From NCBI RefSeq assembly GCF_005519465.1, contig NZ_CP027859.1:124001-188000 (forward strand): a DNA stretch of 64,000 bases. Reading direction: 5' to 3'. Within the stretch, counting starts at the first letter, position 1. Each line of letters starts with the position of its first letter. The notes below the pieces were generated by a model. That model made no database searches, was not told the DNA's origin, and saw only the letters and a program-made list of their open reading frames with translations. Positions 1-64,000 of the stretch are shown piece by piece. The DNA is from Streptomyces clavuligerus. GTDB taxonomy: Bacteria; Actinomycetota; Actinomycetes; Streptomycetales; Streptomycetaceae. Both the position numbers and the translations under genes were made by a program.

Positions 1-104
1 GCCTCGTGCTCGCTCGACCAGGCCTTCCGGCCTTTGAGCGTCTCCCTCTTGAAGGCAGCGTCGAAGGACTCAGCCGCGGTATTGTCGGCGCTGGACCCGA
101 TCGC
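1..104 (-). pseudogene. IS3-family transposase fragment, cut by the window edge
   Basis: The reverse strand reads GSSADNTAAESFDAAFKRE and continues LKGRKAWSSEHE, the part of an IS3-type integrase core just before its third catalytic residue. Homology stops abruptly near position 104, so the 5' part of the gene is absent here. The remainder may continue left of the window. Family assignment rests on the recognisable DN-AESF block only. Confidence 0.65.
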
Positions 105-661
105 GCGCACCGCGCCCGCCCCGCCGGCCACACCGCGGGGTCCGGCGACACCGGCCCGTCCCAGGGCACCGCGTCGCTGTGCCCGCCGGAGGCCGACCGG
201 ATCACCGCCCACCTGATCGCCGCGGCCTCCCCCTGCGCACCACCAGCGAGACCTGCGCCCGGGAGCAGAGCGCGCATTGGTGGACCGCCGGACAGGCCAC
301 CGACACCGCCATCGGCTCCCCCGCCGCCCTCCGGGCCACCTCCGCACCTCCGCACCCTGGACATCCGCACCCTGGACATCCTGCGCGACACCGTCGCGAC
401 GCGCGGGCGACCGTCTCCACCGGAAAGTTGGCGATCTACCAGATCACCGGCAACCGCCTGACCTGACACTCAACAGCGCCATCGGCCCCACCCCTTCCAG
501 CGGCACCGGGGACGAGGTGCGCGCCTGCGGCGTCCTCGGGCCCGGCCACACCGACGGCCTCCCGCACGACACCCGGTAGGCCCCGCTGTGGTGCAACCGC
601 CATAGCCGTCAGCGCCGGATCCGTCTGCGGCCGGCGCCTGGGCGGGCCCGCAGTCCCGTGA
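105..661. other. No intact gene seen
   Basis: High-GC stretch between the IS3 relic and the hydrolase gene. Several overlapping short frames exist, but none has a recognisable domain, a convincing ribosome binding site or a consistent codon pattern along its length. A short duplicated phrase, CACCCTGGACATCCG, occurs near 354-385. Probably decayed sequence. Confidence 0.5.
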
Positions 662-1507
662 TCAAGCTCCCCAGGGGTGCGATGCGATCAGGGCGCGCAG
701 CGCTGCGGCCACGGGGCGCGGGCGTTCTTGCATGGCGACGTGACCGACGCCGGGGAGGGTGAGCAGACGGGCGTCGCGGAAGGCAGCGTGGGCGCGGGAG
801 GCCGTGCGGAAGGGGACGAGGCGGTCGTCGCGACCGTAGACGAGGAGGGTGGGGACGGCGATCCGGCGGGCCTGCTGCCAGGGGGACCCTCCTGGGAGGG
901 GGAGATGCGCGCGGACGACGGCGCGGACGCCCGCCGCGAGCACGGCCGGTGCGTACGGGAGCTGCGCGCGACGCTGTCGTTCCCGCGCCTCGACAGCCCG
1001 TTGCCCGTCGCCGACGAGGGCGGGATCGGCGTAGATCAGACGGTAGAGGTCGTCCAACTGGCGCTCGACGCTCTGGCCGGCCAGTAGCCGGGAGGCGCCC
1101 GGCAGCCCCAGCAGGGCCACCCGCAGGGCTTGTGGCGTCGGGAGGGCGGGCAGGACGGGCGAGACGAGCGTCAGGGTGGCCACCAGGTCGGGGCGTTCGG
1201 CGGCGAGGTGGAGCGCGGCCAGGGCGCCGAGAGAGTTGCCGACCAGATGCACCCGGCGGTGCCCGGCGCGGTCGAGGTGGCCCGCGACGGCCGCGGCCTG
1301 GCGCCCGACCGTGACGACGCCGTCGGGCGGGGGCGCCGACCTCCCGAAACCCGGCAGATCCACGGCGAGACAGTGCGCCGTGTCCCGTACGAGGTCGATC
1401 AGCGCGGCCCAGTTGTGGGTCCAGCCGCCCAGCCCGTGCAGGAAGACGGCGGTGGCCGCGCCCGGATCGGGGCCGGGGGCGTACACGGTGGAAAGGGGCT
1501 GCTGCAC
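662..1507 (-). CDS. alpha/beta hydrolase
   Basis: A 281-residue serine hydrolase of the alpha/beta fold. The oxyanion-hole motif HGLGG lies near residue 24. The nucleophile elbow is GNSLG (GxSxG), an acidic residue sits in YGRDDRLVPF, and the catalytic His is in GVGHVAMQERP near the C-terminus, so the triad looks complete. The GTG start was chosen because GAGGAGGAGG precedes it by 3-4 bases; the open frame extends upstream without a start as good. There is no signal peptide, so it is probably cytoplasmic. It follows the glycosyltransferase by 158 bases on the same strand and may belong to the same lipid-related cassette. Substrate cannot be read from sequence. Confidence 0.88.
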   Translation of the reverse strand: MQQPLSTVYAPGPDPGAATAVFLHGLGGWTHNWAALIDLVRDTAHCLAVDLPGFGRSAPPPDGVVTVGRQAAAVAGHLDRAGHRRVHLVGNSLGALAALHLAAERPDLVATLTLVSPVLPALPTPQALRVALLGLPGASRLLAGQSVERQLDDLYRLIYADPALVGDGQRAVEARERQRRAQLPYAPAVLAAGVRAVVRAHLPLPGGSPWQQARRIAVPTLLVYGRDDRLVPFRTASRAHAAFRDARLLTLPGVGHVAMQERPRPVAAALRALIASHPWGA

Positions 1508-1665
1508 GGTGGTCCTCCTCCTCGCGGGGGTGTTGCGTAGCCCGGGCCGGTGGTGCCGATGGCGTTGGAGTGGTTCCCGTGCCCGCTGGGTGGTGGGGCT
1601 GGTCGTCGCGGTGCGCCGGGGCCGGGGGGGGAGCGGTCCCGGCGCGCCGCGGGGTCGGCGCCCAC

Positions 1666-2886
1666 TCACGGACCGGCGAATCCGCCCGTCTCGACGATGG
1701 CGCGCCGGTAGTGGTCGATGAGCCGGTCGCCGACCGCCTCCCAACTGCGCTCCACCACATCGGCCCGACCCGCCCGGCCGAACGCAGTCCGCAACGCCCC
1801 GCTGTCGGCCAGCCGCTCCACCGCCTGCCGGAGACCCCCCTCGTCGTGGGGCGGGACCAGGAACCCGGTGCGCTCCGGACGCACCAGGTCCAGGGGGCCG
1901 CCGGCCGCCGGGGCGACTACCGGCAGACCGCTGGCCATGGCCTCCTGGAGGGTCTGGCCGAAGGTCTCGTACGGCCCCGCGTGGGCGAACACGTCGAAGG
2001 AGGCGTAGAGCCGGGCGAGGTCGTGACCGGTCCTGCGGCCCAGGAAGACCGCGTGGGGCAGGGCGGCCTCCAGCCGGGCCCTGCAGGGGCCGTCGCCCAC
2101 GACCACCAGGCGCACGCCGGGTATCCGCGCGACCTGCGCGAGGTGCTCGACCCGCTTCTCCACCGCCAGCCGCCCCACGTACCCCACCAGGACCTGCCCC
2201 GGGCCCAGCCGCCGACGCAGGGCCTCGTCGCGGTGGCGGGGGTGGAAGCGCACGCAGTCCACGCCGCGCGGCCACAGGTGGAGGCGGGGCACGCCCTGGT
2301 CCCGCAGGGCGTCGAGGGACGCCCGGGACGGGGCCAGCGTCCGGGCGGCCGCGGTGTGGACGCGCCGCAGCCACCACCAGGCCAACCGGGCCCCGGCGGC
2401 CCGCGCCACCGGAAGGTAGGTCCTGGCATAGGCGGCCAGGTCCGTCTGGAACACCGCCACCACCGGGACCCCCGCCCGCCCGGCCGCGGCCCCTCCGGCA
2501 GCCCCCAGCGCGAGCGGGCCGGCCAGGTGGACCACATGGGGGCGGTGGCGCGCGATGGCGTCCGCCACCCGGCGCCCCGGCAGGGCGACCCGCACCTCCG
2601 GATAGCCCGGCAGTGGCACGGAGGGCACCCGCACGACCTCATAGCCGTACGGCCGCTCCCCCTGCGGCGAGGCACCTTCGCCTCCGGTGGCTCCCGGAGC
2701 CGGGGCCACCACGAGGGGGACGTGTCCCCGAGCCCTGAGGTGCTCCGCCACCCTGAGCACGCTGTGGGCGACCCCGTTGAGCTGGGGCGCGAAGGACTCG
2801 GCGACGACCACCACCCGCAGTTGCCCGCCCCCGCGCGCCGGAGCGTCGACGGCGGCCGGCTCCCGCTCGTCCAGGGCCCCGGTCAT
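1666..2886 (-). CDS. GT4-family glycosyltransferase (mannosyltransferase-like)
   Basis: A 406-residue GT-B glycosyltransferase. The N-terminal acceptor domain starts LRVVVVAESFAPQLNGVAHSV, the pattern of actinobacterial glycolipid mannosyltransferases of the PimB/MgtA type (acting on phosphatidylinositol mannosides or glucuronosyl-diacylglycerol). The C-terminal nucleotide-sugar domain has GYVGRLAVEKR, then the EX7E motif in ETFGQTLQEAMASG. The ATG overlaps the TGA of the upstream desaturase as ATGA, which indicates translational coupling. Donor and acceptor are inferred from family resemblance only. Coupling to a desaturase suggests synthesis or tailoring of a membrane glycolipid. No transmembrane segment is evident, so a peripheral membrane enzyme is likely. 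Confidence 0.9.
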   Translation of the reverse strand: MTGALDEREPAAVDAPARGGGQLRVVVVAESFAPQLNGVAHSVLRVAEHLRARGHVPLVVAPAPGATGGEGASPQGERPYGYEVVRVPSVPLPGYPEVRVALPGRRVADAIARHRPHVVHLAGPLALGAAGGAAAGRAGVPVVAVFQTDLAAYARTYLPVARAAGARLAWWWLRRVHTAAARTLAPSRASLDALRDQGVPRLHLWPRGVDCVRFHPRHRDEALRRRLGPGQVLVGYVGRLAVEKRVEHLAQVARIPGVRLVVVGDGPCRARLEAALPHAVFLGRRTGHDLARLYASFDVFAHAGPYETFGQTLQEAMASGLPVVAPAAGGPLDLVRPERTGFLVPPHDEGGLRQAVERLADSGALRTAFGRAGRADVVERSWEAVGDRLIDHYRRAIVETGGFAGP

Positions 2887-3959
2887 CGGGCGCCCCCGAC
2901 GTCCGCGGTCCGCGCCGCGGCAGGCGAGGGGGCTTCCGCGCAGCGGCCGACCGCGCGCAGGTCCCGCAGGATCTCGCGGAACGAGTCGACCAGACCTGCC
3001 TCGGCGTACGGCACCCCCACCTCCGCGCAGTAGGCGCGCACGATGCGGGAAGCCGGGCGCAGCGCCACCACCGGCATCGACGGGAAGAGGTGGTGCTCGA
3101 TCTGGTGCCCGAGGCCGCCGAAGACGGCGTGGACGAACCGGCCCGCGCGCAGATTGCGGGAGGGCAGCACCTGGCGCCGGAAGTAATCCGCGCGCCCCGC
3201 GTCCGGGCCGGTCATCGGCATGCCCTTGTGGTTGGGGGCGAAGACGCACCCCAGGTAGACGCCGAGCACCGCCCCGCACACCCCGGTGAACGCCAGGGCC
3301 TGGAGGGGGGTGAGGACGACGAGCAGCAGCGCCGCCACGAGGAGGTAGTGCAGCACGGCCAGCGTCCGCTCCCACCCCGGATGGCGGACCGTGCCCCGCA
3401 CGAGGGTCACCCCGGTGACGACGGCAAGACCCAGCGCCTGGAGGGAGAGCAGCGGGAAGAACAGCTCCGCCTGGTGGCGGGCGACGACGCGCCGCACGCC
3501 CCGGGTCCTGCGGGCCTGCTCGGGGGTGCGGACGAAGAGGAGCGAATCGGCGGCCGGGTCGTACCCCTCGCGGTTGGGGTGCGCGTGGTGGCGGTGGTGG
3601 TCGCTCACCCACCATCCGTAGCTCATGCCGACCACGAGGTTCCCGAGCAGCACGCCCGCGAGGGCGGTGGCCCGGCGGCTGGTGAACACCGCGCGGTGGG
3701 CGACGTCGTGCCCCAGCAGCGCCAGTTGGCCGAGGAGAAGGGCGAAGAGGGGTGCCAGCAGGAGCTGCCACCAGCTCGCGCCGAGCGCGGCGAACGACCC
3801 GAGGAGCAGGGCCAGGGCGATCAACAGCGCCGAGGCCCGACCGGCGTAGTACAGCGGCCGTCTGCGCAGGAGGCCGGCGGCGGCGACGCGGCGGTACAGC
3901 TCGGGGAAGTCGCCGCACGCCGGGGCGGCGTCGGTGCTCCATGTGTTCTGACCGGTCAT
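2883..3959 (-). CDS. membrane fatty acid desaturase
   Basis: A 358-residue integral-membrane di-iron desaturase. The three histidine boxes are present: HDVAH (residues 84-88), HHRHH (121-125) and QIEHH (286-290). The Q in the third box is typical of acyl-CoA or front-end desaturases. Hydrophobic segments lie at about 43-58, 65-83, 96-112 and 200-240. An in-frame ATG exists 24 bases upstream at 3983, but the chosen ATG is preceded by GGAAGGGGGCGG. It is the first gene of the set desaturase, glycosyltransferase, hydrolase and overlaps the second by four bases. Likely role is introducing a double bond into a membrane acyl chain; regiospecificity is unknown. Confidence 0.92.
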   Translation of the reverse strand: MTGQNTWSTDAAPACGDFPELYRRVAAAGLLRRRPLYYAGRASALLIALALLLGSFAALGASWWQLLLAPLFALLLGQLALLGHDVAHRAVFTSRRATALAGVLLGNLVVGMSYGWWVSDHHRHHAHPNREGYDPAADSLLFVRTPEQARRTRGVRRVVARHQAELFFPLLSLQALGLAVVTGVTLVRGTVRHPGWERTLAVLHYLLVAALLLVVLTPLQALAFTGVCGAVLGVYLGCVFAPNHKGMPMTGPDAGRADYFRRQVLPSRNLRAGRFVHAVFGGLGHQIEHHLFPSMPVVALRPASRIVRAYCAEVGVPYAEAGLVDSFREILRDLRAVGRCAEAPSPAAARTADVGGAR

Positions 3960-4236
3960 GGCACCGCCCCCTTCCGGGTCCACCGTCCCGGTCCGGGCCT
4001 TGAGCGGCGCCGGGGTCCGCGGCGGGCACGCCGGGACGGTCCCGCCGGGCGCCGGCGGACGCAGCCACTATCGCCGCGCAAGCCCCCGCCGGTGGACCCC
4101 TTCCGCCGCGGATTCACCCGAAGGGGTGATGGCGTGCGGGGCCTGTCCCCAGATCAGGCCGGTGGCGTCTTCGGCGGGGCGAAGCGGACCCGCGCCTGGA
4201 AGCGGGCGGGAGGAGGGATCGGTTTTCCCGGCCGGG

Positions 4237-4440
4237 TCAGTTGAGGGCGTTGTCGAGGGTGGCAAGCAGGTGCCGTTGGCAGGCTCCGGGGCCGTCGACC
4301 AGGTCCACGAAGTCGGCGATGGCTGCGAGTGCGCAGGTCATCGCGCGCGGTTCGCTGCCGGGGATCGGACCGGCACCATCGTGCCAGGCGACTGGGTCGC
4401 GCCCTTCGAAGACTTCGGTCACAATCTTGCGCACTATCGG
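4237..4440 (-). pseudogene. C-terminal fragment of an unidentified gene
   Basis: The reverse strand carries about 67 codons with good third-position GC, ending in a TGA at 4237. The text includes RAMTCALAAIADFVDLVDG and a plausible helical C-terminus, LLATLDNALN. Further upstream the frame runs antisense to the zeta-toxin relic and loses sense, so only the 3' end of some gene survives. I do not recognise the family. Confidence 0.3.
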
Positions 4441-5154
4441 GAGGTCGGACGGCTCGACGGCCTCGGCCCACTGGCCGATCCGTCCGGCTGGATGGCGTCG
4501 CTGACGGAATGGCGGCGGGCGGGGTACCGGATCGAGGTGGTGGCCCTGGCGGTGCCGGAGGCGGTCAGCCAGCTCGGTGTACTGGACCGGTGTCTGCGGC
4601 TCGCCGAGGATGGGGCGGCCCGGTACGTGTCCTGGGACAGCCGGGGCGCCTGCGCCGCAGCGCTCCCCCGGGCCCTTGAAGCTGTTGAGACTGGGGGGTT
4701 GGCCGACCGGGTGACCGTCGTCCGCCGCGGTGCCGGCGTCGTGTACGCCAACGAGCTCGACGGCGGCGGACGTTGGCGACGTCCGGTAGGTGCGGCGGAG
4801 GCGGTGGACACCGAGTGGGCACGCCCGTGGAGCGCGGCCGAGACCGGCGCGTTCCGCCGGCGGCTCGCCGACGCCGACCGCCGCGCTCATGATCCGCGGC
4901 TCCCCGCAGACTGGGCGCTGGCCATACGCCGTGACGCCGAGCGGGCCGCCGCGCTCGCGGAACCGGTCCGCCGTACCACCCAGCCGAGGCGGGATGCGCC
5001 CGGTGCCGACTACCACCGGCTCTCCGCCGAGGAGCACCGCTGGATCTTCGACCACCTGATCGTCCCGGACCTGCTGGAGGGCATCACGCCCCAGGAGAGT
5101 CCGATCGCCGTATTCTTCATGGGAAACCCGGTGCGGGACTCAAGCCCGGGATGA
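4441..5154 (+). pseudogene. Remnants of two tandem zeta-toxin domains
   Basis: One open frame joins pieces of two zeta-toxin (PezT-like kinase) domains in an unusual order. About 4441-4960 is the C-terminal half of one domain: GYRIEVVALAVPEAVSQLG and LADRVTVVRRGAGVVYANE are characteristic. The block normally found between WMASLTE and WRRAGYR, which carries the VLEGT-type motif, is missing. About 5010-5150 is the N-terminal helix and first strand of a second domain (HRLSAEEHRWIFDHLIVPDLL, then ITPQESPIAVFF). The frame stops exactly where the Walker A GxPGAGKT loop should follow. Neither piece can be an active kinase. The original was probably a double-domain toxin or two adjacent toxin genes. 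Confidence 0.65.
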
Positions 5155-5191
5155 CGTAGCACCCGCGCGGTGCCCCGGGCGATACCGGGGC

Positions 5192-5559
5192 ATGACCGTA
5201 CAGCCCCTTCCGTTCCCCGTACCGGACGCGTTCGACCTGTTGCGTCCGCAGTACGCACAGCGGATGCCCGCCCGGCTGGAGGACCTCACCGGCCCGGTGC
5301 ACGGAACGGTCGACCTGCCGCTGCACGTGGTCTGGTCGGGCCGCCGCTCCTACGGGCTGGAACAGCCCCGCTCCCGGATGGGCCTGTACCGCACCGTCCT
5401 GGCCGAGGGACAGCGCCAGGACCTGACCGACTTCCTGAACCGGGATCTCCTCATCGCGCAGTGGCCGGTCCTGTGCACCCTGATCAGCCGTCCGATCCGG
5501 GACGCGTGGGAAGCCGCTTTCCCCAGCTCACCACCGCGACGGCCACGGCCGCCGCGTGA
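5192..5559 (+). pseudogene. Putative partner (antitoxin-position) gene of the AbiEii-type toxin, frameshifted
   Basis: Starts MTVQPLPFPVPDAFDLLRPQ and reads about 109 good codons to RDAWEAAF at about 5520. There the frame is lost: the in-frame reading continues as an arginine/proline-rich tail, whereas the next frame reads PQLTTATATAAA and stops in a TGA overlapping the GTG start of the following gene (GTGA). One C missing from the C-run at 5520-5523 would explain this. The restored product is about 122 residues and would be translationally coupled to the AbiEii toxin, the position of the cognate antitoxin in AbiE systems. It does not look like a canonical AbiEi protein, so the antitoxin role is inferred from position. 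Confidence 0.6.
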
Positions 5560-6290
5560 ACCTCACAGAACGGCACCGCCGGCTCCTGGCCGACGTCCTC
5601 GCCATCGGCGCGCCCTATCCGCTCGTGATCACCGGCGGATACGCCGTACAGGCCCATGGTCTGGTCGACCGGCTCTCGCAGGACCTGGACGTCGCCACCG
5701 AGAACCCGGCTCCCATCGACGAGATCATCCGCACGGTCGGTGACGGTCTGGCCGAGCGCGGCTGGGATGTCCGGCACATCGAGTCCAGTCCGCTGTCGGG
5801 CAGGCTCATCACCACCGACCGCGCCACCGGCGAGACGTGCGAGGTCGACGTCCTCAAGGAAGCCTTCTGGGCGCCACCGACGGTCACCGAGTACGGTCCC
5901 GTTCTCGCCCTGGACGACGTGATCGGCACCACGGTCCGCGCACTCGCGGACCGCGGCGCGGTCCGCGACCTCATCGACGTCCACGCCGCGATGCGGCACC
6001 GCTCGACCGCAGACCTGGGCACCTGGGCACCTGGGCACCTGGGCACCTGGGCACCTGGGCACCTGGGCACCTGGGCACCTGGGCACCTGGGCACCTGGAA
6101 TGGTCCACCGACCTCAACACCCGCCTCCACCAGGACGACGACGACAGCGAGTGACGGAGTGGAGGACACGCTGCATGCCATGCCGCCCTGCCAGGGGCTG
6201 TCCGGCGGAGATTTCGTGACGCGGCGCCCACCATTCGGGTTCGGACAGCCACTCGCGCCAGGAACCCTCAGGACTCGCCATCACCAGTAA
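5556..6290 (+). CDS. AbiEii/AbiGii-type nucleotidyltransferase toxin, C-terminus altered by a tandem repeat
   Basis: The N-terminal 150 residues are a nucleotidyltransferase of the AbiEii family. VITGGYAVQAHGL is the GGxA motif, and RLSQDLDVAT is the xDxD-type metal site (D..D). ETCEVDVLKEAFW supplies the third acidic strand. After RSTADL (position 6012) the gene enters ten 8-bp repeats read as LGTWAPGH repeats, then continues in a frame without family resemblance to the TAA at 6290. In the frame reached by losing one repeat unit, the text after the repeat is EWSTDLNTRLHQDDDDSE followed by TGA at 6154, which looks like a natural C-terminus. The present allele is therefore probably out of frame. 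Intact homologues have further sequence between these parts, so some has been replaced by the repeat. Confidence 0.7.
   Translation: MNLTERHRRLLADVLAIGAPYPLVITGGYAVQAHGLVDRLSQDLDVATENPAPIDEIIRTVGDGLAERGWDVRHIESSPLSGRLITTDRATGETCEVDVLKEAFWAPPTVTEYGPVLALDDVIGTTVRALADRGAVRDLIDVHAAMRHRSTADLGTWAPGHLGTWAPGHLGTWAPGHLGTWNGPPTSTPASTRTTTTASDGVEDTLHAMPPCQGLSGGDFVTRRPPFGFGQPLAPGTLRTRHHQ
6013..6098. repeat. 8-bp tandem repeat (ACCTGGGC), 10.75 copies, inside the toxin gene
   Basis: Ten perfect copies of ACCTGGGC (6013-6092) followed by ACCTGG. As eight is not a multiple of three, each gain or loss of a unit changes the downstream reading frame. Simple repeats of this purity are uncommon in Streptomyces coding sequence, so slippage-driven switching is plausible. 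Confidence 0.95.
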
Positions 6291-6752
6291 AGCGTCGAAG
6301 GGCAAGCCTGGTCAGAGGGTGTACAGCAGCTCGACAGGGTCGCATTCATGCGGCGTTGCTCGGTGAGGAAGCCGTCGGTCTTCTGCTCCAGTGTCCGCTG
6401 TGTCCGGAGATCACCGTGGAGAACGGGTTGGAGATCCTCACCCGCGCTGGGGCCGGAGAACGGGCAAAGCGTCACCTCGACGGAACGAGAACACCCTTCG
6501 GCCTGCGCCGCCGTCCCGCCCCCACGCCATCCGTCGGGGACGGGGTGGCCCCACGTCTCACGGGCCCAACCGGAGGCTGCCCTGGTCGGATGATGTGGAG
6601 CGCAGAGTGCGGCAGCTCGCGGAGAGCGATCTGCCGCACCGAGCGGAGTACGCGGCCATGTCCCGTGCCGACCCGGTGAGAGCGCCGGCCACCGCCCGGG
6701 CGGGCGGGACGCTCAACACTCCTGCGGCTTCGTGCTGTACGGGGTGTCTGGG
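6291..6752. other. No intact gene seen
   Basis: Short overlapping frames only. A plus-strand phrase at about 6586-6660, WSDDVERRVRQLAESDLPHR, has coding-like composition but no start and no recognisable family. Probably relic sequence between the toxin locus and the secreted glycine-rich protein. Confidence 0.4.
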
Positions 6753-7715
6753 TCAGTACTGGATGAGGACGGCACCATTGCCGCCGCTTTTGCCGGGGTT
6801 CCCTGGGACGCCCTGCTGCTGGGGTGTGTTGCCGCCTTTGCTTCCGGCTCCGTAGGCGTTGCCGTCGATCTCGGCTCCGGCTCCGCCCGCCCCGCCGGCT
6901 ACGGCCGCTCCGCCAGATAGGTGCGTGGCGCCGTTCCCGCCCGTGTTGCCGTCCTCCTCGGAGAGGGACACGGTCACGCCGCCCGCGATCGCGATGCAGG
7001 TACCGCCGAGAGGCCCGCCGCCGCCCGATCCGTAGAAGAGGGTCCCGGTCGGATTCGCGCCCCAGCCGCCGTCGCCGGGTTCCAGGCCCCCGCCGTCTCC
7101 ACCGACCCCCAGTCCGGGGCGGGTCCCGTTGTCGCCGGATCCTCCGCCGCCTCCGCCCCCACCCGGGGCCTGGACACTGATCAGCTCAGTGTCCGAACCG
7201 ACGGAAGTGGCGCCCCCTCCCCCGCCGCCGCCCGCGCCGGTGAAGTCAGCGGTGCCGCCCGCCTTGCCGTTGCCTTCCAGACCGCCGCCGGCGCCGCCCT
7301 TCCCGCCGGGGTTCAACTGCCGGGAGACATTGGACGCACCGGCGCTTCCCGCACCGCCCGCTCCGACGACGAAGTTCAGCACGGTGGGCCGGCTCCCGGC
7401 CGGGAGGGACACGGCGCACTGCACACCGACGCCGCTGCCCCCGCCCCCGCCGCTCCCGATGGGAGCACTGTTGATGCTGGAGCCGGAGCCGCCTCCGCCG
7501 CCGCCCGCTCCCCAGGCGGTGATGGTCACCTCGGTGATTCCCGCGGGGATGGACAGGGTGCCGGGTCCGGGCGTGGTCACGAGCGTGGTGGTCGACCGGG
7601 GCAGCGGGGCGGGAGCGGCCCCGGCGGTGGCGGGCGCGGTCAGCGCACCCCCGCCCGTCAGGACAAGCGCTCCGAGCAGAGCTGGAATGCGGTGAAGGAT
7701 CGATGACGTGGTCAC
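6753..7715 (-). CDS. secreted glycine-rich protein
   Basis: A 320-residue exported protein. The first 38 residues form a signal peptide (hydrophobic core IPALLGALVLTGGGAL, AxA cleavage near TAGAAPAP). A short strand-rich segment, GTLSIPAGITEVTITAWGAG, resembles the start of bacterial glycine-rich domains that form a polyglycine-II or mesh-like fold. The rest is dominated by GG(G/A/S) runs reminiscent of PE-PGRS-type or glycine-rich cell-surface proteins, ending GNGAVLIQY. The GTG start follows GGGAGGG by 8 bases. No catalytic motif is visible. Likely extracellular or wall-associated; function unknown. Confidence 0.8.
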   Translation of the reverse strand: MTTSSILHRIPALLGALVLTGGGALTAPATAGAAPAPLPRSTTTLVTTPGPGTLSIPAGITEVTITAWGAGGGGGGSGSSINSAPIGSGGGGGSGVGVQCAVSLPAGSRPTVLNFVVGAGGAGSAGASNVSRQLNPGGKGGAGGGLEGNGKAGGTADFTGAGGGGGGGATSVGSDTELISVQAPGGGGGGGGSGDNGTRPGLGVGGDGGGLEPGDGGWGANPTGTLFYGSGGGGPLGGTCIAIAGGVTVSLSEEDGNTGGNGATHLSGGAAVAGGAGGAGAEIDGNAYGAGSKGGNTPQQQGVPGNPGKSGGNGAVLIQY

Positions 7716-8068
7716 AGAAGGGCCCTCCCGGAGAAGCGGGACGGGATGGTGCCACGGGTTCCCGCATCCGGCGGGCGCCGCGATGTTGCCCCCGCCCGGG
7801 ACAAGGACGTCACATCCCTGTGCCTTGTCACACCGGCGAAGGCGGTACACCACCACCCAGCGTGTTCCCGCCATCGGTCCCTTGGGTATCCCTCACACGG
7901 GTGCCGTGCGTGCCCGGGCCGGCGTGCGATGCACCGGTGGGGTGTCGGCGGGTGGTCTGCATCGGATGGTTCCGTGGTGTTCCGCAGGTGAGGCGGCCTT
8001 CCTCGTGTCATGATCTTCTGCGGCTTTACGTCGATGATGACTGACTGCTCCGAAACGTGGGAGAAGGC
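7716..8068. other. Intergenic region between divergent genes
   Basis: Holds the leaders of the minus-strand glycine-rich protein gene and the plus-strand cold-shock gene. The 60 bases before the cold-shock gene are less GC-rich than the surroundings, as expected for its promoter and 5' leader. No convincing -35/-10 pair or riboswitch-like fold was recognised. Confidence 0.4.
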
Positions 8069-8281
8069 ATGGCCGAGCGCCAGAACGGCACCGTGAAGTG
8101 GTTCAACGACGAAAAGGGATACGGCTTCATCACGCCGGAGTCCGGGGCTGATCTGTTCGTGCATTTCCGGGCGATCGAGGGGAACGGCTTCAAGTCCCTG
8201 AAGGAGGGCCAGAAGGTCACCTTCGAGGCTGTCCAGGGCCAGAAGGGGATGCAGGCGGACAGGGTCCAGGTGTTGGCCTAG
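8069..8281 (+). CDS. cold-shock domain protein (CspA family)
   Basis: A 70-residue single cold-shock domain: a five-stranded OB-fold that binds single-stranded RNA or DNA and melts RNA secondary structure. [15 protein letters not shown] contains RNP1, and DLFVHF is RNP2. The start ATG is preceded by GGGAGAAGG; an in-frame GTG 12 bases upstream lacks its own site. Length matches the family. It has its own leader and appears monocistronic. Confidence 0.95.
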
Positions 8282-8430
8282 TAGTGCTTCGTTATGTTCT
8301 CGGTGGTCTGTGGCCGGTCGGCGTCACCGTGACCGCGCTGATCGGGGGCTATGACGCGGCTGCTCGGGACCGAGTTCCCCAGCAGACGCAGCGCGTCCGC
8401 GACGCCCAGCGCGGACAGGACAGTCCGGCC
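8281..8430 (-). pseudogene. alpha/beta hydrolase fragment
   Basis: The reverse strand reads SRVIAPDQRGHGDADRP, the strand-beta4/helix region of an alpha/beta hydrolase, followed soon by a stop at 8281. No nucleophile elbow or C-terminal part is present and there is no start nearby. A short relic. Confidence 0.4.
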
Positions 8431-8555
8431 GCCGCAGCGGGCGGAGCCGACCGCCCCGCGCCGGGCAGCGAGCCGACCCGGTGCGGCGGCCGACAGGTTC
8501 ACGATCCTCTCGCCGGGGAACGGAGCCATCGCCGGCCCGGCCGGGCGGAGTCCGG

Positions 8556-9314
8556 TCAGGCGAGCTGGTGCACCAGTTGGCTGGTCAGCTCGTACCGGGC
8601 GCCCGTGATCGCCAGCCGACCCGCCGCGATTCGCGGGGCCAGATCGGGTTCCGCCGCGAGCCGCGAGCGCACGCGGCGCACCTGGGCGGAGACCGTCGCG
8701 TCGATCCGGGCGTCGCCTTGCACCGAGCGGTCGATGGCGGGTCTGATCTCGGCGGCGATGTACTGGATGTGGGCGGGCAGTTCGGCGCCCGTCTCGTCCG
8801 CGTGCACGGCCGCGGCCACCGCGCCGCACGACTGGTGACCGAGCACGACGACAAGGGGGATGTCCAGTTCGAGGACTCCGTACGCGACACTTCCCAGTAC
8901 CGCCTCGTCCAGCACCTGACCGGCGGAGCGCACGGTCAGCAGATCGCCCAGGCCCTGGTCGAAGACCAGTTCCGGTGGAACCCGGGAATCGATGCAGCCC
9001 AGGACGACCGCGAACGGGTGCTGTCCGGAGACCGCTTCGCGCCGGATGGTGTGCGTCTCGTGAGGGTGCTGCTCATGGAAGGTGCGCCAGCGCTGGTTGC
9101 CCGCGTGCAGTTCCCGAAGGGCCGCTTCGGGGGTGGCGGGCCGCGGGCCGGTGGACGTACGCGGGACGGCCGACGCGGCCGGGCCGCCGAGTGCCCAGGC
9201 GCCGGCCGTGACGGTGCTCCCGATGATCGCGGCGCGGAGCAGCCCGCGGCGCGGACGTGATACCGGGGCCGGCGTGGCACCGCCCGCCGCATGCCGTTCG
9301 GAAGGGAAGGTCAT
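8556..9314 (-). CDS. secreted beta-class carbonic anhydrase
   Basis: A 252-residue beta-carbonic anhydrase (reversible CO2 hydration). Zinc ligands are Cys107 in GCIDSR, His160 and Cys163 in GHQSCGA; the Asp109-Arg111 dyad is intact, so it should be active. The N-terminus has paired arginines before a hydrophobic stretch (SRPRRGLLRAAIIGSTVTAGAWALGG) and an AxA-like cleavage site, so export by the Tat route is likely, fitting a folded metalloenzyme. The ATG was chosen because it places the signal at the N-terminus; no clear Shine-Dalgarno precedes it. It is separated from its neighbours and is probably monocistronic. Confidence 0.9.
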   Translation of the reverse strand: MTFPSERHAAGGATPAPVSRPRRGLLRAAIIGSTVTAGAWALGGPAASAVPRTSTGPRPATPEAALRELHAGNQRWRTFHEQHPHETHTIRREAVSGQHPFAVVLGCIDSRVPPELVFDQGLGDLLTVRSAGQVLDEAVLGSVAYGVLELDIPLVVVLGHQSCGAVAAAVHADETGAELPAHIQYIAAEIRPAIDRSVQGDARIDATVSAQVRRVRSRLAAEPDLAPRIAAGRLAITGARYELTSQLVHQLA

Positions 9315-9633
9315 ACAGAGAAGGTACGGCTCGGCGGCGCCCCCGGTGCCGCCGGATTGCCGAACATGCAGCAGGTTTTTTGCCGCTGTTGAACAAGCGC
9401 CGTGATCCTCGCCGTCCATCCCGGTGGCCCGTCCCCCAAGGGTTCCCAACCTCCCTTGTGTCCCTCTGGTCCGACCCGGCCCGGCACCCCTGGGGTGACG
9501 CGGTGACGGGGGTGCCCGGAAAGCGATGAGGGCTGACCGCATCCATGTCCATGGGAAGGGAAACGCGACGTCATCGACGCTTTCCGTCGGGACCGGGGAG
9601 CCTTCGGTACCGCCGGGGCCCGGACGGAGACGG

Positions 9634-10896
9634 ATGTCCGGGCGCCGGGCCCGGCACGGTGTGCTCGTGGCGGCGGGGACCGTTCCCGCACGGGGCGGAA
9701 CCCTGGGCACCGCCGCCACGCCCTCGGCACCCGAGGGCCGGACGCACCTGTCTGCGGACGGGACCTGGCAGGTGGACGGCTACGGGACCGCTCTCACCAT
9801 CAGCGACGGGGTGCTGCGCACCCGGGACACCACGGCCATCAGCTGCCGGCCCGCCCTGACCGTGCGGCAGAGCGCCGTGACCGGCCCCGACGGCACCGTC
9901 CGGTTCGCCCAGGACGGCATCGTCACGACCGTATCGCCCCGGACCGCCTCCCTGAGCCACGACTCCGCGATGAGCACCCGGCGGATGCGCCGGATCAGCG
10001 CGCTGCCGGCCCTCTCCGGCCGGGAACAGCCGACCGGTCCGGTGGCGAACTTGTACGTCTTCTGGCAGACGTTCAAGGAGAACTACCCCTTCTTCACCGA
10101 ACGGGGGTTCGACTGGGACGCGTTCATCGAACGGCGCGACCTGGGCGGAGAGTCGCTGGAGCGGTACGCCGACGGCGCGATCGGCTCCGCGGACCTGCCC
10201 GGCGGCATCGGCTGTCTGCGGATGAGCCGCTTCGTCGCCTGCGCACCCGGCGCGTACGGGCACGCGACCGACTCGCCCGCGCCGCCCCGGGTTCTGGACC
10301 GGATCATCAACCGGGCCCGGACCTCGGGCCCCGGCGCCCGGCGCGGACTGATCATCGACGTGCGGGGCGACATGGGCGGGCTGGACGGTCTGGCGCTACA
10401 GATCGCGAACCGGCTCACCAACCGTCCGTACGCCGCCTTCGCCGAGCAGACCCGCAATGACGCGCGGGACGAGACCCGGCTGACCCCGCGCCAGACCATG
10501 CGGGTGATCCCGGCCGCCGGCTCGCCCCGCTGCACCGGTCCGATCACGCTGCTGACCGGCGGTTCGACGGTCAGCGCGGGCGAGGCCTTCACCCAGGCGC
10601 CGGCCGAACGGCCCGCGCCCACTGTCCGGATCGGCGAGAACACCCAGGGCGTCTTCTCGGACACCCTCTCGCGCTCGCTGCCCAACGGCTGGGAGTCCAG
10701 CCTGTCCAACGAGAAGTGCACCACCCCGCGGGGGCACAGCTTCGAGGGCCCGGGGATTCCCCCGCCTCTGCGCACACCGGTCTTCACCGAGGCGGAGTCC
10801 GCGGCGGACCACGACGCGGTGTTCGACCGCGCCAGAGCACTGCTCACCGGCCGCCGCCGACCGGACGGCGACAACACCGGCCGCCGCACCCCCTGA
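9634..10896 (+). CDS. S41-family (tricorn/CtpA-like) peptidase homologue, probably degenerate
   Basis: A product of about 420 residues. The N-terminal half includes LSADGTWQVDGYGTALTISDG and GPVANLYVFWQTFKENYPFF, the layout of secreted Streptomyces S41 peptidases. The C-terminal half has the TSPc core: RRGLIIDVRGDMGGLDG, and GPITLLTGGSTVSAGEAFTQA with the candidate catalytic Ser in TVSAGE. The stretch normally linking DWDAF to the core, which includes the PDZ-like part, is replaced by RRDLGGESLERYADGAIG and lacks about 60-80 residues, so activity is doubtful. An ATG at 9526 is also in frame; 9634 was preferred because it places hydrophobic sequence near the N-terminus. The stop codon lies at the edge of a strong hairpin. 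Confidence 0.65.
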   Translation: MSGRRARHGVLVAAGTVPARGGTLGTAATPSAPEGRTHLSADGTWQVDGYGTALTISDGVLRTRDTTAISCRPALTVRQSAVTGPDGTVRFAQDGIVTTVSPRTASLSHDSAMSTRRMRRISALPALSGREQPTGPVANLYVFWQTFKENYPFFTERGFDWDAFIERRDLGGESLERYADGAIGSADLPGGIGCLRMSRFVACAPGAYGHATDSPAPPRVLDRIINRARTSGPGARRGLIIDVRGDMGGLDGLALQIANRLTNRPYAAFAEQTRNDARDETRLTPRQTMRVIPAAGSPRCTGPITLLTGGSTVSAGEAFTQAPAERPAPTVRIGENTQGVFSDTLSRSLPNGWESSLSNEKCTTPRGHSFEGPGIPPPLRTPVFTEAESAADHDAVFDRARALLTGRRRPDGDNTGRRTP

Positions 10897-10938
10897 TCGC
10901 GCTCCCCGCGGGACGGTTCCCGCGCGGGGAGCGCGATC
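10895..10938. terminator. Bidirectional terminator hairpin, 16-bp perfect arms
   Basis: GATCGCGCTCCCCGCG at 10895-10910 is perfectly complementary to 10923-10938, with a 12-base loop. It begins inside the stop codon of the S41-like gene and separates it from the convergent serine hydrolase gene ending at 11027. There is no U-tract, as is common in Streptomyces. Confidence 0.85.
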
Positions 10939-11026
10939 CGCTCGCGGACGCCGCCGACCGCCCGAGTGGTGCCGGCGCCGCCCGCGAGAGCGCGGCCCCG
11001 GCCGCTCATCGGCCCGCCCGGGGAAC

Positions 11027-12286
11027 TCAGCCGCAGAGGGCGCGCTCCACGAGCCGCTGCACGGCCCGCTCCGCCCGGATCAGCTGGTTGACATCGGCGG
11101 TCTTGCCGCTCGCGGTGACGACGACCGACCGGCTGCCGTCGTCGGTGAACCCGGTTCGGACCGTGGTGCCGTCGAGATCGCCGCCATGGCCCCATCGGTG
11201 TCCACCGCAGCTCAGGGGCTGTCGCATCAGCCCCAGCCCGTAGCTGAGACCGGGCATCACCTCTCCGAACAGCCCGCCGACGGGCACCGTGCGGCGCATC
11301 TCCACGAGCTGAGCGGCGGGCAGCAGCCGGCCGCGGAACAGCGCGGTGTAGAACCGGTCGAGATCGCGCCGGGTCGATATCAGGGCACCCGCCGCATCGG
11401 TGGACGTCATATTGAGAACCGTGGTGTCGGTCCAGCGGTCCGAACCGCGGAACTTGTGATACGTACGCGCATGGGGTGCCCGCAGATACGGATCGGCGCC
11501 CGGGGTACGGGTGTCGCGCAGGCCCAGCGGGCGGATGACGCGGCGCGTCACCTCCTCGGCCCAGGTACGCCCGGTGGCCTTCTGGATGATCATCCCGGCG
11601 AGCAGATAGCCCGGGTTGGAGTAGTTCCACGCGGGCGCGGGATCACCCGGTGCCGCGGGCGGGAAGTCGGGCTTGTGCCGCATGGTGTACGCGATGGACT
11701 CCTCGGGCGTGAAACCGTCGAATCTGGTGCGCTCGAAGTCCTCCGCAGTGTCCCCATTGACCTCGACCTGGTCCCAGTTGTAGACGCCGCTGGTGTGCTG
11801 GAGCAGATGGCGCAGGGTGATGAGGCGGCCGTCGTTGCCCTGGCCGGTGACCACTCCCGGCAGCCACTTCTCGACCGTGTCGTCCAGTGACAGCCGTCCT
11901 TCGGCGACCAGTTGCAGCACGACGGTGGCGATGAAGGACTTGGTGACACTGGCCGCCCTGAACACCGCGTCGCGCGGGGTGGGCCTGCCGGTCCCCAGGA
12001 CGGCCTCCCCGGCGTCGATGTGGGTGCGGCGCTGTCCATGACGCATCTCCACCGCGATGCCGATATAGCCCGCTTCCTTCAGGGTCCGCTCGATCTCGCG
12101 GGTCAGCTGGGCCCGGGTGAGGGGTGCGGCCGGGCGGTCCCCGGCGGTCGCGGCCGGTACGGGCCCGGCGGACGGGGCGGCTGTGGCGGGCACCGCCACC
12201 ACGCCCGCGAGGAGCGCGGCGGCCACCGCGGCGGTGACGGCCATCCGTGAACGGGTCTTCTTGATCAGTGTGTTCATGACGTTCAC
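11027..12286 (-). CDS. exported serine hydrolase (beta-lactamase / D-Ala-D-Ala carboxypeptidase family)
   Basis: A 419-residue class C-like serine hydrolase. The signal peptide spans residues 1-37 (MAVTAAVAAALLAGVVAVPATA). Catalytic motifs are SVTK with Ser113 and Lys116, YSN at 222-224, and HGGDLDG as the third (KTG-equivalent) motif near residue 380. The HTSGV block follows the second helix, as in the beta-lactamase (PF00144) family. The start may be the GTG at 12286 or the ATG four codons later; neither has a clear ribosome site. Likely acts outside the membrane on peptidoglycan stem peptides or another ester/amide substrate. Convergent with the S41-like gene. Confidence 0.88.
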   Translation of the reverse strand: MNVMNTLIKKTRSRMAVTAAVAAALLAGVVAVPATAAPSAGPVPAATAGDRPAAPLTRAQLTREIERTLKEAGYIGIAVEMRHGQRRTHIDAGEAVLGTGRPTPRDAVFRAASVTKSFIATVVLQLVAEGRLSLDDTVEKWLPGVVTGQGNDGRLITLRHLLQHTSGVYNWDQVEVNGDTAEDFERTRFDGFTPEESIAYTMRHKPDFPPAAPGDPAPAWNYSNPGYLLAGMIIQKATGRTWAEEVTRRVIRPLGLRDTRTPGADPYLRAPHARTYHKFRGSDRWTDTTVLNMTSTDAAGALISTRRDLDRFYTALFRGRLLPAAQLVEMRRTVPVGGLFGEVMPGLSYGLGLMRQPLSCGGHRWGHGGDLDGTTVRTGFTDDGSRSVVVTASGKTADVNQLIRAERAVQRLVERALCG

Positions 12287-13106
12287 GATGCCGAACGGGT
12301 GCCGGTACGCCCATGAGGCCAGCCCCCGGACAGAGGTGGGCCCAACCCCCCTGTTCCGGGAGGGACAGCGGGCTCAGGCGGAGATGTCGGTGCGGAGGGT
12401 GAGCTCCCTTCCGGTCGGCGCGGGTGCACGCCGTGGCCGGGGGCGACCGGCCTGTCGCAGCCGGCGGCGGCGCTGATCCGGCGGGGCGCTCCTGACGGGA
12501 ACGTACCGAACGGCCCGGACGGCCCTCGGCGATCCGCCGATCTCCGGCCTTCCCGCCACACCCGGCCCCACCGGATACACCCGCTCGGGCGGCAGCAGCC
12601 GCTGGGCCCGGGCCGCGCGGCACGACCGCACCAGCGCGGCGGCCTTGCGGGCCTGCACGGTGATGTCTGCGAGGTCCACCGGCCATTCCTCGTTGAAGCG
12701 CTTGATCGGCTCGCGGCCGATGCCGACCTGGATGCTGTAGCGGTTGAGCGCGGAGCCTCGTTGGGTCCGCTCCGGGCCCCACCGCGTCAGCAGCCTCGGG
12801 CGAGCGACAACCGTGCGTGAGCTGCAAGTGAGAACCTCCAGGATGACGACTACGGGCACGCCCGGCTGCTGCTCTGGTACGGAGTACGGCACGCCCTGCC
12901 GCTCTCCGCCCCCTGCTCCTGCCGGCGGACGACTGGACCCTGCACCGGCCCGCCGGGAAGCGGCCCGTCGATGAGCTGCCGGCCGACGACGCTACGCAGG
13001 TCGTGCCGCATCCGAGTCGACCGACGGGGTGAAGTGTGCCCATCGGCCGGACACGGCCGGATTTTCGGTCGATCCTGGTACCGGAATCTCACCATGGGGG
13101 CAGCAC
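12287..13106. other. Relic-bearing intergenic region
   Basis: No intact gene. On the plus strand about 12866-13032, DYGHARLLLWYGVRHALPL and, one frame over, LPADDWTLHRPAGKRPVDEL run to a TGA; this looks like the frameshifted 3' end of a lost gene. On the minus strand about 12600-12760, NRYSIQVGIGREPIKRFNEE has a coding-like composition without a recognisable family. Confidence 0.4.
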
Positions 13107-14138
13107 ATGAGTGATCTGTCGGAGGCGGACACGGGGTCCGCCGGCATCACCTTTCCGGCGCCGGGCGCGGCCCGGCTCGTACCGACGAAGAAGATCAAGG
13201 TAGAGGGCCGGACGGTGGAACCGCCCCTCGTCAAGGACAAGCCCGCGCACGATCACACCGTGTTGCAGTCGCTCGCCTTCGACAACGTCAACAAGGCGCT
13301 CTATCTGGCCCAGTTGACCAATGGCGGAGCGGAAAGCGACAAGAACGGCGACCTGACCATCACCCGGTGGGTGTGGAACGGGTCCGCGACGACACCCGGC
13401 TACGCGTACGCCGGGTTCATGCTGCTGACCGGGTTCGGACACGGCGTGAGCATCGGAGTCGATCCCGACCCGGCGACCGGTGTGGCGCACCTGTGGACCG
13501 AGGTCGACAACGTGCCCTATCTCCTCCCCGGCACCACCGGCCAGTGGAGCGGACGGGGGAAGAACATCTGCCGCTTCGCATACGCCGACGGGCAGACCCT
13601 GACGAACACCAGCGCGCTGCTCCAGAAGCACACGCCGGTGCCGGGCAGCAGCCACAACACGGTGAACATCGATCCGGTCTACGAACGGCTGGTGCACCGC
13701 TTCGAGCTCGACGGCAGGATGCGCTACCGCGTCCACGATCTGGGCAAGGCGCGCCAGGGGATCTGGAACGACTACGTCGCCGACGTAGCGGAGCCGAACC
13801 CCTTCCCCGGCGTCGGAGGTCCGTCGTTCCAGGGGTACGCGGTGGCCGGAAGCTATCTCTATCTGCTGCACGGGGACTCCTACGACTCTCCCCACTCGCC
13901 CCCGGGCGTCGGCAACACCCACCTCACCTCGGTGCACCTCGGCACGGGCGCCGTTGATACCTCGTTCCTCACCGAGGCGGGTGCCTCGCTGACGTACCGG
14001 GAGCCGGAGGGGCTCTCCATCCGGGTGCCGAACCGGGCCACACCCCAGGTGTTCGACCTGGGGTTCGGCTTCGCCTGCGGCACCAGCGGTGCCCACACCG
14101 TGACCATCTACCTCAAGGACGAACTGACCCAGGGCTGA
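13107..14138 (+). CDS. helveticin J / teichoic acid biosynthesis protein C-like beta-propeller protein
   Basis: A 343-residue protein with HTVLQSLAFDNVNKALYLAQL, GDLTITRW and FGHGVSIGVDP, then ATGVAHLWTEVD. This is the repeating layout of the helveticin J / TagC-like family seen in Streptomyces and in Gram-positive bacteriocin or baseplate proteins. The ATG was chosen because GGGGGCAGC precedes it; the open frame extends 26 codons upstream without a good site. There is no signal peptide. Members are of uncertain function; some are class III bacteriocins. It stands alone, followed by a small inverted repeat at 14137-14151. Confidence 0.72.
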   Translation: MSDLSEADTGSAGITFPAPGAARLVPTKKIKVEGRTVEPPLVKDKPAHDHTVLQSLAFDNVNKALYLAQLTNGGAESDKNGDLTITRWVWNGSATTPGYAYAGFMLLTGFGHGVSIGVDPDPATGVAHLWTEVDNVPYLLPGTTGQWSGRGKNICRFAYADGQTLTNTSALLQKHTPVPGSSHNTVNIDPVYERLVHRFELDGRMRYRVHDLGKARQGIWNDYVADVAEPNPFPGVGGPSFQGYAVAGSYLYLLHGDSYDSPHSPPGVGNTHLTSVHLGTGAVDTSFLTEAGASLTYREPEGLSIRVPNRATPQVFDLGFGFACGTSGAHTVTIYLKDELTQG

Positions 14139-14144
14139 CCCGGG

Positions 14145-14456
14145 CCGGGTCGTTCCTCATCGCCGCGGCCACCAAGACGCTGCCGAACGTGAACGTGCGC
14201 GCCTTGCACGTCCTGGTGCCCACGTATCTGAAGGCCGACCCCGGCACGGCGGCAGCCGACCCCGGCTTGCGACTGGCGGCGCCCGCCGTGCCGGACGGCT
14301 TACCGCTGGGCGGTCGAGGCGCACCGCCAAGCCGCCGGGCCGTCCCGAGTGGATCCGGGGGTCGCGGCTGTGGTGGAGCGGCAGACGAAGGCGATGCGGG
14401 AGCTCTCGCGCCGGGCGTTCCCCGGTCACCGAGGCAGGTGCGGCGCTCGGAGATGA
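14145..14456 (+). pseudogene. C-terminal fragment of a DciA-like (DUF721) plasmid-type protein
   Basis: FLIAAATKTLPNVNVRALHVL matches the end of the DUF721 core as found in Streptomyces plasmid and chromosomal accessory proteins. The frame then shifts near 14295, and the tail continues as YRWAVEAHRQAAGPSRVDP and ERQTKAMRELSRRAFP before a TGA at 14454-14456. The same tail pattern (AIEAHRQAARLSLADPGIA) occurs in the pseudogene near 20.6 kb, so two decayed members of one family are present, on opposite strands. Confidence 0.6.
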
Positions 14457-14520
14457 GGTCACCGACCGTGCGCCGGATCCTCGCCACCGCCCTCAGACGG
14501 CGGCGGTTCGGCGGAAGCGG

Positions 14521-14635
14521 CAGTCGGGGACCGCCCCCGCAGGACTTCGATGCCGCATGCGGCGAAGACCGCGTCGAAGGACTCGGTGTACTTCGCGTCC
14601 CGGTCGCGGATCAGGAACACAGTGAGTCGACCCGC
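14521..14635 (-). pseudogene. IS transposase core fragment (IS3/IS481-like)
   Basis: The reverse strand reads LIRDRDAKYTESFDAVFAAC then GIEVLRGRSP, the second-Asp region of an rve-type integrase core (usual text DRDAKYT-FD). Flanking sequence is unrelated proline- and glycine-rich DNA, so about 35 codons remain. Confidence 0.65.
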
Positions 14636-14939
14636 ACGCCCGGCTGCGGGTGCCGGACCTCCGGACCTCCGGACCTGGCGATCGCCGACGTCGAGCAGGC
14701 GGAGGCGGATTCGCCGAGTACCGGTACGAGTGACGGGCCAACCAGCGATTGCTGGACCACCAGCCCGCCAGCCCGCCGGACCACCAGCCCGTCGGACCCC
14801 CGGACCCCCGGACCAGCACGTCACAAGGTCGATCGCGGGGCCCGTTGGCAGACGGTTCTTCCGCTGGGGCTGCCATGTGCTCGGCCTTGGACTTCTCATG
14901 GGCCGTTGATCCAGTGGAGTACGGTCCATCTCCCCGCTC

Positions 14940-15178
14940 TCACTGCCCAGTCGTGAGAGCGTCTTTGAGGAAGGCACCGCCCTGGCGGATGGCGGCCTCG
15001 GTGGGCGGACTGTCGCGCAGAGCGTTCAGAGACGCGAAGTCGTGGACTGTTCCGAGGTAGCGGACGGCGGTCACGGCCACACCTGCTTGCTGTAGCTGAC
15101 GCGCGTACTGCTCCCTCTCGTCCCGAACGACGTCGGCCTCGGCTGTGACGACCAGTGCGGGGGCAGGCCCGCCGGCTC
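14940..15178 (-). pseudogene. C-terminal fragment of an alpha/beta hydrolase (acetylesterase-like)
   Basis: GLPPALVVTAEADVVRDERE followed by YARQLQQAG, then VRYLGTVHDFASLNAL, is the C-terminal quarter of the hormone-sensitive-lipase type, with the catalytic Asp (AEADVVRD) and His (HDF) present. The nucleophile-bearing half is missing upstream, where unrelated sequence begins. The stop is at 14940-14942. Confidence 0.7.
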
Positions 15179-15617
15179 GGTGGTTGTTGCCCGTAGCGGG
15201 GACGCCGTGGCTTCAGCGAGTTCCCGATCGTCGTCCGTGTACAAGGCCGAGGTGGTGACGGCTTCGTCCCGGTGGACGGCATCGTGCAGGACGGTGGTGG
15301 AGACGCGTCCGCTGCGGGGTCAAGGCGAACCGGCCCGCGCACACCACGCTCCCGGTCACCGCCGGCGTCCTGAGGCACGTCGGCAAACCGGCACGGCCGT
15401 ATCCGGCGCGCACGGTACTGCCGGACATGCTGCGCTTCGACCGCTCCAGGCCCGTGGCCTACTCCAACGGGCGCGTGTCCACCGACGACGTCACCCCTGC
15501 CTGGGTACTCCCCACGCCGAACCGGCAAGCCTCCGGCCGGCGACACAGGCCCCACGCTGCCGGAACTCCTGGGGGCCGTCGGTCCTCCGTCGGTCGCGGG
15601 GTCGGCCGTCGCCGTCT
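15179..15617 (+). pseudogene. Region with a DUF4331-like fragment
   Basis: Between about 15370 and 15520 the plus strand reads RPYPARTVLPDMLRFDRSRP then YSNGRVSTDDV, resembling the C-terminal part of DUF4331-family secreted proteins (LLPD-L, then NGR-(L/S)(T/S)DD). The text before and after is not alignable by eye, and no start, signal peptide or complete domain is present. The rest of this stretch holds nothing recognisable. Confidence 0.4.
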
Positions 15618-16343
15618 CTACTGACCCATCGGCCGGCCGGCGGCCCGGCAGGGGGCCGTGCCGACTCCCATGCCGTCGAGGAGGAAGGTCAGGCCGCTGG
15701 TGAAGTTGGTGTCCCAGTCGTCGTCGGCGATGTAGTTGTGGGCCGCGACGGTGGGGAAGCGGTCGCGCTTGCCGTGGAGGTACTCCTGGCCCAGCCGGAT
15801 CTCCTCGGCGGAGAGCCGCAGGTTGGACTGGGCGGCGGTGGCGCCCATGACGTGGTTGTACAGCGCCCAGGTCGCGGCGTTGAGCTGCTGCTCCGTCACC
15901 CCGGCACGCAGCAGGGCCGACTGGAGGAACTCCATCCAGACGAGGAAGTTCGGCCCCATGAGCGGCCGTTGGCGTGAGGGGACCTCGGTGGCCCAGGGGT
16001 GCCGCAGCATCGCCCGGCGCCAACTGTCGACCAGCGCGGTGATGTCGTCGCGCGGGTCGTCCGAGTGCCGGTCGGGCACCTGGGACTCTCCGAAGATCTC
16101 GTCCACGGCGAGGTCGATGACATCGTCCTTGGTCGCCACATGCCAGTAGAGGGTCGTCGCGCCCGCCTGGAGCCGCTCGGCCAGCCGGCGCATCGTCAGC
16201 CGGCCCATGCCCTCCTCGTCCAGCAGGGCCACGGCCGCCCGGACGATCCGCTCCCGGGTGAGCGGCGGCTCCTGACCGGCGCCGCGCGCGGGTCTGAGCC
16301 ACACGTTTCCGACCTTCGCGCCGGACCGAGTCTCCTTGCCCAC
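15618..16343 (-). CDS. TetR-family repressor (TetR_C, ActII-type)
   Basis: A 241-residue TetR-type regulator. The DNA-binding domain starts near residue 30: LTRERIVRAAVALLDEEG, with the helix-turn-helix in MRRLAERLQAGATTLYWHV and the usual KDDVIDLAVD. The remainder fits the PF02909 ligand-binding domain. The GTG start follows GGAGGT by about 10 bases. It is divergent from an MFS exporter gene 337 bases away with a palindrome between them, so it most likely represses that exporter and is released by a small molecule, as for TetR/TetA or ActR/ActA. Ligand unknown. Confidence 0.92.
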   Translation of the reverse strand: MGKETRSGAKVGNVWLRPARGAGQEPPLTRERIVRAAVALLDEEGMGRLTMRRLAERLQAGATTLYWHVATKDDVIDLAVDEIFGESQVPDRHSDDPRDDITALVDSWRRAMLRHPWATEVPSRQRPLMGPNFLVWMEFLQSALLRAGVTEQQLNAATWALYNHVMGATAAQSNLRLSAEEIRLGQEYLHGKRDRFPTVAAHNYIADDDWDTNFTSGLTFLLDGMGVGTAPCRAAGRPMGQ

Positions 16344-16649
16344 GACGACGATCACCTCCAGATGTGCCCCGTCCACGGCCCGGTCTCGACCGCGGACGCT
16401 CTGCCGAATGCTGAAGAGTCTTACACAGCCGGACCGCTCGCCCGTCCCGCCGTCCGCCCCGGGAAGCAGTGCAGAAGCCGGCGCACAAAGGCTCCTCCCG
16501 CGCCACCGGCCGCCCTGGTCCACGGCGGCTGCCTGAAGATTTTTCCCTTCAATATCCCTGTTCAGAGCGGTATTTGAAGCGCGGGGTCGGTATTTTCCCG
16601 CTGCCCGGAGCCCGGACCGGGGCGGGGAACTGTAGTAGCGTCGGGCATC

Positions 16650-16668
16650 ACTAGACCAACGTTCCAGT
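16650..16668. promoter_or_regulatory. Candidate TetR operator between repressor and exporter genes
   Basis: ACTAGACCAACGTTCCAGT is an imperfect 19-bp dyad centred on AACGTT, with matching ACT/AGT ends, just before the exporter start. Position and size suit a TetR-family operator that would block exporter transcription; binding by the neighbouring repressor is inferred. Confidence 0.5.
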
Positions 16669-16680
16669 CCCCCGACCATA

Positions 16681-18180
16681 GTGCGAGTGACCGTGACAGA
16701 GACCTGGCAGGACACCCCCGCGTCATCGGCGCGACCCTCGAAGCGCTGGTGGGCATTACCCGTCATCAGCCTTGCCCAACTGATGGTCGTGCTCGACGCG
16801 ACCATCGTGAACATCGCTCTTCCCTCGATGCAGCAGGACCTGGGGATGACGGACGCCGACCGGCACTGGGCGATCACGGCGTACGCCCTCGCCTTCGGCG
16901 GGCTGCTCCTCCTCGGCGGGCGGGTCAGCAGCGCTCTGAGCCACCGTCGCTCCTTCGCCATCGGCCTGGTCGGTTTCGCGCTTGCCTCGGGGCTCGGCGG
17001 CGCGGCCGAGAACGCGGGTGTGCTGATCGCCGCCCGCGCCGGGCAGGGCGTCTTCGCCGCGCTGCTGGCGCCGGCGGCACTGTCCCTGCTGATCCTGACC
17101 TTCATCGACGCGAAGGAACGCGGGGTGGCCTTTGGTGTCTTCGCCGGTGTCGGCGCGGGCGGCGCGGCGCTCGGCGTCGTCGCGGGCGGCCTGCTCACCG
17201 AGTACGCCGACTGGCGCTGGACCCTCTACATCAACATCCCCATGGCCGCACTCGCCCTGGCCGGAGTGACGTTCCTGCTGCGTGACCGCGCCACCGGCAA
17301 TCTGCGCCATCTCGACATCCCCGGGGTGCTGCTGAGCGCCGCGGGCCTGGTCGCGCTGGTCTACGGCTTCTCACAGGCCGAACCCCGCGGCTGGGGCGAC
17401 CCGCAGGTGCTGATCCTGCTCACCGGCGGCGTGCTGCTGCTCGTTCTGTTCGTCGTGGTCGAGGCGAAGTCCCGGCAGGCGCTTCTGCCGCTGCACATCG
17501 TCACCCACCGGACCCGGGGTGTCGCCTTCCTCTCCGTGTGTGCGATGTTCATCGCGATGTTCGGCTTCTACCTCTTCGTCAGCTACTACACCCAGACGAT
17601 TCTCGGCTACTCACCGGTCAAGGCAGGTATGACCCTGCTCGTCAACGCCGTGAGCACCACCGTCGGTGCGATGCTGATCGCCGGGAGACTCCAGGGGCGG
17701 CTCGCCCCGAACACCCTGATCGCCGGGAGCCTGGTCTCCTCCGCCCTCGGCATGCTGATCCTCACCCAACTGGAGGTGGACAGCTCCCATGTCTTCGCGG
17801 TGTTCCTGACCCCGTCCATGATCCTCACCGGCATCGGGCTGGGCTGTCTGCTCGCGGTGGCCACCAACCGGGCGACCGACGAACTGGACTGGGCCGAAGC
17901 CGGTGTTGCCTCCGCAACCTACAACACGGTGCAGCAGATGGGCGCGGCCTTCGGTACGGCGCTGCTCAACTCCATCGCCACCAGCGTCACCGCCTCCTAC
18001 CTCGCCGACCGCGGGAACCGTCCCGGGGACATCTCCGCCGGGACCGTGCACGGCTACGCGGTGGCCCTCTGGGTTGCGTTCGGAACCCTGATCGTGGGCG
18101 CCGCCCTCGTCGCGCTCCTCGGCAGCGGCGACGCACGGGGCAGCAAGACCTCCCCCGAGGCGGAGACGTCGACGACCTGA
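16681..18180 (+). CDS. MFS multidrug exporter, DHA2 (EmrB/QacA) family
   Basis: A 499-residue transporter with about 14 hydrophobic segments. LMVVLDATIVNIALPSM is the DHA2 signature (motif D1) in the first segment; the motif A region GGRVSSALSHRRSF follows helix 2, and motif C-like GVGAGGAALGVVAGGLL lies in helix 5. Proton-driven efflux of a drug or natural product is the family role. The GTG start has no obvious Shine-Dalgarno; two further in-frame GTGs follow within 12 bases. Regulated most probably by the divergent TetR protein. Followed by a truncated dioxygenase gene in the same direction. Confidence 0.92.
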   Translation: MRVTVTETWQDTPASSARPSKRWWALPVISLAQLMVVLDATIVNIALPSMQQDLGMTDADRHWAITAYALAFGGLLLLGGRVSSALSHRRSFAIGLVGFALASGLGGAAENAGVLIAARAGQGVFAALLAPAALSLLILTFIDAKERGVAFGVFAGVGAGGAALGVVAGGLLTEYADWRWTLYINIPMAALALAGVTFLLRDRATGNLRHLDIPGVLLSAAGLVALVYGFSQAEPRGWGDPQVLILLTGGVLLLVLFVVVEAKSRQALLPLHIVTHRTRGVAFLSVCAMFIAMFGFYLFVSYYTQTILGYSPVKAGMTLLVNAVSTTVGAMLIAGRLQGRLAPNTLIAGSLVSSALGMLILTQLEVDSSHVFAVFLTPSMILTGIGLGCLLAVATNRATDELDWAEAGVASATYNTVQQMGAAFGTALLNSIATSVTASYLADRGNRPGDISAGTVHGYAVALWVAFGTLIVGAALVALLGSGDARGSKTSPEAETSTT

Positions 18181-18216
18181 CCCCCCATCCCCTCGCGAGA
18201 GAAGAGGACAGCGCTC

Positions 18217-18366
18217 ATGCGCGGCACCAAGATGGAAGCCCCGATCGCCAACGGCTTCGTCCCCATCATCGACTTGTCCGCACGTACAACGCCTCCAGGG
18301 CGACAGGCGATCGCCGGGGCGATCGACCGGGCATGCACCGGTTCCGGGTTCTTCGTGATCGTCGGT
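18217..18366 (+). pseudogene. N-terminal fragment of a 2-oxoglutarate/Fe(II) dioxygenase
   Basis: MRGTKMEAPIANGFVPIIDL and RQAIAGAIDRACTGSGFFVI match the N-terminal domain of isopenicillin-N-synthase-type dioxygenases (DIOX_N). After IVGTG (normally GHG) homology ends and plasmid-type sequence begins, so the iron-binding core is lost. It starts 36 bases after the exporter stop, probably once cotranscribed with it. The truncation marks an integration or deletion junction near 18.37 kb. Confidence 0.7.
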
Positions 18367-18455
18367 ACCGGCTCCGGTCTGAGGTGTCGCCGCCGGGATC
18401 GGCTTACATGGTCGTCTCACCGAGGCAGCCGTGAAGCCGATGTCGGGCCTTGCCA

Positions 18456-18965
18456 TCACCCGGCCGCAGCCGATCTGTCTGTTGTCGCCGGCGAGGGCCG
18501 AGCGGCGAGTTCGGTGAGGCGGTCCGCCCACGAGGCGGTCGCCCTCCTCGCGTGGGCGGTGGTTTGTCCGCGCAGCCGTTCCAGCCGCGTTGGGAGGAGA
18601 TGCTCGGCTGTGCGTTCCCGGGCAGTGCTGGCGGCGGCCGTGGCGGCTGCGCGGTCTCGGTGCCGGTTCTCCTCGGTCCGGTATGCCCGGTGGGCCTCCG
18701 CGTCGGCCTCCGACGTGCGGCTCAGCCGGTCGAGGGCGCTGCTGTGGTACTCGGGGAGTGCCTGTTCCAGGGTCTGAAGTGCGGTGAAGGCGAGCACGGA
18801 CGCGGTCTCGTCTGCTTCCTCCGCCAATCCGTCTGGGCCTGCTGCCCGCAGAAAGTCGTCCTGGGCCATGCGGATGGTGGCCCCGAGGCATGCCCGGACG
18901 TCGGCGCGGACGGCAGCGACGGCGCCCGGGTGGTCGAGGTCGGCGGCGACGACACCACCGGGGTA
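18456..18965 (-). pseudogene. Partial copy of the 3' end of the 21.1-23.8 kb plasmid-type gene
   Basis: The reverse strand carries AVRADVRACLGATIRMAQDDF, ALPEYHSSALDRLSRTSEAD and TARERTAEHLLPTRLERLR. These align with the last ~170 residues of the large gene at 21098-23764 (LEAAIRMAQDDF, SLPEYHSSALDQLGRTPEAD). The upstream part is replaced by other sequence. It has its own stop at 18456. Same orientation as its partner, about 2.6 kb away; the differences are many enough to suggest paralogues rather than a recent duplication. Confidence 0.8.
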
Positions 18966-18989
18966 ACCGCCGCCGATGTGAAGCCCGGC

Positions 18990-19107
18990 GGTACGCCAAC
19001 ACGCCCTCCTGGCAGCACTGCCCGACCTGATCACCGGGACCTGGCGCACCACCGCCGCCCCGGGCGCCCCGCACTGCGAGCGGCTGGTGGACCTCACCGA
19101 CTGGTAG
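18990..19107 (+). pseudogene. 3' end of an unidentified gene
   Basis: A plus-strand frame reads ALPDLITGTWRTTAAPGAPH then CERLVDLTDW and stops with TAG at 19105-19107. Codon composition is good but the text before it is out of frame with any start and abuts the plasmid-type relic. Family not recognised. Confidence 0.35.
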
Positions 19108-19605
19108 CCCTCCAGGGGGCGTGCAGCGGTGGGGCCGGCATTCGCCACCGGCGGGGTGTGGCAGGACACCGCGGCCGCCCCGACTGTCGGAGCCCTCGGC
19201 CCTCGTTTGGCCGTCAAGCCTCCGTGAGGGTCCGGCGTCCCGGGTTTGCCGTGGTCGCCGCAGGGTAGAGCGGGACCCACCGCGGTTGATCGCCCGAGGG
19301 GAGGGGTCAGGGATGAGTGGGAACCGGTACCGGCCGATGTCACGGACGCACGGTGGAGTCGCACACGGTGAGCCTGTCCGAGGCCAGATGCGACTGCGGC
19401 CGACGACCCCACCGAGCACGCCGGGATCGTGGCGATCCGCGTCGCGTGCCGGGCGCTGCCCACAGCCCTCCGCCGTTCCACCCCTGGGCCGACGCGACCC
19501 ACCGCGTCGACTGCTGACCACCGGGGACTCCGCCCGTACTCGCGCGGCGGCGCGGGTCCCGTCGCCGGCGGCAACCGCCGGACGCACCCGAGAGAAGGAG
19601 CATTC

Positions 19606-20415
19606 ATGGTCTCCCACCAGCCGGACCACCGGACACCGAGGACTCGGAGCACACCAACCGCGCCCGGCACCCCCGTGGTGTACGACGACCCGGACTTCTT
19701 CGACGCCTACACCGCCTTCCGGGCCGGTTCCGCCGGACGCCTGTCCAACGACGCCCTCGAACACCCCGCCATCCGTTCCCTGATACCCTCACCGGTCGGC
19801 CGGGACGTGCTGGACATCGGATGCGGTACGGGCGACCTCAGCCGGTGGTGCGCGAGATCCGGCGCACGCTCTGTGCTCGCTGTGGACCCCTCGGCCCGCA
19901 TGATCGACCGCGCGCGGGAGCTGACAGGAGAGGACGAGGCCCACTCCATACGCTGGCTCCACCAGCCCGTGGAAACGGTCGAGCTCGACCCCGGCAGTCT
20001 GGACCTGGCCGTCAGCTCCCTCGCGCTGCACTACATCGCCGACTACCCCGGACTGCTGCGCCGTGTCCACCGTTGGCTGCGGCCCGGCGGTGTCCTCGTC
20101 TACTCCACCGAGCACCCCGTTCACACCGCGACCGCCTCCCAGGAGGAGGGCTGGTGCCTGGACGGGACGGGCGACCCACGGCACTGGAAACTGGACGACT
20201 ACGGGGTCGAAGGCCCCCGTGACCAGCGTTGGCTCGGCACCACCGTTCCCAAGCACCACCGCAGGATCAGCACCCTGCTGAACGCTCTCACCGGGACCGG
20301 CTTCCTCATCGAGCAGGTCCTGGAGCCCCGGCCCGACCCGACGGCGCCCGTCGACCTCCGGATGACCGAGTACACCCGCCGCCCCATTTTCCTCCTGGTT
20401 CGCGCCCGCCGCTGA
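19606..20415 (+). CDS. class I SAM-dependent methyltransferase
   Basis: A 269-residue Rossmann-type methyltransferase. Motif I is VLDIGCGTGDLSRW (near residue 67), the acidic motif II is LAVDPSARM, and LDLAVSSLALHYI with WLRPGGVLVYSTEHP covers motifs III-IV. The start ATG follows AGAAGGAG. The fold and order resemble small-molecule methyltransferases such as UbiE/BioC relatives. Substrate unknown. It is flanked by plasmid-type pseudogenes and followed by a long perfect hairpin, so it appears to be a single-gene unit. Confidence 0.88.
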   Translation: MVSHQPDHRTPRTRSTPTAPGTPVVYDDPDFFDAYTAFRAGSAGRLSNDALEHPAIRSLIPSPVGRDVLDIGCGTGDLSRWCARSGARSVLAVDPSARMIDRARELTGEDEAHSIRWLHQPVETVELDPGSLDLAVSSLALHYIADYPGLLRRVHRWLRPGGVLVYSTEHPVHTATASQEEGWCLDGTGDPRHWKLDDYGVEGPRDQRWLGTTVPKHHRRISTLLNALTGTGFLIEQVLEPRPDPTAPVDLRMTEYTRRPIFLLVRARR

Positions 20416-20457
20416 ACCCACGGGCATCGGCTGCGGCACCCGGCCAGATCCGGGTTG

Positions 20458-20495
20458 CCGGGCGGGCCACCCCCGCGCGGGGGTGGCCCGCCCGG
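20458..20495. terminator. 38-bp perfect palindrome, bidirectional terminator
   Basis: Two 19-base arms (first arm CCGGGCGGGCCACCCCCGC) meet with no unpaired centre. It lies 43 bases after the methyltransferase stop and before the 3' end of the convergent DciA-like pseudogene, the position of a bidirectional terminator. The exceptional stability would also make it a possible replication-fork or recombination feature. Confidence 0.85.
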
Positions 20496-20499
20496 CGGG

Positions 20500-21093
20500 A
20501 CAGCGCCCGCACCGCGGGCGGCCTGCCGTCCCACCGCCTTCGCGATGCCCGGGTCCGCCAGGGACAGCCGGGCGGCCTGGCGGTGCGCCTCGATCGCGCG
20601 GTGGCAGCCCTCCGGCGGTGTCCGGCGTTCCAACGTCACGGCGGACACGGTCGGTTGCGGTGCCGGATTGGCGGTCGTCGTCACGGCGTCGGTGACCGTG
20701 CCGGGAGCCAGAACGCCCCGCTGCCTGATTGGCGGCAGCGATGACCCGAGCCGTCTCCATACGGGCCTTTGTCCCCAGGCCGCGGAGACCGGGCGCAGCG
20801 TCAGCTCACCGGTGTCCGCGTCGTACTCGACCGCCGCGACATGCCCGGCGAGGTCGGGGACGGCGTCGAAGTCGCCGAGGATGGTGCCACCTGCGGCCGG
20901 GGCGACCAGGCCACGCTCGGTCATCATCATCCCGATTGCCGTGCCGAAGGTGAGCGGCTCGCGCCCGTAGCGCCGCATGACGGCGGTGGTGCGCCGCTTC
21001 GGCTTCCTGGGGGCGGCGCCGTTCTTCCTCGCCGCCTCCGGGGCCGCGACCAGGGCCTGGCGCGAGGTCGACGCCGCTCAGCCCGCCGGTCAT
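20500..21093 (-). pseudogene. DciA-like (DUF721) plasmid-type protein, several frameshifts
   Basis: The reverse strand starts MTGGLSGVDLA at 21093, loses two bases in a CG run, then continues RQALVAAPEAARKNGAAP and MRRYGREPLTFGTAIGMMM and GGTILGDFDAVPDLAGHVAA. Further on, SAAWG is followed one frame over by METARVIAAANQA, then the original frame resumes at VLAPGTVTDAV, so two compensating shifts occur at about 20785 and 20715. The tail RAIEAHRQAARLSLADPGIA is as in the fragment at 14.3 kb. DUF721 proteins related to DciA act with DnaA or helicase loading; those carried by Streptomyces plasmids are probably replication accessories. Inactive as read. Confidence 0.65.
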
Positions 21094-21097
21094 GCGA

Positions 21098-23764
21098 TCA
21101 CCGCCCCGGTGGCGTCGCCGTCCACCAGGCGGGCGGCGAGCGCTCCGTCCACGGCGCGGCGGTGGCCTGCTCGGTCCGGGCGGCGGCCTGCTCGCGCAGC
21201 TGCTTCAGCCGTGCCGCGAGCAGGTACTCGGCAGCGCGCTCGCGGGCGGTGTGGGCGGCCTTGGTGGCGACGGTGACGGCGTCTGCGCCGTGCGGGTTGT
21301 GCCGGTACCAGCGCCGCCCCTGCTCGGTCTTGTATGCCCGGCGGGCCTCTGCGTCGGCCTCCGGCGTGCGGCCCAGTTGGTCGAGGGCGCTGCTGTGGTA
21401 CTCGGGGAGTGACTGTTCCAGGGTGTGGAGTGCGGTGAAGGCGAGCGCGGACTCGGTCGCGTCCGGGTTCTCGGCCAATCCGTCCGGGTCCGCTGCCCGG
21501 AGGAAGTCGTCCTGGGCCATGCGGATGGCGGCTTCCAGGCATGCCCGGACGGCGGCGCGGACGGCAGCGACGGCGGCCGCGTCGGTCAGGTCGGCGGCCC
21601 AGGCCGCGGCGACCAGTCCGGCCTCCGCGATCAGGGTCTCGGTCCGGCGCCGGTACCCGTATGTCTCGCACAGCCCACCGGCGCGCGGCTGGCCGCAGCC
21701 CTCACACAGCAGCGCCTGGCGTACCGTGTCGGCGGCGGCCACGGCCGCGCGTTCGGCCTCCGCCCATTCCGCCGCTGCCGCACGGGCCGCATCCCGGCGG
21801 GCCTGCTGCTCACGGGCGCGCTCCCGGCGCCACACGAAGTCCTCCGCCTCAACGGCGGCGTGCTCGCGCAGCCGCTCCTCAAGGACGCACTGCCGCTCGC
21901 CGTCGGTCAGGCCGGGCAGCTCCCGGTCGACCTCGGCGCAGGTCCGGGCCCGAAGAGCACGGCGGAGGTGGATGACGTTGCCGCAGTTCTCGCACTCCTC
22001 CCCGGTGTCCAGGCGCACTCCGTCGTCGCACTTGCGGTGCGAGCACGTCTGCCGCTGGGGCAGACCTCGGCGGATCAGCCACCCGTACGGCGTGGTGACC
22101 AGGGCCTCGCCGCCGGTCTCCCGGAGGCGGTCGGTGAGCCGGTCGGCCAGCAGCCGCGGCGCACCCTCCGACGCCACTCCCACGTCCGTCAGCCGCATCA
22201 GCTCTGCCTTCGCGGCGGCCTCGACCTGGTCCTGCTGCCACCCCGACAGCCGCTCCCACAACCAGGAGACCGGCCCCAGCGCCACTCGCAGACGAAGATC
22301 AGCCGGAAGGCCCACCCTCCGCTGCTGCTGCGCTGTTTCCCACACCGCGGCTTTCGGCCGGCCACCGGCACCAGCCCCGGCAGCGCGCTGCGCCGCCCAC
22401 TCGTCGACCGGGGACTCCTTCGGCTGTTCCCCGCGCAGCGGGCCGCCCTCTGCCACCGACGACCCGGTCCCGGCAGCGCCGGTCTCGCGGTCGACGGCCT
22501 GGTCCTCGCGCACGCACGCGCGGTCCGGCCGACGGCCGTCAACTCCACGGCCTTCGACGGAAAACCCACCAGAGAGCTCATCAGAACCACTACGGGAGAC
22601 CACAGGAGGGTGATCAGTGTGAAGGGCTGCCGCAACGTCGGAGTCTGCAACAACCGTCGCATCCGCCACGGGTACACCGCTGACCTGCGGGTCTGTGTCC
22701 GTCCCGGGCGCCTCACCAGGCCCTGCCGTAACGTCGGGGTCTGAAAACCCGGGCTCCAGGGCCTCCGCACCGTCCTGCAGAGCGTCGTCGGCCGCGACCG
22801 TACGGCCGTGCGCGGCGGCGACCGCCGGCACCACCAGCCGCGACCGGTTCGACAGCCCGGAGCCCGTCCGCAGCCGCACCCGCAGCACCAGCCCCTGGTC
22901 CTCCAGGCGTTCCAGCACCCGCTCCCCCGCCGCCGCCGAACACCCCAGCAGCCGCGCCACGGTCGCCGCGGCCCGGCCGCGCCGGGTGTCCACCGCCCCG
23001 CCGCACAGCCGCAACCGCCCGGACTCCCGCGCCTCCAGCACCAGCAGCAGCGGGAGACGGTCCGTCGCCGCACCCCGGCCGGTACGCATACCGATCAGAC
23101 CGGCCGGAGTCACCGAACCGTCCCGGTGCGCCCAACCCGGGCCCATCACCGCCTCCAGCCGCCGCCACAAGGTGGCGTACTCTTTCTTCGACAGGTTCAG
23201 CCGATGCCCGAGCACGTCCTGCGCCGCCCACAGCGGCAGCACCTTGCACTTCAGGCCGACGTCCTGTCCGTAGTCGCCCTCCGCCGTGTCGATGGAGACC
23301 ACGCCCGAGCGGCGCAGCACCGGCACCACGACCGAGGCGACGTACGAGGCGGAGAACCCGAGTCACCGGGCCAGCTCCTCCGTACGGATCACCACCACAC
23401 CGGTCTCCGAAGGCGTCCTCGACGCCAGCACCAGCACCGCGAGGCGCACCGCGTCCGGCACACCGTCCAGGACCGGCGTGTCCAGCAGCGCGCGCACCGC
23501 ACCGCCCAGCCGAGCCCGGGCGTCCCGGCCCAGCGCCAGCGGACGGCCCGGCCCCGCACCGGCACCGGCACCGGCACCGGGCCAAGCCGCGTCCGCGCAG
23601 GTGCCGGGGACCCGGCACCCGGAACCCGGGCGGGCGGCCACCGCCGCGCTCACAGCGACACCCCATGGCCGCAGCCGCAGGCGGAGCTGCTGCGCGGACA
23701 CAGACTTCGGCGTCAGGATCGGCACCAGGCGCCCGCTGTACGCGCGGAAGCGGACACCCCCCAC
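21098..23764 (-). pseudogene. Large winged-helix and zinc-finger plasmid-type protein with one internal TGA
   Basis: One 888-codon frame, interrupted only by TGA at 23363-23365. Read across it, the text is RTEELAR-stop-LGFSASYVASVVVPVLRRSG, clearly one winged-helix segment in which a Trp codon TGG became TGA. The downstream part has a second helix-turn-helix-like region (RAAATVARLLGCSAAAGERVL), a low-complexity linker, Cys pairs CSHRKCDD/CENCGN and CEGCGQ that suggest zinc ribbons, and a long helical coiled-coil C-terminus. It begins five bases upstream of the DciA-like pseudogene and would have been its neighbour in an operon. Likely a replication or partition-associated plasmid protein. Restart after the stop could still give a 743-residue product. 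Confidence 0.65.
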
Positions 23765-23930
23765 CAGAGCTCGAAATGGGTCCCGAGACCTGCGCCTGCG
23801 GACCGGCTCTGAGACTGTCGTTCACCGACATCACGCCTGCGGGCCGAGCCGACGTCACCGTCGTGGTCGCCGGGGCGCCCACCGGGCGTCCCTTTACATA
23901 CGGACCGGTGCCGTCTTCATGGGGGTGCCG

Positions 23931-24521
23931 TTACGTAGCGAGGACCGCGAACGCCTCGTCGAGGAGGGTGTCGAGGTCGGAGTGCCCGTCGGAGGCGGTC
24001 CAGTGGTCGAGGGCGGCGTTGAGGCAGTCCAGAGCGGCTGCCGCCCGGACGGTCTGGGCGAGCGTGCCGGGGCCGGGACTGCCGGAGCGCTCGGCGAGGG
24101 ATCGGGCCAGGGTCGCCCGCCAGCCGTCCTGCTTCTCCAGGTGCCGCGCGCACAGCGCGGAGGTTTCCCGGACCAGCGCCGCCAGCGCCAGGGAGTGCTC
24201 GGGGTCCTTGCGGTAGGGGTCGAGGACGCAGTCCATGGCGCGCCGCAGGGCCGTCCAGTCGTCCTCGGCGGCGGGGCGGTCCCGCAGTGCGGCGGCGAGT
24301 TTCTCCCCCTGTGCGTCGAAGGCGCCGAGGACCGCGTCTTCCTTCGTGCGGAAGTAGCGCAGGAATGTGCTGCGCGAGACTCCGGCGGCGGAGGCGAGGT
24401 CGTCGAGGGTGACCTTGTCGAACCCGTTCCGGCGGAAGAGGTCGAAGGCCACCTGCGCCAGCTCCGCGCGCACGGCCGCTCGTGCGATGCCCCGGGTGGT
24501 GCCTGTGATCGCGCTCGTCAT
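23931..24521 (-). CDS. TetR-family transcriptional regulator
   Basis: A 196-residue TetR protein. The N-terminal domain reads ELAQVAFDLFRRNGFDKVTL, then DDLASAAGVSRSTFLRYFRT as the helix-turn-helix and KEDAVLGAFD. The C-terminal ligand domain contains a MftR-like/TetR_C pattern. An ATG ten codons upstream (24551) is in frame, but the chosen ATG follows GAGAGGA at about 8 bases. It is divergent from an NADPH oxidoreductase gene, with a perfect operator-like palindrome between them, so it probably represses itself and that gene. Confidence 0.92.
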   Translation of the reverse strand: MTSAITGTTRGIARAAVRAELAQVAFDLFRRNGFDKVTLDDLASAAGVSRSTFLRYFRTKEDAVLGAFDAQGEKLAAALRDRPAAEDDWTALRRAMDCVLDPYRKDPEHSLALAALVRETSALCARHLEKQDGWRATLARSLAERSGSPGPGTLAQTVRAAAALDCLNAALDHWTASDGHSDLDTLLDEAFAVLAT

Positions 24522-24585
24522 TCCGGCCGTCCTCTCGGTTTGGCTCTCCATCGCGTTAATGGTACAAAGAAACCAATGTGGAACT

Positions 24586-24605
24586 CAGTGTCAATCATGA
24601 CACTG
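24586..24605. promoter_or_regulatory. Perfect operator-like palindrome
   Basis: CAGTGTCA-ATCA-TGACACTG, with 8-base perfect arms and a 4-base centre, lies 64 bases before the regulator start and about 97 before the oxidoreductase start. The local sequence is AT-richer, with TGGTACAAAGAAACC nearby, as expected of a promoter. Typical of a TetR operator controlling both divergent genes. Confidence 0.75.
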
Positions 24606-24702
24606 GAGTCGAAATGGGAGACCGGCCTTCACGCCGCAGGTCCTCGCACCACCGGCGGCCCGGTCCGGCACCGATGACCCCCACCCCCTGTGAAACGGAG
24701 AC

Positions 24703-25422
24703 ATGACCATGACCAGAACGCTGGGCATCATCGGCAGCGGAATGATCGGCGGCACGGTCGCCCGCCTCGCCGCCGACGCCGGACTCGACGTGGTCCTGAG
24801 CAATTCACGAGGCCCTCAGACCCTCACCGACCTCGTCACCGACCTGGGGCCGCGAGCCCGGGCGGCGTCCGTCACCGAGACCGCCCGGACCGCCGACCTC
24901 ATCGTCGCGGCCGTCCCCCTGAGCGCCATCGGCCAGCTCCCCGCCGACGCCCTGGCAGGCCGCACGGTCGTCGACGCGACCAACTACTACGCCCAGCGCG
25001 ACGGCCGCATCGCCGCGCTCGACACCGGAGACCTCACCTCCAGCGCGTACGTGCAGCAGCGCCTCGAAGCATCGCGGGTGGTCAAGGCCCTCAACAACGT
25101 CTTCTTCCGCCACCTGCTCGACCTCGCCCGCCCCGCAGGCGCCCCCGACCGCAGCGCCCTGCCCGTCGCCGCCGACGATCCGGGGGCCAAGTCCGAGGTC
25201 ATCGCCCTGCTGGACACCCTCGGCTACGACGCCGTCGACCTCGGCACCCTCGCCGACAGCCGGCCCGTGCAGCCGGGCTCCGCCCTCCAGGCCCTGCCCT
25301 ACATGCCCCCGCTCCCCGAGGGACTCGGCGAGCAGGAGATCCAGCAGTGGATCTTCCAGGCCCCCGCCGTCCCCGCACCCGCCCACCGCATCCGGGAACT
25401 CCTCGCCACTGCCGCACCCTGA
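24703..25422 (+). CDS. F420H2:NADP oxidoreductase-like NAD(P)-binding protein
   Basis: A 239-residue Rossmann protein. GIIGSGMIGGTVARLAADAG is the GxGxxG dinucleotide site, VVLSNSRGPQTL gives the NADP-type SN(S/T)R phosphate contact, and DLIVAAVPLSAIGQLP and VVDATNYYAQRDG follow in the order found in F420-dependent NADP reductases (NADP_oxred_F420, PF03807). Predicted to transfer hydride between NADPH and coenzyme F420 or a related cofactor. CGGAGA precedes the ATG; a second ATG is two codons later. Divergent from the TetR gene and followed by a hairpin, so monocistronic and probably controlled by that regulator. Confidence 0.85.
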   Translation: MTMTRTLGIIGSGMIGGTVARLAADAGLDVVLSNSRGPQTLTDLVTDLGPRARAASVTETARTADLIVAAVPLSAIGQLPADALAGRTVVDATNYYAQRDGRIAALDTGDLTSSAYVQQRLEASRVVKALNNVFFRHLLDLARPAGAPDRSALPVAADDPGAKSEVIALLDTLGYDAVDLGTLADSRPVQPGSALQALPYMPPLPEGLGEQEIQQWIFQAPAVPAPAHRIRELLATAAP

Positions 25423-25500
25423 GGCACCAGACCCACCACCTGCCGACACACCGCAGAGGGAACGGGACGCTGCTCAGTGGAAGACGAGCCGACCGCCGGA

Positions 25501-25527
25501 GGGGCGAAGACAAAACATCTTCGCCCC
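25501..25527. terminator. Hairpin terminator
   Basis: GGGGCGAAGA and TCTTCGCCCC pair across a 7-base A-rich loop, 78 bases after the oxidoreductase stop and shortly before the convergent GPP34 gene's 3' end at 25571. Confidence 0.8.
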
Positions 25528-25570
25528 CGCCGGAGGACTTCGAGTAGCGGGTGCCGTGCAGTCGGTGCTG

Positions 25571-26227
25571 TCAGCTCCTCATGGTGACGAGGGCGACGGG
25601 AGTCATCGCCGACTGCATTTCCCTGATCGCCTTGCGGACGCTTTCACCGGCCCATTGCCCCTCGGATATCCGACGCATTCGCGGAACGACCTCACGCCGA
25701 GGCAGACCGGGAAAGGCCAGGCGGTGCAGTCTTGCCCCATGCAGCAGGGCGACGAGGCCGGCCGTGCGGTCATCAGGTTCCTCGTGCCGCAGCACCACGC
25801 CTGCGAGCCGTGCGCGCAGTTCGCTCTCGGCCGTTCCATCCACCTCGGGGAACCGCCGCAACGGAAACATCCCGAGTACCTTGCGCTCCTCCTCGCCGAC
25901 CAGGCCGCGCTCCCTGAGGGACTCGACGGCGGCGTCCAGCGCCTTGCGGTGGTCCTTGGCCAGCCACGCCGTCACTTTCGGCGGCCGGCTCCGCCCCGCG
26001 GCCCACGTGCCGATCATCCCGAGCCGGCCGTCGAGCAGCCCGACCCCCGTCGGGGCCGTGCCGTGGACGGTGATCCGGCCGCCGTCCACGGAAACCCGGG
26101 CGGCGAACACCAGGTCAAGGACGATTCCGCCCGCGACCGCCCACTGGCAGGCCTGCCGCTCCCGTACCGCCCCGGACCCGTCGTCCAGCGACAGGAGCAT
26201 GATCTCCTCGGCCAGCGTCACGGACAC
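25571..26227 (-). CDS. GPP34 (GOLPH3/VPS74-like) family protein
   Basis: A 218-residue member of the GPP34 family: VTLAEEIMLLSLDDGSGAV at the N-terminus, QWAVAGGIVLDLVFAARVS, and a long helical C-terminus with VLGMFPLRRFPEVDG. Eukaryotic GOLPH3 binds phosphatidylinositol-4-phosphate at the Golgi; actinobacteria often hold many copies of unknown role, frequently linked to development or membrane functions. The GTG at 26227 follows a G-rich site; an alternative GTG nine codons upstream (26254) is less likely because homologues begin close to VTLAEE. Stands alone, convergent with the oxidoreductase. Confidence 0.88.
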   Translation of the reverse strand: MSVTLAEEIMLLSLDDGSGAVRERQACQWAVAGGIVLDLVFAARVSVDGGRITVHGTAPTGVGLLDGRLGMIGTWAAGRSRPPKVTAWLAKDHRKALDAAVESLRERGLVGEEERKVLGMFPLRRFPEVDGTAESELRARLAGVVLRHEEPDDRTAGLVALLHGARLHRLAFPGLPRREVVPRMRRISEGQWAGESVRKAIREMQSAMTPVALVTMRS

Positions 26228-26304
26228 GCCCGTCCCCCCGTCGGTCGGCTCCACTTACCCAGACGTACGGGACAGGTCATCAGTTCCCCGCACGGCCGTC
26301 CGGG

Positions 26305-26952
26305 TTGCGCGGCCGGTACGAGGATTTCGAGAGCCTGGCCCTGAGGGCCGGTCTCGACCGCGAGGCCTCCGGCTCGCCCTGCGGGACCAAGGGGGTATGG
26401 ACCCGAACCGCGGTGAGGACGACATGGTCCGCGCCGGGCTGCTCACCGGTGAGCCCCGCGACCTCGGTACCGTCAGCCCGGGACATCGAGGAGGCCGTAG
26501 GCCGCGACGACGAGACGGCCGGGGTGTTCCGGCGCCGCCGGACCCTGGGCACCGGCCTCGACCGCGACGCCCTCGGCACGACCGGCGGCCTGGCGGGCCA
26601 GACCCCGGGCCAGTCCGAGGCCAGGCACCGGCGGCCGACCGTCGGCGAGTTCGTCGCGGTCTTCAATCCGGGCCCGGCCGAGCGCCGCTCCGCCAAGCGC
26701 CGTACTCCCCCGCCGGTCGAGGCCGGTGTCGTCGACGACGTCCAGGACGAGGAGGAGCGGGAGTGGCTCGAACCCCACGACAAACCCGCCCAGTGGTTCC
26801 ACCGCCTCGTCCGGCACCTGACCGCCGACGGTGACCAGCGCGCCGCGGCGGCCGACCGGAAGGCCCGCCGGACGCTGGCGGAGATGGCCCCCGGCCATGT
26901 CCGCCAGCCCCTGCTCACCCCCACCTCCGCCGGTCGTGGGGGTGCCCGATGA
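26305..26952 (+). CDS. hypothetical accessory-element protein
   Basis: Up to 215 residues; the start is uncertain because there is no ATG in the first half and the N-terminal 60 residues look poor. From about residue 60 the text is coding-like: RDIEEAVGRDDETAGVFRRR, PTVGEFVAVFNPGPAERRSA, then an acidic patch DDVQDEEEREWLEP and a helical end, QWFHRLVRHLTADGDQRAAA. No family recognised. The TGA overlaps the ATG of the next micro-gene (ATGA), which overlaps a third (GTGA), so the three are translationally coupled; such tight sets of small genes are typical of Streptomyces plasmids and integrative elements. Confidence 0.5.
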   Translation: MRGRYEDFESLALRAGLDREASGSPCGTKGVWTRTAVRTTWSAPGCSPVSPATSVPSARDIEEAVGRDDETAGVFRRRRTLGTGLDRDALGTTGGLAGQTPGQSEARHRRPTVGEFVAVFNPGPAERRSAKRRTPPPVEAGVVDDVQDEEEREWLEPHDKPAQWFHRLVRHLTADGDQRAAAADRKARRTLAEMAPGHVRQPLLTPTSAGRGGAR

Positions 26953-27041
26953 CCGCGACCCGGATGACCGACGTGCAGCGGAAGAAGCTGTCGGACAAGG
27001 TGCGCGAGGTCAACAAGCGGTCCGTGAGCAGGCCGCGGTGA
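26949..27041 (+). CDS. 30-residue micro-protein in a coupled set
   Basis: Starts ATGACC, overlapping the upstream stop by four bases, and encodes a basic helical peptide (VQRKKLSDKVREVNKRS). Its TGA overlaps the GTG of the next gene. Too short for family assignment; its support comes from the double overlap. Confidence 0.45.
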   Translation: MTATRMTDVQRKKLSDKVREVNKRSVSRPR

Positions 27042-27151
27042 GTGTCCTGGCCCTGATCAGGACGCTCAGGTTCTGGGAGTGCCCGTCGTGCGGGTGCCAC
27101 AACGACGACGCAGCCGAGGCGTGTGTCTACTGCCTGCCTGACGGCATGTAA
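27038..27151 (+). CDS. 37-residue zinc-ribbon micro-protein
   Basis: GTG start overlaps the preceding TGA (GTGA). The product reads LRFWECPSCGCHNDDAAEAC then VYCLPDGM, with two CxxC pairs 12 residues apart that fit a rubredoxin-like or RanBP2-like zinc ribbon. Third of three overlapping genes. Could be a small regulator or adaptor; function unknown. Confidence 0.55.
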   Translation: MSVLALIRTLRFWECPSCGCHNDDAAEACVYCLPDGM

Positions 27152-27361
27152 CCGCTCCTGGGTGTTCAGGGCCGGGAAGTCAGCCCGGACGGTCACCACC
27201 AGACGGTGATGACTATCCGGACCGGGACCACCGGCCCCCTTCCCCGCTTCTCCCCTTCTTCCTGTTTTTCTTCCTGCTGTCGTCCACCCCGTGGACGACA
27301 CGTCCCCTTCGGCCCCGGCTACCCCGTTGTGCGAGGCGACGGCCAGAGCCGTGATCGCCCA

Positions 27362-27391
27362 TACCGAACCCCGCGCGGGCGGGGCGGATGT
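27362..27391. repeat. Solitary CRISPR-like repeat
   Basis: The core CCCCGCGCGGGCGGGGCGGA, followed by TG, is identical to the repeats at 28808 and 28869. Here it stands alone 1.4 kb away, without a second copy at 61-bp spacing. It may be a leftover of the same array split by insertion of the methyltransferase segment. Confidence 0.5.
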
Positions 27392-27407
27392 GACTCGACC
27401 ACCACGT

Positions 27408-27500
27408 GTTGCTACCCCTCCTGGGGTGATGACGCCCCGGGCCCGGGGCGGGCCGTTCCCAAGTTTGGGAATGTTGCGACCCCTCCGGGGGTGGTGACGG
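27408..27500. repeat. Two imperfect 29-base hairpin repeats 65 bp apart
   Basis: GTTGCTACCCCTCCTGGGGT (from 27408) and GTTGCGACCCCTCCGGGGGT (from 27473), each followed by G(A/G)TGACG. Each contains a short dyad CCCC...GGGG. The 65-bp period (29-base repeat plus about 36-base spacer) would also fit a two-repeat CRISPR remnant of another subtype. No third unit was seen. Confidence 0.45.
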
Positions 27501-27564
27501 CGAACGCATCGGCAACGAACTCCGACAATTCACCCCGGAGCCGTTCCACCTCCCCAAGCCTCAT
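27497..27564 (-). pseudogene. N-terminal fragment resembling an IS701-type transposase
   Basis: MRLGEVERLRGELSEFVADA resembles the first residues of a Streptomyces IS701-like transposase. After about 22 codons the reading enters the hairpin repeat and resemblance stops. A short relic, identified from the N-terminal pattern only. Confidence 0.35.
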
Positions 27565-27631
27565 ACCAGCAGGATGCCCATTACCAGCCGAGATCACCCG
27601 ACGTAACGAAGCACTACTAGGGTCCTCGTTT

Positions 27632-28273
27632 GTGACTGACCTTTCCTCGTATCACCGTGCGACAGCTGATGCCTACGATGCCGTCGCTGTTCGCTATGCC
27701 GAATTGCCCCGCAATGACCTCCACACTTTTCCGCTGGATCGCGCGGTACTCGGCGCGTTCGCTGAGGATGTGCGGGCCGCCGGCTCCGGGCTCGTCGCCG
27801 AGTTGGGATGCGGCCCTGGACCTGTTACTGCGCACCTGCGGGATCTGGGCCTGGACGTCTTCGGCGTCGACCTGTCGCCGGTGCTGATCGGTCTCGCCCG
27901 CGAGACATACCCGGACCTGCGGTTCGAGGTCGGTTCCATGGACGCCCTAGACCTGGCCGATGGCCAGTTGCAAGGCATCGTGTCCTGGTACTCGGTCATT
28001 CACGCCTCGCCGCAGGACGTGCCACCGTACTTCGTCGAGTTCCGTCGGGTACTCGCACCCGGGGGAACTCTCCTGCTCGCCTTCTTCGAGTCGGAAGGCG
28101 AGCCGGCCACGGCGTTCGACCACAAAGTGGCGACGGCCTACCGGTGGCCGATCGACGACCTCGCGGGGCTGGCCGGTGAGGCCGGCTTCACCGAGATCGG
28201 CCGGATGCTGCGTGAGCCATGCGACGGTGAGCGCTTTCGCCGGGGGCATCTACTGATGCGCGCAGGGAAGTGA
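27632..28273 (+). CDS. class I SAM-dependent methyltransferase
   Basis: A 213-residue methyltransferase: AYDAVAVRYAEL leads into motif I VAELGCGPGPVTAHL, motif II FGVDLSPVLI, then LQGIVSWYSVIHASP and LAPGGTLLLAFFE. The GTG start was taken because homologues begin near TDLSSYHRATADAYDA; only a weak AGGG lies upstream. Codon use is slightly less GC-biased than most neighbours, hinting at transfer. Substrate unknown. It is followed by a near-perfect hairpin, so it is a single-gene unit between relics. Confidence 0.85.
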   Translation: MTDLSSYHRATADAYDAVAVRYAELPRNDLHTFPLDRAVLGAFAEDVRAAGSGLVAELGCGPGPVTAHLRDLGLDVFGVDLSPVLIGLARETYPDLRFEVGSMDALDLADGQLQGIVSWYSVIHASPQDVPPYFVEFRRVLAPGGTLLLAFFESEGEPATAFDHKVATAYRWPIDDLAGLAGEAGFTEIGRMLREPCDGERFRRGHLLMRAGK

Positions 28274-28275
28274 CT

Positions 28276-28315
28276 CAGGTTGCCGCGTGCCGCCATCGAC
28301 AGCACGCGACAACCT
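28276..28315. terminator. Hairpin terminator
   Basis: CAGGTTGCCGCGTGC pairs with GCACGCGACAACCTG (one mismatch) over a ten-base loop, starting three bases after the methyltransferase stop codon. Confidence 0.8.
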
Positions 28316-28323
28316 GGACCGCC

Positions 28324-28470
28324 TCAGCCACGTTGATTCAGAGCCCTGGCCAGGTCCCGGTTGACCTCCCTCGCGGCAACGAAATCGGATCGGGCCTCCT
28401 CCAACACGGAGGTCAGTTCGACGCTGCGCTGCTCCAGCCTGCTGATCTCCCGTTGGAGCTCGTCAATGCC
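28324..28470 (-). pseudogene. 3' end of a DUF6262 (TnpC-like) gene
   Basis: GIDELQREISRLEQRSVELT and SDFVAAREVNRDLARALNQR end at a TGA (28324-28326). This coiled-coil C-terminus is typical of DUF6262 proteins, the small partners (TnpC-like) of paired tyrosine recombinases in Tn554-type and related elements. The 5' part is missing, so it marks a lost element. Confidence 0.5.
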
Positions 28471-28710
28471 CGCTGGAGCACCTCACCCACGCCGCCTACA
28501 TACACCTGGCCACAATCCGGCGCCGCCCCCGGGCCCCGGCGGACCAGCCCGCCCACACCGCCCTGGTGGCTGCCGGTCAGGGCCGCGCTGCCCGCCGTAG
28601 CCCGGGCGAGACCGCAACCGCGTACAACCCCCGCTGCCGCAAGCACCCCTCCACCTCCCTGACCCACCACACCAACATAACGAACAAATCATTTGCAAGC
28701 GGGGAGAAAA

Positions 28711-28730
28711 ACCTACTCACGTGAGTAGGT
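28711..28730. repeat. Perfect 20-bp palindrome
   Basis: ACCTACTCAC followed immediately by GTGAGTAGGT: two 10-base arms with no spacer. It is not placed at the end of a gene; it sits 11 bases before the first degenerate CRISPR-like repeat in AT-richer DNA, so an operator or recombination site is more likely than a terminator. Confidence 0.9.
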
Positions 28731-28741
28731 GCTCAGAAGTC

Positions 28742-28891
28742 GGACGATCTCCGCGAGGGCAGGGTGGACGGGCCAGTTACTTTTCTAGTAACTGGCCCCG
28801 GGAGCGACCCCGCGCGGGCGGGGCGGATGGCCCCTTCGGGAGCGAGGCCGAGATAAAGACCGGACCATCCCCGCGCGGGCGGGGCGGATGC
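28742..28891. CRISPR. Minimal CRISPR-like array (type I-E-like repeats), no cas genes
   Basis: Copies start near 28742 (degenerate: GGACGATCTCCGCGAGGGCA), 28801 (GGAGCGACCCCGCGCGGGCG) and 28862 (GGACCATCCCCGCGCGGGCG); the latter two share GGGCGGATG at their ends. The last two are 61 bp apart, exactly a type I-E period (about 28-29 base repeat plus 32-33 base spacer). On the other strand the last repeat ends GCGGGGATGGTCC, as in actinomycete I-E repeats. Only one clear spacer (about 28831-28861) exists, and the first interval (59 bp) holds a hairpin. A relic or chance hairpin pair cannot be excluded. Confidence 0.45.
28770..28798. repeat. Perfect hairpin, 11-bp arms
   Basis: GGGCCAGTTAC, loop TTTTCTA, GTAACTGGCCC. 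It occupies the position of the first spacer in the CRISPR-like array. No gene ends here, so it may be a protein-binding or DNA-processing hairpin. Confidence 0.85.
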
Positions 28892-29190
28892 TTCGTGACC
28901 TGGGGTGTTGTCAGGTGGTCATGCTGTTTTCGTTTGCCGGCATTCCGGGCTGGTCCTTGTGTGGTGCGGTCTGGGTAGGTGCACGGTATCTGCCGGAGTG
29001 ACCGGCGCGGGGGTGTTCCGGAAGGAAGCCGGCCGCGCACGGACTCCGGATGTCGGGTGAGCTCGGCACGCCCTGTACCGGTTCTGAACAGCCCTCCGCA
29101 TCACCTCAGCGCGAATGCCCGTGGCCCGGCCGCCGCCCGCCGTAGCGCCCGGGTCGGCTGTTGCCCCGAGGACCACGGGGACGGTCGCAC

Positions 29191-29681
29191 TCACCCGTGC
29201 CGCCGATGCTTTTGAAACGCCGGCAGCTCCAGCCCGGCCTCCACCACCTTCTCCAGCGCGATGTTGATCAGATCCGCCGGACGGTTCCGCAAGCCTGCCT
29301 CCCGCCGGACCGCCCCTTCCGCGACCCGGCGGGCCTCCGCCTGGTCGTACCGCACCCCGCACCGCTTCCGGACCAGGCCCGGTGGTTCTTCGCGGTCTTC
29401 CCCGCCCGGTACACCGCCAGCGTGCCCTCCGGCAGCCCCACCTGGCGCCGCACAAAGTCGGCCACCATCTCCGGCACGTCCTCCAGCTTCGGGAAGCACC
29501 CCATGCGCTGGTACGACTTCAGCATCAGAAGCAGAGCGAGCAGATGCCCGTCGTCGTCCGTGGCCTCCGACGCCCACCGGACCTCATCCCGCGACGGCGC
29601 GAAGAACAGATGCAGCTCATGCGCGGTGATCAGCCGCTTGACCGCGGATACGCGGTCCGCTCGATCGAGGTCACAACCCAC
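29191..29681 (-). pseudogene. N-terminal fragment of a Tn3-family transposase (DUF4158), frameshifted
   Basis: LITAHELHLFFAPSRDEVRW, LLALLLMLKSYQRMGCFPKL and EDVPEMVADFVRRQVGLPEG follow the DUF4158 domain at the start of Tn3-type transposases. Near 29385 the frame shifts and continues RKRCGVRYDQAEARRVAEGA to PAFQKHRRHG and a stop at 29191. Less than a fifth of the usual ~1000 residues remains; no resolvase or terminal repeat is visible nearby. Confidence 0.75.
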
Positions 29682-29813
29682 CCCAGCCCCGAACAGTGGT
29701 CAACACCACCACCACCGACACTGGGCCGGATGGGTGGCGGGGCCGGGCCGGGCATAAGCACCCCAAGATCATCCTGTGGCCCCTTCTGGGCTCACCTCGG
29801 CGATACCCCTGCC

Positions 29814-30854
29814 TCAGGCGAGGGCGGGCAGCCCGCTCGTCAGCGCGGTCAGCAGTTCGTCGACCGAGTGCGCCGCAGTGCGCTGCCGGGCGGCAGCCCT
29901 GCGCTCGGCGGGCGTCAGCCGGCCCAGCGCGCCCGCCCGGCGGACCGCACGGGCCAGCGCGAGCGGATCGTCGGGGCGGCACAGCACCAGGCCCCCGCAA
30001 TCGGACTCGGGCAGACCGCCCAGGTCGCTGGCCACCACCCGGCAGCCCGCGTGCTGCGCCTCGGCGGACAGTGTTCCGAACGGCTCGATCCACAGGGTGC
30101 TGTGACTGGGCATCACCAGCACGTCCTGTGTCACCAGCAGCCGCGCCATTTCCCGCGCGGAGGTACGTGGTGCCACTGCCTCGATCATCGGGTGGGCCCG
30201 CACCAGCGGCTCGGCCAGTGCGTAGGCGGCGTCCTGGTCGCCAGCCAGCACCACAGTGAACGCGAAGTCCCCGTCCCCGGCGAACGAGTGCAGCGCCTCG
30301 AACAGGGTGTAGATCCCCTTCTCCGGGCCGAGCCGTCCCGCGAACAGGACCCGTACCGGACCCGGCTCACGCTCCGGCTCCGGCTCGTTCGCGAACTCGA
30401 CACCGGCGAACGGGTGGACGATTCCTATCTCGCCCGGGCTGAGGTCCAGGAAGTCAGCCCACCCCCGGGCGGCGGCCGAGCTGGGCGCGAGCAGCCGGTG
30501 ACCTGCGTAGCCCTCCCGGTAGAACGCCAGATCCCGGCCGACCAGTGGGAGGTTGTGCATCATCACGTGAGGCACCCTGCTGGTCGACAGGCGCAGCGGC
30601 TCGGTGGCCAGCACCACCTCGCCCTCCAGCAGGCCGACGTCGCCAGGGGTCGGGTAGCCGGTGAAACGCACGTCCGGTGCCTGCGACCGGCCGTCCTGCT
30701 CACCGAGCCGGAAGGTGACCACCTGGTTGTCGATGCCCCGGCGGGTCAACTCCCGGCACTGCCCCAGGGTGAAGGTTTCCGTTCCTCCGCTGCCCGGCAG
30801 TAGCGGGAACGGCGGAGTCCAGAACGAGGAAGGCGTCCAGACGTGGGAAATCAC
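29814..30854 (-). CDS. GT4-family glycosyltransferase
   Basis: A 346-residue GT-B enzyme. It opens ISHVWTPSSFWTPPFPLLPG with GGTETFTLGQCRELTRRG, the donor/acceptor cleft of GT4 proteins. RVLFAGRLGPEKGIYTLFEA is the UDP-sugar domain strand, and STLWIEPFGTLSAEAQHAGC carries the EX7E pair (E..E), followed by VVASDLGGLPE. The GTG at 30854 is favoured because the family starts close to ISHVWTP; the open frame upstream (to 31082) has no convincing site. Stands alone between a transposon relic and a long inverted repeat. Product sugar and acceptor unknown. Confidence 0.85.
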   Translation of the reverse strand: MISHVWTPSSFWTPPFPLLPGSGGTETFTLGQCRELTRRGIDNQVVTFRLGEQDGRSQAPDVRFTGYPTPGDVGLLEGEVVLATEPLRLSTSRVPHVMMHNLPLVGRDLAFYREGYAGHRLLAPSSAAARGWADFLDLSPGEIGIVHPFAGVEFANEPEPEREPGPVRVLFAGRLGPEKGIYTLFEALHSFAGDGDFAFTVVLAGDQDAAYALAEPLVRAHPMIEAVAPRTSAREMARLLVTQDVLVMPSHSTLWIEPFGTLSAEAQHAGCRVVASDLGGLPESDCGGLVLCRPDDPLALARAVRRAGALGRLTPAERRAAARQRTAAHSVDELLTALTSGLPALA

Positions 30855-31075
30855 CCGGCAATGATAGGCAGCCAACCTCAGAGATGTCGGCGAACCGTCA
30901 AAGACGGAAGGAGCGGCCCGCTGCCCGATGGGGCGGGACAGCAGGTCACCCTGGCCGGCTGACCGCCAGTCTGGCCGTGGAACCGCCGATTTGGCGCGAC
31001 ATCCCGTGGGTTCGTTCCGCTGTCGGCCTGTTCTGCCACAGGTCAACCGGGGAATCGTCGCCTCCACACCCGCCG

Positions 31076-31120
31076 TGATCATGACGGTTTCTCAGGATTC
31101 CCGAAGAACCGTCATGATCA
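31076..31120. repeat. Inverted repeat, 14-bp perfect arms, 17-base loop
   Basis: TGATCATGACGGTT and AACCGTCATGATCA flank a 17-base loop. It lies about 220 bases upstream of the glycosyltransferase start and not at the end of a gene, so it could be an operator, an IS-derived hairpin or a phage-type site. It does not match the IS630 ends in this window. Confidence 0.85.
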
Positions 31121-31576
31121 GGCGAGGAGAAACGGCCCGCGTGTCGCGATGCACCTGACCAGACGCAGTATCGAGCCTCGCGAGGCGGGGCGAACCCACG
31201 GGATATCGCGCATCCGGCCGGGGACGTGTCCCGAGCCGGGCCGAGAGGCCCGGGATGGACGGCGGGCTTGCTCGCCCCCGGCGCGATGCCGATCGGGACA
31301 CCAGCCGGGTGGCCCGGCTGACCAGCGGGGCGGGCCGGGCCGCCCGTAACGTTACAGGCGGCCCGCTGCGGCCGAGGTCGGCCGCGTGCGCCGAACACCT
31401 GGGCGCCTGCGTCCGCAGCGCTCCAGCGCCTCCGACGGGTTGAGGGCAGCATGCCGTCCCGGACCAGCCATCCGTCCAACCGGCACGGCGTCCTGCACGC
31501 GCTGTCTCCGCAACTGCTGCCCCTGGTACGCAGGCTCGGCGACCTGGTCCCGGACGGTGGGTCAGGCGTCTGCCGG
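31121..31576. other. No gene supported
   Basis: Between the inverted repeat and the 3' end of the nuclease-like gene. Frames are open on several phases because of GC bias, but none has a start with a ribosome site or recognisable protein text. Confidence 0.45.
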
Positions 31577-33010
31577 CTACCGACGCAGGCGCGAGAGCAG
31601 ACCGGGCCGCCCGGGCGCCTTCGGATCGGCATCCGGCACGGCGATCCCAGGAGACTGCGCGACGCCGGTTTCGCCGAAGACGGCGTGTCGCACGGCATCC
31701 CAGTCTTCGCGGCGCCACCAGTCGAACAGACGCGCACTGCCGATCACCGGGACGGTCAGCACGTCGACGAACGCGCGGTCGGTGTAGACCTCGACGTCCC
31801 GCTGAGCGGGTTGGAGCTTGATCTGGTGATTGACCACCAGGACGCCGCCGTCAACAGGCTCGGTCCCGGTCAGACCCGGCCAGGTGTTCAGATGCTTGAG
31901 TAGTTTGTCGGGCAGGCTGTGCGGTGGCCGGTTGTTCGCCGACTTCACCTCGACCAGGACTCGACGGCCGCCGTACTCGGCCAGCAGGTCCGCCGACTCG
32001 GTGCCGTACACGTCGTCGAGGCGGGTCACCGCGGCACCGGCCGTCACGAGGACGTCGTGCACCGCGTCCTCCAGCGGGCGGCCGGTGCCGAACAGCAGAT
32101 CGTCGCGCAGCGGATCGGTCACGGCCCGCAGCGCGGCGAGTTGCTGGTGCAGCTCGGTCTGCCGCTGCTCGTGGGCGCGCTGCTCCTCGGCGATCGTGTC
32201 GACCAGCCGGGCTTCGGCGTCGGTGGCGAACGCCGGGTCGCGCACCAGGGTCGAGCGGGCGCGGGTCAGCGCGCCGGGCACGTACGCGGGCAGCGCGTGC
32301 CGGACCAGCCACTCCACCAGCAGCCGCTGGTCGGTGCCGTGGGGAACCACGAACCACCGGGCACTGCCGCCCGTCGGCATCCACACCCCCGCCACCGGGT
32401 CGCCGAGGCCGTCGACCAGAATCGGGCGCAGCTCCCCCTCCCCCGGCGGCGGCCACACCCTGGCAGCTCCGGGGCGCGAGGACCTGGATTCTCTGAGGTA
32501 GGTCAGGCGGAACCAGGTGTCCGGGGGACGGTTGAGCAGCCGGGTGCCGAGGTCGTGCTCGGCGTGGTCCAGGCCGTCGGCGAGTTCGGGACTCACACCG
32601 GCGGGGAGCGGGTTGGCAGAGATCGATCCGTAGCGGTCGGGCAGGTGGATGCCGGGAGCGACGGTGCCGGAGAAGACGTTGTGGCAGCGTTCGCCCGCAC
32701 CGGTACAGGCGACGACGAGGGCGGTCTCACCTCGCTGCCGGGCTCCCGCGGCGTAGCGCTTGTAGGGCTCCAGGCCGGTGGCGGGTCCGAGGACGGGGGA
32801 CAGAATGGCCGCGCAGTCGCCGGTCTCCTGATCTTTCCACCGCGGCTCCGCCCCAAGCGCCGCCCAGTCCACCACTCCCGGCCGCACCGTCGGGGCGGGC
32901 CGACGGCCCGCCCCGACGGACGTGCCGATCACGTCGGGGGCCGGGGACGTCAGCGGTTCGCCAGCGATGTGCAGGGGGATCGGGGCGGCGCTCGGACCGG
33001 GCGTGCTCAT
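31577..33010 (-). CDS. uncharacterised protein with a C-terminal PD-(D/E)xK nuclease-like domain
   Basis: A 477-residue protein with no signal peptide. The first ~230 residues are of unknown fold (DRYGSISANPLPAGVSPELA; RLTYLRESRSSRPGAARVWP). A short coiled coil follows (TIAEEQRAHEQRQTELHQQL, near residues 275-300). Residues 320-420 look like a restriction-endonuclease fold: Glu338 and Asp341 in YGTESADLLAEYGG, then VLVEVKS with Glu354 and Lys356 (E-x-K), and VLVVNHQIKL with a C-terminal strand. This order fits the Mrr/NERD-like nuclease group. The start could be the ATG at 33010 or a GTG nine bases upstream. A nuclease role, perhaps in defence, is inferred. Confidence 0.65.
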   Translation of the reverse strand: MSTPGPSAAPIPLHIAGEPLTSPAPDVIGTSVGAGRRPAPTVRPGVVDWAALGAEPRWKDQETGDCAAILSPVLGPATGLEPYKRYAAGARQRGETALVVACTGAGERCHNVFSGTVAPGIHLPDRYGSISANPLPAGVSPELADGLDHAEHDLGTRLLNRPPDTWFRLTYLRESRSSRPGAARVWPPPGEGELRPILVDGLGDPVAGVWMPTGGSARWFVVPHGTDQRLLVEWLVRHALPAYVPGALTRARSTLVRDPAFATDAEARLVDTIAEEQRAHEQRQTELHQQLAALRAVTDPLRDDLLFGTGRPLEDAVHDVLVTAGAAVTRLDDVYGTESADLLAEYGGRRVLVEVKSANNRPPHSLPDKLLKHLNTWPGLTGTEPVDGGVLVVNHQIKLQPAQRDVEVYTDRAFVDVLTVPVIGSARLFDWWRREDWDAVRHAVFGETGVAQSPGIAVPDADPKAPGRPGLLSRLRR

Positions 33011-33095
33011 GGTGGACACGGTAGCCGCCCCCAGGGCGTGGGCCCGCGTCAATTCTCCGCGCCGGAGGAAGGATCCGGGCAGTACGGAGGTGTGG

Positions 33096-33464
33096 TCAAG
33101 GTGCCGGTGAGGCCTCGTACGCTGACTTTCCCCACCACTGCCCCGGCGGGTAGGGAACGGACTGCCAGGTCACTACGGAGTGATCGGCGGATCCGTCTGC
33201 CGTACGGGGGGTGAGGATTCCGGCGGCCCAGACGCGGGTGGCCTCGGCCTCGACGTCCTCGCCGGCGTCACGGGTGCAGCGCTGGGCGACGGCGGCGCAG
33301 AACTCGGAGTCGCACACGACACGCGCCACGGCATCGGCCGATCCGTCGGGGTGCTGGACGAGTTCGACGTCTGCGCCGGGTTGCTGGGCGGTGACGCACT
33401 CGGGGACGAGACGTAGACCTGACCGGGCGCTCGCCTCAAGGGCCGCGAGCTGGTCGGCGTCCAT
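33096..33464 (-). CDS. hypothetical protein
   Basis: A 122-residue protein starting MDADQLAALEASARSGLRLV, with even codon bias and a plausible alpha/beta pattern (ADVELVQHPDGSADAVARVV, CDSEFCAAVAQRCTRDAGED). Three cysteines lie in the middle third. It ends 85 bases before the start of the nuclease-like gene on the same strand and could be cotranscribed with it, which makes it a candidate partner. Family not recognised. Confidence 0.55.
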   Translation of the reverse strand: MDADQLAALEASARSGLRLVPECVTAQQPGADVELVQHPDGSADAVARVVCDSEFCAAVAQRCTRDAGEDVEAEATRVWAAGILTPRTADGSADHSVVTWQSVPYPPGQWWGKSAYEASPAP

Positions 33465-33716
33465 CACGGGGGCTTCGCCGGCGCGGCGGTGGGCACGGTG
33501 GACGTGGACGGTGCAGATCCGGTCCGGTTCTCCCTGGGCCAGTACGAGGGGGTGTTCAGCAGCATGATGTGGTGGAGTCCTTCTCGGCCCGGGCGGGCCC
33601 CGCCGTACGGAGGAGCTGCACCCGGTGGGGCGATCGTGGTGGTGCCGACGAGAGCACCGGCCGCGAGCGCCCGGAGAGAGCTTCCCGTTGTCTTGGTCGT
33701 CGTCAGCCTTCCGTTC

Positions 33717-33998
33717 TCAGTGTTCTCCCGGCACGGCCAGGATGACGGTCCAGGTGCCCGGCGCCGTTTCCTCCTCCGCCGTGGCGGTCGCGCCGCGCAG
33801 GTCGTCCTCGTAGTCGTTGTCGACGTACGCGAACAGGCGTTCCTCGGCCTGCTCGGCGGTGTCCGCGTTCAGGATGAACTCGGAGACCCACAGGTCCCGT
33901 TCGCCGTCGCGCGGCTCGATGCCCCGGTCGGCTGTCTTCCGGGCGTCCCACCGGTCCTCGGGAACGGTGGGCAGGCTGGTCGGGTACGTCGTGGGCAC
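33717..33998 (-). CDS. hypothetical 93-residue protein
   Basis: Starts GTG six bases after GGAGGAA, a strong site. The product is acidic: VSEFILNADTAEQAEERLFA, YVDNDYEDDLRGATATAEEE, and ends TWTVILAVPGEH, suggesting a small alpha/beta domain. It begins 23 bases after the stop of the tyrosine recombinase gene on the same strand, so it is likely the last member of the operon GNAT protein, recombinase, small acidic protein. Unknown function. Confidence 0.6.
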   Translation of the reverse strand: MPTTYPTSLPTVPEDRWDARKTADRGIEPRDGERDLWVSEFILNADTAEQAEERLFAYVDNDYEDDLRGATATAEEETAPGTWTVILAVPGEH

Positions 33999-34021
33999 GG
34001 CTGTTCCTCCGGGTGATGGGG

Positions 34022-35074
34022 TCAGGCGGCGAGGTCGAGGACACCGCGGGTGGTCGCCTCGGCCCAGGTCAGCTTCTTCTCCCGGTACACGTCGAACGCG
34101 CTGCGGGAGACACTGTGCCGGGAGTGCAGGGCAACCTTCTCCGCCGGGTGTCCGGCGCCCAGCATCGCCTGCATACAGCCCCGGCGCATGGAGTGCCCGG
34201 TGATCCGGCGCACCGCCTGCCGGGCCGCCCACGCAGCGGTGCGCCACGCCTTCAGGATCGTCCCGGCCTCCTCGGCGGTCGGCGCCGCCCCGGCCGCCGC
34301 ATACGCCTCCTGCTTCGCCGCCGTGGCGGCGGCCTTCTCCTCCGCGGTAGGGGTGGGGGTGAGGTCGGCGGCCCGGGCGGTAGAGGTGACGAGGTCGCTG
34401 ACCGTCTCGGCAGTGATCCCGCCCCGGCGCAGCGGATCCTTGGTGTGGCGGTCGGCCGCCTTCGCGCCGATGTTGCCGTGCCGGTCGATCCGGCGCAGCA
34501 ACGGCCTCGCAGCGAGCTGCCCGTCGGCGGCGAACACCTCCAGCCACTCCTCCAGCGCCCAGATCGGGCAGAGTTCGTCGTCGCCGGGGGCCAGGATGCG
34601 GATCTCGTGCCCGCGGGCCCGCTGGTCGGCCTTGGAGCGGCGGAGCTTGATGACCAGGGCCTTCACCGGCACCGGCCGCCCGGTCGCGGGGTCGTCGACC
34701 TTGACGGTGGTGATGCGGGGCGTCGTGAAGGTTGAGGCGGGCGGGCTCGTGCCGATCTGCCGCAGACCGCGCAGCGTGCTGAAGTGAGCTTCCAGGGTGC
34801 CGGTGGGGTGGCCGTGGTCGGCGAGGTCAGCCAGGTGGGAGAGGACCGCGCCGGGCTCCGTGGCGTCCCAGCCGTGCTCGCCGCACCAGGTGGTGAAGGT
34901 GCGCCAGCGGCTGGCGCGGGCGTCGTGGCTGTTGCGGGGCACCGAGTCGATGAGGCGGCGGGCGGCGGAGCCGGAGATCTGCATCCCGTCCGCGGTGGTG
35001 ACATCCGCGTGCGCACGGCGCCGTACGGCCGGTCCGGCCGGGGCGGGGGCGGGGGCAGGGACGAGCGCGGTCAT
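34022..35074 (-). CDS. tyrosine recombinase-like protein lacking the first catalytic Arg region
   Basis: A 350-residue protein. The N-terminal SAM-like DNA-binding domain is present (DSVPRNSHDARASRWRTFTT; LSHLADLADHGHPTGTLEAH). Of the catalytic set, Lys is in RRSKADQRARG, box II is HSMRRG (HxxR) in ITGHSMRRGCMQAMLGAGHP, and HSRHSVSRSAFDVYREKK offers His and Tyr. The block between TLRGLRQIG and PRITTVKVDDPATG is short, and the usual strand with Arg I (G-RRSEL) is not seen, so about 50-80 residues seem missing. It may be a degenerate or accessory recombinase. The ATG overlaps the upstream TGA (ATGA). Confidence 0.7.
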   Translation of the reverse strand: MTALVPAPAPAPAGPAVRRRAHADVTTADGMQISGSAARRLIDSVPRNSHDARASRWRTFTTWCGEHGWDATEPGAVLSHLADLADHGHPTGTLEAHFSTLRGLRQIGTSPPASTFTTPRITTVKVDDPATGRPVPVKALVIKLRRSKADQRARGHEIRILAPGDDELCPIWALEEWLEVFAADGQLAARPLLRRIDRHGNIGAKAADRHTKDPLRRGGITAETVSDLVTSTARAADLTPTPTAEEKAAATAAKQEAYAAAGAAPTAEEAGTILKAWRTAAWAARQAVRRITGHSMRRGCMQAMLGAGHPAEKVALHSRHSVSRSAFDVYREKKLTWAEATTRGVLDLAA

Positions 35075-35835
35075 GATGTCTCCTGCTCCTCGCGAACAGC
35101 GGTACGGACGGTGGCGCGGCGGGAGGGCGTGGGGCGCTCCCAGATGTGGCCGGTGAGCCGGGACGCGGCGGGCACGGTGGTGAAGCCGTGGCGCCGGAGG
35201 AAGCGCTGGAGCCGGGCGCGGTCGGCGCCGAACCGGCTGGTCGGCGTGCACACCACGGTCAGGTCGCGGGCGTCGGCCTCGGCGCACAGCCGGGTCAGGA
35301 CCCGGGCGGCGTGTCCCTGGCCGCGGCAGAGGAGAGAGACCCGCAGGTACTGGAGCTCCAGCACCGTCTCGGCGGCGGCGAGTTCCAGGCCCAGCGGGGC
35401 GCCCGGGGGCATCGGGTCCCACAGCTCCTGGAGCAGGGCGTGGACCCAGATGGCCGGGTCGGCCGACTGGAGTCGGCGCTCCCGGACCGTCCGTGGGCCG
35501 GGACCGACCGGCCGTGCGGTGCCGGGCGGTTCGGGCGGGGGAATCGTCGCCGGACCCCTGTCACGATTGACCGTGGGGGTGGTCCGGTGGATCAGCAGCA
35601 GTTCCCGGCCGTCCCCCGGGCCGGTCCTGGCTGCCCGGCGGGCGACGTGGGTGGCCTCGTCCAGTAGCAGGGCGGCCGGACGAACCTCGGACGGGTCGGC
35701 GGTGTGACCGGCGACCAGGGCGGGGGCGGGCGGGTGAGGGGACGTCACCGCCGCAGGGGCCCGCCCTGGGCCCTGGAGGATCTCGCTCGGCATCTTCCGC
35801 CCCTGCTCCCCGGACTCCCCCGGATTCGCTGCCAT
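35071..35835 (-). CDS. GNAT-like acetyltransferase-domain protein
   Basis: A 254-residue protein whose C-terminal ~110 residues resemble a GNAT fold: LELQYLRVSLLCRGQGHAAR is motif A with the acetyl-CoA loop RGQGHA, followed by VLTRLCAEADARDLTVVCTP and RLQRFLRRHGF (motif B). The N-terminal half is proline-rich and probably disordered. Its TGA overlaps the ATG of the recombinase gene. An in-frame ATG at 35793 is an alternative start. Coupling to a recombinase is unusual; it may modify a protein of the element or be a cargo gene. Confidence 0.6.
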   Translation of the reverse strand: MAANPGESGEQGRKMPSEILQGPGRAPAAVTSPHPPAPALVAGHTADPSEVRPAALLLDEATHVARRAARTGPGDGRELLLIHRTTPTVNRDRGPATIPPPEPPGTARPVGPGPRTVRERRLQSADPAIWVHALLQELWDPMPPGAPLGLELAAAETVLELQYLRVSLLCRGQGHAARVLTRLCAEADARDLTVVCTPTSRFGADRARLQRFLRRHGFTTVPAASRLTGHIWERPTPSRRATVRTAVREEQETS

Positions 35836-35850
35836 GTCCGCGCCGGTTTC

Positions 35851-35883
35851 TGATTCCGGATAAGGAGAGCGGATCCGGAATCA
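35851..35883. promoter_or_regulatory. Inverted repeat upstream of the GNAT-recombinase operon
   Basis: TGATTCCGGAT and ATCCGGAATCA form 11-base perfect arms with an 11-base spacer, only 16 bases upstream of the first start codon of the operon. The site suits an operator covering the promoter, or a recombinase binding site. Confidence 0.7.
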
Positions 35884-35954
35884 GGGTCCGGGCAGCGCGT
35901 CCATCCGCGCGAACCTCTGGTGGTCCGCTGTCCCGTCTCGCTGGGTATTCACCC

Positions 35955-36080
35955 TGACTCAGGTGACCTTGTTGGATTCGCTGCTGGTCTCGGGTGACGT
36001 TGTCGCCGCCGCGCCGTGGTAAGCGGCCAGTCTCAGGTGATGTTGCCTGTCGGACGGGTGCATCTCAGGCTGCGTTGTCA
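35955..36080. repeat. Four iteron-like direct repeats
   Basis: Imperfect copies of CTC(A/G)GGTGA(C/T)GTTG start at 35958, 35989, 36032 and 36064 (CTCAGGTGACCTTG, CTCGGGTGACGTTG, CTCAGGTGATGTTG, CTCAGGCTGCGTTG). Spacings are 31, 43 and 32 bp, near whole helical turns. They lie upstream of the recombinase operon and could be arm-type sites, iterons, or the end of a lost insertion sequence. Confidence 0.65.
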
Positions 36081-36842
36081 CTGATCGCCGCTTTTCACAC
36101 GTGGTCTTCCCCCCTCTCGGGCGGTTTGAGCCCGTATCGCTGGCGCCCGGTGCCGACTTGGTGGCTTTGCTCGGATCTGTTCCGTGTGATCGGCCTGGGG
36201 GTGGGCGGTGGATGTGGGAAGGCTGGGGCGGACTGCGTTCGAGGTGGGGTACGCCGAGAAGGGCCGCGTACAGCGCCGCGAGCCGTTTTCGGCCTGCTGG
36301 ACGTTGAGGTTCGAGCGGCTGTCGCCGGTGCGTACGGTCAGGCTCCCTCGGATACATGGACAGCACCTACTGTCACCACTTCGCCCAGCTCATGCGCACC
36401 GGTCACGCAAGTGACAAACAGGCCGGGTCGCCGACGACCGCGCGCACGCCTGACGGCCGCCACGGGACCGGGGCCCGCCGGTAGAGAGCTCCGAAGAACC
36501 CCACCGAATACACATCCCGGGTCCTGTGCGCTGGTGTGGGCCCGTCGGCGACCCCGGCCACACAGATGGTCTTCGCTCCGGGCGGGCAGAGCACCCGGGC
36601 GGGAGGAGGCGGTGCGGGGTCCCGTGTACCTCGCCGACTCCCGCGCGGACCGGGACGGTCGGCACGGGAAACGGGGCTGGCCTGCCTCCGTCAAGCCGGA
36701 GTGAAAGCATGATCGCCATCTATTCTGGCCTCGCACTCCGTTGATCCACCAGTCTCCAGCCTGGGTGCACGCACTGCCGGTGAGGCCGCGGGATATCGTG
36801 CAGAGGGTGGTGGGGCTTGGTGTTCACGTGGGGCTGCGGATG
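36081..36842. other. Non-coding stretch holding the inverted-duplicate copy
   Basis: No gene supported. 36346-36580 is an inverted copy of 55994-56326 (listed separately). The remainder shows only short frames. It ends at the 3' side of the large six-gene operon, where no strong terminator hairpin was seen. Confidence 0.5.
36346..36580 (+). repeat. Inverted duplicate copy A (3' end of the 56.1 kb gene, with a 103-bp deletion)
   Basis: 36346-36415 matches the complement of 56257-56326 with one difference seen, and 36419-36580 matches the complement of 55994-56153 nearly perfectly, including 3' flanking DNA beyond the stop codon. The 103 bp between these blocks in copy B are missing here. It is a truncated duplicate of a gene 3' end, in opposite orientation to copy B. 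Confidence 0.9.
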
Positions 36843-38225
36843 TCAGCTTCTTACCAGGTCGAAAGTGTGGGAGGAGTTCTTGTCTATCCATACTCCGCCG
36901 CTGTCATAGGTGTATGTCTTGTTGAGCACCTTCTCAGTGATGACTATTTTCTGGACGCACATGTCCGCAGAGGCGGCGCCACCCGACTGGCGGATCACTG
37001 CCTGGCCGATATCCCCAATGTAGGGGATATCGAGCCAGAATGCATAGGTTCCCCCTTGTTCGAAGTCGTTTTCATCTGGATGGTCAAGGGGCCCTATCTC
37101 CCAATTCTGCCGGACCCCGTTGACTTTGATGTAGACGTCTGCGTCGGTTCCTGCGCCGTTGGTATTGGCCATCGTGATGCTCGCCGTATATCCCGCCCAT
37201 GGCGTTGGTGTGCCGAGTGTCCCGTCTACCGTCATGTTGTAGGCGTCGAGGGTTGTCGCGGTGACGTTCAGGATTCCGTTGACGCCGTAGAGCTCGGAGG
37301 TCACTTGCAGCTTTTCGAAGCTGGACACTCCTGTGGCTGTGATGCCTTTGTCCGCGGTGACGGCGTCGCCGATGTGCAGCGTGCTGTCCTCTCCCAGAAG
37401 TGTGCCCTGGATGTGAGGTTGTTTGATCCAGAGGACTCCATCGCCGACCGGCCCGATCACGCATTGGTCGTTGAACTGCAGGTTGCTGGCGACGGTGATG
37501 GGGTCCTGGTCGGCGCCATGGAGGCTTCCGGAGATCTGGGGGGATTCCAGTACAGCTGACTGCACTGAGAAGGTGCCGGATTCCACTGCCCGGATCTGTT
37601 TCTGGTCCGCCAGGATCAAGTCACTCTGGAAGTTCGCGTCGCCCTGTACCGTCAGCGAGTCCACCACCAGACTTCTGCTGGTCGCGTGGTCCTTGGTCAG
37701 GGCCCGGCTGGTGAGGTACGGCGTGGTCGGCCAGTTGTCGGCCTGAGTGGGCTCTCCGGTGGTGGAGACCTCCTCGATGGAGATCCGGGTGGTGCCCGCT
37801 GTGGAGTTGACCGGGATGTCCGCGAGGCGGAAGGCGACACCGTCCGTGGTGAGGGTGAGGTAGTCACCTGATACCGGGGTCGCCTGGTACCGGACCGTGG
37901 CCGGGGTGTCACCCACGCCCTGTCCGGTACCGGACTGACGGGTGCCTGTGGCCGGAGCCGGGGCGAAGGTCCAGATACCCGCGGGTATGGCCTCGGTGGA
38001 CACGGTCTCGGGGCTCTCGGTGAGATCCCGGGCGGAGGAGCCGACGGAGAGCGACAGGACGATGCTTCTGCAGTGAATCGCCTCGCCGCCACCATTGGAG
38101 ACGATCACATCGATGTCGGCCAGGGCCGGTTCGGAGCTGTCGGAACTCACGTTGAGGGGAGCGGGGTTCGCGCGCACGGCATAGTCCAGCAAGGGCGAAG
38201 GGGGTACGTCGGTCGATACGGTCAT
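36843..38225 (-). CDS. tail-fibre-like protein, long paralogue of a six-gene operon
   Basis: A 460-residue protein without signal peptide. N-terminal region 1-165: a beta-rich domain (LLDYAVRANPAPLNVSSDSS; DIDVIVSNGGGEAIHCRSIV). Residues ~186-333: a run of short strands (VVDSLTVQGDANFQSDLILA; IRAVESGTFSVQSAVLESPQ) like the beta-helical shafts of phage tail fibres. Residues ~345-460: a separate beta domain (YTASITMANTNGAGTDADVY; VLNKTYTYDSGGVWIDKNSS). The ATG follows GGAGTG. G+C is visibly lower in the core than in neighbours. It is the last gene of the operon and shares its N-terminal domain and nearly identical core with the preceding gene. Binding or structural role inferred; fold not proven. 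Confidence 0.75.
   Translation of the reverse strand: MTVSTDVPPSPLLDYAVRANPAPLNVSSDSSEPALADIDVIVSNGGGEAIHCRSIVLSLSVGSSARDLTESPETVSTEAIPAGIWTFAPAPATGTRQSGTGQGVGDTPATVRYQATPVSGDYLTLTTDGVAFRLADIPVNSTAGTTRISIEEVSTTGEPTQADNWPTTPYLTSRALTKDHATSRSLVVDSLTVQGDANFQSDLILADQKQIRAVESGTFSVQSAVLESPQISGSLHGADQDPITVASNLQFNDQCVIGPVGDGVLWIKQPHIQGTLLGEDSTLHIGDAVTADKGITATGVSSFEKLQVTSELYGVNGILNVTATTLDAYNMTVDGTLGTPTPWAGYTASITMANTNGAGTDADVYIKVNGVRQNWEIGPLDHPDENDFEQGGTYAFWLDIPYIGDIGQAVIRQSGGAASADMCVQKIVITEKVLNKTYTYDSGGVWIDKNSSHTFDLVRS
37236..37670 (-). repeat. 435-bp near-identical core shared with 38366-38800 (copy 1)
   Basis: Matches 38366-38800 at an offset of exactly 1130 bp with only scattered substitutions, most of them in two short patches around 37365 and 37500-37530. 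It covers the beta-strand shaft of the protein. Identity at synonymous sites implies recent duplication or gene conversion, while the flanks have diverged. Confidence 0.95.
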
Positions 38226-38320
38226 GATGCCACTCCGGTGGTCGGAAAATCCTGCGCGAAGGCCCGGATCTTTGGAGAACGGGAAGAGGGGGAGCGCGGT
38301 TCAACCTGTTCGCGGACGGC

Positions 38321-39364
38321 TCATCTGAGTTCTCCGTTGACCGTGAGCGTCTCGTCCACTGTTACGTTGTAGGCGTCGAGGGTTGTCGCGGTGACGTTCA
38401 GGATTCCGTTGACGCCGTAGAGCTCGGAGGTCACTTGCAGCTTTTCGAAGCTGGACACTCCTGTGGCTGTGATGCCTTTGTCCGCCGTGATGGCGTCGCC
38501 GATGTCCAGCGTGCTGTCCTCTCCCAGAAGTGTGCCCTGGATGTGAGGTTGTTTGATCCAGAGGACTCCATCGCCGACCGGCCCGATCACGCATTGGTCG
38601 TTGAACTGCAGGTTGCTGGCGACGGTGATAGATTCTTGGCCGGCGCCGGCCAGGGGTCCGGAGATCTGGGGGGATTCCAGTACGGCTGACTGCACTGAGA
38701 AGGTGCCGGATTCCACTGCCCGGATCTGTTTCTGGTCCGCCAGGATCAAGTCACTCTGGAAGTTCGCGTCGCCCTGTACCGTCAGCGAGTCCACCACCAG
38801 GCTCTTCGCCGTCACCGCGGGTGCTTTGGTGAGCGGGTGGTTCATGGTCCGTGGTGTCGTGGGCCAGCTCGCCGAGGTGTCGGGGTCGTCGGTGGTGGCT
38901 GTCTCCTGGATGGAGATCCGGGTGGTGCCCACCTGGGTGTTGACGGGGATGCCGGTCAGATGGAAGGTGACGCTGTCGGCGACCAGGCTGGTGTAGCCGG
39001 TGTCCGAGACCGGTGTGGCCCGGTAGTCGGCCGTGGCCGGGCCGGAGGCAGTGAAGGCGGCGTAGTCGTCGGTGGGGACGGCGTAGAGCACTTCGTCCTG
39101 GACCTGGACGAAGGCCCACTGGTCGGCGGGGCTGACGGTGATCGCGATCGCGTCGGGGTCCTCGGTGATGTCCTGGGCGAGGGTGCCGACCTTGATGGTG
39201 AAGACGAACTGTTTGCAGTACACGGTCTCTTCGCGGCCGTTGGAGACGATGATGTCGATATCGGCCGTATTCGGCGCGTCGCCACTGGTGCTGACTGTCA
39301 GGGGCTGCGGCGTGGTGACCACCGCGTAGTCCAGCAGCGGCAGGTCGGGTACGGGTGAGGTCAT
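38321..39364 (-). CDS. tail-fibre-like protein, short paralogue of a six-gene operon
   Basis: A 347-residue paralogue of the next gene. The N-terminal domain (LLDYAVVTTPQPLTVSTSGD; DIDIIVSNGREETVYCKQFV) is moderately similar; the core (VVDSLTVQGDANFQSDLILA through VTATTLDAYNVTVDETL) is almost identical; it then stops at TVNGELR without the C-terminal beta domain of its partner. Either it is a shaft-only form or it lost its tip. The ATG at 39364 follows GGAGTC. A 169-base gap separates it from the 1195-residue gene and 95 bases lead to its paralogue, so all are likely cotranscribed. Confidence 0.75.
   Translation of the reverse strand: MTSPVPDLPLLDYAVVTTPQPLTVSTSGDAPNTADIDIIVSNGREETVYCKQFVFTIKVGTLAQDITEDPDAIAITVSPADQWAFVQVQDEVLYAVPTDDYAAFTASGPATADYRATPVSDTGYTSLVADSVTFHLTGIPVNTQVGTTRISIQETATTDDPDTSASWPTTPRTMNHPLTKAPAVTAKSLVVDSLTVQGDANFQSDLILADQKQIRAVESGTFSVQSAVLESPQISGPLAGAGQESITVASNLQFNDQCVIGPVGDGVLWIKQPHIQGTLLGEDSTLDIGDAITADKGITATGVSSFEKLQVTSELYGVNGILNVTATTLDAYNVTVDETLTVNGELR
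38366..38800 (-). repeat. 435-bp near-identical core shared with 37236-37670 (copy 2)
   Basis: Direct repeat of copy 1 with an 1130-bp period. Recombination between the copies would fuse the N-terminal domain of the short paralogue to the C-terminal domain of the long one and delete one gene. Confidence 0.95.
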
Positions 39365-39533
39365 GAGATTTGACTCCTGCGGATGGGTTTCCCCGTGGAT
39401 GTGGTGCCCGGGGTCCGCCCGGGGCGGGTGCCGGCCGCCGGGAGGTCCGCCCGGCGGGCGCGGGGGCCGGATGCCGGGGGGGTCGGCCGCTGTGCGCCCC
39501 GGTGGGGACTGCTGCAGGGGGCTGCGGTGGATG

Positions 39534-42500
39534 TCAGCGGGGGGCCTGGTCGGGTGGCGGGGTGAGGGGTTGGTCCAGTTGGAGCATTCCGGCACGCAGG
39601 ACGGGCGGGGTCCCGGGGAGGTGGGCCGTGGTGTCGGCCGGTGCGGTGGGGTAGGTGGTCCAGGTGAGCGGGGGGTTCTGGGCCGGGGCGGTGGTGGGCT
39701 GGGCCCAGCTCCAGTTCTGGGTCTTGTCGATGGGCCGGGGCAGGACGACTGCGCCGGTCTGCGGGCCGGCGTCGCTGGGCGGCTGTTCCGGGGCGAGCAG
39801 CGGGTCGGCGCGGAAGGGGATGTTCATGCGCTGGAGGGCGGCCTGGATGAGGTCGGCGGGGATCTGGAAGGCGGTGGTGGGGAGGATGCCGGTGGTGACG
39901 TGGACGGGGTTGCGGGGGTCTGTGAGGAGGGTGAGGTTGAGGCCGGTGGTGGTGGGGTCGGCCGTGAGGGTGGGCCAGTTGCCGGTGATGGGGGTGAGAT
40001 AGCCGGTGGGGGCGGTGAGGTAGTCGGTGAACAGGGTGGTGTAGGTGTCGTCGCGGTAGTAGCCGACGAGTCCGTCGGTTGGCCGGTCGTCGCGGCCGAG
40101 ACGGATGTTCCACGGGTAGGTGGTGAATTCGGGGGTGGCGGGGGTGAAGGCGTACTGCCAGCCGGGGTCGGTGACCGGTGGGCCGTCGAGTTCTATGGTG
40201 AGACGGGAGCGCAGCAGGGCGAGGGGGCGTCCGATGAGTGTGGCCAGCCGTTGGTCGTCGGTGCCGCCGGTGGGATTGATGACGGCGAGCGCGGTGTCGA
40301 TCACTGTGCGCAGGTCGGTGAAGGCGGCGGGGTCGGGGCCGGTGAGCGGGGCGAGCACGTTGTGGAGGTGGGGGTGGTCGGTGGCGAGGCTGTCGAGGGT
40401 GGGGTAGGGGGTGTAGGGCAGGGGGGTCCAGGTGACTCCGGCGGAGGTGGTGAGGAGTTCGCCGAGTGCGTCGCCGGCGGGGCTGTAGATCATGAGGGCG
40501 CGGTCGGCGTAGTTGGAGATCACCCAGCCGATGAGGAGGGTGTCGTCGCCGGTGGGTTCGGCGGCCGTGGCACGGGCGGTGTGGGCGGTGCCGGTGCCGG
40601 TGTCGGCGGTGAGGCGGGCGGGCTGGAGGAGCCGGGGCGAGAGCTGGACCATCAGGGCGGGCGGGACCCCGTCGACGGCTGAGGCGGTGGCGGTGAGGTC
40701 CGGGGCGGTGGTGAAGGTGGCGCCGCTGGTGGCGGGGGTGAGGTCGAGGACGCGGCCGAAGCGGTCGATGATCTGGAGGCCGGTGAGGGTGAACTGGCCG
40801 GAGCGGAGCTGCTGGAACCCTGAGGGCGACCAGCCGGTGAAGGGTTCGGGGAGCGGGCCGGGGTTGAGGCCGTAGTGGTAGCCCTGGCCGATGAGGGGGG
40901 CGAGGGCGGGCGGCGGGTTGGTGCCGGGCTGGGGGACGCGGAGGGCGAACTGTTCGGTGAGGCCGTCCATGGTCTGGGAGAGGAGGTCGCCCTCGGTTGC
41001 CTGGGCCGCGAGCCGGGTGAGGGCGGTTGCGGTGTCGGGGTCGGTGGTGCGGTCGGCGTAGGCGGTGAGCTGGTGGGCGAGGGTGGAGGTGAGCTGGGGG
41101 GTGAGGATGCTGCGGCCGAGGTAGGTGCGGGGGGCAGTGGCGGCGCCGGTGCCGTTCCACTGGTAGTCGGTCCCGTTGAAGGTCCAGTCGGGGGTGGTGC
41201 CGGTGGTGAAGGGGATGGCGTAGTAGTCGGCCTTCCACATCAGATACAGGGGTGTCCAGGGCTGGGACCAGACAGTGGTGCCGTACGGGGGCGGGGCGCC
41301 GTCGGCGGAGTCGTAGAGGGCGTTGTCGGCGGGGTCCGCCATGGCGGTGGCGAGGTCGTCGATGGTGGCGGAGTCGGTCCAGCCCTGGGTGGCGGCGATC
41401 GAGGTGGCGTTGAAGCCGTCGAGGAAGAAGAACTCGTCGACAAGGGAGGGGAGTTCGGGGGGAAGGCCGCTGGAGCTGTTGGGGATGGCGGGGATCACCG
41501 CGGCGACATCGGCGGCGGTGATGGACTGTTCCCGGAAGGTGATGCCGGTGATCAGCTGGTCGGGGAAGCGGCAGGGCAGGGTGGTGGTGCCGGTCAGGGG
41601 TGCCGGGGGCTGGGTGCCCTGGGCGCCGCGGGTGAGGATGACGGGGTCGCCGCTCTGGTAGGAGGCCGTGCGCCCGGCGCGGGAGAGGGTGAGCTGCATC
41701 TGGTCGAGGCCGTAGTGCCGGTTGGCGGTGGTGATGGCGGCGGCGAGTTCTTCGGGGGTGTCACCGGTGGGGATGCTCGCCTTGAGGGTGCTGGCCGTGT
41801 CGGTCTGGGCGGAGACCTGCTGGGCGAGGGAGCCGTCGGCGGTGGGGTCGAGCTGGTAGCGGAACTGTTCGCGCCGGTACTGCGGCGGGAGCAGCGGCAG
41901 GGTGCTCATCCACCAGGTGCAGTACAGCCGCCACTGGAGGGCTGACAGGGTGGTGACGGCGAGGTCGTACTGGGCCTGGGCGGTGTTGAGTTCGCTCAGG
42001 GCCTCGGTGATGACGGCCGGGTCGGGGGCCACGGGTGGTGGTGGGGTGGTGGCCGGATCGTGGTTGACGGTCCACAGATTGCCGGACCAGGACTGGCTGA
42101 ACGCGGCTTCGTGGAGGGTGTCGGTGACCTCGCCGTGGCCGCCGGGGGTGTCGAGGGCCGGCAGGAGGCCGCGCAGCAGGGCCCGTACGGCGAGGGGGTC
42201 GGCGGGGGGCGGGGCGAGGGCGGCGAGGGCGTCGTCGCTGCTGGTGCCGATGGCGATGTCGACCGCGTCCGGGGCGGGTCTGGGTGAGGCGGGGGCGGGT
42301 CCGGTGCTGTTCCAGGCCAGGTCGAGGACCATGCCCTGGTAGAGGGAGCGGGTGGTGGTGCCGGTGGTGGTGCCGGTGGTGGTGGTGCTCCAGCCGAGTG
42401 AGGCGAGGATTTCGGCGAAGGAGGTGCCGGGGGTGACGGCGAGGATGTCCTGGGCGGGGTCTGAGTACCAGCCGGTGACGAGATAGCTGAGGGTTTCCTG

Positions 42501-43121
42501 TTCCTGGAGGCCGTCGAGGGGGTCGTGGAGGGAGAAGACGTTCTCGTTGTAGGGCTGGTAGACGGAGAAGGTGTCAATGCCGGGACCGAGGACGGTCAGA
42601 TACAGGGGGCCGCGTCCGGTGGGTTCGCTCCAGGAGCCGTCGGCGAGGTTCACCTTGCGTCCGGCGCGGGTGACGGTCATGGCCGCGCCGGGTTCGGCGG
42701 GGGGTTGCAGAAAGGGGCTGGTGCCGTTCTGACGGTCGAGGTAGTCGCTGTCGACGACCCAGGCGTCGGCGCTGCGGCCGGTGGCGGGGCCGCTGTAGCG
42801 GACGACGAGCCAGCGGTTGGGGACGAGGGGCAGGGCGGTGGTTCCGGTGAGGGTGTCGTAGGTGCCGTGCCGCAGGGCCTGCGGCATGCGCCACTGGAGG
42901 TAGGCGCCGTTGTTGCCGGTGGTGGTGGCGAAGTCGGGATCGGTGCCGGAGAACGGGCGCGGTTCGGGGGACACATTGAGGCCGAGGGCGTAGAAGTTCA
43001 GCTTCCAGCGCGCGAACTCGTGCGGTGCGGTGCGTACGGCGTCGTTGATGACGAGGGCGTCCACCTCGACGGGGACGACGAGGGCGGGGTCGGAGTCGGC
43101 GGCGGGGCTGCTGGCGGCCAT
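39534..43121 (-). CDS. uncharacterised 1195-residue protein of the six-gene operon
   Basis: No signal peptide, membrane segment or family recognised. The N-terminus reads ALVVPVEVDALVINDAVRTA and HEFARWKLNFYALGLNVSPE. The middle has WYSDPAQDILAVTPGTSFAE, a Thr/Gly repeat (TTTTGTTTGTTT), a helical segment (ITEALSELNTAQAQYDLAVT; ALQWRLYCTWWMSTLPLL), and many Trp/Tyr/Pro-rich beta-like stretches to the end (LTPPPDQAPR). PLYLMWKADYYAIPF and GYHYGLNPGPLPEPF suggest a large multidomain structural protein. The ATG follows AAGGAAG, eight bases after the stop of the upstream gene, so translation is probably coupled. A scaffold or assembly part is a guess from size and context. Confidence 0.75.
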   Translation of the reverse strand: MAASSPAADSDPALVVPVEVDALVINDAVRTAPHEFARWKLNFYALGLNVSPEPRPFSGTDPDFATTTGNNGAYLQWRMPQALRHGTYDTLTGTTALPLVPNRWLVVRYSGPATGRSADAWVVDSDYLDRQNGTSPFLQPPAEPGAAMTVTRAGRKVNLADGSWSEPTGRGPLYLTVLGPGIDTFSVYQPYNENVFSLHDPLDGLQEQETLSYLVTGWYSDPAQDILAVTPGTSFAEILASLGWSTTTTGTTTGTTTRSLYQGMVLDLAWNSTGPAPASPRPAPDAVDIAIGTSSDDALAALAPPPADPLAVRALLRGLLPALDTPGGHGEVTDTLHEAAFSQSWSGNLWTVNHDPATTPPPPVAPDPAVITEALSELNTAQAQYDLAVTTLSALQWRLYCTWWMSTLPLLPPQYRREQFRYQLDPTADGSLAQQVSAQTDTASTLKASIPTGDTPEELAAAITTANRHYGLDQMQLTLSRAGRTASYQSGDPVILTRGAQGTQPPAPLTGTTTLPCRFPDQLITGITFREQSITAADVAAVIPAIPNSSSGLPPELPSLVDEFFFLDGFNATSIAATQGWTDSATIDDLATAMADPADNALYDSADGAPPPYGTTVWSQPWTPLYLMWKADYYAIPFTTGTTPDWTFNGTDYQWNGTGAATAPRTYLGRSILTPQLTSTLAHQLTAYADRTTDPDTATALTRLAAQATEGDLLSQTMDGLTEQFALRVPQPGTNPPPALAPLIGQGYHYGLNPGPLPEPFTGWSPSGFQQLRSGQFTLTGLQIIDRFGRVLDLTPATSGATFTTAPDLTATASAVDGVPPALMVQLSPRLLQPARLTADTGTGTAHTARATAAEPTGDDTLLIGWVISNYADRALMIYSPAGDALGELLTTSAGVTWTPLPYTPYPTLDSLATDHPHLHNVLAPLTGPDPAAFTDLRTVIDTALAVINPTGGTDDQRLATLIGRPLALLRSRLTIELDGPPVTDPGWQYAFTPATPEFTTYPWNIRLGRDDRPTDGLVGYYRDDTYTTLFTDYLTAPTGYLTPITGNWPTLTADPTTTGLNLTLLTDPRNPVHVTTGILPTTAFQIPADLIQAALQRMNIPFRADPLLAPEQPPSDAGPQTGAVVLPRPIDKTQNWSWAQPTTAPAQNPPLTWTTYPTAPADTTAHLPGTPPVLRAGMLQLDQPLTPPPDQAPR

Positions 43122-43129
43122 GGGCTTCC

Positions 43130-45403
43130 TTACGCGGAGGCGGGCGGCCGGAAGGACTGCCGCAGGGGGGTTTGGACCATTTCGATGGCGAAGCCCGCCG
43201 GGGTGAGGCCCTCGGCGGGCAGATGACCGTCCAGTCCCTGGGTCAGGGCGGGAAGCAGCGGGGTGCCGCAGGTGGTGTCGGTCAGGTTCAGGACGCGGGC
43301 GGTGTTCCCCTCGGGCGCGGGCCGCAGATAGGCGGTGAAGCCGGGTCCGCCGGACAGGCCGGTGCCGAGTGCCTGGCCGATGTCGCCGGTCAGGGCCCGC
43401 AGTTCGATGAGGCCGTCCCCGTCGGTACCTTCCTCGATGCCGAAGGCGAGGCCGTGGTAGGGCTCGGCGAGGGTGACGGTGTCGGGGACGCCGTCGAAGA
43501 CGCAGAACAGGATCTGGGGGTCCAGCAGCGCGCGCCGCAGCAGGGGCAGGGGGCTGCCCGCGGCGGTGGCCCGGACGTCGAGGTCGGGCCAGCCGGAGAT
43601 CAGGGCTGAGCGGATCAGCAGGCCGCCGCGGAGCGGGGGGACGGGGACGGTGGTGGCGATGACGGCGGAGAGTTCCTGGTCGAGGCTGTGGGCGGTGGCG
43701 ATGCTGAGGGCTCCGTCGCTCAGGCCGATGATCCAGGTGGGGTCGACATAGCAGAAGCGGAGGGTTTCGGGCGGGAGGAGGTCGGGGTGGCCGATCAGGG
43801 AGGTGAAGGGGACGGTGGCCAGGGTGTGGAGGCGGGTGAGCCAGTCGGGTACGCCGGGTTCGGCGGCGGCGAGTTCGGCGGCGAGCGCTTCGCGGACCGC
43901 CGGGACGCCGGTGAGGGCGTGGAGCGTGGCGGCGAGTGCCGCGCCGGCCGGGTGCCCCGGAGCGCTTCCCGGTGGGCTCGTCAGCGGGGGCGGCGTGTCC
44001 GGGGCGGGCGTGTCCGGGGCGGGCGGGCGGACGAGGGAGCGGAGCCAGGCTTCTCCTCCGCCGGAGGCGGCGAGGGTGTCGAAGGCGTGCCGGGCGGGCT
44101 GGGACTGGAGCAGGGTGGTGAGGCAGGCCGGGGTGAGCCGGTCGGCGGTCAGGCCGGTCGCGGCCATGCGCTGGGCCAGGGTGGTGAGCCAGGTGCGGGC
44201 GGTGCGGCGCAGCCGGGTCAGGGCGGTGCGGAATTCGGTGTCGGCGAGTGCGGTGAGGCGGCCGAGGGTGAAGGCGGCGGCGACGCCGGTGTCGTAGACG
44301 CCCCACTGTTCGTCGTAGACGAGGGCTCGGTCGGCGGACGGCAGGGGTGTGCCGGTCAGGTCAGCGGGCCAGGGCGCGGGCGGGACGGGGGTCAGCGGGC
44401 CGCGGTACCAGGCGAAGGTGGTCTCCCCGGTGCCCGTGGTGTAAGGCAGGGGGACATGGCCGGCGTTGAGGCGGTCGGTCGCGGCGCTGGTCGCGTCGTC
44501 GGGGGCGGGTGGTGCCGTGGTGGGGGTCAGCCTCAGCAGCAGGGCGTCCGGGTCGTCGAGGCCGGGGGCGACGAGTGCGGCCATGAGGTCGGCGAAGCTC
44601 TCCCCGGGGCCGGTCTGTGAGGTGAAGGACCAGGTCCACAGGGATACCGCGCGGACATCGCGTCCGGGCGGGGTGCCGCCGGGGAGAGCGGCGGTGAGCC
44701 CCTCCACGGAGATCAGGTGGACGGTGCAGCGTCCCGTCCCGGACGGGGGGAGGCGGTTGCCGACCACCACCGCGTAGGAGCCCGCCGCCGTCTCCTCGCC
44801 CCGGGGGGCCGCGGGAGCGGGGGCGATCTCGCGGGCGTGGGCGAGGGCGGGGAGTTCGTCGGCGCGGGGCAGGACGCGGGTGAAGGTCTGCGCCGGGATG
44901 CGGATCGTGGCGCAGGAGCTCTGGAGGATGTCCGCAGGGACGGTGGCGGTGTCGATGGCGGGGACCTGGACATCGCCTTCGGCTCCGGCCAGCAGGTACT
45001 GGACCGTCATGGTGTCGACCGCGCCGCGGGCCAGCGGGTCGTTGGGGAGTTCGTGCTCGGCGAAGACGGCGACGGCCAGCCACGGCATTCCCGCCGCCCC
45101 TGATCCGCTGGGCCGCGCCCAGGGCAGGAATGGGACGGTGAGGGTGATGTGGGGCAGTACGGAGGTGTAGTCGCCGGTGCTGCCGTCCGCGGGGAACACG
45201 GCGCGGACATCGGCGGGGTCGAGGGCGAACTGCGGGGCCCGTACCTCGATGTCCTGGGCGGCGGTGAGCGCGTCGCTGTCGTTGACGCCGGACAGGACCT
45301 GGCTGACGCCGATGCTGTAGGTGCCCGGGGCCAGGTCCGGCACCTGGTTGTCGTGGAAGGCGATGGTCAGGCTGTCTGCGGTGTCACCGGTCGGATCGGG
45401 CAT
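43130..45403 (-). CDS. uncharacterised 757-residue protein of the six-gene operon
   Basis: No recognised family or export signal. The N-terminal ~130 residues look like a jelly-roll or Ig-like domain (SLTIAFHDNQVPDLAPGTYS; HITLTVPFLPWARPSGSGAA). The middle contains a helical linker with WLTTLAQRMAATGLTADRLT, and the C-terminal third has beta text (GLLIRSALISGWPDLDVRAT; DPQILFCVFDGVPDTVTLAE; GFTAYLRPAPEGNTARVLNL). The ATG follows GGAGGAC by six bases. It begins 67 bases after the DUF6603-type gene stop and ends eight bases before the next start. Likely a partner of the 1195-residue protein. Confidence 0.75.
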   Translation of the reverse strand: MPDPTGDTADSLTIAFHDNQVPDLAPGTYSIGVSQVLSGVNDSDALTAAQDIEVRAPQFALDPADVRAVFPADGSTGDYTSVLPHITLTVPFLPWARPSGSGAAGMPWLAVAVFAEHELPNDPLARGAVDTMTVQYLLAGAEGDVQVPAIDTATVPADILQSSCATIRIPAQTFTRVLPRADELPALAHAREIAPAPAAPRGEETAAGSYAVVVGNRLPPSGTGRCTVHLISVEGLTAALPGGTPPGRDVRAVSLWTWSFTSQTGPGESFADLMAALVAPGLDDPDALLLRLTPTTAPPAPDDATSAATDRLNAGHVPLPYTTGTGETTFAWYRGPLTPVPPAPWPADLTGTPLPSADRALVYDEQWGVYDTGVAAAFTLGRLTALADTEFRTALTRLRRTARTWLTTLAQRMAATGLTADRLTPACLTTLLQSQPARHAFDTLAASGGGEAWLRSLVRPPAPDTPAPDTPPPLTSPPGSAPGHPAGAALAATLHALTGVPAVREALAAELAAAEPGVPDWLTRLHTLATVPFTSLIGHPDLLPPETLRFCYVDPTWIIGLSDGALSIATAHSLDQELSAVIATTVPVPPLRGGLLIRSALISGWPDLDVRATAAGSPLPLLRRALLDPQILFCVFDGVPDTVTLAEPYHGLAFGIEEGTDGDGLIELRALTGDIGQALGTGLSGGPGFTAYLRPAPEGNTARVLNLTDTTCGTPLLPALTQGLDGHLPAEGLTPAGFAIEMVQTPLRQSFRPPASA

Positions 45404-45470
45404 GCGGGTGTCCTCCGCGTCGGTCGGGTTGCCTTCCCGGGCCCCCAGGGGCTGGTCGCGAGCGGCAGGG

Positions 45471-48400
45471 TCAGGGGGCCGGCAGGAGCAGGGGGTCGTC
45501 CAGGAGGACGGCCCCGGTCTCGGCCGCATAGGTGTCCAGGGTGCCGTCGGCACCCGGGCCGGGGCTCCGGCCCAGTGCGCCGAGCGCGTCGTAGAGGCTG
45601 GTGCGGGCGGTGACGGCGGTGCCGGCCGCGATCTCGGTGCCGATGAGTGCGGCGGTGCCCGGGGTGTCCACCGGTGAGGGCTCGGGTGCGGGCGCGCCGG
45701 GGGTCAGCGGGCAGGCGGCTTCCGGTTCGAGATCGGTGGCGGCGAGCAGGCTCTCGGCCACCGGGCCGGGAGAGAAGCCCGGTACCGGCGGCGGAACCGT
45801 GATTTCCAGTCCGGTCGTCCGGGCCAGCAGTTGCTGGCCCGGATCGGGGACCTGCGGCGGGCCGGGCGGGCCCCACAGAGCGGCCGGCACGCTCCCGGAG
45901 ACGGCCGACACCTGCCAGGAGGACACGTCCGGGGTCTGTCCCCCGGTCGTGACGGTGACGGTCTGGGTGGAGGCGATGGCACTGAGGCCCATGGGACGCA
46001 CATCGACCGGTTCCCCCGTGGCCGCGGTGGCCCCGCAGAACACCGCCGTCGTCACCGGGGCCGCCGACTGAGTGGTGAAGGTGAAGCCCGCCGGGCTCAC
46101 CCGCCAGGCGCTCACGGTGTCCGCGTCGGCGGGCAGCAGCCCCGCCACCGGCGTGAGTGCCACCGGCGACGGCGGCAGCAGGGCGAGGAACGCGGCCCAG
46201 TCGACAGGGGGCGGCGGAGCGGCCTTCGCCGCGCCGAAGGACACGGTGAACGACAGGAACCACAGATGCACCGTCACTGTTCCGCCGGTCGGCGGGCCGA
46301 ACAGGTGCACCTCCGCCCCCAGCTCGACCTTCAGGGTGGTGTGGATGAACCACCAGTCGATCCGGTACGACACCCCGACGGTGACGCCGACCGCGACATC
46401 GAAGGCGAACGGGGCCCACTGGAGCAGCAGGTCAGCGTGGGCCGTGAACCAGGCGCGCAGCCCGCCGGTGTGGAACACCACATCGAGTGCCCCGCCCGCC
46501 ATGACCGCGCCGGGGGTGAGGGCCGCGTACGCCTTTCCCGACACCGTCACCGTCGAGTCGACGGTCCAGGAGAACCCGACCCGGGGCAGCACCGGATACC
46601 AGGCGGGCACCCGGAACGCCGGATGGTAGCCACCGGCGGTCATCACGAAGTCTCCCGCGTGTCCGCTGCCGTCGAACCACAGGAAGAAGGCGAATCCGCC
46701 GCTGAGCACACAGGCCCGGTCGATCAGGAAGGAGTCGGGGGTCAGATCGGCGCTGATCGCCAGCCGTGCCTGGGACTGGCGGTACACGGCCTCCAGTTGC
46801 AGACCGACCTTCGCGTACGCCTGGTCGACGGCCGCGTTCTGCGGGAACGTGGCCTCTCCGAGGCCCAGCAGCGCCAGGGTGAACTCGTCCCCGAACTCCA
46901 GCAGGACCAGTGCCCGGGAGCGGATCCACTGGAACGAGGTGAAGTCGGCGCCCGCCGCCAGCCAGATCTCACCGGGCCGGGGCGTGATCCAGGGGTCGCT
47001 GCCCTGGATGAGGGAGGTGAGGACGGACAGGGGGGTTCCGCCGGACGTGCTCCACACCTCGGGGTTGAGCAGGGGGAAGTCCGCGACCTCGGTCCGGTCC
47101 GGGACCCGTACGGCTCCGTTCATCCCGAATCCGGCGGCGAACCCGGTCAGGACGAACGGTGCCGGCCCGACCGCCGCCACCGAGGCCCGGGCGAAGACGA
47201 ACAGCAGGGGCGAGCCCGCCACGGGGTGCTCGTACATGCCCACCGCGCGGGCCGAGAAGCGGCGGGTGGACAGGGCCAGCGCGCCGCCGACCGACAGGTC
47301 GTATCCGTCGTCCGGGGTCATGGTCACCAGTGCGCCGCCGATCTCGACCGGCGGGCGGCGGAAGTCGACACCCAGGCCGTCCAGCCGGAACGAGGGCACC
47401 ACCGTGTCGCTGGTCAGCGGGAAGCCGATGCCGAGCCCCTGCACCGCCACGGCCAGCCCGTCGACCCGCAGGACGCCGTCGATCAGCACCCACACGTCCG
47501 GATCGGCGTATCCCAGCCCCAGCCGCTGCACCGAGATCGGTCCGAAACTCCGCTGGATGGGCACCCACAGCACCAGCGGGACCGCTGTCCCTGCCACCGC
47601 GCCCGGGACCGGGTCGGCGGGGGGCTCGGTGTCACCGGTGGTGAACGCGGCCACCATCGCGGGCTGCGGGGTGCCCGCCACGGTGTAGAACACGGACACC
47701 ACCAGCCCGGCGGGCAGTTCCTGAGCGGGGAACAGCGGCCACTGTGAGCCGAACGCACTGATCATCGAGTTGAAGCCGCTGATCTGATCGGCGGTCAGAT
47801 CCTGTGCGGCGGCGACCGTCTGCACTCCGGTGAGGCCCAGATCGGCCGAGTCGGGGATCAGCCCCGCCAGCAGCGGCAGATCCGACAGCCGTACGGAGAC
47901 GGTCGCGTTTATCAGCCCCGCGTACGCGAACGAGCCGTCCGTGCCCCGGGCGGCGGTGAACACGGCCTGCACGCTCTGGGTCGCCCCTGTCACCACCAGC
48001 AGACCCCGCGCGCTGTCATAGGCGCAGCCGATCTGGGTGAGGACCGGGACGAACGCCTCCGGTATCCCGGACAGGTCCAGGCCGAACACCTTCGCCAGGT
48101 CGGCGAAGGACACCCCGGGGTCGGCCTCGGCGGACGCGGTGAAAACCGTCGAGGTGGCATCCTGGGCGAAGGCGACCGTGAAGTTCAGCACGCTCTCCTG
48201 CCCTGTCACCGATGACGTGTACGGCAGGGTGAGCACGCCGGTGAACGAGGGGTCGTAGCCGTCGGCTTCGTTGTGGTCCAGTGCGGCGGTCACGGTGAGC
48301 CCGGCTGTCACTCCGGCCAGCGGGAAGGCTCCGGAGACGGCGAACTCGAAGTGCTCCCCCTCCGAGTCGAAGGCCAGGGCGAGCCCCCGCAGCGTCAGGC

Positions 48401-49712
48401 TCGCCACCGGGGCGGGTACCTGAGCGCTGAAGACATCGGCCAGGACGGTGTCGAAGTCGCTGATCGAGAGCGTGTATCCGGGGATCAGTTCCCCGCTGAA
48501 CTGCCAGCTCTGCCCGGCCGTGTAGAGCGCGGAGAGGCGGACGGCGGCCTTTCCGATCATCCACAGGGTGAGGACGTCGACCTGGTCGGGGGGTGCGTCG
48601 GTGCCCGCGGCCTCGATCTGGACCGCGTTCAGGGAGAACGACGGGATGATCTGCCAGGCGCCGGTCAGGTCGATCTGCATGCCGTAGCCGCGTGTGGGCA
48701 CATCGAGCCAGCACGCCAGCTCCTTGATCTCCAGGTCGGGCAGTCCGGCACCGGCCAGGCCCAGGGCCTCCCAGATCGCCGACAGCCTGATGGTGTCGGC
48801 CAGCCGGATGTCCATGGACTGCACGGAGGCCACCGTGCCGTTCCGGGCGAGCTGCAGACCGGCGTTCCACCGGGCGCCGCCCAGGGTCATGCCCGTCACC
48901 AGCGCGGTGTCCACATCCGTTCCGCGTACGGAGTAGCGGGCGCGGATGTCGTTCAGCTCGAACAGCCCCGGGATCAGGGTGAGGGAGTCCGCAATGCGGA
49001 CCTCGGACCAGGACACCGTGATGCTGCCCGGGGCGGCGGGGGCCAGGGTGTAGGCGAGGTCCGTCAGCGCCAGTGGGAGGACGGGGGTGATCCCGGGGGT
49101 CCCGAAGGCGGATTCGGGCGGTCTGGGAGTGATCTCCGGCAGGTCGCTGGTGTTTGGCAGGGTGATCCCGGGTGCCCCGTCGGCGATCAGCTGCACCCCC
49201 GCCGACACGCCCGCGCTGCCCGGCACCGGGAACCCGCGCAGATACAGCAGGTGGGAGGGGTCCCAACTCACCGCGAGCCAGGCGCCGATGCCCGCGTTGC
49301 CCGTGCCCTCGATGCCGCCCCAGATGGGTTCGATCGACAGGGCGAGGGCCAGGCCGGTGATGTCCGGCTGCCAGTCGTGCAGGAATGTCAGATCCGCTCC
49401 GTCCCAGGCCGCCGGGAGCACCCAGCCCGTCAGCCCGGCGTCGGCGCGGAAGCCGGTGACATCGACGCCGGAGGGGTCGGCGAAGAACTCCACCGTCCCG
49501 GTGCGGGACGCGTCCGCGAAGACGATCGAGCCGGAGAAGGAGAGCGCCGTCGTGTCGATGTCCTGGACGTCGGTGACTGTCAGTGTGCCGCTGCCCAGAT
49601 ATGCGGTGAACAGATCGACAGCGGGCGGAAGGTCCAGTTCCGAAGCGGAGAGGGTGAATTCCCCGCCCGGCGGCGGGAACTTCTCGCGCAGGGCGTCAAC
49701 CGTCAGTGCCAC
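45471..49712 (-). CDS. DUF6603-type giant protein
   Basis: A 1413-residue beta-rich protein without a signal peptide. WVPIQRSFGPISVQRLGLGY and ADPDVWVLIDGVLRVDGLAV, followed by VQGLGIGFPL, are the kind of text found in DUF6603 proteins of actinobacteria, near residues 705-770. Before it come repeated amphipathic beta elements (VTDVQDIDTTALSFSGSIVF; LALALSIEPIWGGIEGTGNA; SLTLRGLALAFDSEGEHFEF). After it come GAGADFTSFQW-like strands and a hydrophobic stretch (LLLQWAPFAFDVAVGVTVGV; YRIDWWFIHTTLKVELGAEV) that could contact membrane. The GTG follows GAGGAG. It starts 28 bases after the metallo-hydrolase stop. Function of the family is unknown; the alternating pattern suggests an elongated beta scaffold. 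Confidence 0.8.
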   Translation of the reverse strand: MALTVDALREKFPPPGGEFTLSASELDLPPAVDLFTAYLGSGTLTVTDVQDIDTTALSFSGSIVFADASRTGTVEFFADPSGVDVTGFRADAGLTGWVLPAAWDGADLTFLHDWQPDITGLALALSIEPIWGGIEGTGNAGIGAWLAVSWDPSHLLYLRGFPVPGSAGVSAGVQLIADGAPGITLPNTSDLPEITPRPPESAFGTPGITPVLPLALTDLAYTLAPAAPGSITVSWSEVRIADSLTLIPGLFELNDIRARYSVRGTDVDTALVTGMTLGGARWNAGLQLARNGTVASVQSMDIRLADTIRLSAIWEALGLAGAGLPDLEIKELACWLDVPTRGYGMQIDLTGAWQIIPSFSLNAVQIEAAGTDAPPDQVDVLTLWMIGKAAVRLSALYTAGQSWQFSGELIPGYTLSISDFDTVLADVFSAQVPAPVASLTLRGLALAFDSEGEHFEFAVSGAFPLAGVTAGLTVTAALDHNEADGYDPSFTGVLTLPYTSSVTGQESVLNFTVAFAQDATSTVFTASAEADPGVSFADLAKVFGLDLSGIPEAFVPVLTQIGCAYDSARGLLVVTGATQSVQAVFTAARGTDGSFAYAGLINATVSVRLSDLPLLAGLIPDSADLGLTGVQTVAAAQDLTADQISGFNSMISAFGSQWPLFPAQELPAGLVVSVFYTVAGTPQPAMVAAFTTGDTEPPADPVPGAVAGTAVPLVLWVPIQRSFGPISVQRLGLGYADPDVWVLIDGVLRVDGLAVAVQGLGIGFPLTSDTVVPSFRLDGLGVDFRRPPVEIGGALVTMTPDDGYDLSVGGALALSTRRFSARAVGMYEHPVAGSPLLFVFARASVAAVGPAPFVLTGFAAGFGMNGAVRVPDRTEVADFPLLNPEVWSTSGGTPLSVLTSLIQGSDPWITPRPGEIWLAAGADFTSFQWIRSRALVLLEFGDEFTLALLGLGEATFPQNAAVDQAYAKVGLQLEAVYRQSQARLAISADLTPDSFLIDRACVLSGGFAFFLWFDGSGHAGDFVMTAGGYHPAFRVPAWYPVLPRVGFSWTVDSTVTVSGKAYAALTPGAVMAGGALDVVFHTGGLRAWFTAHADLLLQWAPFAFDVAVGVTVGVSYRIDWWFIHTTLKVELGAEVHLFGPPTGGTVTVHLWFLSFTVSFGAAKAAPPPPVDWAAFLALLPPSPVALTPVAGLLPADADTVSAWRVSPAGFTFTTQSAAPVTTAVFCGATAATGEPVDVRPMGLSAIASTQTVTVTTGGQTPDVSSWQVSAVSGSVPAALWGPPGPPQVPDPGQQLLARTTGLEITVPPPVPGFSPGPVAESLLAATDLEPEAACPLTPGAPAPEPSPVDTPGTAALIGTEIAAGTAVTARTSLYDALGALGRSPGPGADGTLDTYAAETGAVLLDDPLLLPAP

Positions 49713-49740
49713 AGCCGTACACTCCTCGCGTCCGGGTGGA

Positions 49741-50922
49741 TCAGGGGTTGCCGGTCTGGGTCAGGGTGTATTTCCCCGTGCCGTCGAAGCTGAGCACCAC
49801 ATGGCTTCCCGGCCAGGCGGGCGGTGTCTTCTTGGGCACCGGGGCCGAACCCGGGTCCCTGAACGCCGTCGTATAGAGGTCGCCCGAGTAACCGGGGACG
49901 ATCTCGTACAGGTTGTAGTCGGCGGCGAGAGGTGCCTCGGAGCTGCCCGCGGGGCCTGACTTCTTCGGACGGTCGTACTGCATGTAGTCATGGGCCGGCG
50001 CCTGACCCAAAGTGACCGACGCCGTGCTCAGAATGGAGTCCAGCGTCGTTTTGTCGGGAAGGCCGTGCGAGGAGTTCGTCGCGCTGACGATGAGCCCGGT
50101 GGGACCGATGGTCTTGATCCAGTCCGAGCCGGAGGAAGTGGGACTGCCGTGATGGCCGACCTTGAGCCATTTCCCGGCGGCGGCGGTGGGGAACATCCAG
50201 GTGTTGCCCTGCGCTCGCGCCAGGATCTCCCGTTCCGTCTCCGTGGTCGCGTCACCGGTCAGATAGACGCAGTGGTTCAGTGAGGGGTTCGCCGGGTCGG
50301 TCTGGAGCAGCAGGACAAGACTGCGGCCGTTCCTGTCGAGCGCGGTCGGGCCCTTCAACGTGCCATTGGCCTTCCGCTTGTTCGAGGACTGCACGGGGTT
50401 GCCACGCTCGTTGACACCGAGCAGGGAGACGGTGGCCGTGCCCACCGTGATGGTGTTCTGCCGTGTCGTACCCGGCAGGAACGTGGCGCCGGTCCCGGCC
50501 CGTACCCGCTGGTCGAGGAAGGCTCCGGTGTTTGGGCCGTATTCGAAGCTCTCGCCGCCGTACCAGACCTGGTTGATCTGGATGGTGGGGACGATCGGCG
50601 GGGAATCGACGAAGGCTTCCTCCTCCAGGACCTCGGTGGGAGGCCTGAGGGCGAGCAGCTTGTACAGCTGGTTGTAGTGATCGACATGCCCATGGGTGAG
50701 AAAGAGATGGTCCAGCACATAGGGGCCGCCGGTACCACCGCTCGCCTTGTCGAGATACTCCTGAAAGACCTTCAGGACCTCCGGATATGTTTCCGCCGAG
50801 CCTTTTGTCGATCCGTAGTCGATGAGGATCAGTTTTCTGGTGGCCGGGCTCGCCTGATCGTCGAGGTAGACCAGGATTCCGTCACCCTGGCCGACATTCA
50901 TGAAGACAACATCGACGAGCAC
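49741..50922 (-). CDS. ComEC/Rec2-like metallo-beta-lactamase hydrolase
   Basis: A 393-residue MBL-fold protein. VDVVFMNVGQGDGILVYL is the family start; LILIDYGST the first metal-adjacent strand; LFLTHGHVDHYNQLYKLL gives HxHxDH at residues 77-82; VYLTGDATTETER the GD motif; WLKVGHHGSPTSSGSDWI the HHGS motif typical of the ComEC C-terminal nuclease domain; and LIVSATNSSHGLPDKTTL the last His. All metal ligands are present. No membrane domain is attached. First gene of the six-gene minus-strand operon; the GTG start follows GGAGGGG. Likely a nuclease or phosphoesterase. Confidence 0.88.
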   Translation of the reverse strand: MLVDVVFMNVGQGDGILVYLDDQASPATRKLILIDYGSTKGSAETYPEVLKVFQEYLDKASGGTGGPYVLDHLFLTHGHVDHYNQLYKLLALRPPTEVLEEEAFVDSPPIVPTIQINQVWYGGESFEYGPNTGAFLDQRVRAGTGATFLPGTTRQNTITVGTATVSLLGVNERGNPVQSSNKRKANGTLKGPTALDRNGRSLVLLLQTDPANPSLNHCVYLTGDATTETEREILARAQGNTWMFPTAAAGKWLKVGHHGSPTSSGSDWIKTIGPTGLIVSATNSSHGLPDKTTLDSILSTASVTLGQAPAHDYMQYDRPKKSGPAGSSEAPLAADYNLYEIVPGYSGDLYTTAFRDPGSAPVPKKTPPAWPGSHVVLSFDGTGKYTLTQTGNP

Positions 50923-52074
50923 ACTCCCCACCCCTCCACGAAAGATGGCCGCAGCGCAGGGTCTGCCGGGCCCGGCTGTCCCCCAGTGTTCTCGCGAGCA
51001 CCTGGCACGTCGGCATTCCCCTGTCCGGCGCGCACGCCCCGCCCGGACACGAGTACACCCGGGCGGATGCCACGATGAAATACCGCTGACGCTCTGAACA
51101 ATCCCGCGCGCGGGAAAAATGGGAAGCCAGGACCTCGAAGGTCCCGCCCGAGGAATTCCGCTCGGGACGAGGCCTCTGACTGCACTTGACAAGGCTGCGA
51201 GGCCCAGCCCTGTCAGGATGTGGGACTCAGTACGCGCGCTGTATATGACGGATGCCTGTGCGAAGGTATCAAACCGGCGATGGGCAGGGCTGTCAATGGG
51301 ACCAGTCCAGCCCCGTCCCCGGGGTCGGGAACGCATGGTGCACCCGGCCACTCTTGAGGTGGCCGAAGAGGCGGACAGACCCGGCCCGTCGGTATGCGTT
51401 CCCGCCCGGACGCGAGTGTGCCGGGGCCAGGTCCTGAGCCCCCGGGGCGTCCGACCGAGCCGCTGCAGTGGGCCCGTCTGCCTGTTCCCAGGAGGAGGTA
51501 CACCCCGGCCCGGGCCACCCACCCGTGAGAGGAGGAAGGATCACCGTGACCCCCTACACGGCCGCCCGGCTCCGGGGCGGTCAGGACCGTCCAGTGCGAC
51601 ACCCCCGCCGTCCGGGCCTGGGGCCGCGCCGCCACCGAGCGGCTGGCCCGGACCGCCGCCGAACACGGGGACGCGGGGACGGGCCTGCGCGCCGAACACC
51701 ACCAGTACACGCGTGAACCCGCCCGCCATCCCGAGCACGGCACAGACACCTTGCCGGTCGTCGCCGTCCATATCCCGGCGGGCTGCTGTCGGCCGACCCG
51801 GGGACGCCCGCGCGTATCTCCTCCTCGACGGGGCGCTGCGTCTGGTCACCGAGGACCACAGCGCACCCCTCGTCCACAACGCGTCTTCCTCAACTGCACC
51901 AGCAGCGCGCTGCGGACCTGAGGCGACGGCGCCCAGAAGGCACCGCCTGCCCGGGCCGAGAGAACAAAACCCGGTGGCCCGGGACATGAGCACGGCCCCG
52001 CTCACCTCCGAGGTGGAAACCCAGATCTGAAATCGGGTGACGGGGACTTCGGCCACCGGCTCATCCGGACCAGG
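50923..52074. other. Upstream region of the large operon, with relics
   Basis: Should contain the operon promoter within its first ~200 bases; no confident -35/-10 pair was found. A 14-bp palindrome lies at 51102-51115. Between about 51590 and 51720 a plus-strand frame reads AWGRAATERLARTAAEHGDA and RAEHHQYTREPARHPEHGTD, then LPVVAVHIPAG, with shifted continuation: probably a decayed gene of unknown family. The rest holds nothing recognisable. Confidence 0.45.
51102..51115. promoter_or_regulatory. 14-bp palindrome upstream of the large operon
   Basis: TCCCGCGCGCGGGA is a perfect dyad about 180 bases upstream of the first start codon of the operon, flanked by A/T-rich bases (GAACAA before, AAAAAT after). 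It is a candidate operator, but short GC dyads are frequent in this DNA. Confidence 0.35.
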
Positions 52075-52076
52075 TA

Positions 52077-53196
52077 TTGATCAGAAACCCAAGGGGTTCT
52101 CGCCCAAGGCGTAGCGGACGTGGGGACCGGCGAAGTAGCCACGGACGATGTGGGGCTGACGCTGGCGCCTGTGGAAGAATCTGCGGGTTTCGGCGGCGAG
52201 TTCGGTCTGGTTCCTGGCCCTGTGGGTGTGGGGCAGGCTGCGTTTGAGGTCGGCGTTGACCAGCTCGTCCGGGTTCAGTTCGGGTGAGTACGAGGGCAGG
52301 AAGTGCAGCTCGATCTCGTTCTTGTGGCCGTCGAGCCAGGCCCGGACGGTCTTCGAGCGGTGGGCCGGGTGCCGGTCGACGACCAGGTGGACCTTCCGCA
52401 GGTGGACCTTCCGGTCGAAGTGCCCGACGATCCGGGCAAGGAAGCGGCACATGACCTTCGCGTCGAACGTCTCGGTGAAGACCATGAAGTGCATCCGGCC
52501 ACGAGTGCTGATCGCGGACATCGCGTTCACGGAGAAGCGGTTCCCGGTGCGGAGGACGACGGGAGTCGCGCCTTTGGCGCCCCAGGTGCGGCCGGTGACC
52601 TGGTCCGATCGGACCCCGACCCGGTCGCCGAAGAGAACCTCGGCGTTCTCCGCCTTCGCCTCGGCCCGAATCGCCGGCCAGGTCTCCTCGTGCCAGACAC
52701 GGACCGCTTCCACGTCCTGCTCGACCGCCCGTTTGTCCGGACGCTGGAAGGTCGGCCCCCAACGCTTGAGGTACTTGCCCACCCCGGGCTCGGTGAAGCG
52801 GATCCGGTACAGCTTGAAGACCAGCTCGCCTATCTGCCCCGTGTCCACAACTGACCGGAAAGTCCCAGCCCGGAGGGGATGTGATCGAGGACGGCCTGCC
52901 GGACCGCGGCCTGTTCGGCCTCCGACAGGACCTGATGCCCACCCGCACGGCGGCCTCGCGGGCGCGACAGCAATGCGTCCCGTCCGCCTGTCTGCCACTT
53001 GCCCCACCAGTTGTCCACAGCCCTGACCGACACCTTGAACAGGGCGGCAACCTCCATCCGGTCCCGCCCCTCCACCAGCGCCGACACCGCCAGCAACCGC
53101 ACAGCCTCCTGCGCATCCGGCGACCAGGCCCGCGCGTCCCCCACCAGATCACTCACACCCCATCAACGAGCCTGAACTCAAAGCATTTCGGATCAA
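52077..53196 (-). mobile_element. IS630-family insertion sequence, 1120 bp, TA target duplication
   Basis: The ends are inverted: TTGATCAGAAACCC at 52077-52090 and, on the other strand, TTGATCCGAAATGC from 53196. TA dinucleotides flank both ends (52075-52076 and 53197-53198), as expected for IS630/Tc1-mariner transposition. One transposase reading, split into two frames, fills the interior. Insertion was into DNA upstream of the methyltransferase. Confidence 0.8.
52081..53156 (-). CDS. IS630-family transposase, two overlapping frames
   Basis: The first frame (53156-52830) encodes the helix-turn-helix part: MSDLVGDARAWSPDAQEAVR, ALFKVSVRAVDNWWGKWQTG, ending GLSGQLWTRGR. The second (to 52081) continues GQIGELVFKLYRIRFTEPGV and contains the DDE part: NAEVLFGDRVGVRSD, KVHLVVDRHPAHRSKTV and FLPSYSPELNPDELVNADLK. 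The switch occurs near 52830-52845 at a CGGGGC run. IS630 relatives sometimes use programmed frameshifting, so the element may still be active; a simple mutation is equally possible. The usual DN-xxxH pattern is DRHPAH here. Confidence 0.8.
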
Positions 53197-53448
53197 TAAC
53201 GCTCCGCAGTGAACGCGCGCTTGCTGGCCGCGGTCCCCATCGTGGCCGATGGGGCGCCGGTGGAGTGGGGACCTGCATCCGTGCGGCGTGCCGCGGTTTC
53301 CCACGAAATCCGGTGGAGCCTCAGCGGCCGGAAGTGGTTGGGTCCTGCTCAATGCTTCGCTGATACGGCCCGGCACAGTGCGAGGCGCAAGGTCAGTATC
53401 GCAGGCGCGGTCTAGCCCGAGTGTCGTCGAGTGATGGAGGTTATCGCG

Positions 53449-54237
53449 GTGGCTGGTTATGGGGCGCTTTCTGACGTATACGAGTGGCTGATCGGGGACG
53501 ACAGGTTGACCCCCGCCAAGGCAGCCGCGGTTTACTACAGCGATGTCGTGGGCTCTCTGCCGCCCAACGCGCGCGTCCTCGACTGTGCGTGTGGAACCGG
53601 TCAGCTCGCCGTTGGTCTCGCGAGTCTTGGCCTTGACGTGGTCGCCGCAGACGCCAGCAGTGGGATGGTTCGCCGGGCCGAGAAGGCCGCCGACGAGCAG
53701 GGTGTCTCGCTTCGAGCCCTCCGCGCGAGCTGGGACGAGTTGCCCGACCACCTGGAGGAGTCCACGTTCGATCTGGTGTTCTGCGTCGGCAACTCGCTCG
53801 GGCACGCCAAGGGCGCAGCCGGGCGTCTGACCGCACTGGAAGCGATGTCGCGGCTGCTGAATCCGGGCGGACGCCTTGTGCTCCACTCGCGCAACTGGGA
53901 GCTCGTGCGCTCCGCCAGCTCACGGGTAGACGTCCGTGATCGACTCATCCGCCGCAACGACCGCGATGCGGTCGTCAGCTACTACTGGCAGATCGAGCAG
54001 CGCTGGGAGCAGGAACACTTTCTCGAGATCGTGGTCGCCCAGATCGAGCCGGATGGGGCAGTGCGAGCCTGCTCGGAGCGGTTGTCCATCTGGCCCTACC
54101 GGTACGAGGACCTCGTGGCGCAGTTGCGGTGCGTCGGGCTCACGGTGCAGTCCACCACCTACGACCCCGAGAGCGATGGATACCTGGTGGTCGCCAGCCG
54201 CGACCAGGCGCAAGGCACGTCTGAGCCGACGCGCTGA
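53449..54237 (+). CDS. class I SAM-dependent methyltransferase
   Basis: A 262-residue methyltransferase of the glycine/sarcosine N-methyltransferase-like group: YGALSDVYEWLIGDDRLT at the N-terminus, motif I VLDCACGTGQLAVGL, motif II VVAADASSGMV, then FDLVFCVGNSLGHAKGAAGR and LLNPGGRLVLHSRNWELV. GTG was chosen eight bases after GGAGG. The upstream leader now abuts an IS630 element (about 250 bases away), which may affect its promoter. Third orphan methyltransferase of the window; substrate unknown. Confidence 0.88.
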   Translation: MAGYGALSDVYEWLIGDDRLTPAKAAAVYYSDVVGSLPPNARVLDCACGTGQLAVGLASLGLDVVAADASSGMVRRAEKAADEQGVSLRALRASWDELPDHLEESTFDLVFCVGNSLGHAKGAAGRLTALEAMSRLLNPGGRLVLHSRNWELVRSASSRVDVRDRLIRRNDRDAVVSYYWQIEQRWEQEHFLEIVVAQIEPDGAVRACSERLSIWPYRYEDLVAQLRCVGLTVQSTTYDPESDGYLVVASRDQAQGTSEPTR

Positions 54238-54476
54238 TCCGCCTGGCGTCGTTGTCGTTGCCGACCTGCCAGCTCGCGACCGCCTGCAGCGCTTCGCGAA
54301 GTGTTGAGAGCTTGAAGCTGTTGCTGCGGGCGCGGTCCTCACCCTGCATCTGACCTGGTCAAGCTGAGGCTGGAAACAGCTCACGATCTCCCTCACCGTC
54401 AGCTCACTTCAGTAGCTGGGAAATTACGTGAACTTCCGCCTGGGGAATTTCGCGATCGTCCACACCCGCGGCTTTC
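54238..54476. other. No gene supported
   Basis: Short intergenic stretch. A minus-strand phrase at about 54250-54340 (DRARSNSFKLSTLREALQAV) has a helical look but no family match and no start. Confidence 0.35.
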
Positions 54477-54821
54477 TTGCCGGTCGCGGAGCCCTGGCCC
54501 TCTGATCCGGTACCGGAGCTGCTCACACGTGCCTACGCGGTATCGGTCAGGGCCGGAGGGACTATCTCCTCCCGGGTTCTCAGTGCACATCTGAACCAGG
54601 GCAAGCAGATTCACACGAATGCCTCGTTGATGGGTCAGGAGCTGGTCGGGCTGCTGCGGGAAGCCGGCGTCGGCCGGCCTCACCACGGAAGGGTCCCGAA
54701 CCCCTCCGGTGGTGCGGTGGTCATGGGTTTCACTGCCGGGACTCCGGGCCGCGCGATCACCGCGTATGAAGCCCGCGCGGTCCTGCCCGTGTCTCGTGAA
54801 GCGGAACCGGGCGCGGTCTGA
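54477..54821 (+). CDS. hypothetical protein, possible C-terminal domain of a plasmid-type protein
   Basis: About 114 residues. DPVPELLTRAYAVSVRAGGT, ISSRVLSAHLNQGKQIHTNA and GQELVGLLREAGVGRPHHGR make a winged-helix-like helical pattern, ending in a glycine-rich tail. The ATG has no good ribosome site and upstream sequence is unclear, so this may be the 3' part of a larger lost gene rather than a complete one. Confidence 0.4.
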   Translation: MPVAEPWPSDPVPELLTRAYAVSVRAGGTISSRVLSAHLNQGKQIHTNASLMGQELVGLLREAGVGRPHHGRVPNPSGGAVVMGFTAGTPGRAITAYEARAVLPVSREAEPGAV

Positions 54822-55019
54822 TCACACCGGCGTCCCGGCCGTACGCGGGGGCGGCCCGTTCACCGCCGACGACCGGACGATGAGTCTGACATGGCCTGCG
54901 ACCGTGCTTCGGCTCGCGAACGGCCAGCCCGCATCGGTATACCGCAGTCGGGCTGATGGGGTACGGGGGCTATCGTTTTCGGGCGCCTGCCCTTCACCCT
55001 CCCGAAAGCGGAATCATCG

Positions 55020-55895
55020 ATGACCTGTGTTCCGAAGCCGTTCCGCCCCTTCCGGCACCGGTGGCCGGCCGCCGTGCTGAGCGCGGCCGTCGTGCTGGCG
55101 TCCGCGGCGGGCTGTGCCCTGCCGTCGGCAGAACGGGGCGGTTCCCCGGAAGCACCGGCGTCGGCGGCGGCGATCCCGTCCGGGGAGGCTGAGGACGACC
55201 GTCGGCTCGGGAGGCTTGCGGCAGCCGCGGTCCGCAACACCGCACGGGTGTCGTCCCTGACAGCTCGTGGCGACGACGGGGCGGGGCGGACGAGCGTGGT
55301 CCGTCTGGACCGCGAGGGCCGATGCTCGGGCATTCACCACAAGGAGGAAGGCCGGGTCGACGTCCTGCGGTTGCGCGGGGCCTTCTACATCCGGCTGAAC
55401 GCCGCGGAGATCCGCAGGAACGGCCGCGCCGACTGGTCCCCCGCTGTCGCCGAGGAGAAGGTCGGCAGGTTCGCCGGCCGCTGGATGGAGATGAACCCCC
55501 AGGCGGGCCCCTTCCAGGGGCTCGCCCGTGCCTGCGACCCCACCCATTTCAGCGGCCGGCTGGAGGAGATGGCACGCGGCCTCGAAGAGGGGCGGCCGGG
55601 CTTCCGTGAGCTGCGGCGGGAGCCCGCCGATCTGCGGGGCGAGCCCGTCATCAGGGTGACCGCCCCCCAGGGCCCGGCTGTGCTCTCGGTGTCGACCGGG
55701 CGCAAGCCCTACCTGGTGGCCCTGGACGAAGGTCCGCGGGTCCGGGCCTCCTTCGAGGACTTCGGCGAGCCTGTGGTGGCGGAACACCCCGACCCGGCGG
55801 ACCTGGAGAGCTTCCTGGACTTCATCGGCCAGGCCCGGGACACCGGCCCGGCCAGAACCGCCGGAGCCCGCCACGCCACAGCCATCACAAAGTGA
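55020..55895 (+). CDS. lipoprotein, LppX/LolA-like lipid-carrier fold suspected
   Basis: A 291-residue exported protein. The signal peptide has a basic start (KPFRPFRHRW), a hydrophobic core (AAVLSAAVVLASAAGC) and a lipobox LASAAGC, so Cys32 should be lipid-anchored. After a Ser/Pro/Ala linker, the mature domain reads DDRRLGRLAAAAVRNTARVS, TSVVRLDREGRCSGIHHKEE and VDVLRLRGAFYIRLNAAEIR, the strand order of LolA/LppX-type actinobacterial lipoproteins. ATG is preceded by GAAAGCGGA. Monocistronic; lipid or ligand binding is inferred from pattern only. Confidence 0.85.
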   Translation: MTCVPKPFRPFRHRWPAAVLSAAVVLASAAGCALPSAERGGSPEAPASAAAIPSGEAEDDRRLGRLAAAAVRNTARVSSLTARGDDGAGRTSVVRLDREGRCSGIHHKEEGRVDVLRLRGAFYIRLNAAEIRRNGRADWSPAVAEEKVGRFAGRWMEMNPQAGPFQGLARACDPTHFSGRLEEMARGLEEGRPGFRELRREPADLRGEPVIRVTAPQGPAVLSVSTGRKPYLVALDEGPRVRASFEDFGEPVVAEHPDPADLESFLDFIGQARDTGPARTAGARHATAITK

Positions 55896-55993
55896 CCGCC
55901 GCAAGCCGCACCGATCGCGGGGCCGGTGACCGGAACGACCACGGCCGGGGCGTGAGATCAGCATCGGCATCCTCGTTCCTGCCTGCCACGCTC

Positions 55994-56326
55994 GGAGCGA
56001 AGACCATCCGTGGGCCGGGGTCGCCGACGGGCCCACACCAGCGCACAGGACCCGGGATGTGTATTCGGTGGGGTTCTTCGGAGCTCTCTACCGGCGGGCC
56101 CCGGTCCCGTGGCGGCCGTCAGGCGTGCGCGCGGTCGTCGGCGACCCGGCCTGGTTGGGCCTCGACCAGGCTGCCCGCGGCGATCGCGAAGTACATGCCG
56201 TGCCACCACTGCTCCATGATCAGTGCCACGACCGGCTCGGTGAAGGAGCGTTCGAAGTCACTTGCGTGACCGGTGCGCATGAGCTGGGCGAAGTGGTGGC
56301 AGTAGGTGCTGTCCATGTATCCGAGG
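55994..56326 (-). repeat. Inverted duplicate copy B (contains the 3' end of the 56.1 kb gene)
   Basis: Complete version of the sequence repeated in reverse orientation at 36346-36580. It includes the last ~70 codons of the gene ending at 56119 and ~125 bp of 3' flank. About 230 bp match copy A with very few differences. The pair encloses about 19.4 kb. Confidence 0.9.
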
Positions 56327-57990
56327 AAGCTCGCGGGGGAGATTCTGCCCTCGCTCAGCAGCCAGGGGACGACGAACTCGTAAGTGACGATGTCCATCGG
56401 CAGGACGTCGTCGGCTACGGCGTCGCAGATCGCGGTGTGCAGTCCGACGGAGCCGGTGTGGCGGGTGCCGTCGATCTCGACGCTGAACGGCAGGTCACGG
56501 CGGGGGACGTGGACGCGGGGCCTGCCGGGCGGCAGGGTCGGGGTCAGATCTTCGGTGTAGCAGTCGGCGAGCTGGCCGGAGGCGTACAGGTCCCGCTGCC
56601 GCGCCGCGGCGCACAGGTCGGCGGCGAGGGAGTAGTACCGCCATACGTCGTGGCGGTGGTTGCCCAGCAGCCAGGGCCCGACGGCCAGGACGGCCATGCA
56701 CGCGGCGTGGCGCTCGGCGCGGATGCCGCCTTCCTCGGTCCAGTGGGTGTTGAACATCCAGACGGTGCGCTCGTAGCAGGCCAGCAGGTCCGGCATGGTC
56801 ACCGAGCCGCGGGTCAGCGCGAGAACCGACTGGCCGCTTTCCTGGAAGCGCAGGTCCGGTCCGATGTCGGACCAGTCGGCGACCAGGCCGGTGAGCATCA
56901 TGTCGTCACGGCCGCGGGTACCGGGCAGGAAGGAGAGGTAGTAGGTGAAGTAGCCGCTGTCGCAGGCTTTGAAGTCCCGCCACAGGTCACGGTCGCGGTA
57001 GACCCAGGCGGCCAGGCCGCTGGTGGACCGGTCGTGGACGTCGGCCTCGTCGCGTCGTTTCCTGTCGAAGAAGGCGAGGTCGGCCGCGACCTGTGCGCGC
57101 CGTGCCCGCAGGTCCGGAGGGAGGCCGGGCATGTCCCACAGGGCCAGGATCTCGTTCTTCAGCCGGTTTTCCGCCCCTCCGTAGGCGGTGTCGATGTTGT
57201 ACTCCAGGTAGAAGCCGTAGATGAGCATGGCGACGTAGTCCTGGCGCCAGTCGTCGTAGGTGTCCGGCATCAGGCCGCCTCCCCAGCAGCCGGCCGCGAA
57301 GTTCGGGTACTCCCCGACCCCCTGGAGTCCGAACTTCTGCCTGACGGCGGTCCACCTCGGGTCGCCGCAGGGGGCGAGGTTCGACTTGGTGGAGCGTCCC
57401 CCGTTCTCACCCAGCAGGGCCCGGCCGACCAGCGCCCCCACACGGTCCGCGCCGATCCTGAGCGGGACCAGGCCGACCCGGCCCGAGGCGCTCACGCCGA
57501 CGTCGGCGCCGCGCACACCGCGGATCTCGCCGAGCAGCAACCGGCCCTGCTCGACCATCTCCGCGCATTCCCTCATCCACGGCGCGTACCGCTCCCCCCA
57601 GGCGGCCGGATCGCGTCTCATCGTGGCCAGGGTTTTCTCCGGGTCGTAGACCCAGCCGCCGGGACCGGGAGACACCGGGCCGAGGGCCAACCGCCCGCGT
57701 ACCTCCGCGACGTGGGCCGCCAGGGCCGAACCGGCCGCGCGCCTGCGGACCCACAGCACATCCAGACGGGCGGGCGTATCGGGCGGGGAACATGGCGGTG
57801 CGAACAGCCGCGCGGCGGAAGTGCCCAGGCCCGTGGGGCCGAAGCTGCGGCGGTCTGCCGTGCGGTCCGCTCGCCGGTCATCGGACGCGTGGACGCGCTG
57901 CTCCAGCGGATCGAGGCCGTCACGCCCGGACTCCGGGGCTGTCGCACCGGCCGACCGGAGGCCCGGGCCCTGGGGCAGCCCGCCCGCCAT
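56119..57990 (-). CDS. uncharacterised 623-residue helical protein
   Basis: The C-terminal ~530 residues are convincing coding sequence without recognised family: MRRDPAAWGERYAPWMRECA; VGEYPNFAAGCWGGGLMPDT; DYVAMLIYGFYLEYNIDTAY; DDMMLTGLVADWSDIGPDLR; YERTVWMFNTHWTEEGG; DVWRYYSLAADLCAAARQRD; SPASFLGYMDSTYCHHFAQL. It is rich in Trp/Tyr and helices. The Asp pair DDMML and the run DIGPDLRFQ invite comparison with isoprenoid or diterpene-type cyclases, but no DDxxD/NSE pair in standard spacing was found. The start is uncertain: ATG 57990 or GTG 57759. Its 3' end is duplicated at 36.35 kb. A nearby SARP regulator suggests secondary metabolism, weakly. Confidence 0.6.
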   Translation of the reverse strand: MAGGLPQGPGLRSAGATAPESGRDGLDPLEQRVHASDDRRADRTADRRSFGPTGLGTSAARLFAPPCSPPDTPARLDVLWVRRRAAGSALAAHVAEVRGRLALGPVSPGPGGWVYDPEKTLATMRRDPAAWGERYAPWMRECAEMVEQGRLLLGEIRGVRGADVGVSASGRVGLVPLRIGADRVGALVGRALLGENGGRSTKSNLAPCGDPRWTAVRQKFGLQGVGEYPNFAAGCWGGGLMPDTYDDWRQDYVAMLIYGFYLEYNIDTAYGGAENRLKNEILALWDMPGLPPDLRARRAQVAADLAFFDRKRRDEADVHDRSTSGLAAWVYRDRDLWRDFKACDSGYFTYYLSFLPGTRGRDDMMLTGLVADWSDIGPDLRFQESGQSVLALTRGSVTMPDLLACYERTVWMFNTHWTEEGGIRAERHAACMAVLAVGPWLLGNHRHDVWRYYSLAADLCAAARQRDLYASGQLADCYTEDLTPTLPPGRPRVHVPRRDLPFSVEIDGTRHTGSVGLHTAICDAVADDVLPMDIVTYEFVVPWLLSEGRISPASFLGYMDSTYCHHFAQLMRTGHASDFERSFTEPVVALIMEQWWHGMYFAIAAGSLVEAQPGRVADDRAHA

Positions 57991-58789
57991 ACGCCCGGTC
58001 CGGTGCGGTGGGTAAAGGGCATCGGGGTGGGGTGTGCTGACACGAAGCCTCCCAGCGCCGGCACCAGTGGTGGCCGGCGCCATCCGATCACGTGGCGTCG
58101 ACGAGGGACTGCCGGACCAACCGGGTGCCGGGCCGACGGATAGACGGGAGCTCGCCCATCCCGGCACGTCAGGCAACGCGGCGTGCTTCACGCTAGGTGT
58201 CCCCGGCCGCGCGCGACAATCCCTCACAGGAGTGAGGAAGGTCGGCGCTTCTCGACCTGCAGCCACACCGATGCCCGGGTGACCTGCGAGAGCAGTGGAT
58301 GTGAACCTTCGGACCGTTCCTGACCTGCCGTAATTGCCCGACACACCACGAACGCGCCCGTTGCGCGCCGTCCCGGAGCCGGGGGCTCGTGACGGACCCC
58401 GGCGGGGCGTACTGGCACACCGCCGCCCGTCCAGGTGATTCCGTTGACCGGACGTGCGATGCCCCGGCCCGGCGGGTCGCGGCCCACCGTGTGGGTGGTG
58501 CCCCGCGTGTTCGCCCTGCCCACCTCCGCGCGGACCGGCCGGGAGCGTGACAAGGACGGCCCCGCCGGCGGTGATCGGGCCGGGCATGGCGGCAAGGCCC
58601 GTCGTAGACGTCCCGCAGCACGGCCGGGGCCCGCCGCCGCGAGTGGCCGCCACGCACGCCACGGCAGTGTCCTCGTGCCGGCCGGTCACCCGCCCCGCCA
58701 GGACGACTTCGACGGCGCCGCCCTCACCGACTGGACCCAGTTCCTGGACACTGCCGACGGCATCCGATCCGCCCGCGTCCGCGCCGGCG
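57991..58789. other. No gene supported
   Basis: Several open frames caused by GC bias. On the plus strand about 58690-58800 the text DDFDGAALTDWTQFLDTADG and RAGAPQLTGTRRYVA looks coding-like but has no recognisable domain or stop context and adjoins the ISL3 relic. Might include the promoter of the 56.1-kb gene. Confidence 0.4.
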
Positions 58790-59790
58790 CCCCGCAACTG
58801 ACCGGTACACGGCGGTACGTCGCGATGGCCTTTCTCGTTGACCCGGAGGGAATGTGGTGCGCGGTCGGAGGGGGCGAAGTCGCGCAGGGTGCTGTAGGCG
58901 CAGCGGGCACCACGTTCTTGCAGCTCACGGTGGAGGATCGACAGATTCGTGCAGCCCTCGGCAATCCGTTGTTCCAGGTAGGGCCGGTAGCGGTCGAGTT
59001 TGCTGATCCGGTCTTGCCACTGGCCGTGCAGCATCGCCTCCGGGCTGGGGCGCGAGCGTACTTCCGCACCGTATTCCGGCCCAGCCCGAGCCGGCGGGCG
59101 ACTTCGCGCAGGCTCATACCCTGCTCGACCTGGGCCCGGACCGCGGCGTGGGTGTCGCGGAGCCGGTCGAGGAACTTCCCAGCAGGATAGGGCTCGGATG
59201 GCTCCTGGTCGGCGGAGGCCGGCACAGGCCCCGCCTCGGGTCGGGCGAAGGCTCCGGCTCGACGAGGTCGCGGAGAAGGGAGCGTTGGTGAGAGACCATG
59301 CGTTCGACGGCTTCGCAGAGGTTGTGCCATACATACCATTTGTCTGCGCAGTGCTGGGCCTGCGGGGCGCCAGCGCGGGCGCCTTCGGCGAAGAACGCCG
59401 CGCGGTCGCGGCAGACGATCTCGACGCCAGGGTGCTCGCGTAGCCATGCGGCCAGCGTCTCGGCCTCGCGGTCGGGTAGCAGGTCCAGGGGCTGGTGGGT
59501 CTCGCAGTCGATCAGGATGGTGCCGTGGCGGCGGCCCTTCCTGGTTGCGAACTCATCCACTCCCAGCACTCACGGCACCGCCCAGGCCGGCTCCGGCAGC
59601 GTCGTCCGTAGCGGCTGTGCACCCGCATCGACGATGCGCCGCAACCAGGACAGGCGACCGCTACCCCGTCCCTCGTGTCGCCGCGATCCGCAGCACGCCG
59701 CTCTCCGCCACCACACGTTCCACCAGCACCGTCACCAGGTGCGGGAACACCAACTCCAGCAAGTTCTCACACGACCGAAAAATGATGCCC
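58790..59790 (-). pseudogene. ISL3-family transposase relic
   Basis: In gene order: LLELVFPHLVTVLVERVVAE (near 59770-59700), then one frame over VAVACPGCGASSMRVHSRYG, the N-terminal zinc finger. After an internal deletion comes [20 protein letters not shown] with the first DDE Asp, then [20 protein letters not shown] and [19 protein letters not shown]. With further shifts, [20 protein letters not shown] and YLEQRIAEGCTNLSILHREL close the sequence near 58820. At least three frameshifts and one deletion make it inactive. Both IS ends were not identified. Confidence 0.75.
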
Positions 59791-60198
59791 AGAATGACGG
59801 AGCGTAACCGGCGCACGGCAGCACGATCCACTTCACGGAATCCGTGCCTGAACCCGTTCACCCCGCCGAAAACACCGGCGGCGAGCCGCCACCAGAACTG
59901 CACGGAATCGGTGTGTCCGGTGAGTCCGGAGCACCGGTTGCGGACGAGGCCCACGAGCCCCTGATCCGGCAGACCGACAACACCCCGCGCCCACCTCCCG
60001 TCCGGCACCGGGAGAACGGCTTCGCCGCAGAGCCCCGGCCGAGCGTACGGATCGGCAGGTCACGGCTGTTTCCCCCTGACCGCGCCACCTACATGCCCTC
60101 ATGTAGGTGAGGTGTAGGCGCGTCGGGAAGGCTGGGACCTCCAAGCCCGCCGGACTGTCGCCGGGGGCCGATCCCGGGAAAATCGGAAGGTGTCGTCA

Positions 60199-60552
60199 AT
60201 GAGAACAGTGGCTCGTACGCTCCGGAACATCACCGCTGTCTTCGCCTTCGCTGGCGCAGCCGTCTCCCTGGCCGTACAACCCGCCGCTGCGCACAGCGGC
60301 TATTTCTACAAGAGCCGCAACGGGTGTGTGTACACGGGCGGGCTCTCGGCCATCCACAACTACGCCTGGACCGTGAAGGACTCCGGCGGCTGTGCCGGTC
60401 ACGCCTGGCTGCAGGTCAGGTACTCCAATGGAGTCTGGTCCGACCCGATCCACGCGGCGGGCAGGGTCAGCATCAGTACCGGAACCAATGGGATAGCCGA
60501 AGCCTGGCACAAGACCCAGTCCGACGAGAACTGGGTACGGTCCCACCCCTGA
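60199..60552 (+). CDS. small secreted protein
   Basis: A 117-residue precursor. Signal peptide MRTVARTLRNITAVFAFAGA followed by AVSLAVQPAAAHS with AxA cleavage, leaving ~82 residues: GYFYKSRNGCVYTGGLSAIH, WTVKDSGGCAGHAWLQVRYS, ending ENWVRSHP. Two cysteines could form one disulfide; the Trp/Tyr/Gly-rich strands suggest a compact beta domain. The ATG follows GGAAGG by eight bases; a GTG nine bases upstream is too close to that site. Convergent with the SARP gene. Function unknown; exported small beta proteins of this type may act as inhibitors or wall ligands. Confidence 0.8.
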   Translation: MRTVARTLRNITAVFAFAGAAVSLAVQPAAAHSGYFYKSRNGCVYTGGLSAIHNYAWTVKDSGGCAGHAWLQVRYSNGVWSDPIHAAGRVSISTGTNGIAEAWHKTQSDENWVRSHP

Positions 60553-60628
60553 GGCTCGGTGCGGAGGGCGGGGGCCCGGCGGGTCGGGGCCGGGCTGCGG
60601 GTCGGCCCGGCCTCGGCCGCTCGGTGGC

Positions 60629-61372
60629 CTACAGCGCCGTGTCCCCGTCGAGAATCCGTTTCCGCAGCTCCCTGAGCCGGGCCCCGAGGTCCAGACCAAG
60701 ATCCTCGGCGAACATCCTCTCGGTCGAACGGCACTGCTCCAGGGCCTCCGCCGAGCGTCCCGTGCGGTACAGCGCCAGGGTCAACTGCTCGTGGAAGCGT
60801 TCCCGGTAGGGGTGTTCGGCGAGCAACAGCCTCAGCCTGCCGACGAGGTGGACGTGATCGTGCAGCGCCAGGTCGATGTCGATCTGCTGCTCGATGGTCT
60901 CCAGCCTGAGTTCGGCGAGGTACTCGGCCGCGTCGCGGAGCATCGGATGATCGGCGAAATCGGCGTACGCCGGGCCGTGCCATTCGGCCAGCGCCTCACG
61001 GCTCAGCCGTGAGGCGCGCGTCAGATCGCCCCACTCCACGGCGTGCCTGATCTCGGGCAAGGAGGTGACGAAGCGCCCTGCGTCGAGTTCGCCGGGCGCG
61101 ATCTCCAGCACATATCCGCACCGGCCCGAGTTCACCGGCCGGCCGGGTCCCAGCGCCCTCCGGATCCGGTGGATATGAAGATGGACGTTCGCGGTCGCGG
61201 AGGCCGGTGGGAAGTCTCCCCACAGCGCGTCCACCAGCCGGTCGGTGCTGACGGCCCGCCCGGCGTGCCGGACGAGAACCATGAGAACCAACCGCTGCTT
61301 GGGCGGCCCTAGATGAACCTGCCGCCCGGTCACTGCTCCTTCGAGCCTGCCGAGAATCCGTAAGTCCAACAT
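60629..61372 (-). CDS. SARP/AfsR-family transcriptional activator
   Basis: A 247-residue Streptomyces antibiotic regulatory protein type regulator. The N-terminal OmpR-like winged helix (LDLRILGRLEGAVTGRQVHL; PPKQRLVLMVLVRHAGRAVS; LVDALWGDFPPASATANVHL; HIHRIRRALG) is followed by the bacterial transcriptional activation domain (LDAGRFVTSLPEIRHAVEWG; LHDHVHLVGRLRLLLAEHPY; ALYRTGRSAEALEQCRSTER). Length equals stand-alone SARPs. ATG 61372 matches the usual start; an ATG 16 codons upstream is possible. SARPs activate biosynthetic gene clusters by binding heptameric repeats; no cluster of obvious type is in this window, so its target may be the 56-kb gene or lie outside. Confidence 0.9.
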   Translation of the reverse strand: MLDLRILGRLEGAVTGRQVHLGPPKQRLVLMVLVRHAGRAVSTDRLVDALWGDFPPASATANVHLHIHRIRRALGPGRPVNSGRCGYVLEIAPGELDAGRFVTSLPEIRHAVEWGDLTRASRLSREALAEWHGPAYADFADHPMLRDAAEYLAELRLETIEQQIDIDLALHDHVHLVGRLRLLLAEHPYRERFHEQLTLALYRTGRSAEALEQCRSTERMFAEDLGLDLGARLRELRKRILDGDTAL

Positions 61373-61849
61373 GTCAGGCACCAGTCCCACTCCCCCGACC
61401 CTCGTGTCATCACCTGTCACCCGGAGCGGCTCGCGCTACAACCCTCGACTCCTGCCTCTCCGGACAGGCGACCGGTCGCGACGAACCGGGTTCACTCCGG
61501 GCGTTGCGGCCTGCTGTATGCCGGACCGGACACTCGAGGACCCCCGCCGATGACCGGACGCACCCTGTCCGAAACCCGGAAACGACTCTGGCGCACACCT
61601 GTCTCATCTGCCATTGTTCAGGAGCGCAGTGATTGTTGACGCTCAGTGCAGCGGGACGAAGCGCAGCTCGGCCGGTTCCGCCAGCAGGTCCAGTTCACCC
61701 CGACCGGGCCCCGGTCCTTGAGTGCATGCAACACAGTGCCCAGTTCATGGACCTGGTCGCGGCCTGTGCACAGTTCGTCGCCACCGTCGGGCGGATCGTC
61801 CCCGGGCTGAAGGGCGAGCAGTACGACGGCGCCGAAGGCGACTCCGTCG
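61373..61849. other. No gene supported
   Basis: Upstream region of the SARP gene and further non-coding DNA. A weak plus-strand phrase at about 61742-61800 (SAQFMDLVAACAQFVATVGR) may belong to the same relic that ends at 62049. Confidence 0.4.
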
Positions 61850-62049
61850 AGCGGGGCCTGCGCCCAGCTCGGCTGCCTGGATCAGCTGGCCGTCGTCTCC
61901 CCCGCGGTGAGCCGGACCCTGATCCGCATCATCGACAACGTCGGCCTTTACCACGACCGCCCGGCCCGGCTCCTGGAACGCCATTCCGAGCACCGCCGGG
62001 TCCAGGCTCTGGCCGCCCTTGCCCCCCGCTGCGCGGGAGTAGTTGACTA
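61850..62049 (+). pseudogene. 3' end of an unidentified gene
   Basis: SGACAQLGCLDQLAVVSPAV, then SRTLIRIIDNVGLYHDRPAR and LLERHSEHRRVQALAALAPR, end at TAG 62047-62049. Helical, coding-like text with no start; the first half is in a different frame around 61742-61850, so the gene is frameshifted or truncated. The TAG lies at the end of the adjacent IS3 relic. Confidence 0.4.
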
Positions 62050-62319
62050 GCCGGCCAGGGCGTGTTGACATGGTTTCAGGTTCACTTGTTCGGTGGCTAT
62101 CTGGTTGGCGTAGGGCTTCTTCTCGTACTCGATCGGGCTGAGGTAGCCGAGCTGTTCCTGGACGCGGCGGGGATTGCAGAAACCGTCGAGATACTGGAAG
62201 AGCGCGAGGTTCGTCTCGGCACGTGTGGCGAAGACGCTGCCGCGGACGCACTCGGTCTTGATGAACGTCCACAGGTTCTCCGCGAGGGCGTTGTCGAACG
62301 AGTCGCCGACCGAGCCCAT
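62047..62319 (-). pseudogene. C-terminal fragment of an IS3-family transposase (orfB)
   Basis: SMGSVGDSFDNALAENLWTF carries the DN-AE motif with the third catalytic Glu region, followed by IKTECVRGSVFATRAETNLA and FCNPRRVQEQLGYLSPIEYE, the normal end of IS3-type integrases. About 90 residues remain; the catalytic Asp residues upstream are missing. Different subtype from the fragment at position 1. Confidence 0.85.
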
Positions 62320-62687
62320 GGACGCCTGGACCCCGGCCCCGGCCGCCAGCTCTCACCCACTGCCGTACGTCATTCGCCGGCGCGGGCCGAGCGGCTGCTG
62401 GCGCGGGTCCAGCCCGAGAGGGCTCCCTGGGTCTGCACTGCGCTTCCTGCAACTTCTTGCGAAGGAAACCGGCGGCGAACCGCTGCACGAGGGCGGCAGC
62501 CAGGTGCACGGCCATATCCGCTTACTGCTGTGTTTCGAGTTTCGTGGGGTTCTGTGAGCCGTGCCGAGATGTCTGTCCTTGGGATAGACGCCTTCTGATC
62601 GGCCGGGCGGTCGCTTGTCGGCATGGCCTGTGATGGTGAGGCTGGCAGGAGACACGTCGTGCCCAGCATTCAACGGGGGTCGAGGCC
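62320..62687. other. No gene supported
   Basis: Intergenic DNA between the IS3 relic and the AraC-family gene. It should hold the latter's promoter; no convincing boxes or palindromes were recognised. Confidence 0.4.
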
Positions 62688-63671
62688 GTGAGTTTCACCG
62701 TGCTGCACAGTGCTGTCGTAGAGCCAGAGCACCGATTCGAATGGTGGCGCGACCTGATCAGCCAGGATGTCGCGCCCACTCGGATCACCACTGACCACGC
62801 CAAGGACTTCCCGGCCACCGCAGGTATGGCGCAACTTGGGGCTGTACAGCTCACCACCATGTCGTTTCCCGCTATCAGATCGGAGCGCACCCCCGCGCTC
62901 ATCCGGTACTCCGACCCCGAGGACTACCAGCTCACGCTGATCCTGGGCACGGAGATGTGGATCTCCCAGGCCCGTAACGAGGCCAGGATGGCGGCTGGCG
63001 ACCTGGTGCTGTGGAGCACCTCATTGCCGTTCGACGGAAGGGGTCTCGCCGGTTCGCACAACGGCATCTCCAAAGCCATCATCCTGCACCTGCCGCGCAC
63101 CGGTCTGCCTCTTCCCACAGCCAAGGTGGACCACCTGCTGGCGAATGCCGTACCCGGCCGTACCGGCATAGCGGGAATCCTCGCCCGCCACCTCCTCGGC
63201 GTTGCTGAGGAGGCATCTCACCTGGAGGGACCCGCTGCTGCCCAGGTGGGCATCGCGACCTGGGAACTCGCGACCGCGTTCCTCGGGCACTGGGCCGACG
63301 CCCGTGACCGGGTGCCGCCCGAGTCCCGCGACCGGATGCGGCTCGCTCGCATCGACGCCTTCATCGACGCCAACCTCTCCGACCCGCACCTCACTCCGGC
63401 GGGGATTGCCGCGTACCACCATCTCTCGGTACGCACCCTGCATTGGCTGTTCCGTGACCGGGAGCAGACCGTCTCGGCCACCATCCGGCGCCGCCGCCTA
63501 CGCCGATGCTGCGCCGAGCTCACAGCCGCTCGCTACGCGGCGCAGCCGATCCATACCATCGCGGCACGGTGGGGGTTCACCAACGCGGCGGCCTTCAGCC
63601 GCATCTTCAGGACGGAGTACGGGATCACCCCCGGTGAGTTCCGTTCGACGGCGGGCGGGGGAAGACTCTGA
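62688..63671 (+). CDS. AraC-family transcriptional regulator
   Basis: A 327-residue regulator. The N-terminal ~200 residues form an AraC-binding-like sensor domain (PEHRFEWWRDLISQDVAPTR; GTEMWISQARNEARMAAGDL; VLWSTSLPFDGRG). The C-terminal 110 residues have two helix-turn-helix motifs (IDAFIDANLSDPHLTPAGIA; AAYHHLSVRTLHWLFRDREQ) and the conserved end QPIHTIAARWGFTNAAAFSR with FRTEYGITPGEFR. The GTG follows GGGGGTCGAGG. The layout matches stand-alone AraC regulators of the NphR/FeaR type (AraC_binding_2). Target unknown; the next gene is a transposase on the opposite strand. Confidence 0.92.
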   Translation: MSFTVLHSAVVEPEHRFEWWRDLISQDVAPTRITTDHAKDFPATAGMAQLGAVQLTTMSFPAIRSERTPALIRYSDPEDYQLTLILGTEMWISQARNEARMAAGDLVLWSTSLPFDGRGLAGSHNGISKAIILHLPRTGLPLPTAKVDHLLANAVPGRTGIAGILARHLLGVAEEASHLEGPAAAQVGIATWELATAFLGHWADARDRVPPESRDRMRLARIDAFIDANLSDPHLTPAGIAAYHHLSVRTLHWLFRDREQTVSATIRRRRLRRCCAELTAARYAAQPIHTIAARWGFTNAAAFSRIFRTEYGITPGEFRSTAGGGRL

Positions 63672-63711
63672 GTGGGCTTGATCCAAGGCCGGGTAGTTGA
63701 GGGCTTGCCGA

Positions 63712-64000
63712 TCAATAACTCGCTGTTTTGATCTCTGGTGTGGGGATGCTGAGGTGTGTGGCGAGGCTGGTGAGTTCGACCAGGATGGCCAGGTGTGTGC
63801 TGGAGGGTTCGATGGTGTGCCCGATGTCGTGGAGGAGTCGGCGGGTCTGGCTGATGGCGCGGTTGAGGGTCACAGGTGTCACGGCGAAGAGCGGGGTGAT
63901 GACGATCTGGGGGAGCTTGAACCGCTGGTAGAGGATGGTAGCCAGGAGGCGGTCGACGAGGGTGAGGCCGGGGCGCCGGCCGGTGTAGAGGCCGGCAGCG
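63712..64000 (-). CDS. transposase (DDE_Tnp_4-type) N-terminal part, open at the window edge
   Basis: The reverse strand reads from the right edge AAGLYTGRRPGLTLVDRLLA, TILYQRFKLPQIVITPLFAV, LNRAISQTRRLLHDIGHTIE to SIPTPEIKTASY and a TGA at 63712-63714. The helix-turn-helix (ITPLFAVTPVTLNRAISQTR) resembles the HTH_Tnp_4 segment of IS5-like elements with split or adjacent catalytic ORF. The 5' end lies outside the window, so completeness cannot be judged. Confidence 0.6.
   Translation of the reverse strand, partial: AAGLYTGRRPGLTLVDRLLATILYQRFKLPQIVITPLFAVTPVTLNRAISQTRRLLHDIGHTIEPSSTHLAILVELTSLATHLSIPTPEIKTASY

Follow-up and report, generated by a model that had tools for sequence, protein, structure and literature searches.

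A modular operon with an exchangeable enzyme and exchangeable fibre tips on the Streptomyces clavuligerus megaplasmid pSCL4

A six-gene operon on the pSCL4 megaplasmid of Streptomyces clavuligerus was found to be modular: its conserved core has an enzyme at one end and a fibre tip at the other, both of them exchangeable, an arrangement to be expected if a device brings a payload to its target. The operon is one representative of a multi-protein system that is widespread and seems not to have been described before. With a probability of about 0.5, it encodes a non-contractile, modular payload-carrying complex, in which an MBL-fold hydrolase (G1) would be the cargo, a DUF6603 protein (G2) both adaptor and membrane-interacting sheet, and the fibres would be PLAT-tipped.

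Genes were re-derived from the open reading frames and sequence of the window (the whole stretch of DNA analyzed, 64,000 nucleotides). Six minus-strand genes were recovered at 36843-50922 in window coordinates (C2:~160.8-174.9 kb in the genome; Table 1), with the sizes given in the earlier note and its intergenic gaps of 28, 67, 8, 169 and 95 bases from G1 to G6. The DNA was 100% identical to two S. clavuligerus pSCL4 records. A consensus scan of the operon gave no sigma-70-type promoter, and terminator-like sites were no more numerous than in shuffles. Signal peptides, previously described as absent, were judged from hydropathy, with a simple rule in place of SignalP. The limit was exceeded by 0/12 G1, 0/88 G2, 0/88 G3 and 0/102 G5-family proteins, and in 32/87 G4-family proteins. 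As the G4-family hydrophobic stretch is conserved and was modelled as strands of the fold, it was not read as a signal, and by this rule the operon shows no clear classical export sign.

Table 1. Features of the operon, in window coordinates.
Feature	Position	Strand	Description
G1	49741-50922	-	MBL-fold hydrolase of 393 aa, ComEC/LmuA-like; enzyme proposed as exchangeable payload; Lactamase_B and PADLOC matches, catalytic motifs
G2	45471-49712	-	DUF6603 protein, 1413 aa; PF20248 E 2e-140; first core gene in 81/86 loci
G2 residues 1-524	48141-49712	-	Variable N-terminal region, proposed payload adaptor; DNA breakpoints in relatives and enzyme correlation
G2 residues 719-1192	46137-47558	-	DUF6603 domain, proposed porin-like amphipathic beta-sheet
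G3	43130-45403	-	Core protein, 757 aa, without known family; 33 homologues
G4	39534-43121	-	Core protein, 1195 aa, without known family or significant fold match; 203 homologues
G5	38321-39364	-	Fibre-like, 347 aa, head and stalk, without recognised tip domain; G5-family profile after G4 in 77/86 loci
G6	36843-38225	-	Fibre-like paralogue, 460 aa, head, stalk and PLAT tip; stalk almost the same as in G5
PLAT/LH2 domain, G6 residues 346-454	36864-37190	-	PF01477 8e-16; PDB 3vf1 5.1e-5
G5 stalk, residues 190-340	38345-38797	-	87-100% DNA identity to G6 stalk in 30-codon blocks
G6 stalk, residues 187-337	37215-37667	-	Counterpart of the G5 stalk stretch

The core genes G2, G3 and G4 lay side by side in this order in 81 of 86 loci, some of them from Bacillota, SAR324 and Chlorobiota, and in 77 of the 86 G5 came next, either directly or after a single intervening gene (genes called by a codon-score heuristic; the 80 public loci were the best 80 of 259 G4 relatives, skewed towards close kin). 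These best 80 came mostly from filamentous actinomycetes, and also from Paenibacillus, SAR324 and Chlorobiaceae. Gene order recurring in such distant phyla indicates that the arrangement is not chance, and the conservation that the earlier note had proposed checking was found across several phyla. The chromosome carries a second copy of the system. DUF6603 was present in 16 of 100 relatives (own genome included), among them all 10 in which G4 was strongly matched (at most seven candidates scored per genome). No published description of a system of this composition was found in the open-access PMC literature, in agreement with the earlier note.

G1 was matched to Lactamase_B (Pfam, 8.6e-5), PADLOC LmuA (2.3e-12, best stretch residues 219-301), RTasMBL (1e-8), Avs1a (1.9e-6) and ComEC_Rec2 (7.4e-10, 37.6 bits vs. 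a curated cut-off of 190); its NCBIfam scores were under curated cut-offs. The MBL metal motifs attributed to it were all present (HGHVDH at residues 77-82, GD at D224, HHGS at 257-260), with H77, D81, H82, D224 and HHGS257-260 as the motif residues. A ComEC/Rec2 DNA uptake channel was rejected, as the score was far below the cut-off and G1 has no membrane competence domain; in 12/12 MBL proteins no hydrophobic 19-residue segment exceeded the limit. A ComEC-like hydrolase does lead this operon, as first described, but this does not hold throughout the system: an MBL gene occupied the slot before G2 in 12/86 loci (some loci end short of it). Other occupants were EEP-like proteins (3 loci), an M91-like peptidase (L080), a DUF4135 protein (L085) and hemopexin/propeller proteins, some of these labels being based on weak Pfam matches or our own motif reading, and subtilases were found near DUF6603. 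That unrelated proteins take its place in related operons supports the earlier proposal of a nuclease-like effector, as far as its position is concerned.

A tight upstream gene was absent in 53 of 75 judged loci, including most short-G2 loci (11/86 were left out for no G2, a split G2 or a contig edge). G2 was long in 20 of the 22 loci with a tight upstream gene vs. 14 of the 53 without; the length limit of 1340 was picked after the data were seen, a limit-free Mann-Whitney test gave 1e-5, and kinship was ignored in both. On the G4 tree (FastTree), the MBL label needed 10 changes for 12 rows, and 47 of 500 label shuffles were as low, so any clustering of MBL is weak at best; branches were long (window's own row 0.95) and enzyme labels author-assigned, making change counts approximate.

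Where the exchange takes place could be read from DNA. Related operons with a different upstream gene showed 75-93% identity beginning only inside the DUF6603 gene. For five pairs of an MBL operon and an operon with another upstream gene, homology started only 0.8-2.4 kb into G2, and for two pairs with distant MBL lineages and near-identical cores (L018/L022 and L019/L022) it started only ~2 kb into G2. Two pairs sharing an MBL lineage were homologous across MBL and G2. Breakpoint pairs came from about four G4-tree clades, so few independent events are represented. The G2 core profile begins at residue 525. Across 12 MBL operons (66 pairs; as with the two distant-lineage pairs above, pairs share loci and are non-independent), enzyme similarity followed similarity of the G2 N-terminus, approximately the first 500 residues (rho = 0.69, 1/5000 permutations as high), with rho = -0.16 for the G2 core and -0.03 for G4. 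A value of 0.45 was obtained for G3 (132/5000 permutations as high), and the simple two-module picture leaves this link unexplained. The enzyme thus varies with the G2 N-terminal region.

An exchangeable enzyme on a conserved carrier is polymorphic toxin-like modularity. Polymorphic toxins and Tc complexes likewise combine a conserved carrier with an enzymatic part that varies, and have separate receptor-binding parts. Unlike in those systems, where it is a C-terminal tip, the proposed payload here has a gene of its own upstream. Tc families were unmatched in G1-G6 in both Pfam and NCBIfam; a genome search with PF18276 was uninformative, since controls were unmatched too.

At the other end of the operon, the two tail-fibre-like paralogues of the earlier note were 66-68% identical, and G6 also has a C-terminal PLAT domain that went unmentioned there, with 11R-lipoxygenase as PDB relative. 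The fibre head was conserved (median identity 79%) vs. 32% for the tip (61 pairs). DNA homology of G5 ended 700-1000 bases in for 30 of 65 pairs and reached the gene end in 13, with 22 in neither class. In both of these sets the pairs share loci and are non-independent. Domains among 53 fibre proteins included PLAT, F5/8C, haemagglutinin repeats and PLD; most tips had no recognised domain. The fibre-like character of the end proteins is supported, and their tips are exchangeable.

Classification of G2 as DUF6603-type was borne out (469 bits vs. a cut-off of 27, residues 719-1192). The family has no described function, and no mention of DUF6603 or PF20248 was found in the literature searched. 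The domain was predicted to form ~20 long antiparallel strands with a porin-like strand succession (model of homologue L035, pTM 0.51), and TM-scores to porins were at most ~0.3 among the matches listed. G2 differs from outer-membrane porins, LptD and ApoB100 in having no signal peptide (hydropathy), no sequence match and low TM-scores. G3 and G4 gave no match at E<=1 in Pfam, PHROGs, NCBIfam or PADLOC. Approximately 200 G3 residues were related to a partner of DUF6603 in a second operon type (hhalign probability 97). The AlphaFold2 model of G4 (pLDDT 86, pTM 0.84) had no Foldseek match at E<=0.001 in PDB or BFVD (viral).

We infer docking, assembly, release, target binding and payload transfer as follows. 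The payload would be G1, probably a nuclease or phosphodiesterase, which would dock onto the N-terminal ~520 residues of G2. The DUF6603 core would form a large amphipathic beta-sheet touching or entering a membrane, and G3 and G4 would make up the body. With no signal peptide to direct export, the complex would leave the cell by another route such as lysis, and the G5 and G6 fibres would bind the target via exchangeable tips, here PLAT.

A lipid-carrying sheet also fits the DUF6603 model, given Foldseek matches to LptD (3.7e-4) and ApoB100 (1.9e-3). The operon could then encode a lipid-binding or storage/compartment complex, in which an ApoB- or LptD-like amphipathic sheet serves as coat or carrier for lipid, with the upstream enzymes as clients working on it; lipoxygenases as PDB relatives of the PLAT domain, a PLD domain in 1/53 fibre proteins and the absence of obvious signal peptides are consistent with this. 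We regard it as rather unlikely, as a storage body is not expected to have exchangeable fibre tips, and M91-like peptidases occupy the slot and subtilases lie near DUF6603. The operon might instead build part of the producer's own surface or serve its development, as a fibre of the hypha or spore coat that bears enzymes and ends in adhesive tips; this is suggested by the binding domains of the fibre-like proteins and by the prevalence of filamentous actinomycetes among the best 80 of 259 relatives. This was judged unlikely: clear export signals are absent, and presence of DUF6603 in a minority of relatives, together with the system's occurrence in Paenibacillus, SAR324 and Chlorobiaceae, argues against a conserved developmental part.

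G1 shares MBL catalytic motifs with Lamassu LmuA, Avs1a and ComEC hydrolases, and its resemblance to LmuA, RTasMBL and Avs1a, with an exchangeable effector, could indicate a system that acts inside the cell against phages or in other conflicts, with the MBL nuclease as effector. Lamassu has an SMC-like LmuB partner. No such partner, nor any other PADLOC match, was found in G2-G6, G1-G6 matched neither an ATPase nor a sensor family, and exchangeable fibre tips have no evident intracellular role, making this quite improbable. Extracellular contractile injection systems (eCIS) are described with toxin association, tail fibres and lysis release, and with toxin genes towards the 3' end (PMC8213781). 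The present operon would likewise encode a multi-protein assembly with variable enzymes and fibres. Besides the fibre-like proteins, weak similarity of G1 to a PHROG tail protein (5.8e-6) and a weak GP11 baseplate-wedge match in 1/53 fibre homologues (0.0036) favour a derived contractile injection cluster. The contractile-injection-like assembly of the earlier note was nevertheless not upheld, and such a cluster is very improbable. The operon's core proteins differ from those of eCIS, its enzyme gene lies at the 5' end, tail and baseplate families were unmatched in G2-G6, G4 had no significant viral fold match, and clustering of other loci's flanks gave no constant extra partner. In this genome, sheath PF04984 was found only at C2:1325501-1325935 and C1:6648635-6651027, and gp19-type tube PF06841 only at C2:1319329-1325026 and C1:6647820-6650201, all outside the operon.

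More tentatively than the payload-carrying complex itself, the operon may represent an undescribed class of non-contractile delivery machine in Gram-positive and Gram-negative bacteria, in which a large porin-like sheet protein, lacking a signal peptide and set free within a complex, would insert into foreign membranes and pass a separately encoded, N-terminus-docked, exchangeable enzyme, with exchangeable fibre tips choosing the target. Should delivery prove the wrong reading, the data would still define DUF6603-G3-G4 as a widespread core of three genes, a second DUF6603 operon type whose partner resembles G3, and an enzyme that co-varies with the N-terminal region. If delivery holds, actinomycetes and several other phyla would possess a modular protein-delivery or targeting system, sequence-unrelated to the families searched and built from the familyless G3 and G4 and an uncharacterised Pfam domain, DUF6603. 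Its modularity points experimenters to the payload-binding part, the target-binding part and the payload enzymes used.

The conserved part of the operon was its middle, and the two ends varied. The six minus-strand genes of the earlier note were re-derived with the same sizes and gaps, in DNA 100% identical to S. clavuligerus pSCL4. The first gene (G1) encoded an MBL hydrolase, the second (G2) a DUF6603 protein (E 2e-140), and the last (G6) ended in a C-terminal PLAT domain (8e-16); the third and fourth (G3, G4) matched no family in four profile libraries. In line with the earlier note, no signal peptide was obvious in the core proteins (G2 to G4) by a hydropathy rule; part of the G4 family exceeded the limit, which was read as strands of the fold. 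The MBL gene is preceded, at a distance of about 1.2 kb, by a transposase gene, which may bear on operon mobility. A further ORF of the window, 1071 aa long, had a codon bias like that of coding sequence and gave no Pfam match.

A G4 profile scan of one genome per species gave 259 relatives, and the best 80 of these, five plasmid records and the window made up 86 loci. G2, G3 and G4 were contiguous and on the same strand in 81, including loci beyond the actinobacteria in which the earlier note had suggested looking; the set takes in Paenibacillus as well as one MAG each of SAR324 and Chlorobiaceae. Of the five loci without this arrangement, four (L038, L082, L087, L088) are truncated where their contig ends, and in the fifth (L008, Paenibacillus sonchi) G2 was not seen. 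The fibre-like gene G5 came directly after G4, or one gene further on, in 77/86 loci; six of the remaining nine lay near a contig end (L036, L038, L041, L043, L060, L079), and in L003, L008 and L081 it was not seen after the core. DUF6603 was present in 16 and G4 in 12 (two by very weak matches) of 100 relatives' genomes, own genome included; all 10 genomes with a strong G4 match had DUF6603, thus G4 implies DUF6603, and the converse does not hold. The S. clavuligerus chromosome carries a second core copy (L110, DUF6603-G3-G4-G5), after which a further gene, cut by the end of the stretch, starts like hemopexin/propeller proteins. In Paenibacillus polymyxa p-YT9A (L003), an annotated phage baseplate assembly protein V gene and a small GH-E nuclease gene lay about 9 kb from the DUF6603-G3-G4 operon.

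Positions of features in S. clavuligerus, genes in the slot directly upstream of G2, and starts of DNA homology within G2
Feature	Locus or record	Position or count	Detail
Six-gene operon	window	36843-50922 (-)	
Variable N-terminal region of G2	window	residues 1-524	
Transposase gene	window	52081-53007 (-)	DDE_3/HTH_33
1071 aa ORF	window	56119-59334 (-)	
Contractile-type sheath and tube genes	pSCL4 (C2)	1319329-1325935	
Contractile-type sheath and tube genes	chromosome (C1)	6647820-6651027	
Second core copy	L110, chromosome (C1)	152000-171900	
Slot: MBL		12/22 loci	
Slot: EEP-like	L009, L075, L017	3/22 loci	L009 weak Pfam match (0.0038); L075 48% identical to L009's; L017 by motifs, author's reading
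Slot: M91-like HExxH protein	L080		score under Pfam cut-off
Slot: DUF4135 protein	L085		9e-19
Slot: hemopexin/propeller proteins	L056, L059		
Slot: no clear assignment	L007, L076, L081	three loci	
Homology start in G2	L048/L043	+1519	92.7% over 9.9 kb
Homology start in G2	L022/L015	+2407/+2034	90%
Homology start in G2	L019/L024	+1535/+782	85%
Homology start in G2	L064/L071	+2204/+1481	87%
Homology start in G2	L013/L016	+1496/+794	75-81%

A tight slot gene (same strand, at least 200 aa, at most 65 bases from G2) was found in 22 of the 75 loci that could be judged. G2 reached at least 1340 aa in 20/22 of these vs. 14/53 others (Fisher 2.8e-7, Mann-Whitney 1e-5, both uncorrected for kinship). Mapped onto the tree of G4 proteins, the MBL label requires 10 changes for 12 rows, at least 9 of them by well-supported branches (shuffled labels: mean 11.5 changes, 47/500 as low as observed), and these changes suggest that the slot has been refilled many times. 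M91-like genes related to that of L080 were less tightly placed in L021, L036, L061 and L070, the last without HExxH; in the first three the protein (HELIH) sits between two DUF6603 ORFs. In seven loci (L010, L011, L016, L024, L037, L045, L071) the gene just upstream of DUF6603, on the opposite strand, encoded a member of a family of 230-251 aa proteins, and the N-terminal region of G2 was shorter there, at 280-300 residues; CxxC pairs were present in the one sequence read, and three members scanned gave no Pfam match.

The enzyme and the G2 N-terminus varied together as a single cassette. For five pairs of related operons, MBL vs. another upstream gene, DNA was alignable only from inside G2; the non-MBL partner carried a subtilase 140 bases away (L043), a Cas3-like helicase 469 bases away (L015) or a divergent gene (L016, L024, L071). 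Pairs of the same MBL lineage (L018/L019, L012/L013) aligned from upstream of MBL through G2, and L018/L022 and L019/L022, with MBLs of distant lineages, only from about +2000. Protein identity between L022 and L018 was 28% for MBL, 26% for the G2 N-terminus and 78-84% for the rest; between L086 and L048 it was 66%, 57% and, for the G2 core, G3 and G4, 33-36%. Of 65 pairs sharing at least 72% identity in G4, 15 became homologous only beyond the first 600 bases of G2 in each operon, and 14 of these 15 belong to a single six-locus clade. When the 12 MBL operons were compared in 66 pairs, enzyme similarity correlated by rank with that of the G2 N-terminus (0.69, 1/5000 permutations as high) and less strongly with that of G3 (0.45, 132/5000), a link left unexplained by a simple two-module picture; the values for the G2 core and G4 were -0.16 and -0.03. 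The N-terminal regions beside two related EEP-like proteins (Nonomuraea, Paenibacillus) grouped only with each other, and the adjacent G4 proteins were not sisters on the G4 tree. Most N-terminal regions of long G2 proteins preceded by an MBL or by certain other genes fell into one loose similarity cluster of 31; for the most part, therefore, they are divergent versions of a single domain rather than domains without common origin.

At the fibre end, 30 of the same 65 pairs lost DNA homology between 700 and 1000 bases from the start of G5 in each operon; in 13 it reached the G5 end, and 22 fell into neither class (e.g. a match continuing into a second G5 gene). In the 61 pairs with both tips (after residue 310) longer than 30 residues, median identity was 79% for heads (first 250 residues) and 32% for tips; it was below 35% for 39/61 tips and 0/61 heads, and tips were at least 60% identical in 7/61. 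Most of 53 fibre proteins had no Pfam domain; the others held bactofilin (4), F5/8C (3), and PLAT, haemagglutinin repeats, PLD, DUF5649, LRR and GP11 baseplate wedge (1 each, the last weak, 0.0036). In the window, G5 and G6 shared 87-100% DNA identity in stalks and 53-76% in heads, with a tip domain in G6 only; the stalk is a recent copy.

DUF6603 genes without a nearby G4 match adjoined an 'FLPWxRxG'-type protein of 850-1210 aa in L111-L115 and L117, and all four stretches reaching its place (L111, L112, L113, L117) held a giant protein (970-2000 aa) of no known family and, on comparison, no relation to G4. The FLPW protein and G3 were related along some 200 residues (hhalign, single comparison: probability 97, E 4.7e-11). 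In L111 a WD40 propeller gene lay directly upstream of DUF6603. On the upstream side L112 had a subtilase-like gene, with a Kelch gene on the downstream side, and L117 had upstream a gene reminiscent of PhoD phosphatases at its start; the gene assignments in these two loci are the author's reading because the Pfam tally gives no member names there. Neither protein was seen in L116, the weakest DUF6603 match. In L118, MBL directly preceded DUF6603 and G3, and the G4 relative lay upstream.

The open-access literature searched held no mention of DUF6603/PF20248, and broader searches of it gave no description of an operon of such composition. The contractile-injection-like structure raised in the earlier note was not borne out, as the operon is not an extracellular contractile injection system (eCIS) by its genes; the sheath and tube genes of this genome lie at two sites, both far from it. 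PMC8213781 describes eCIS as being released by lysis. Exchange at both ends would be harder to explain if the operon served to store lipid, to form a coat or to defend the cell from within. A conserved middle flanked on one side by an exchangeable enzyme and N-terminus, and on the other by a binding tip that is likewise exchangeable, is the layout of a payload carrier, for which we infer delivery, a target and toxicity.
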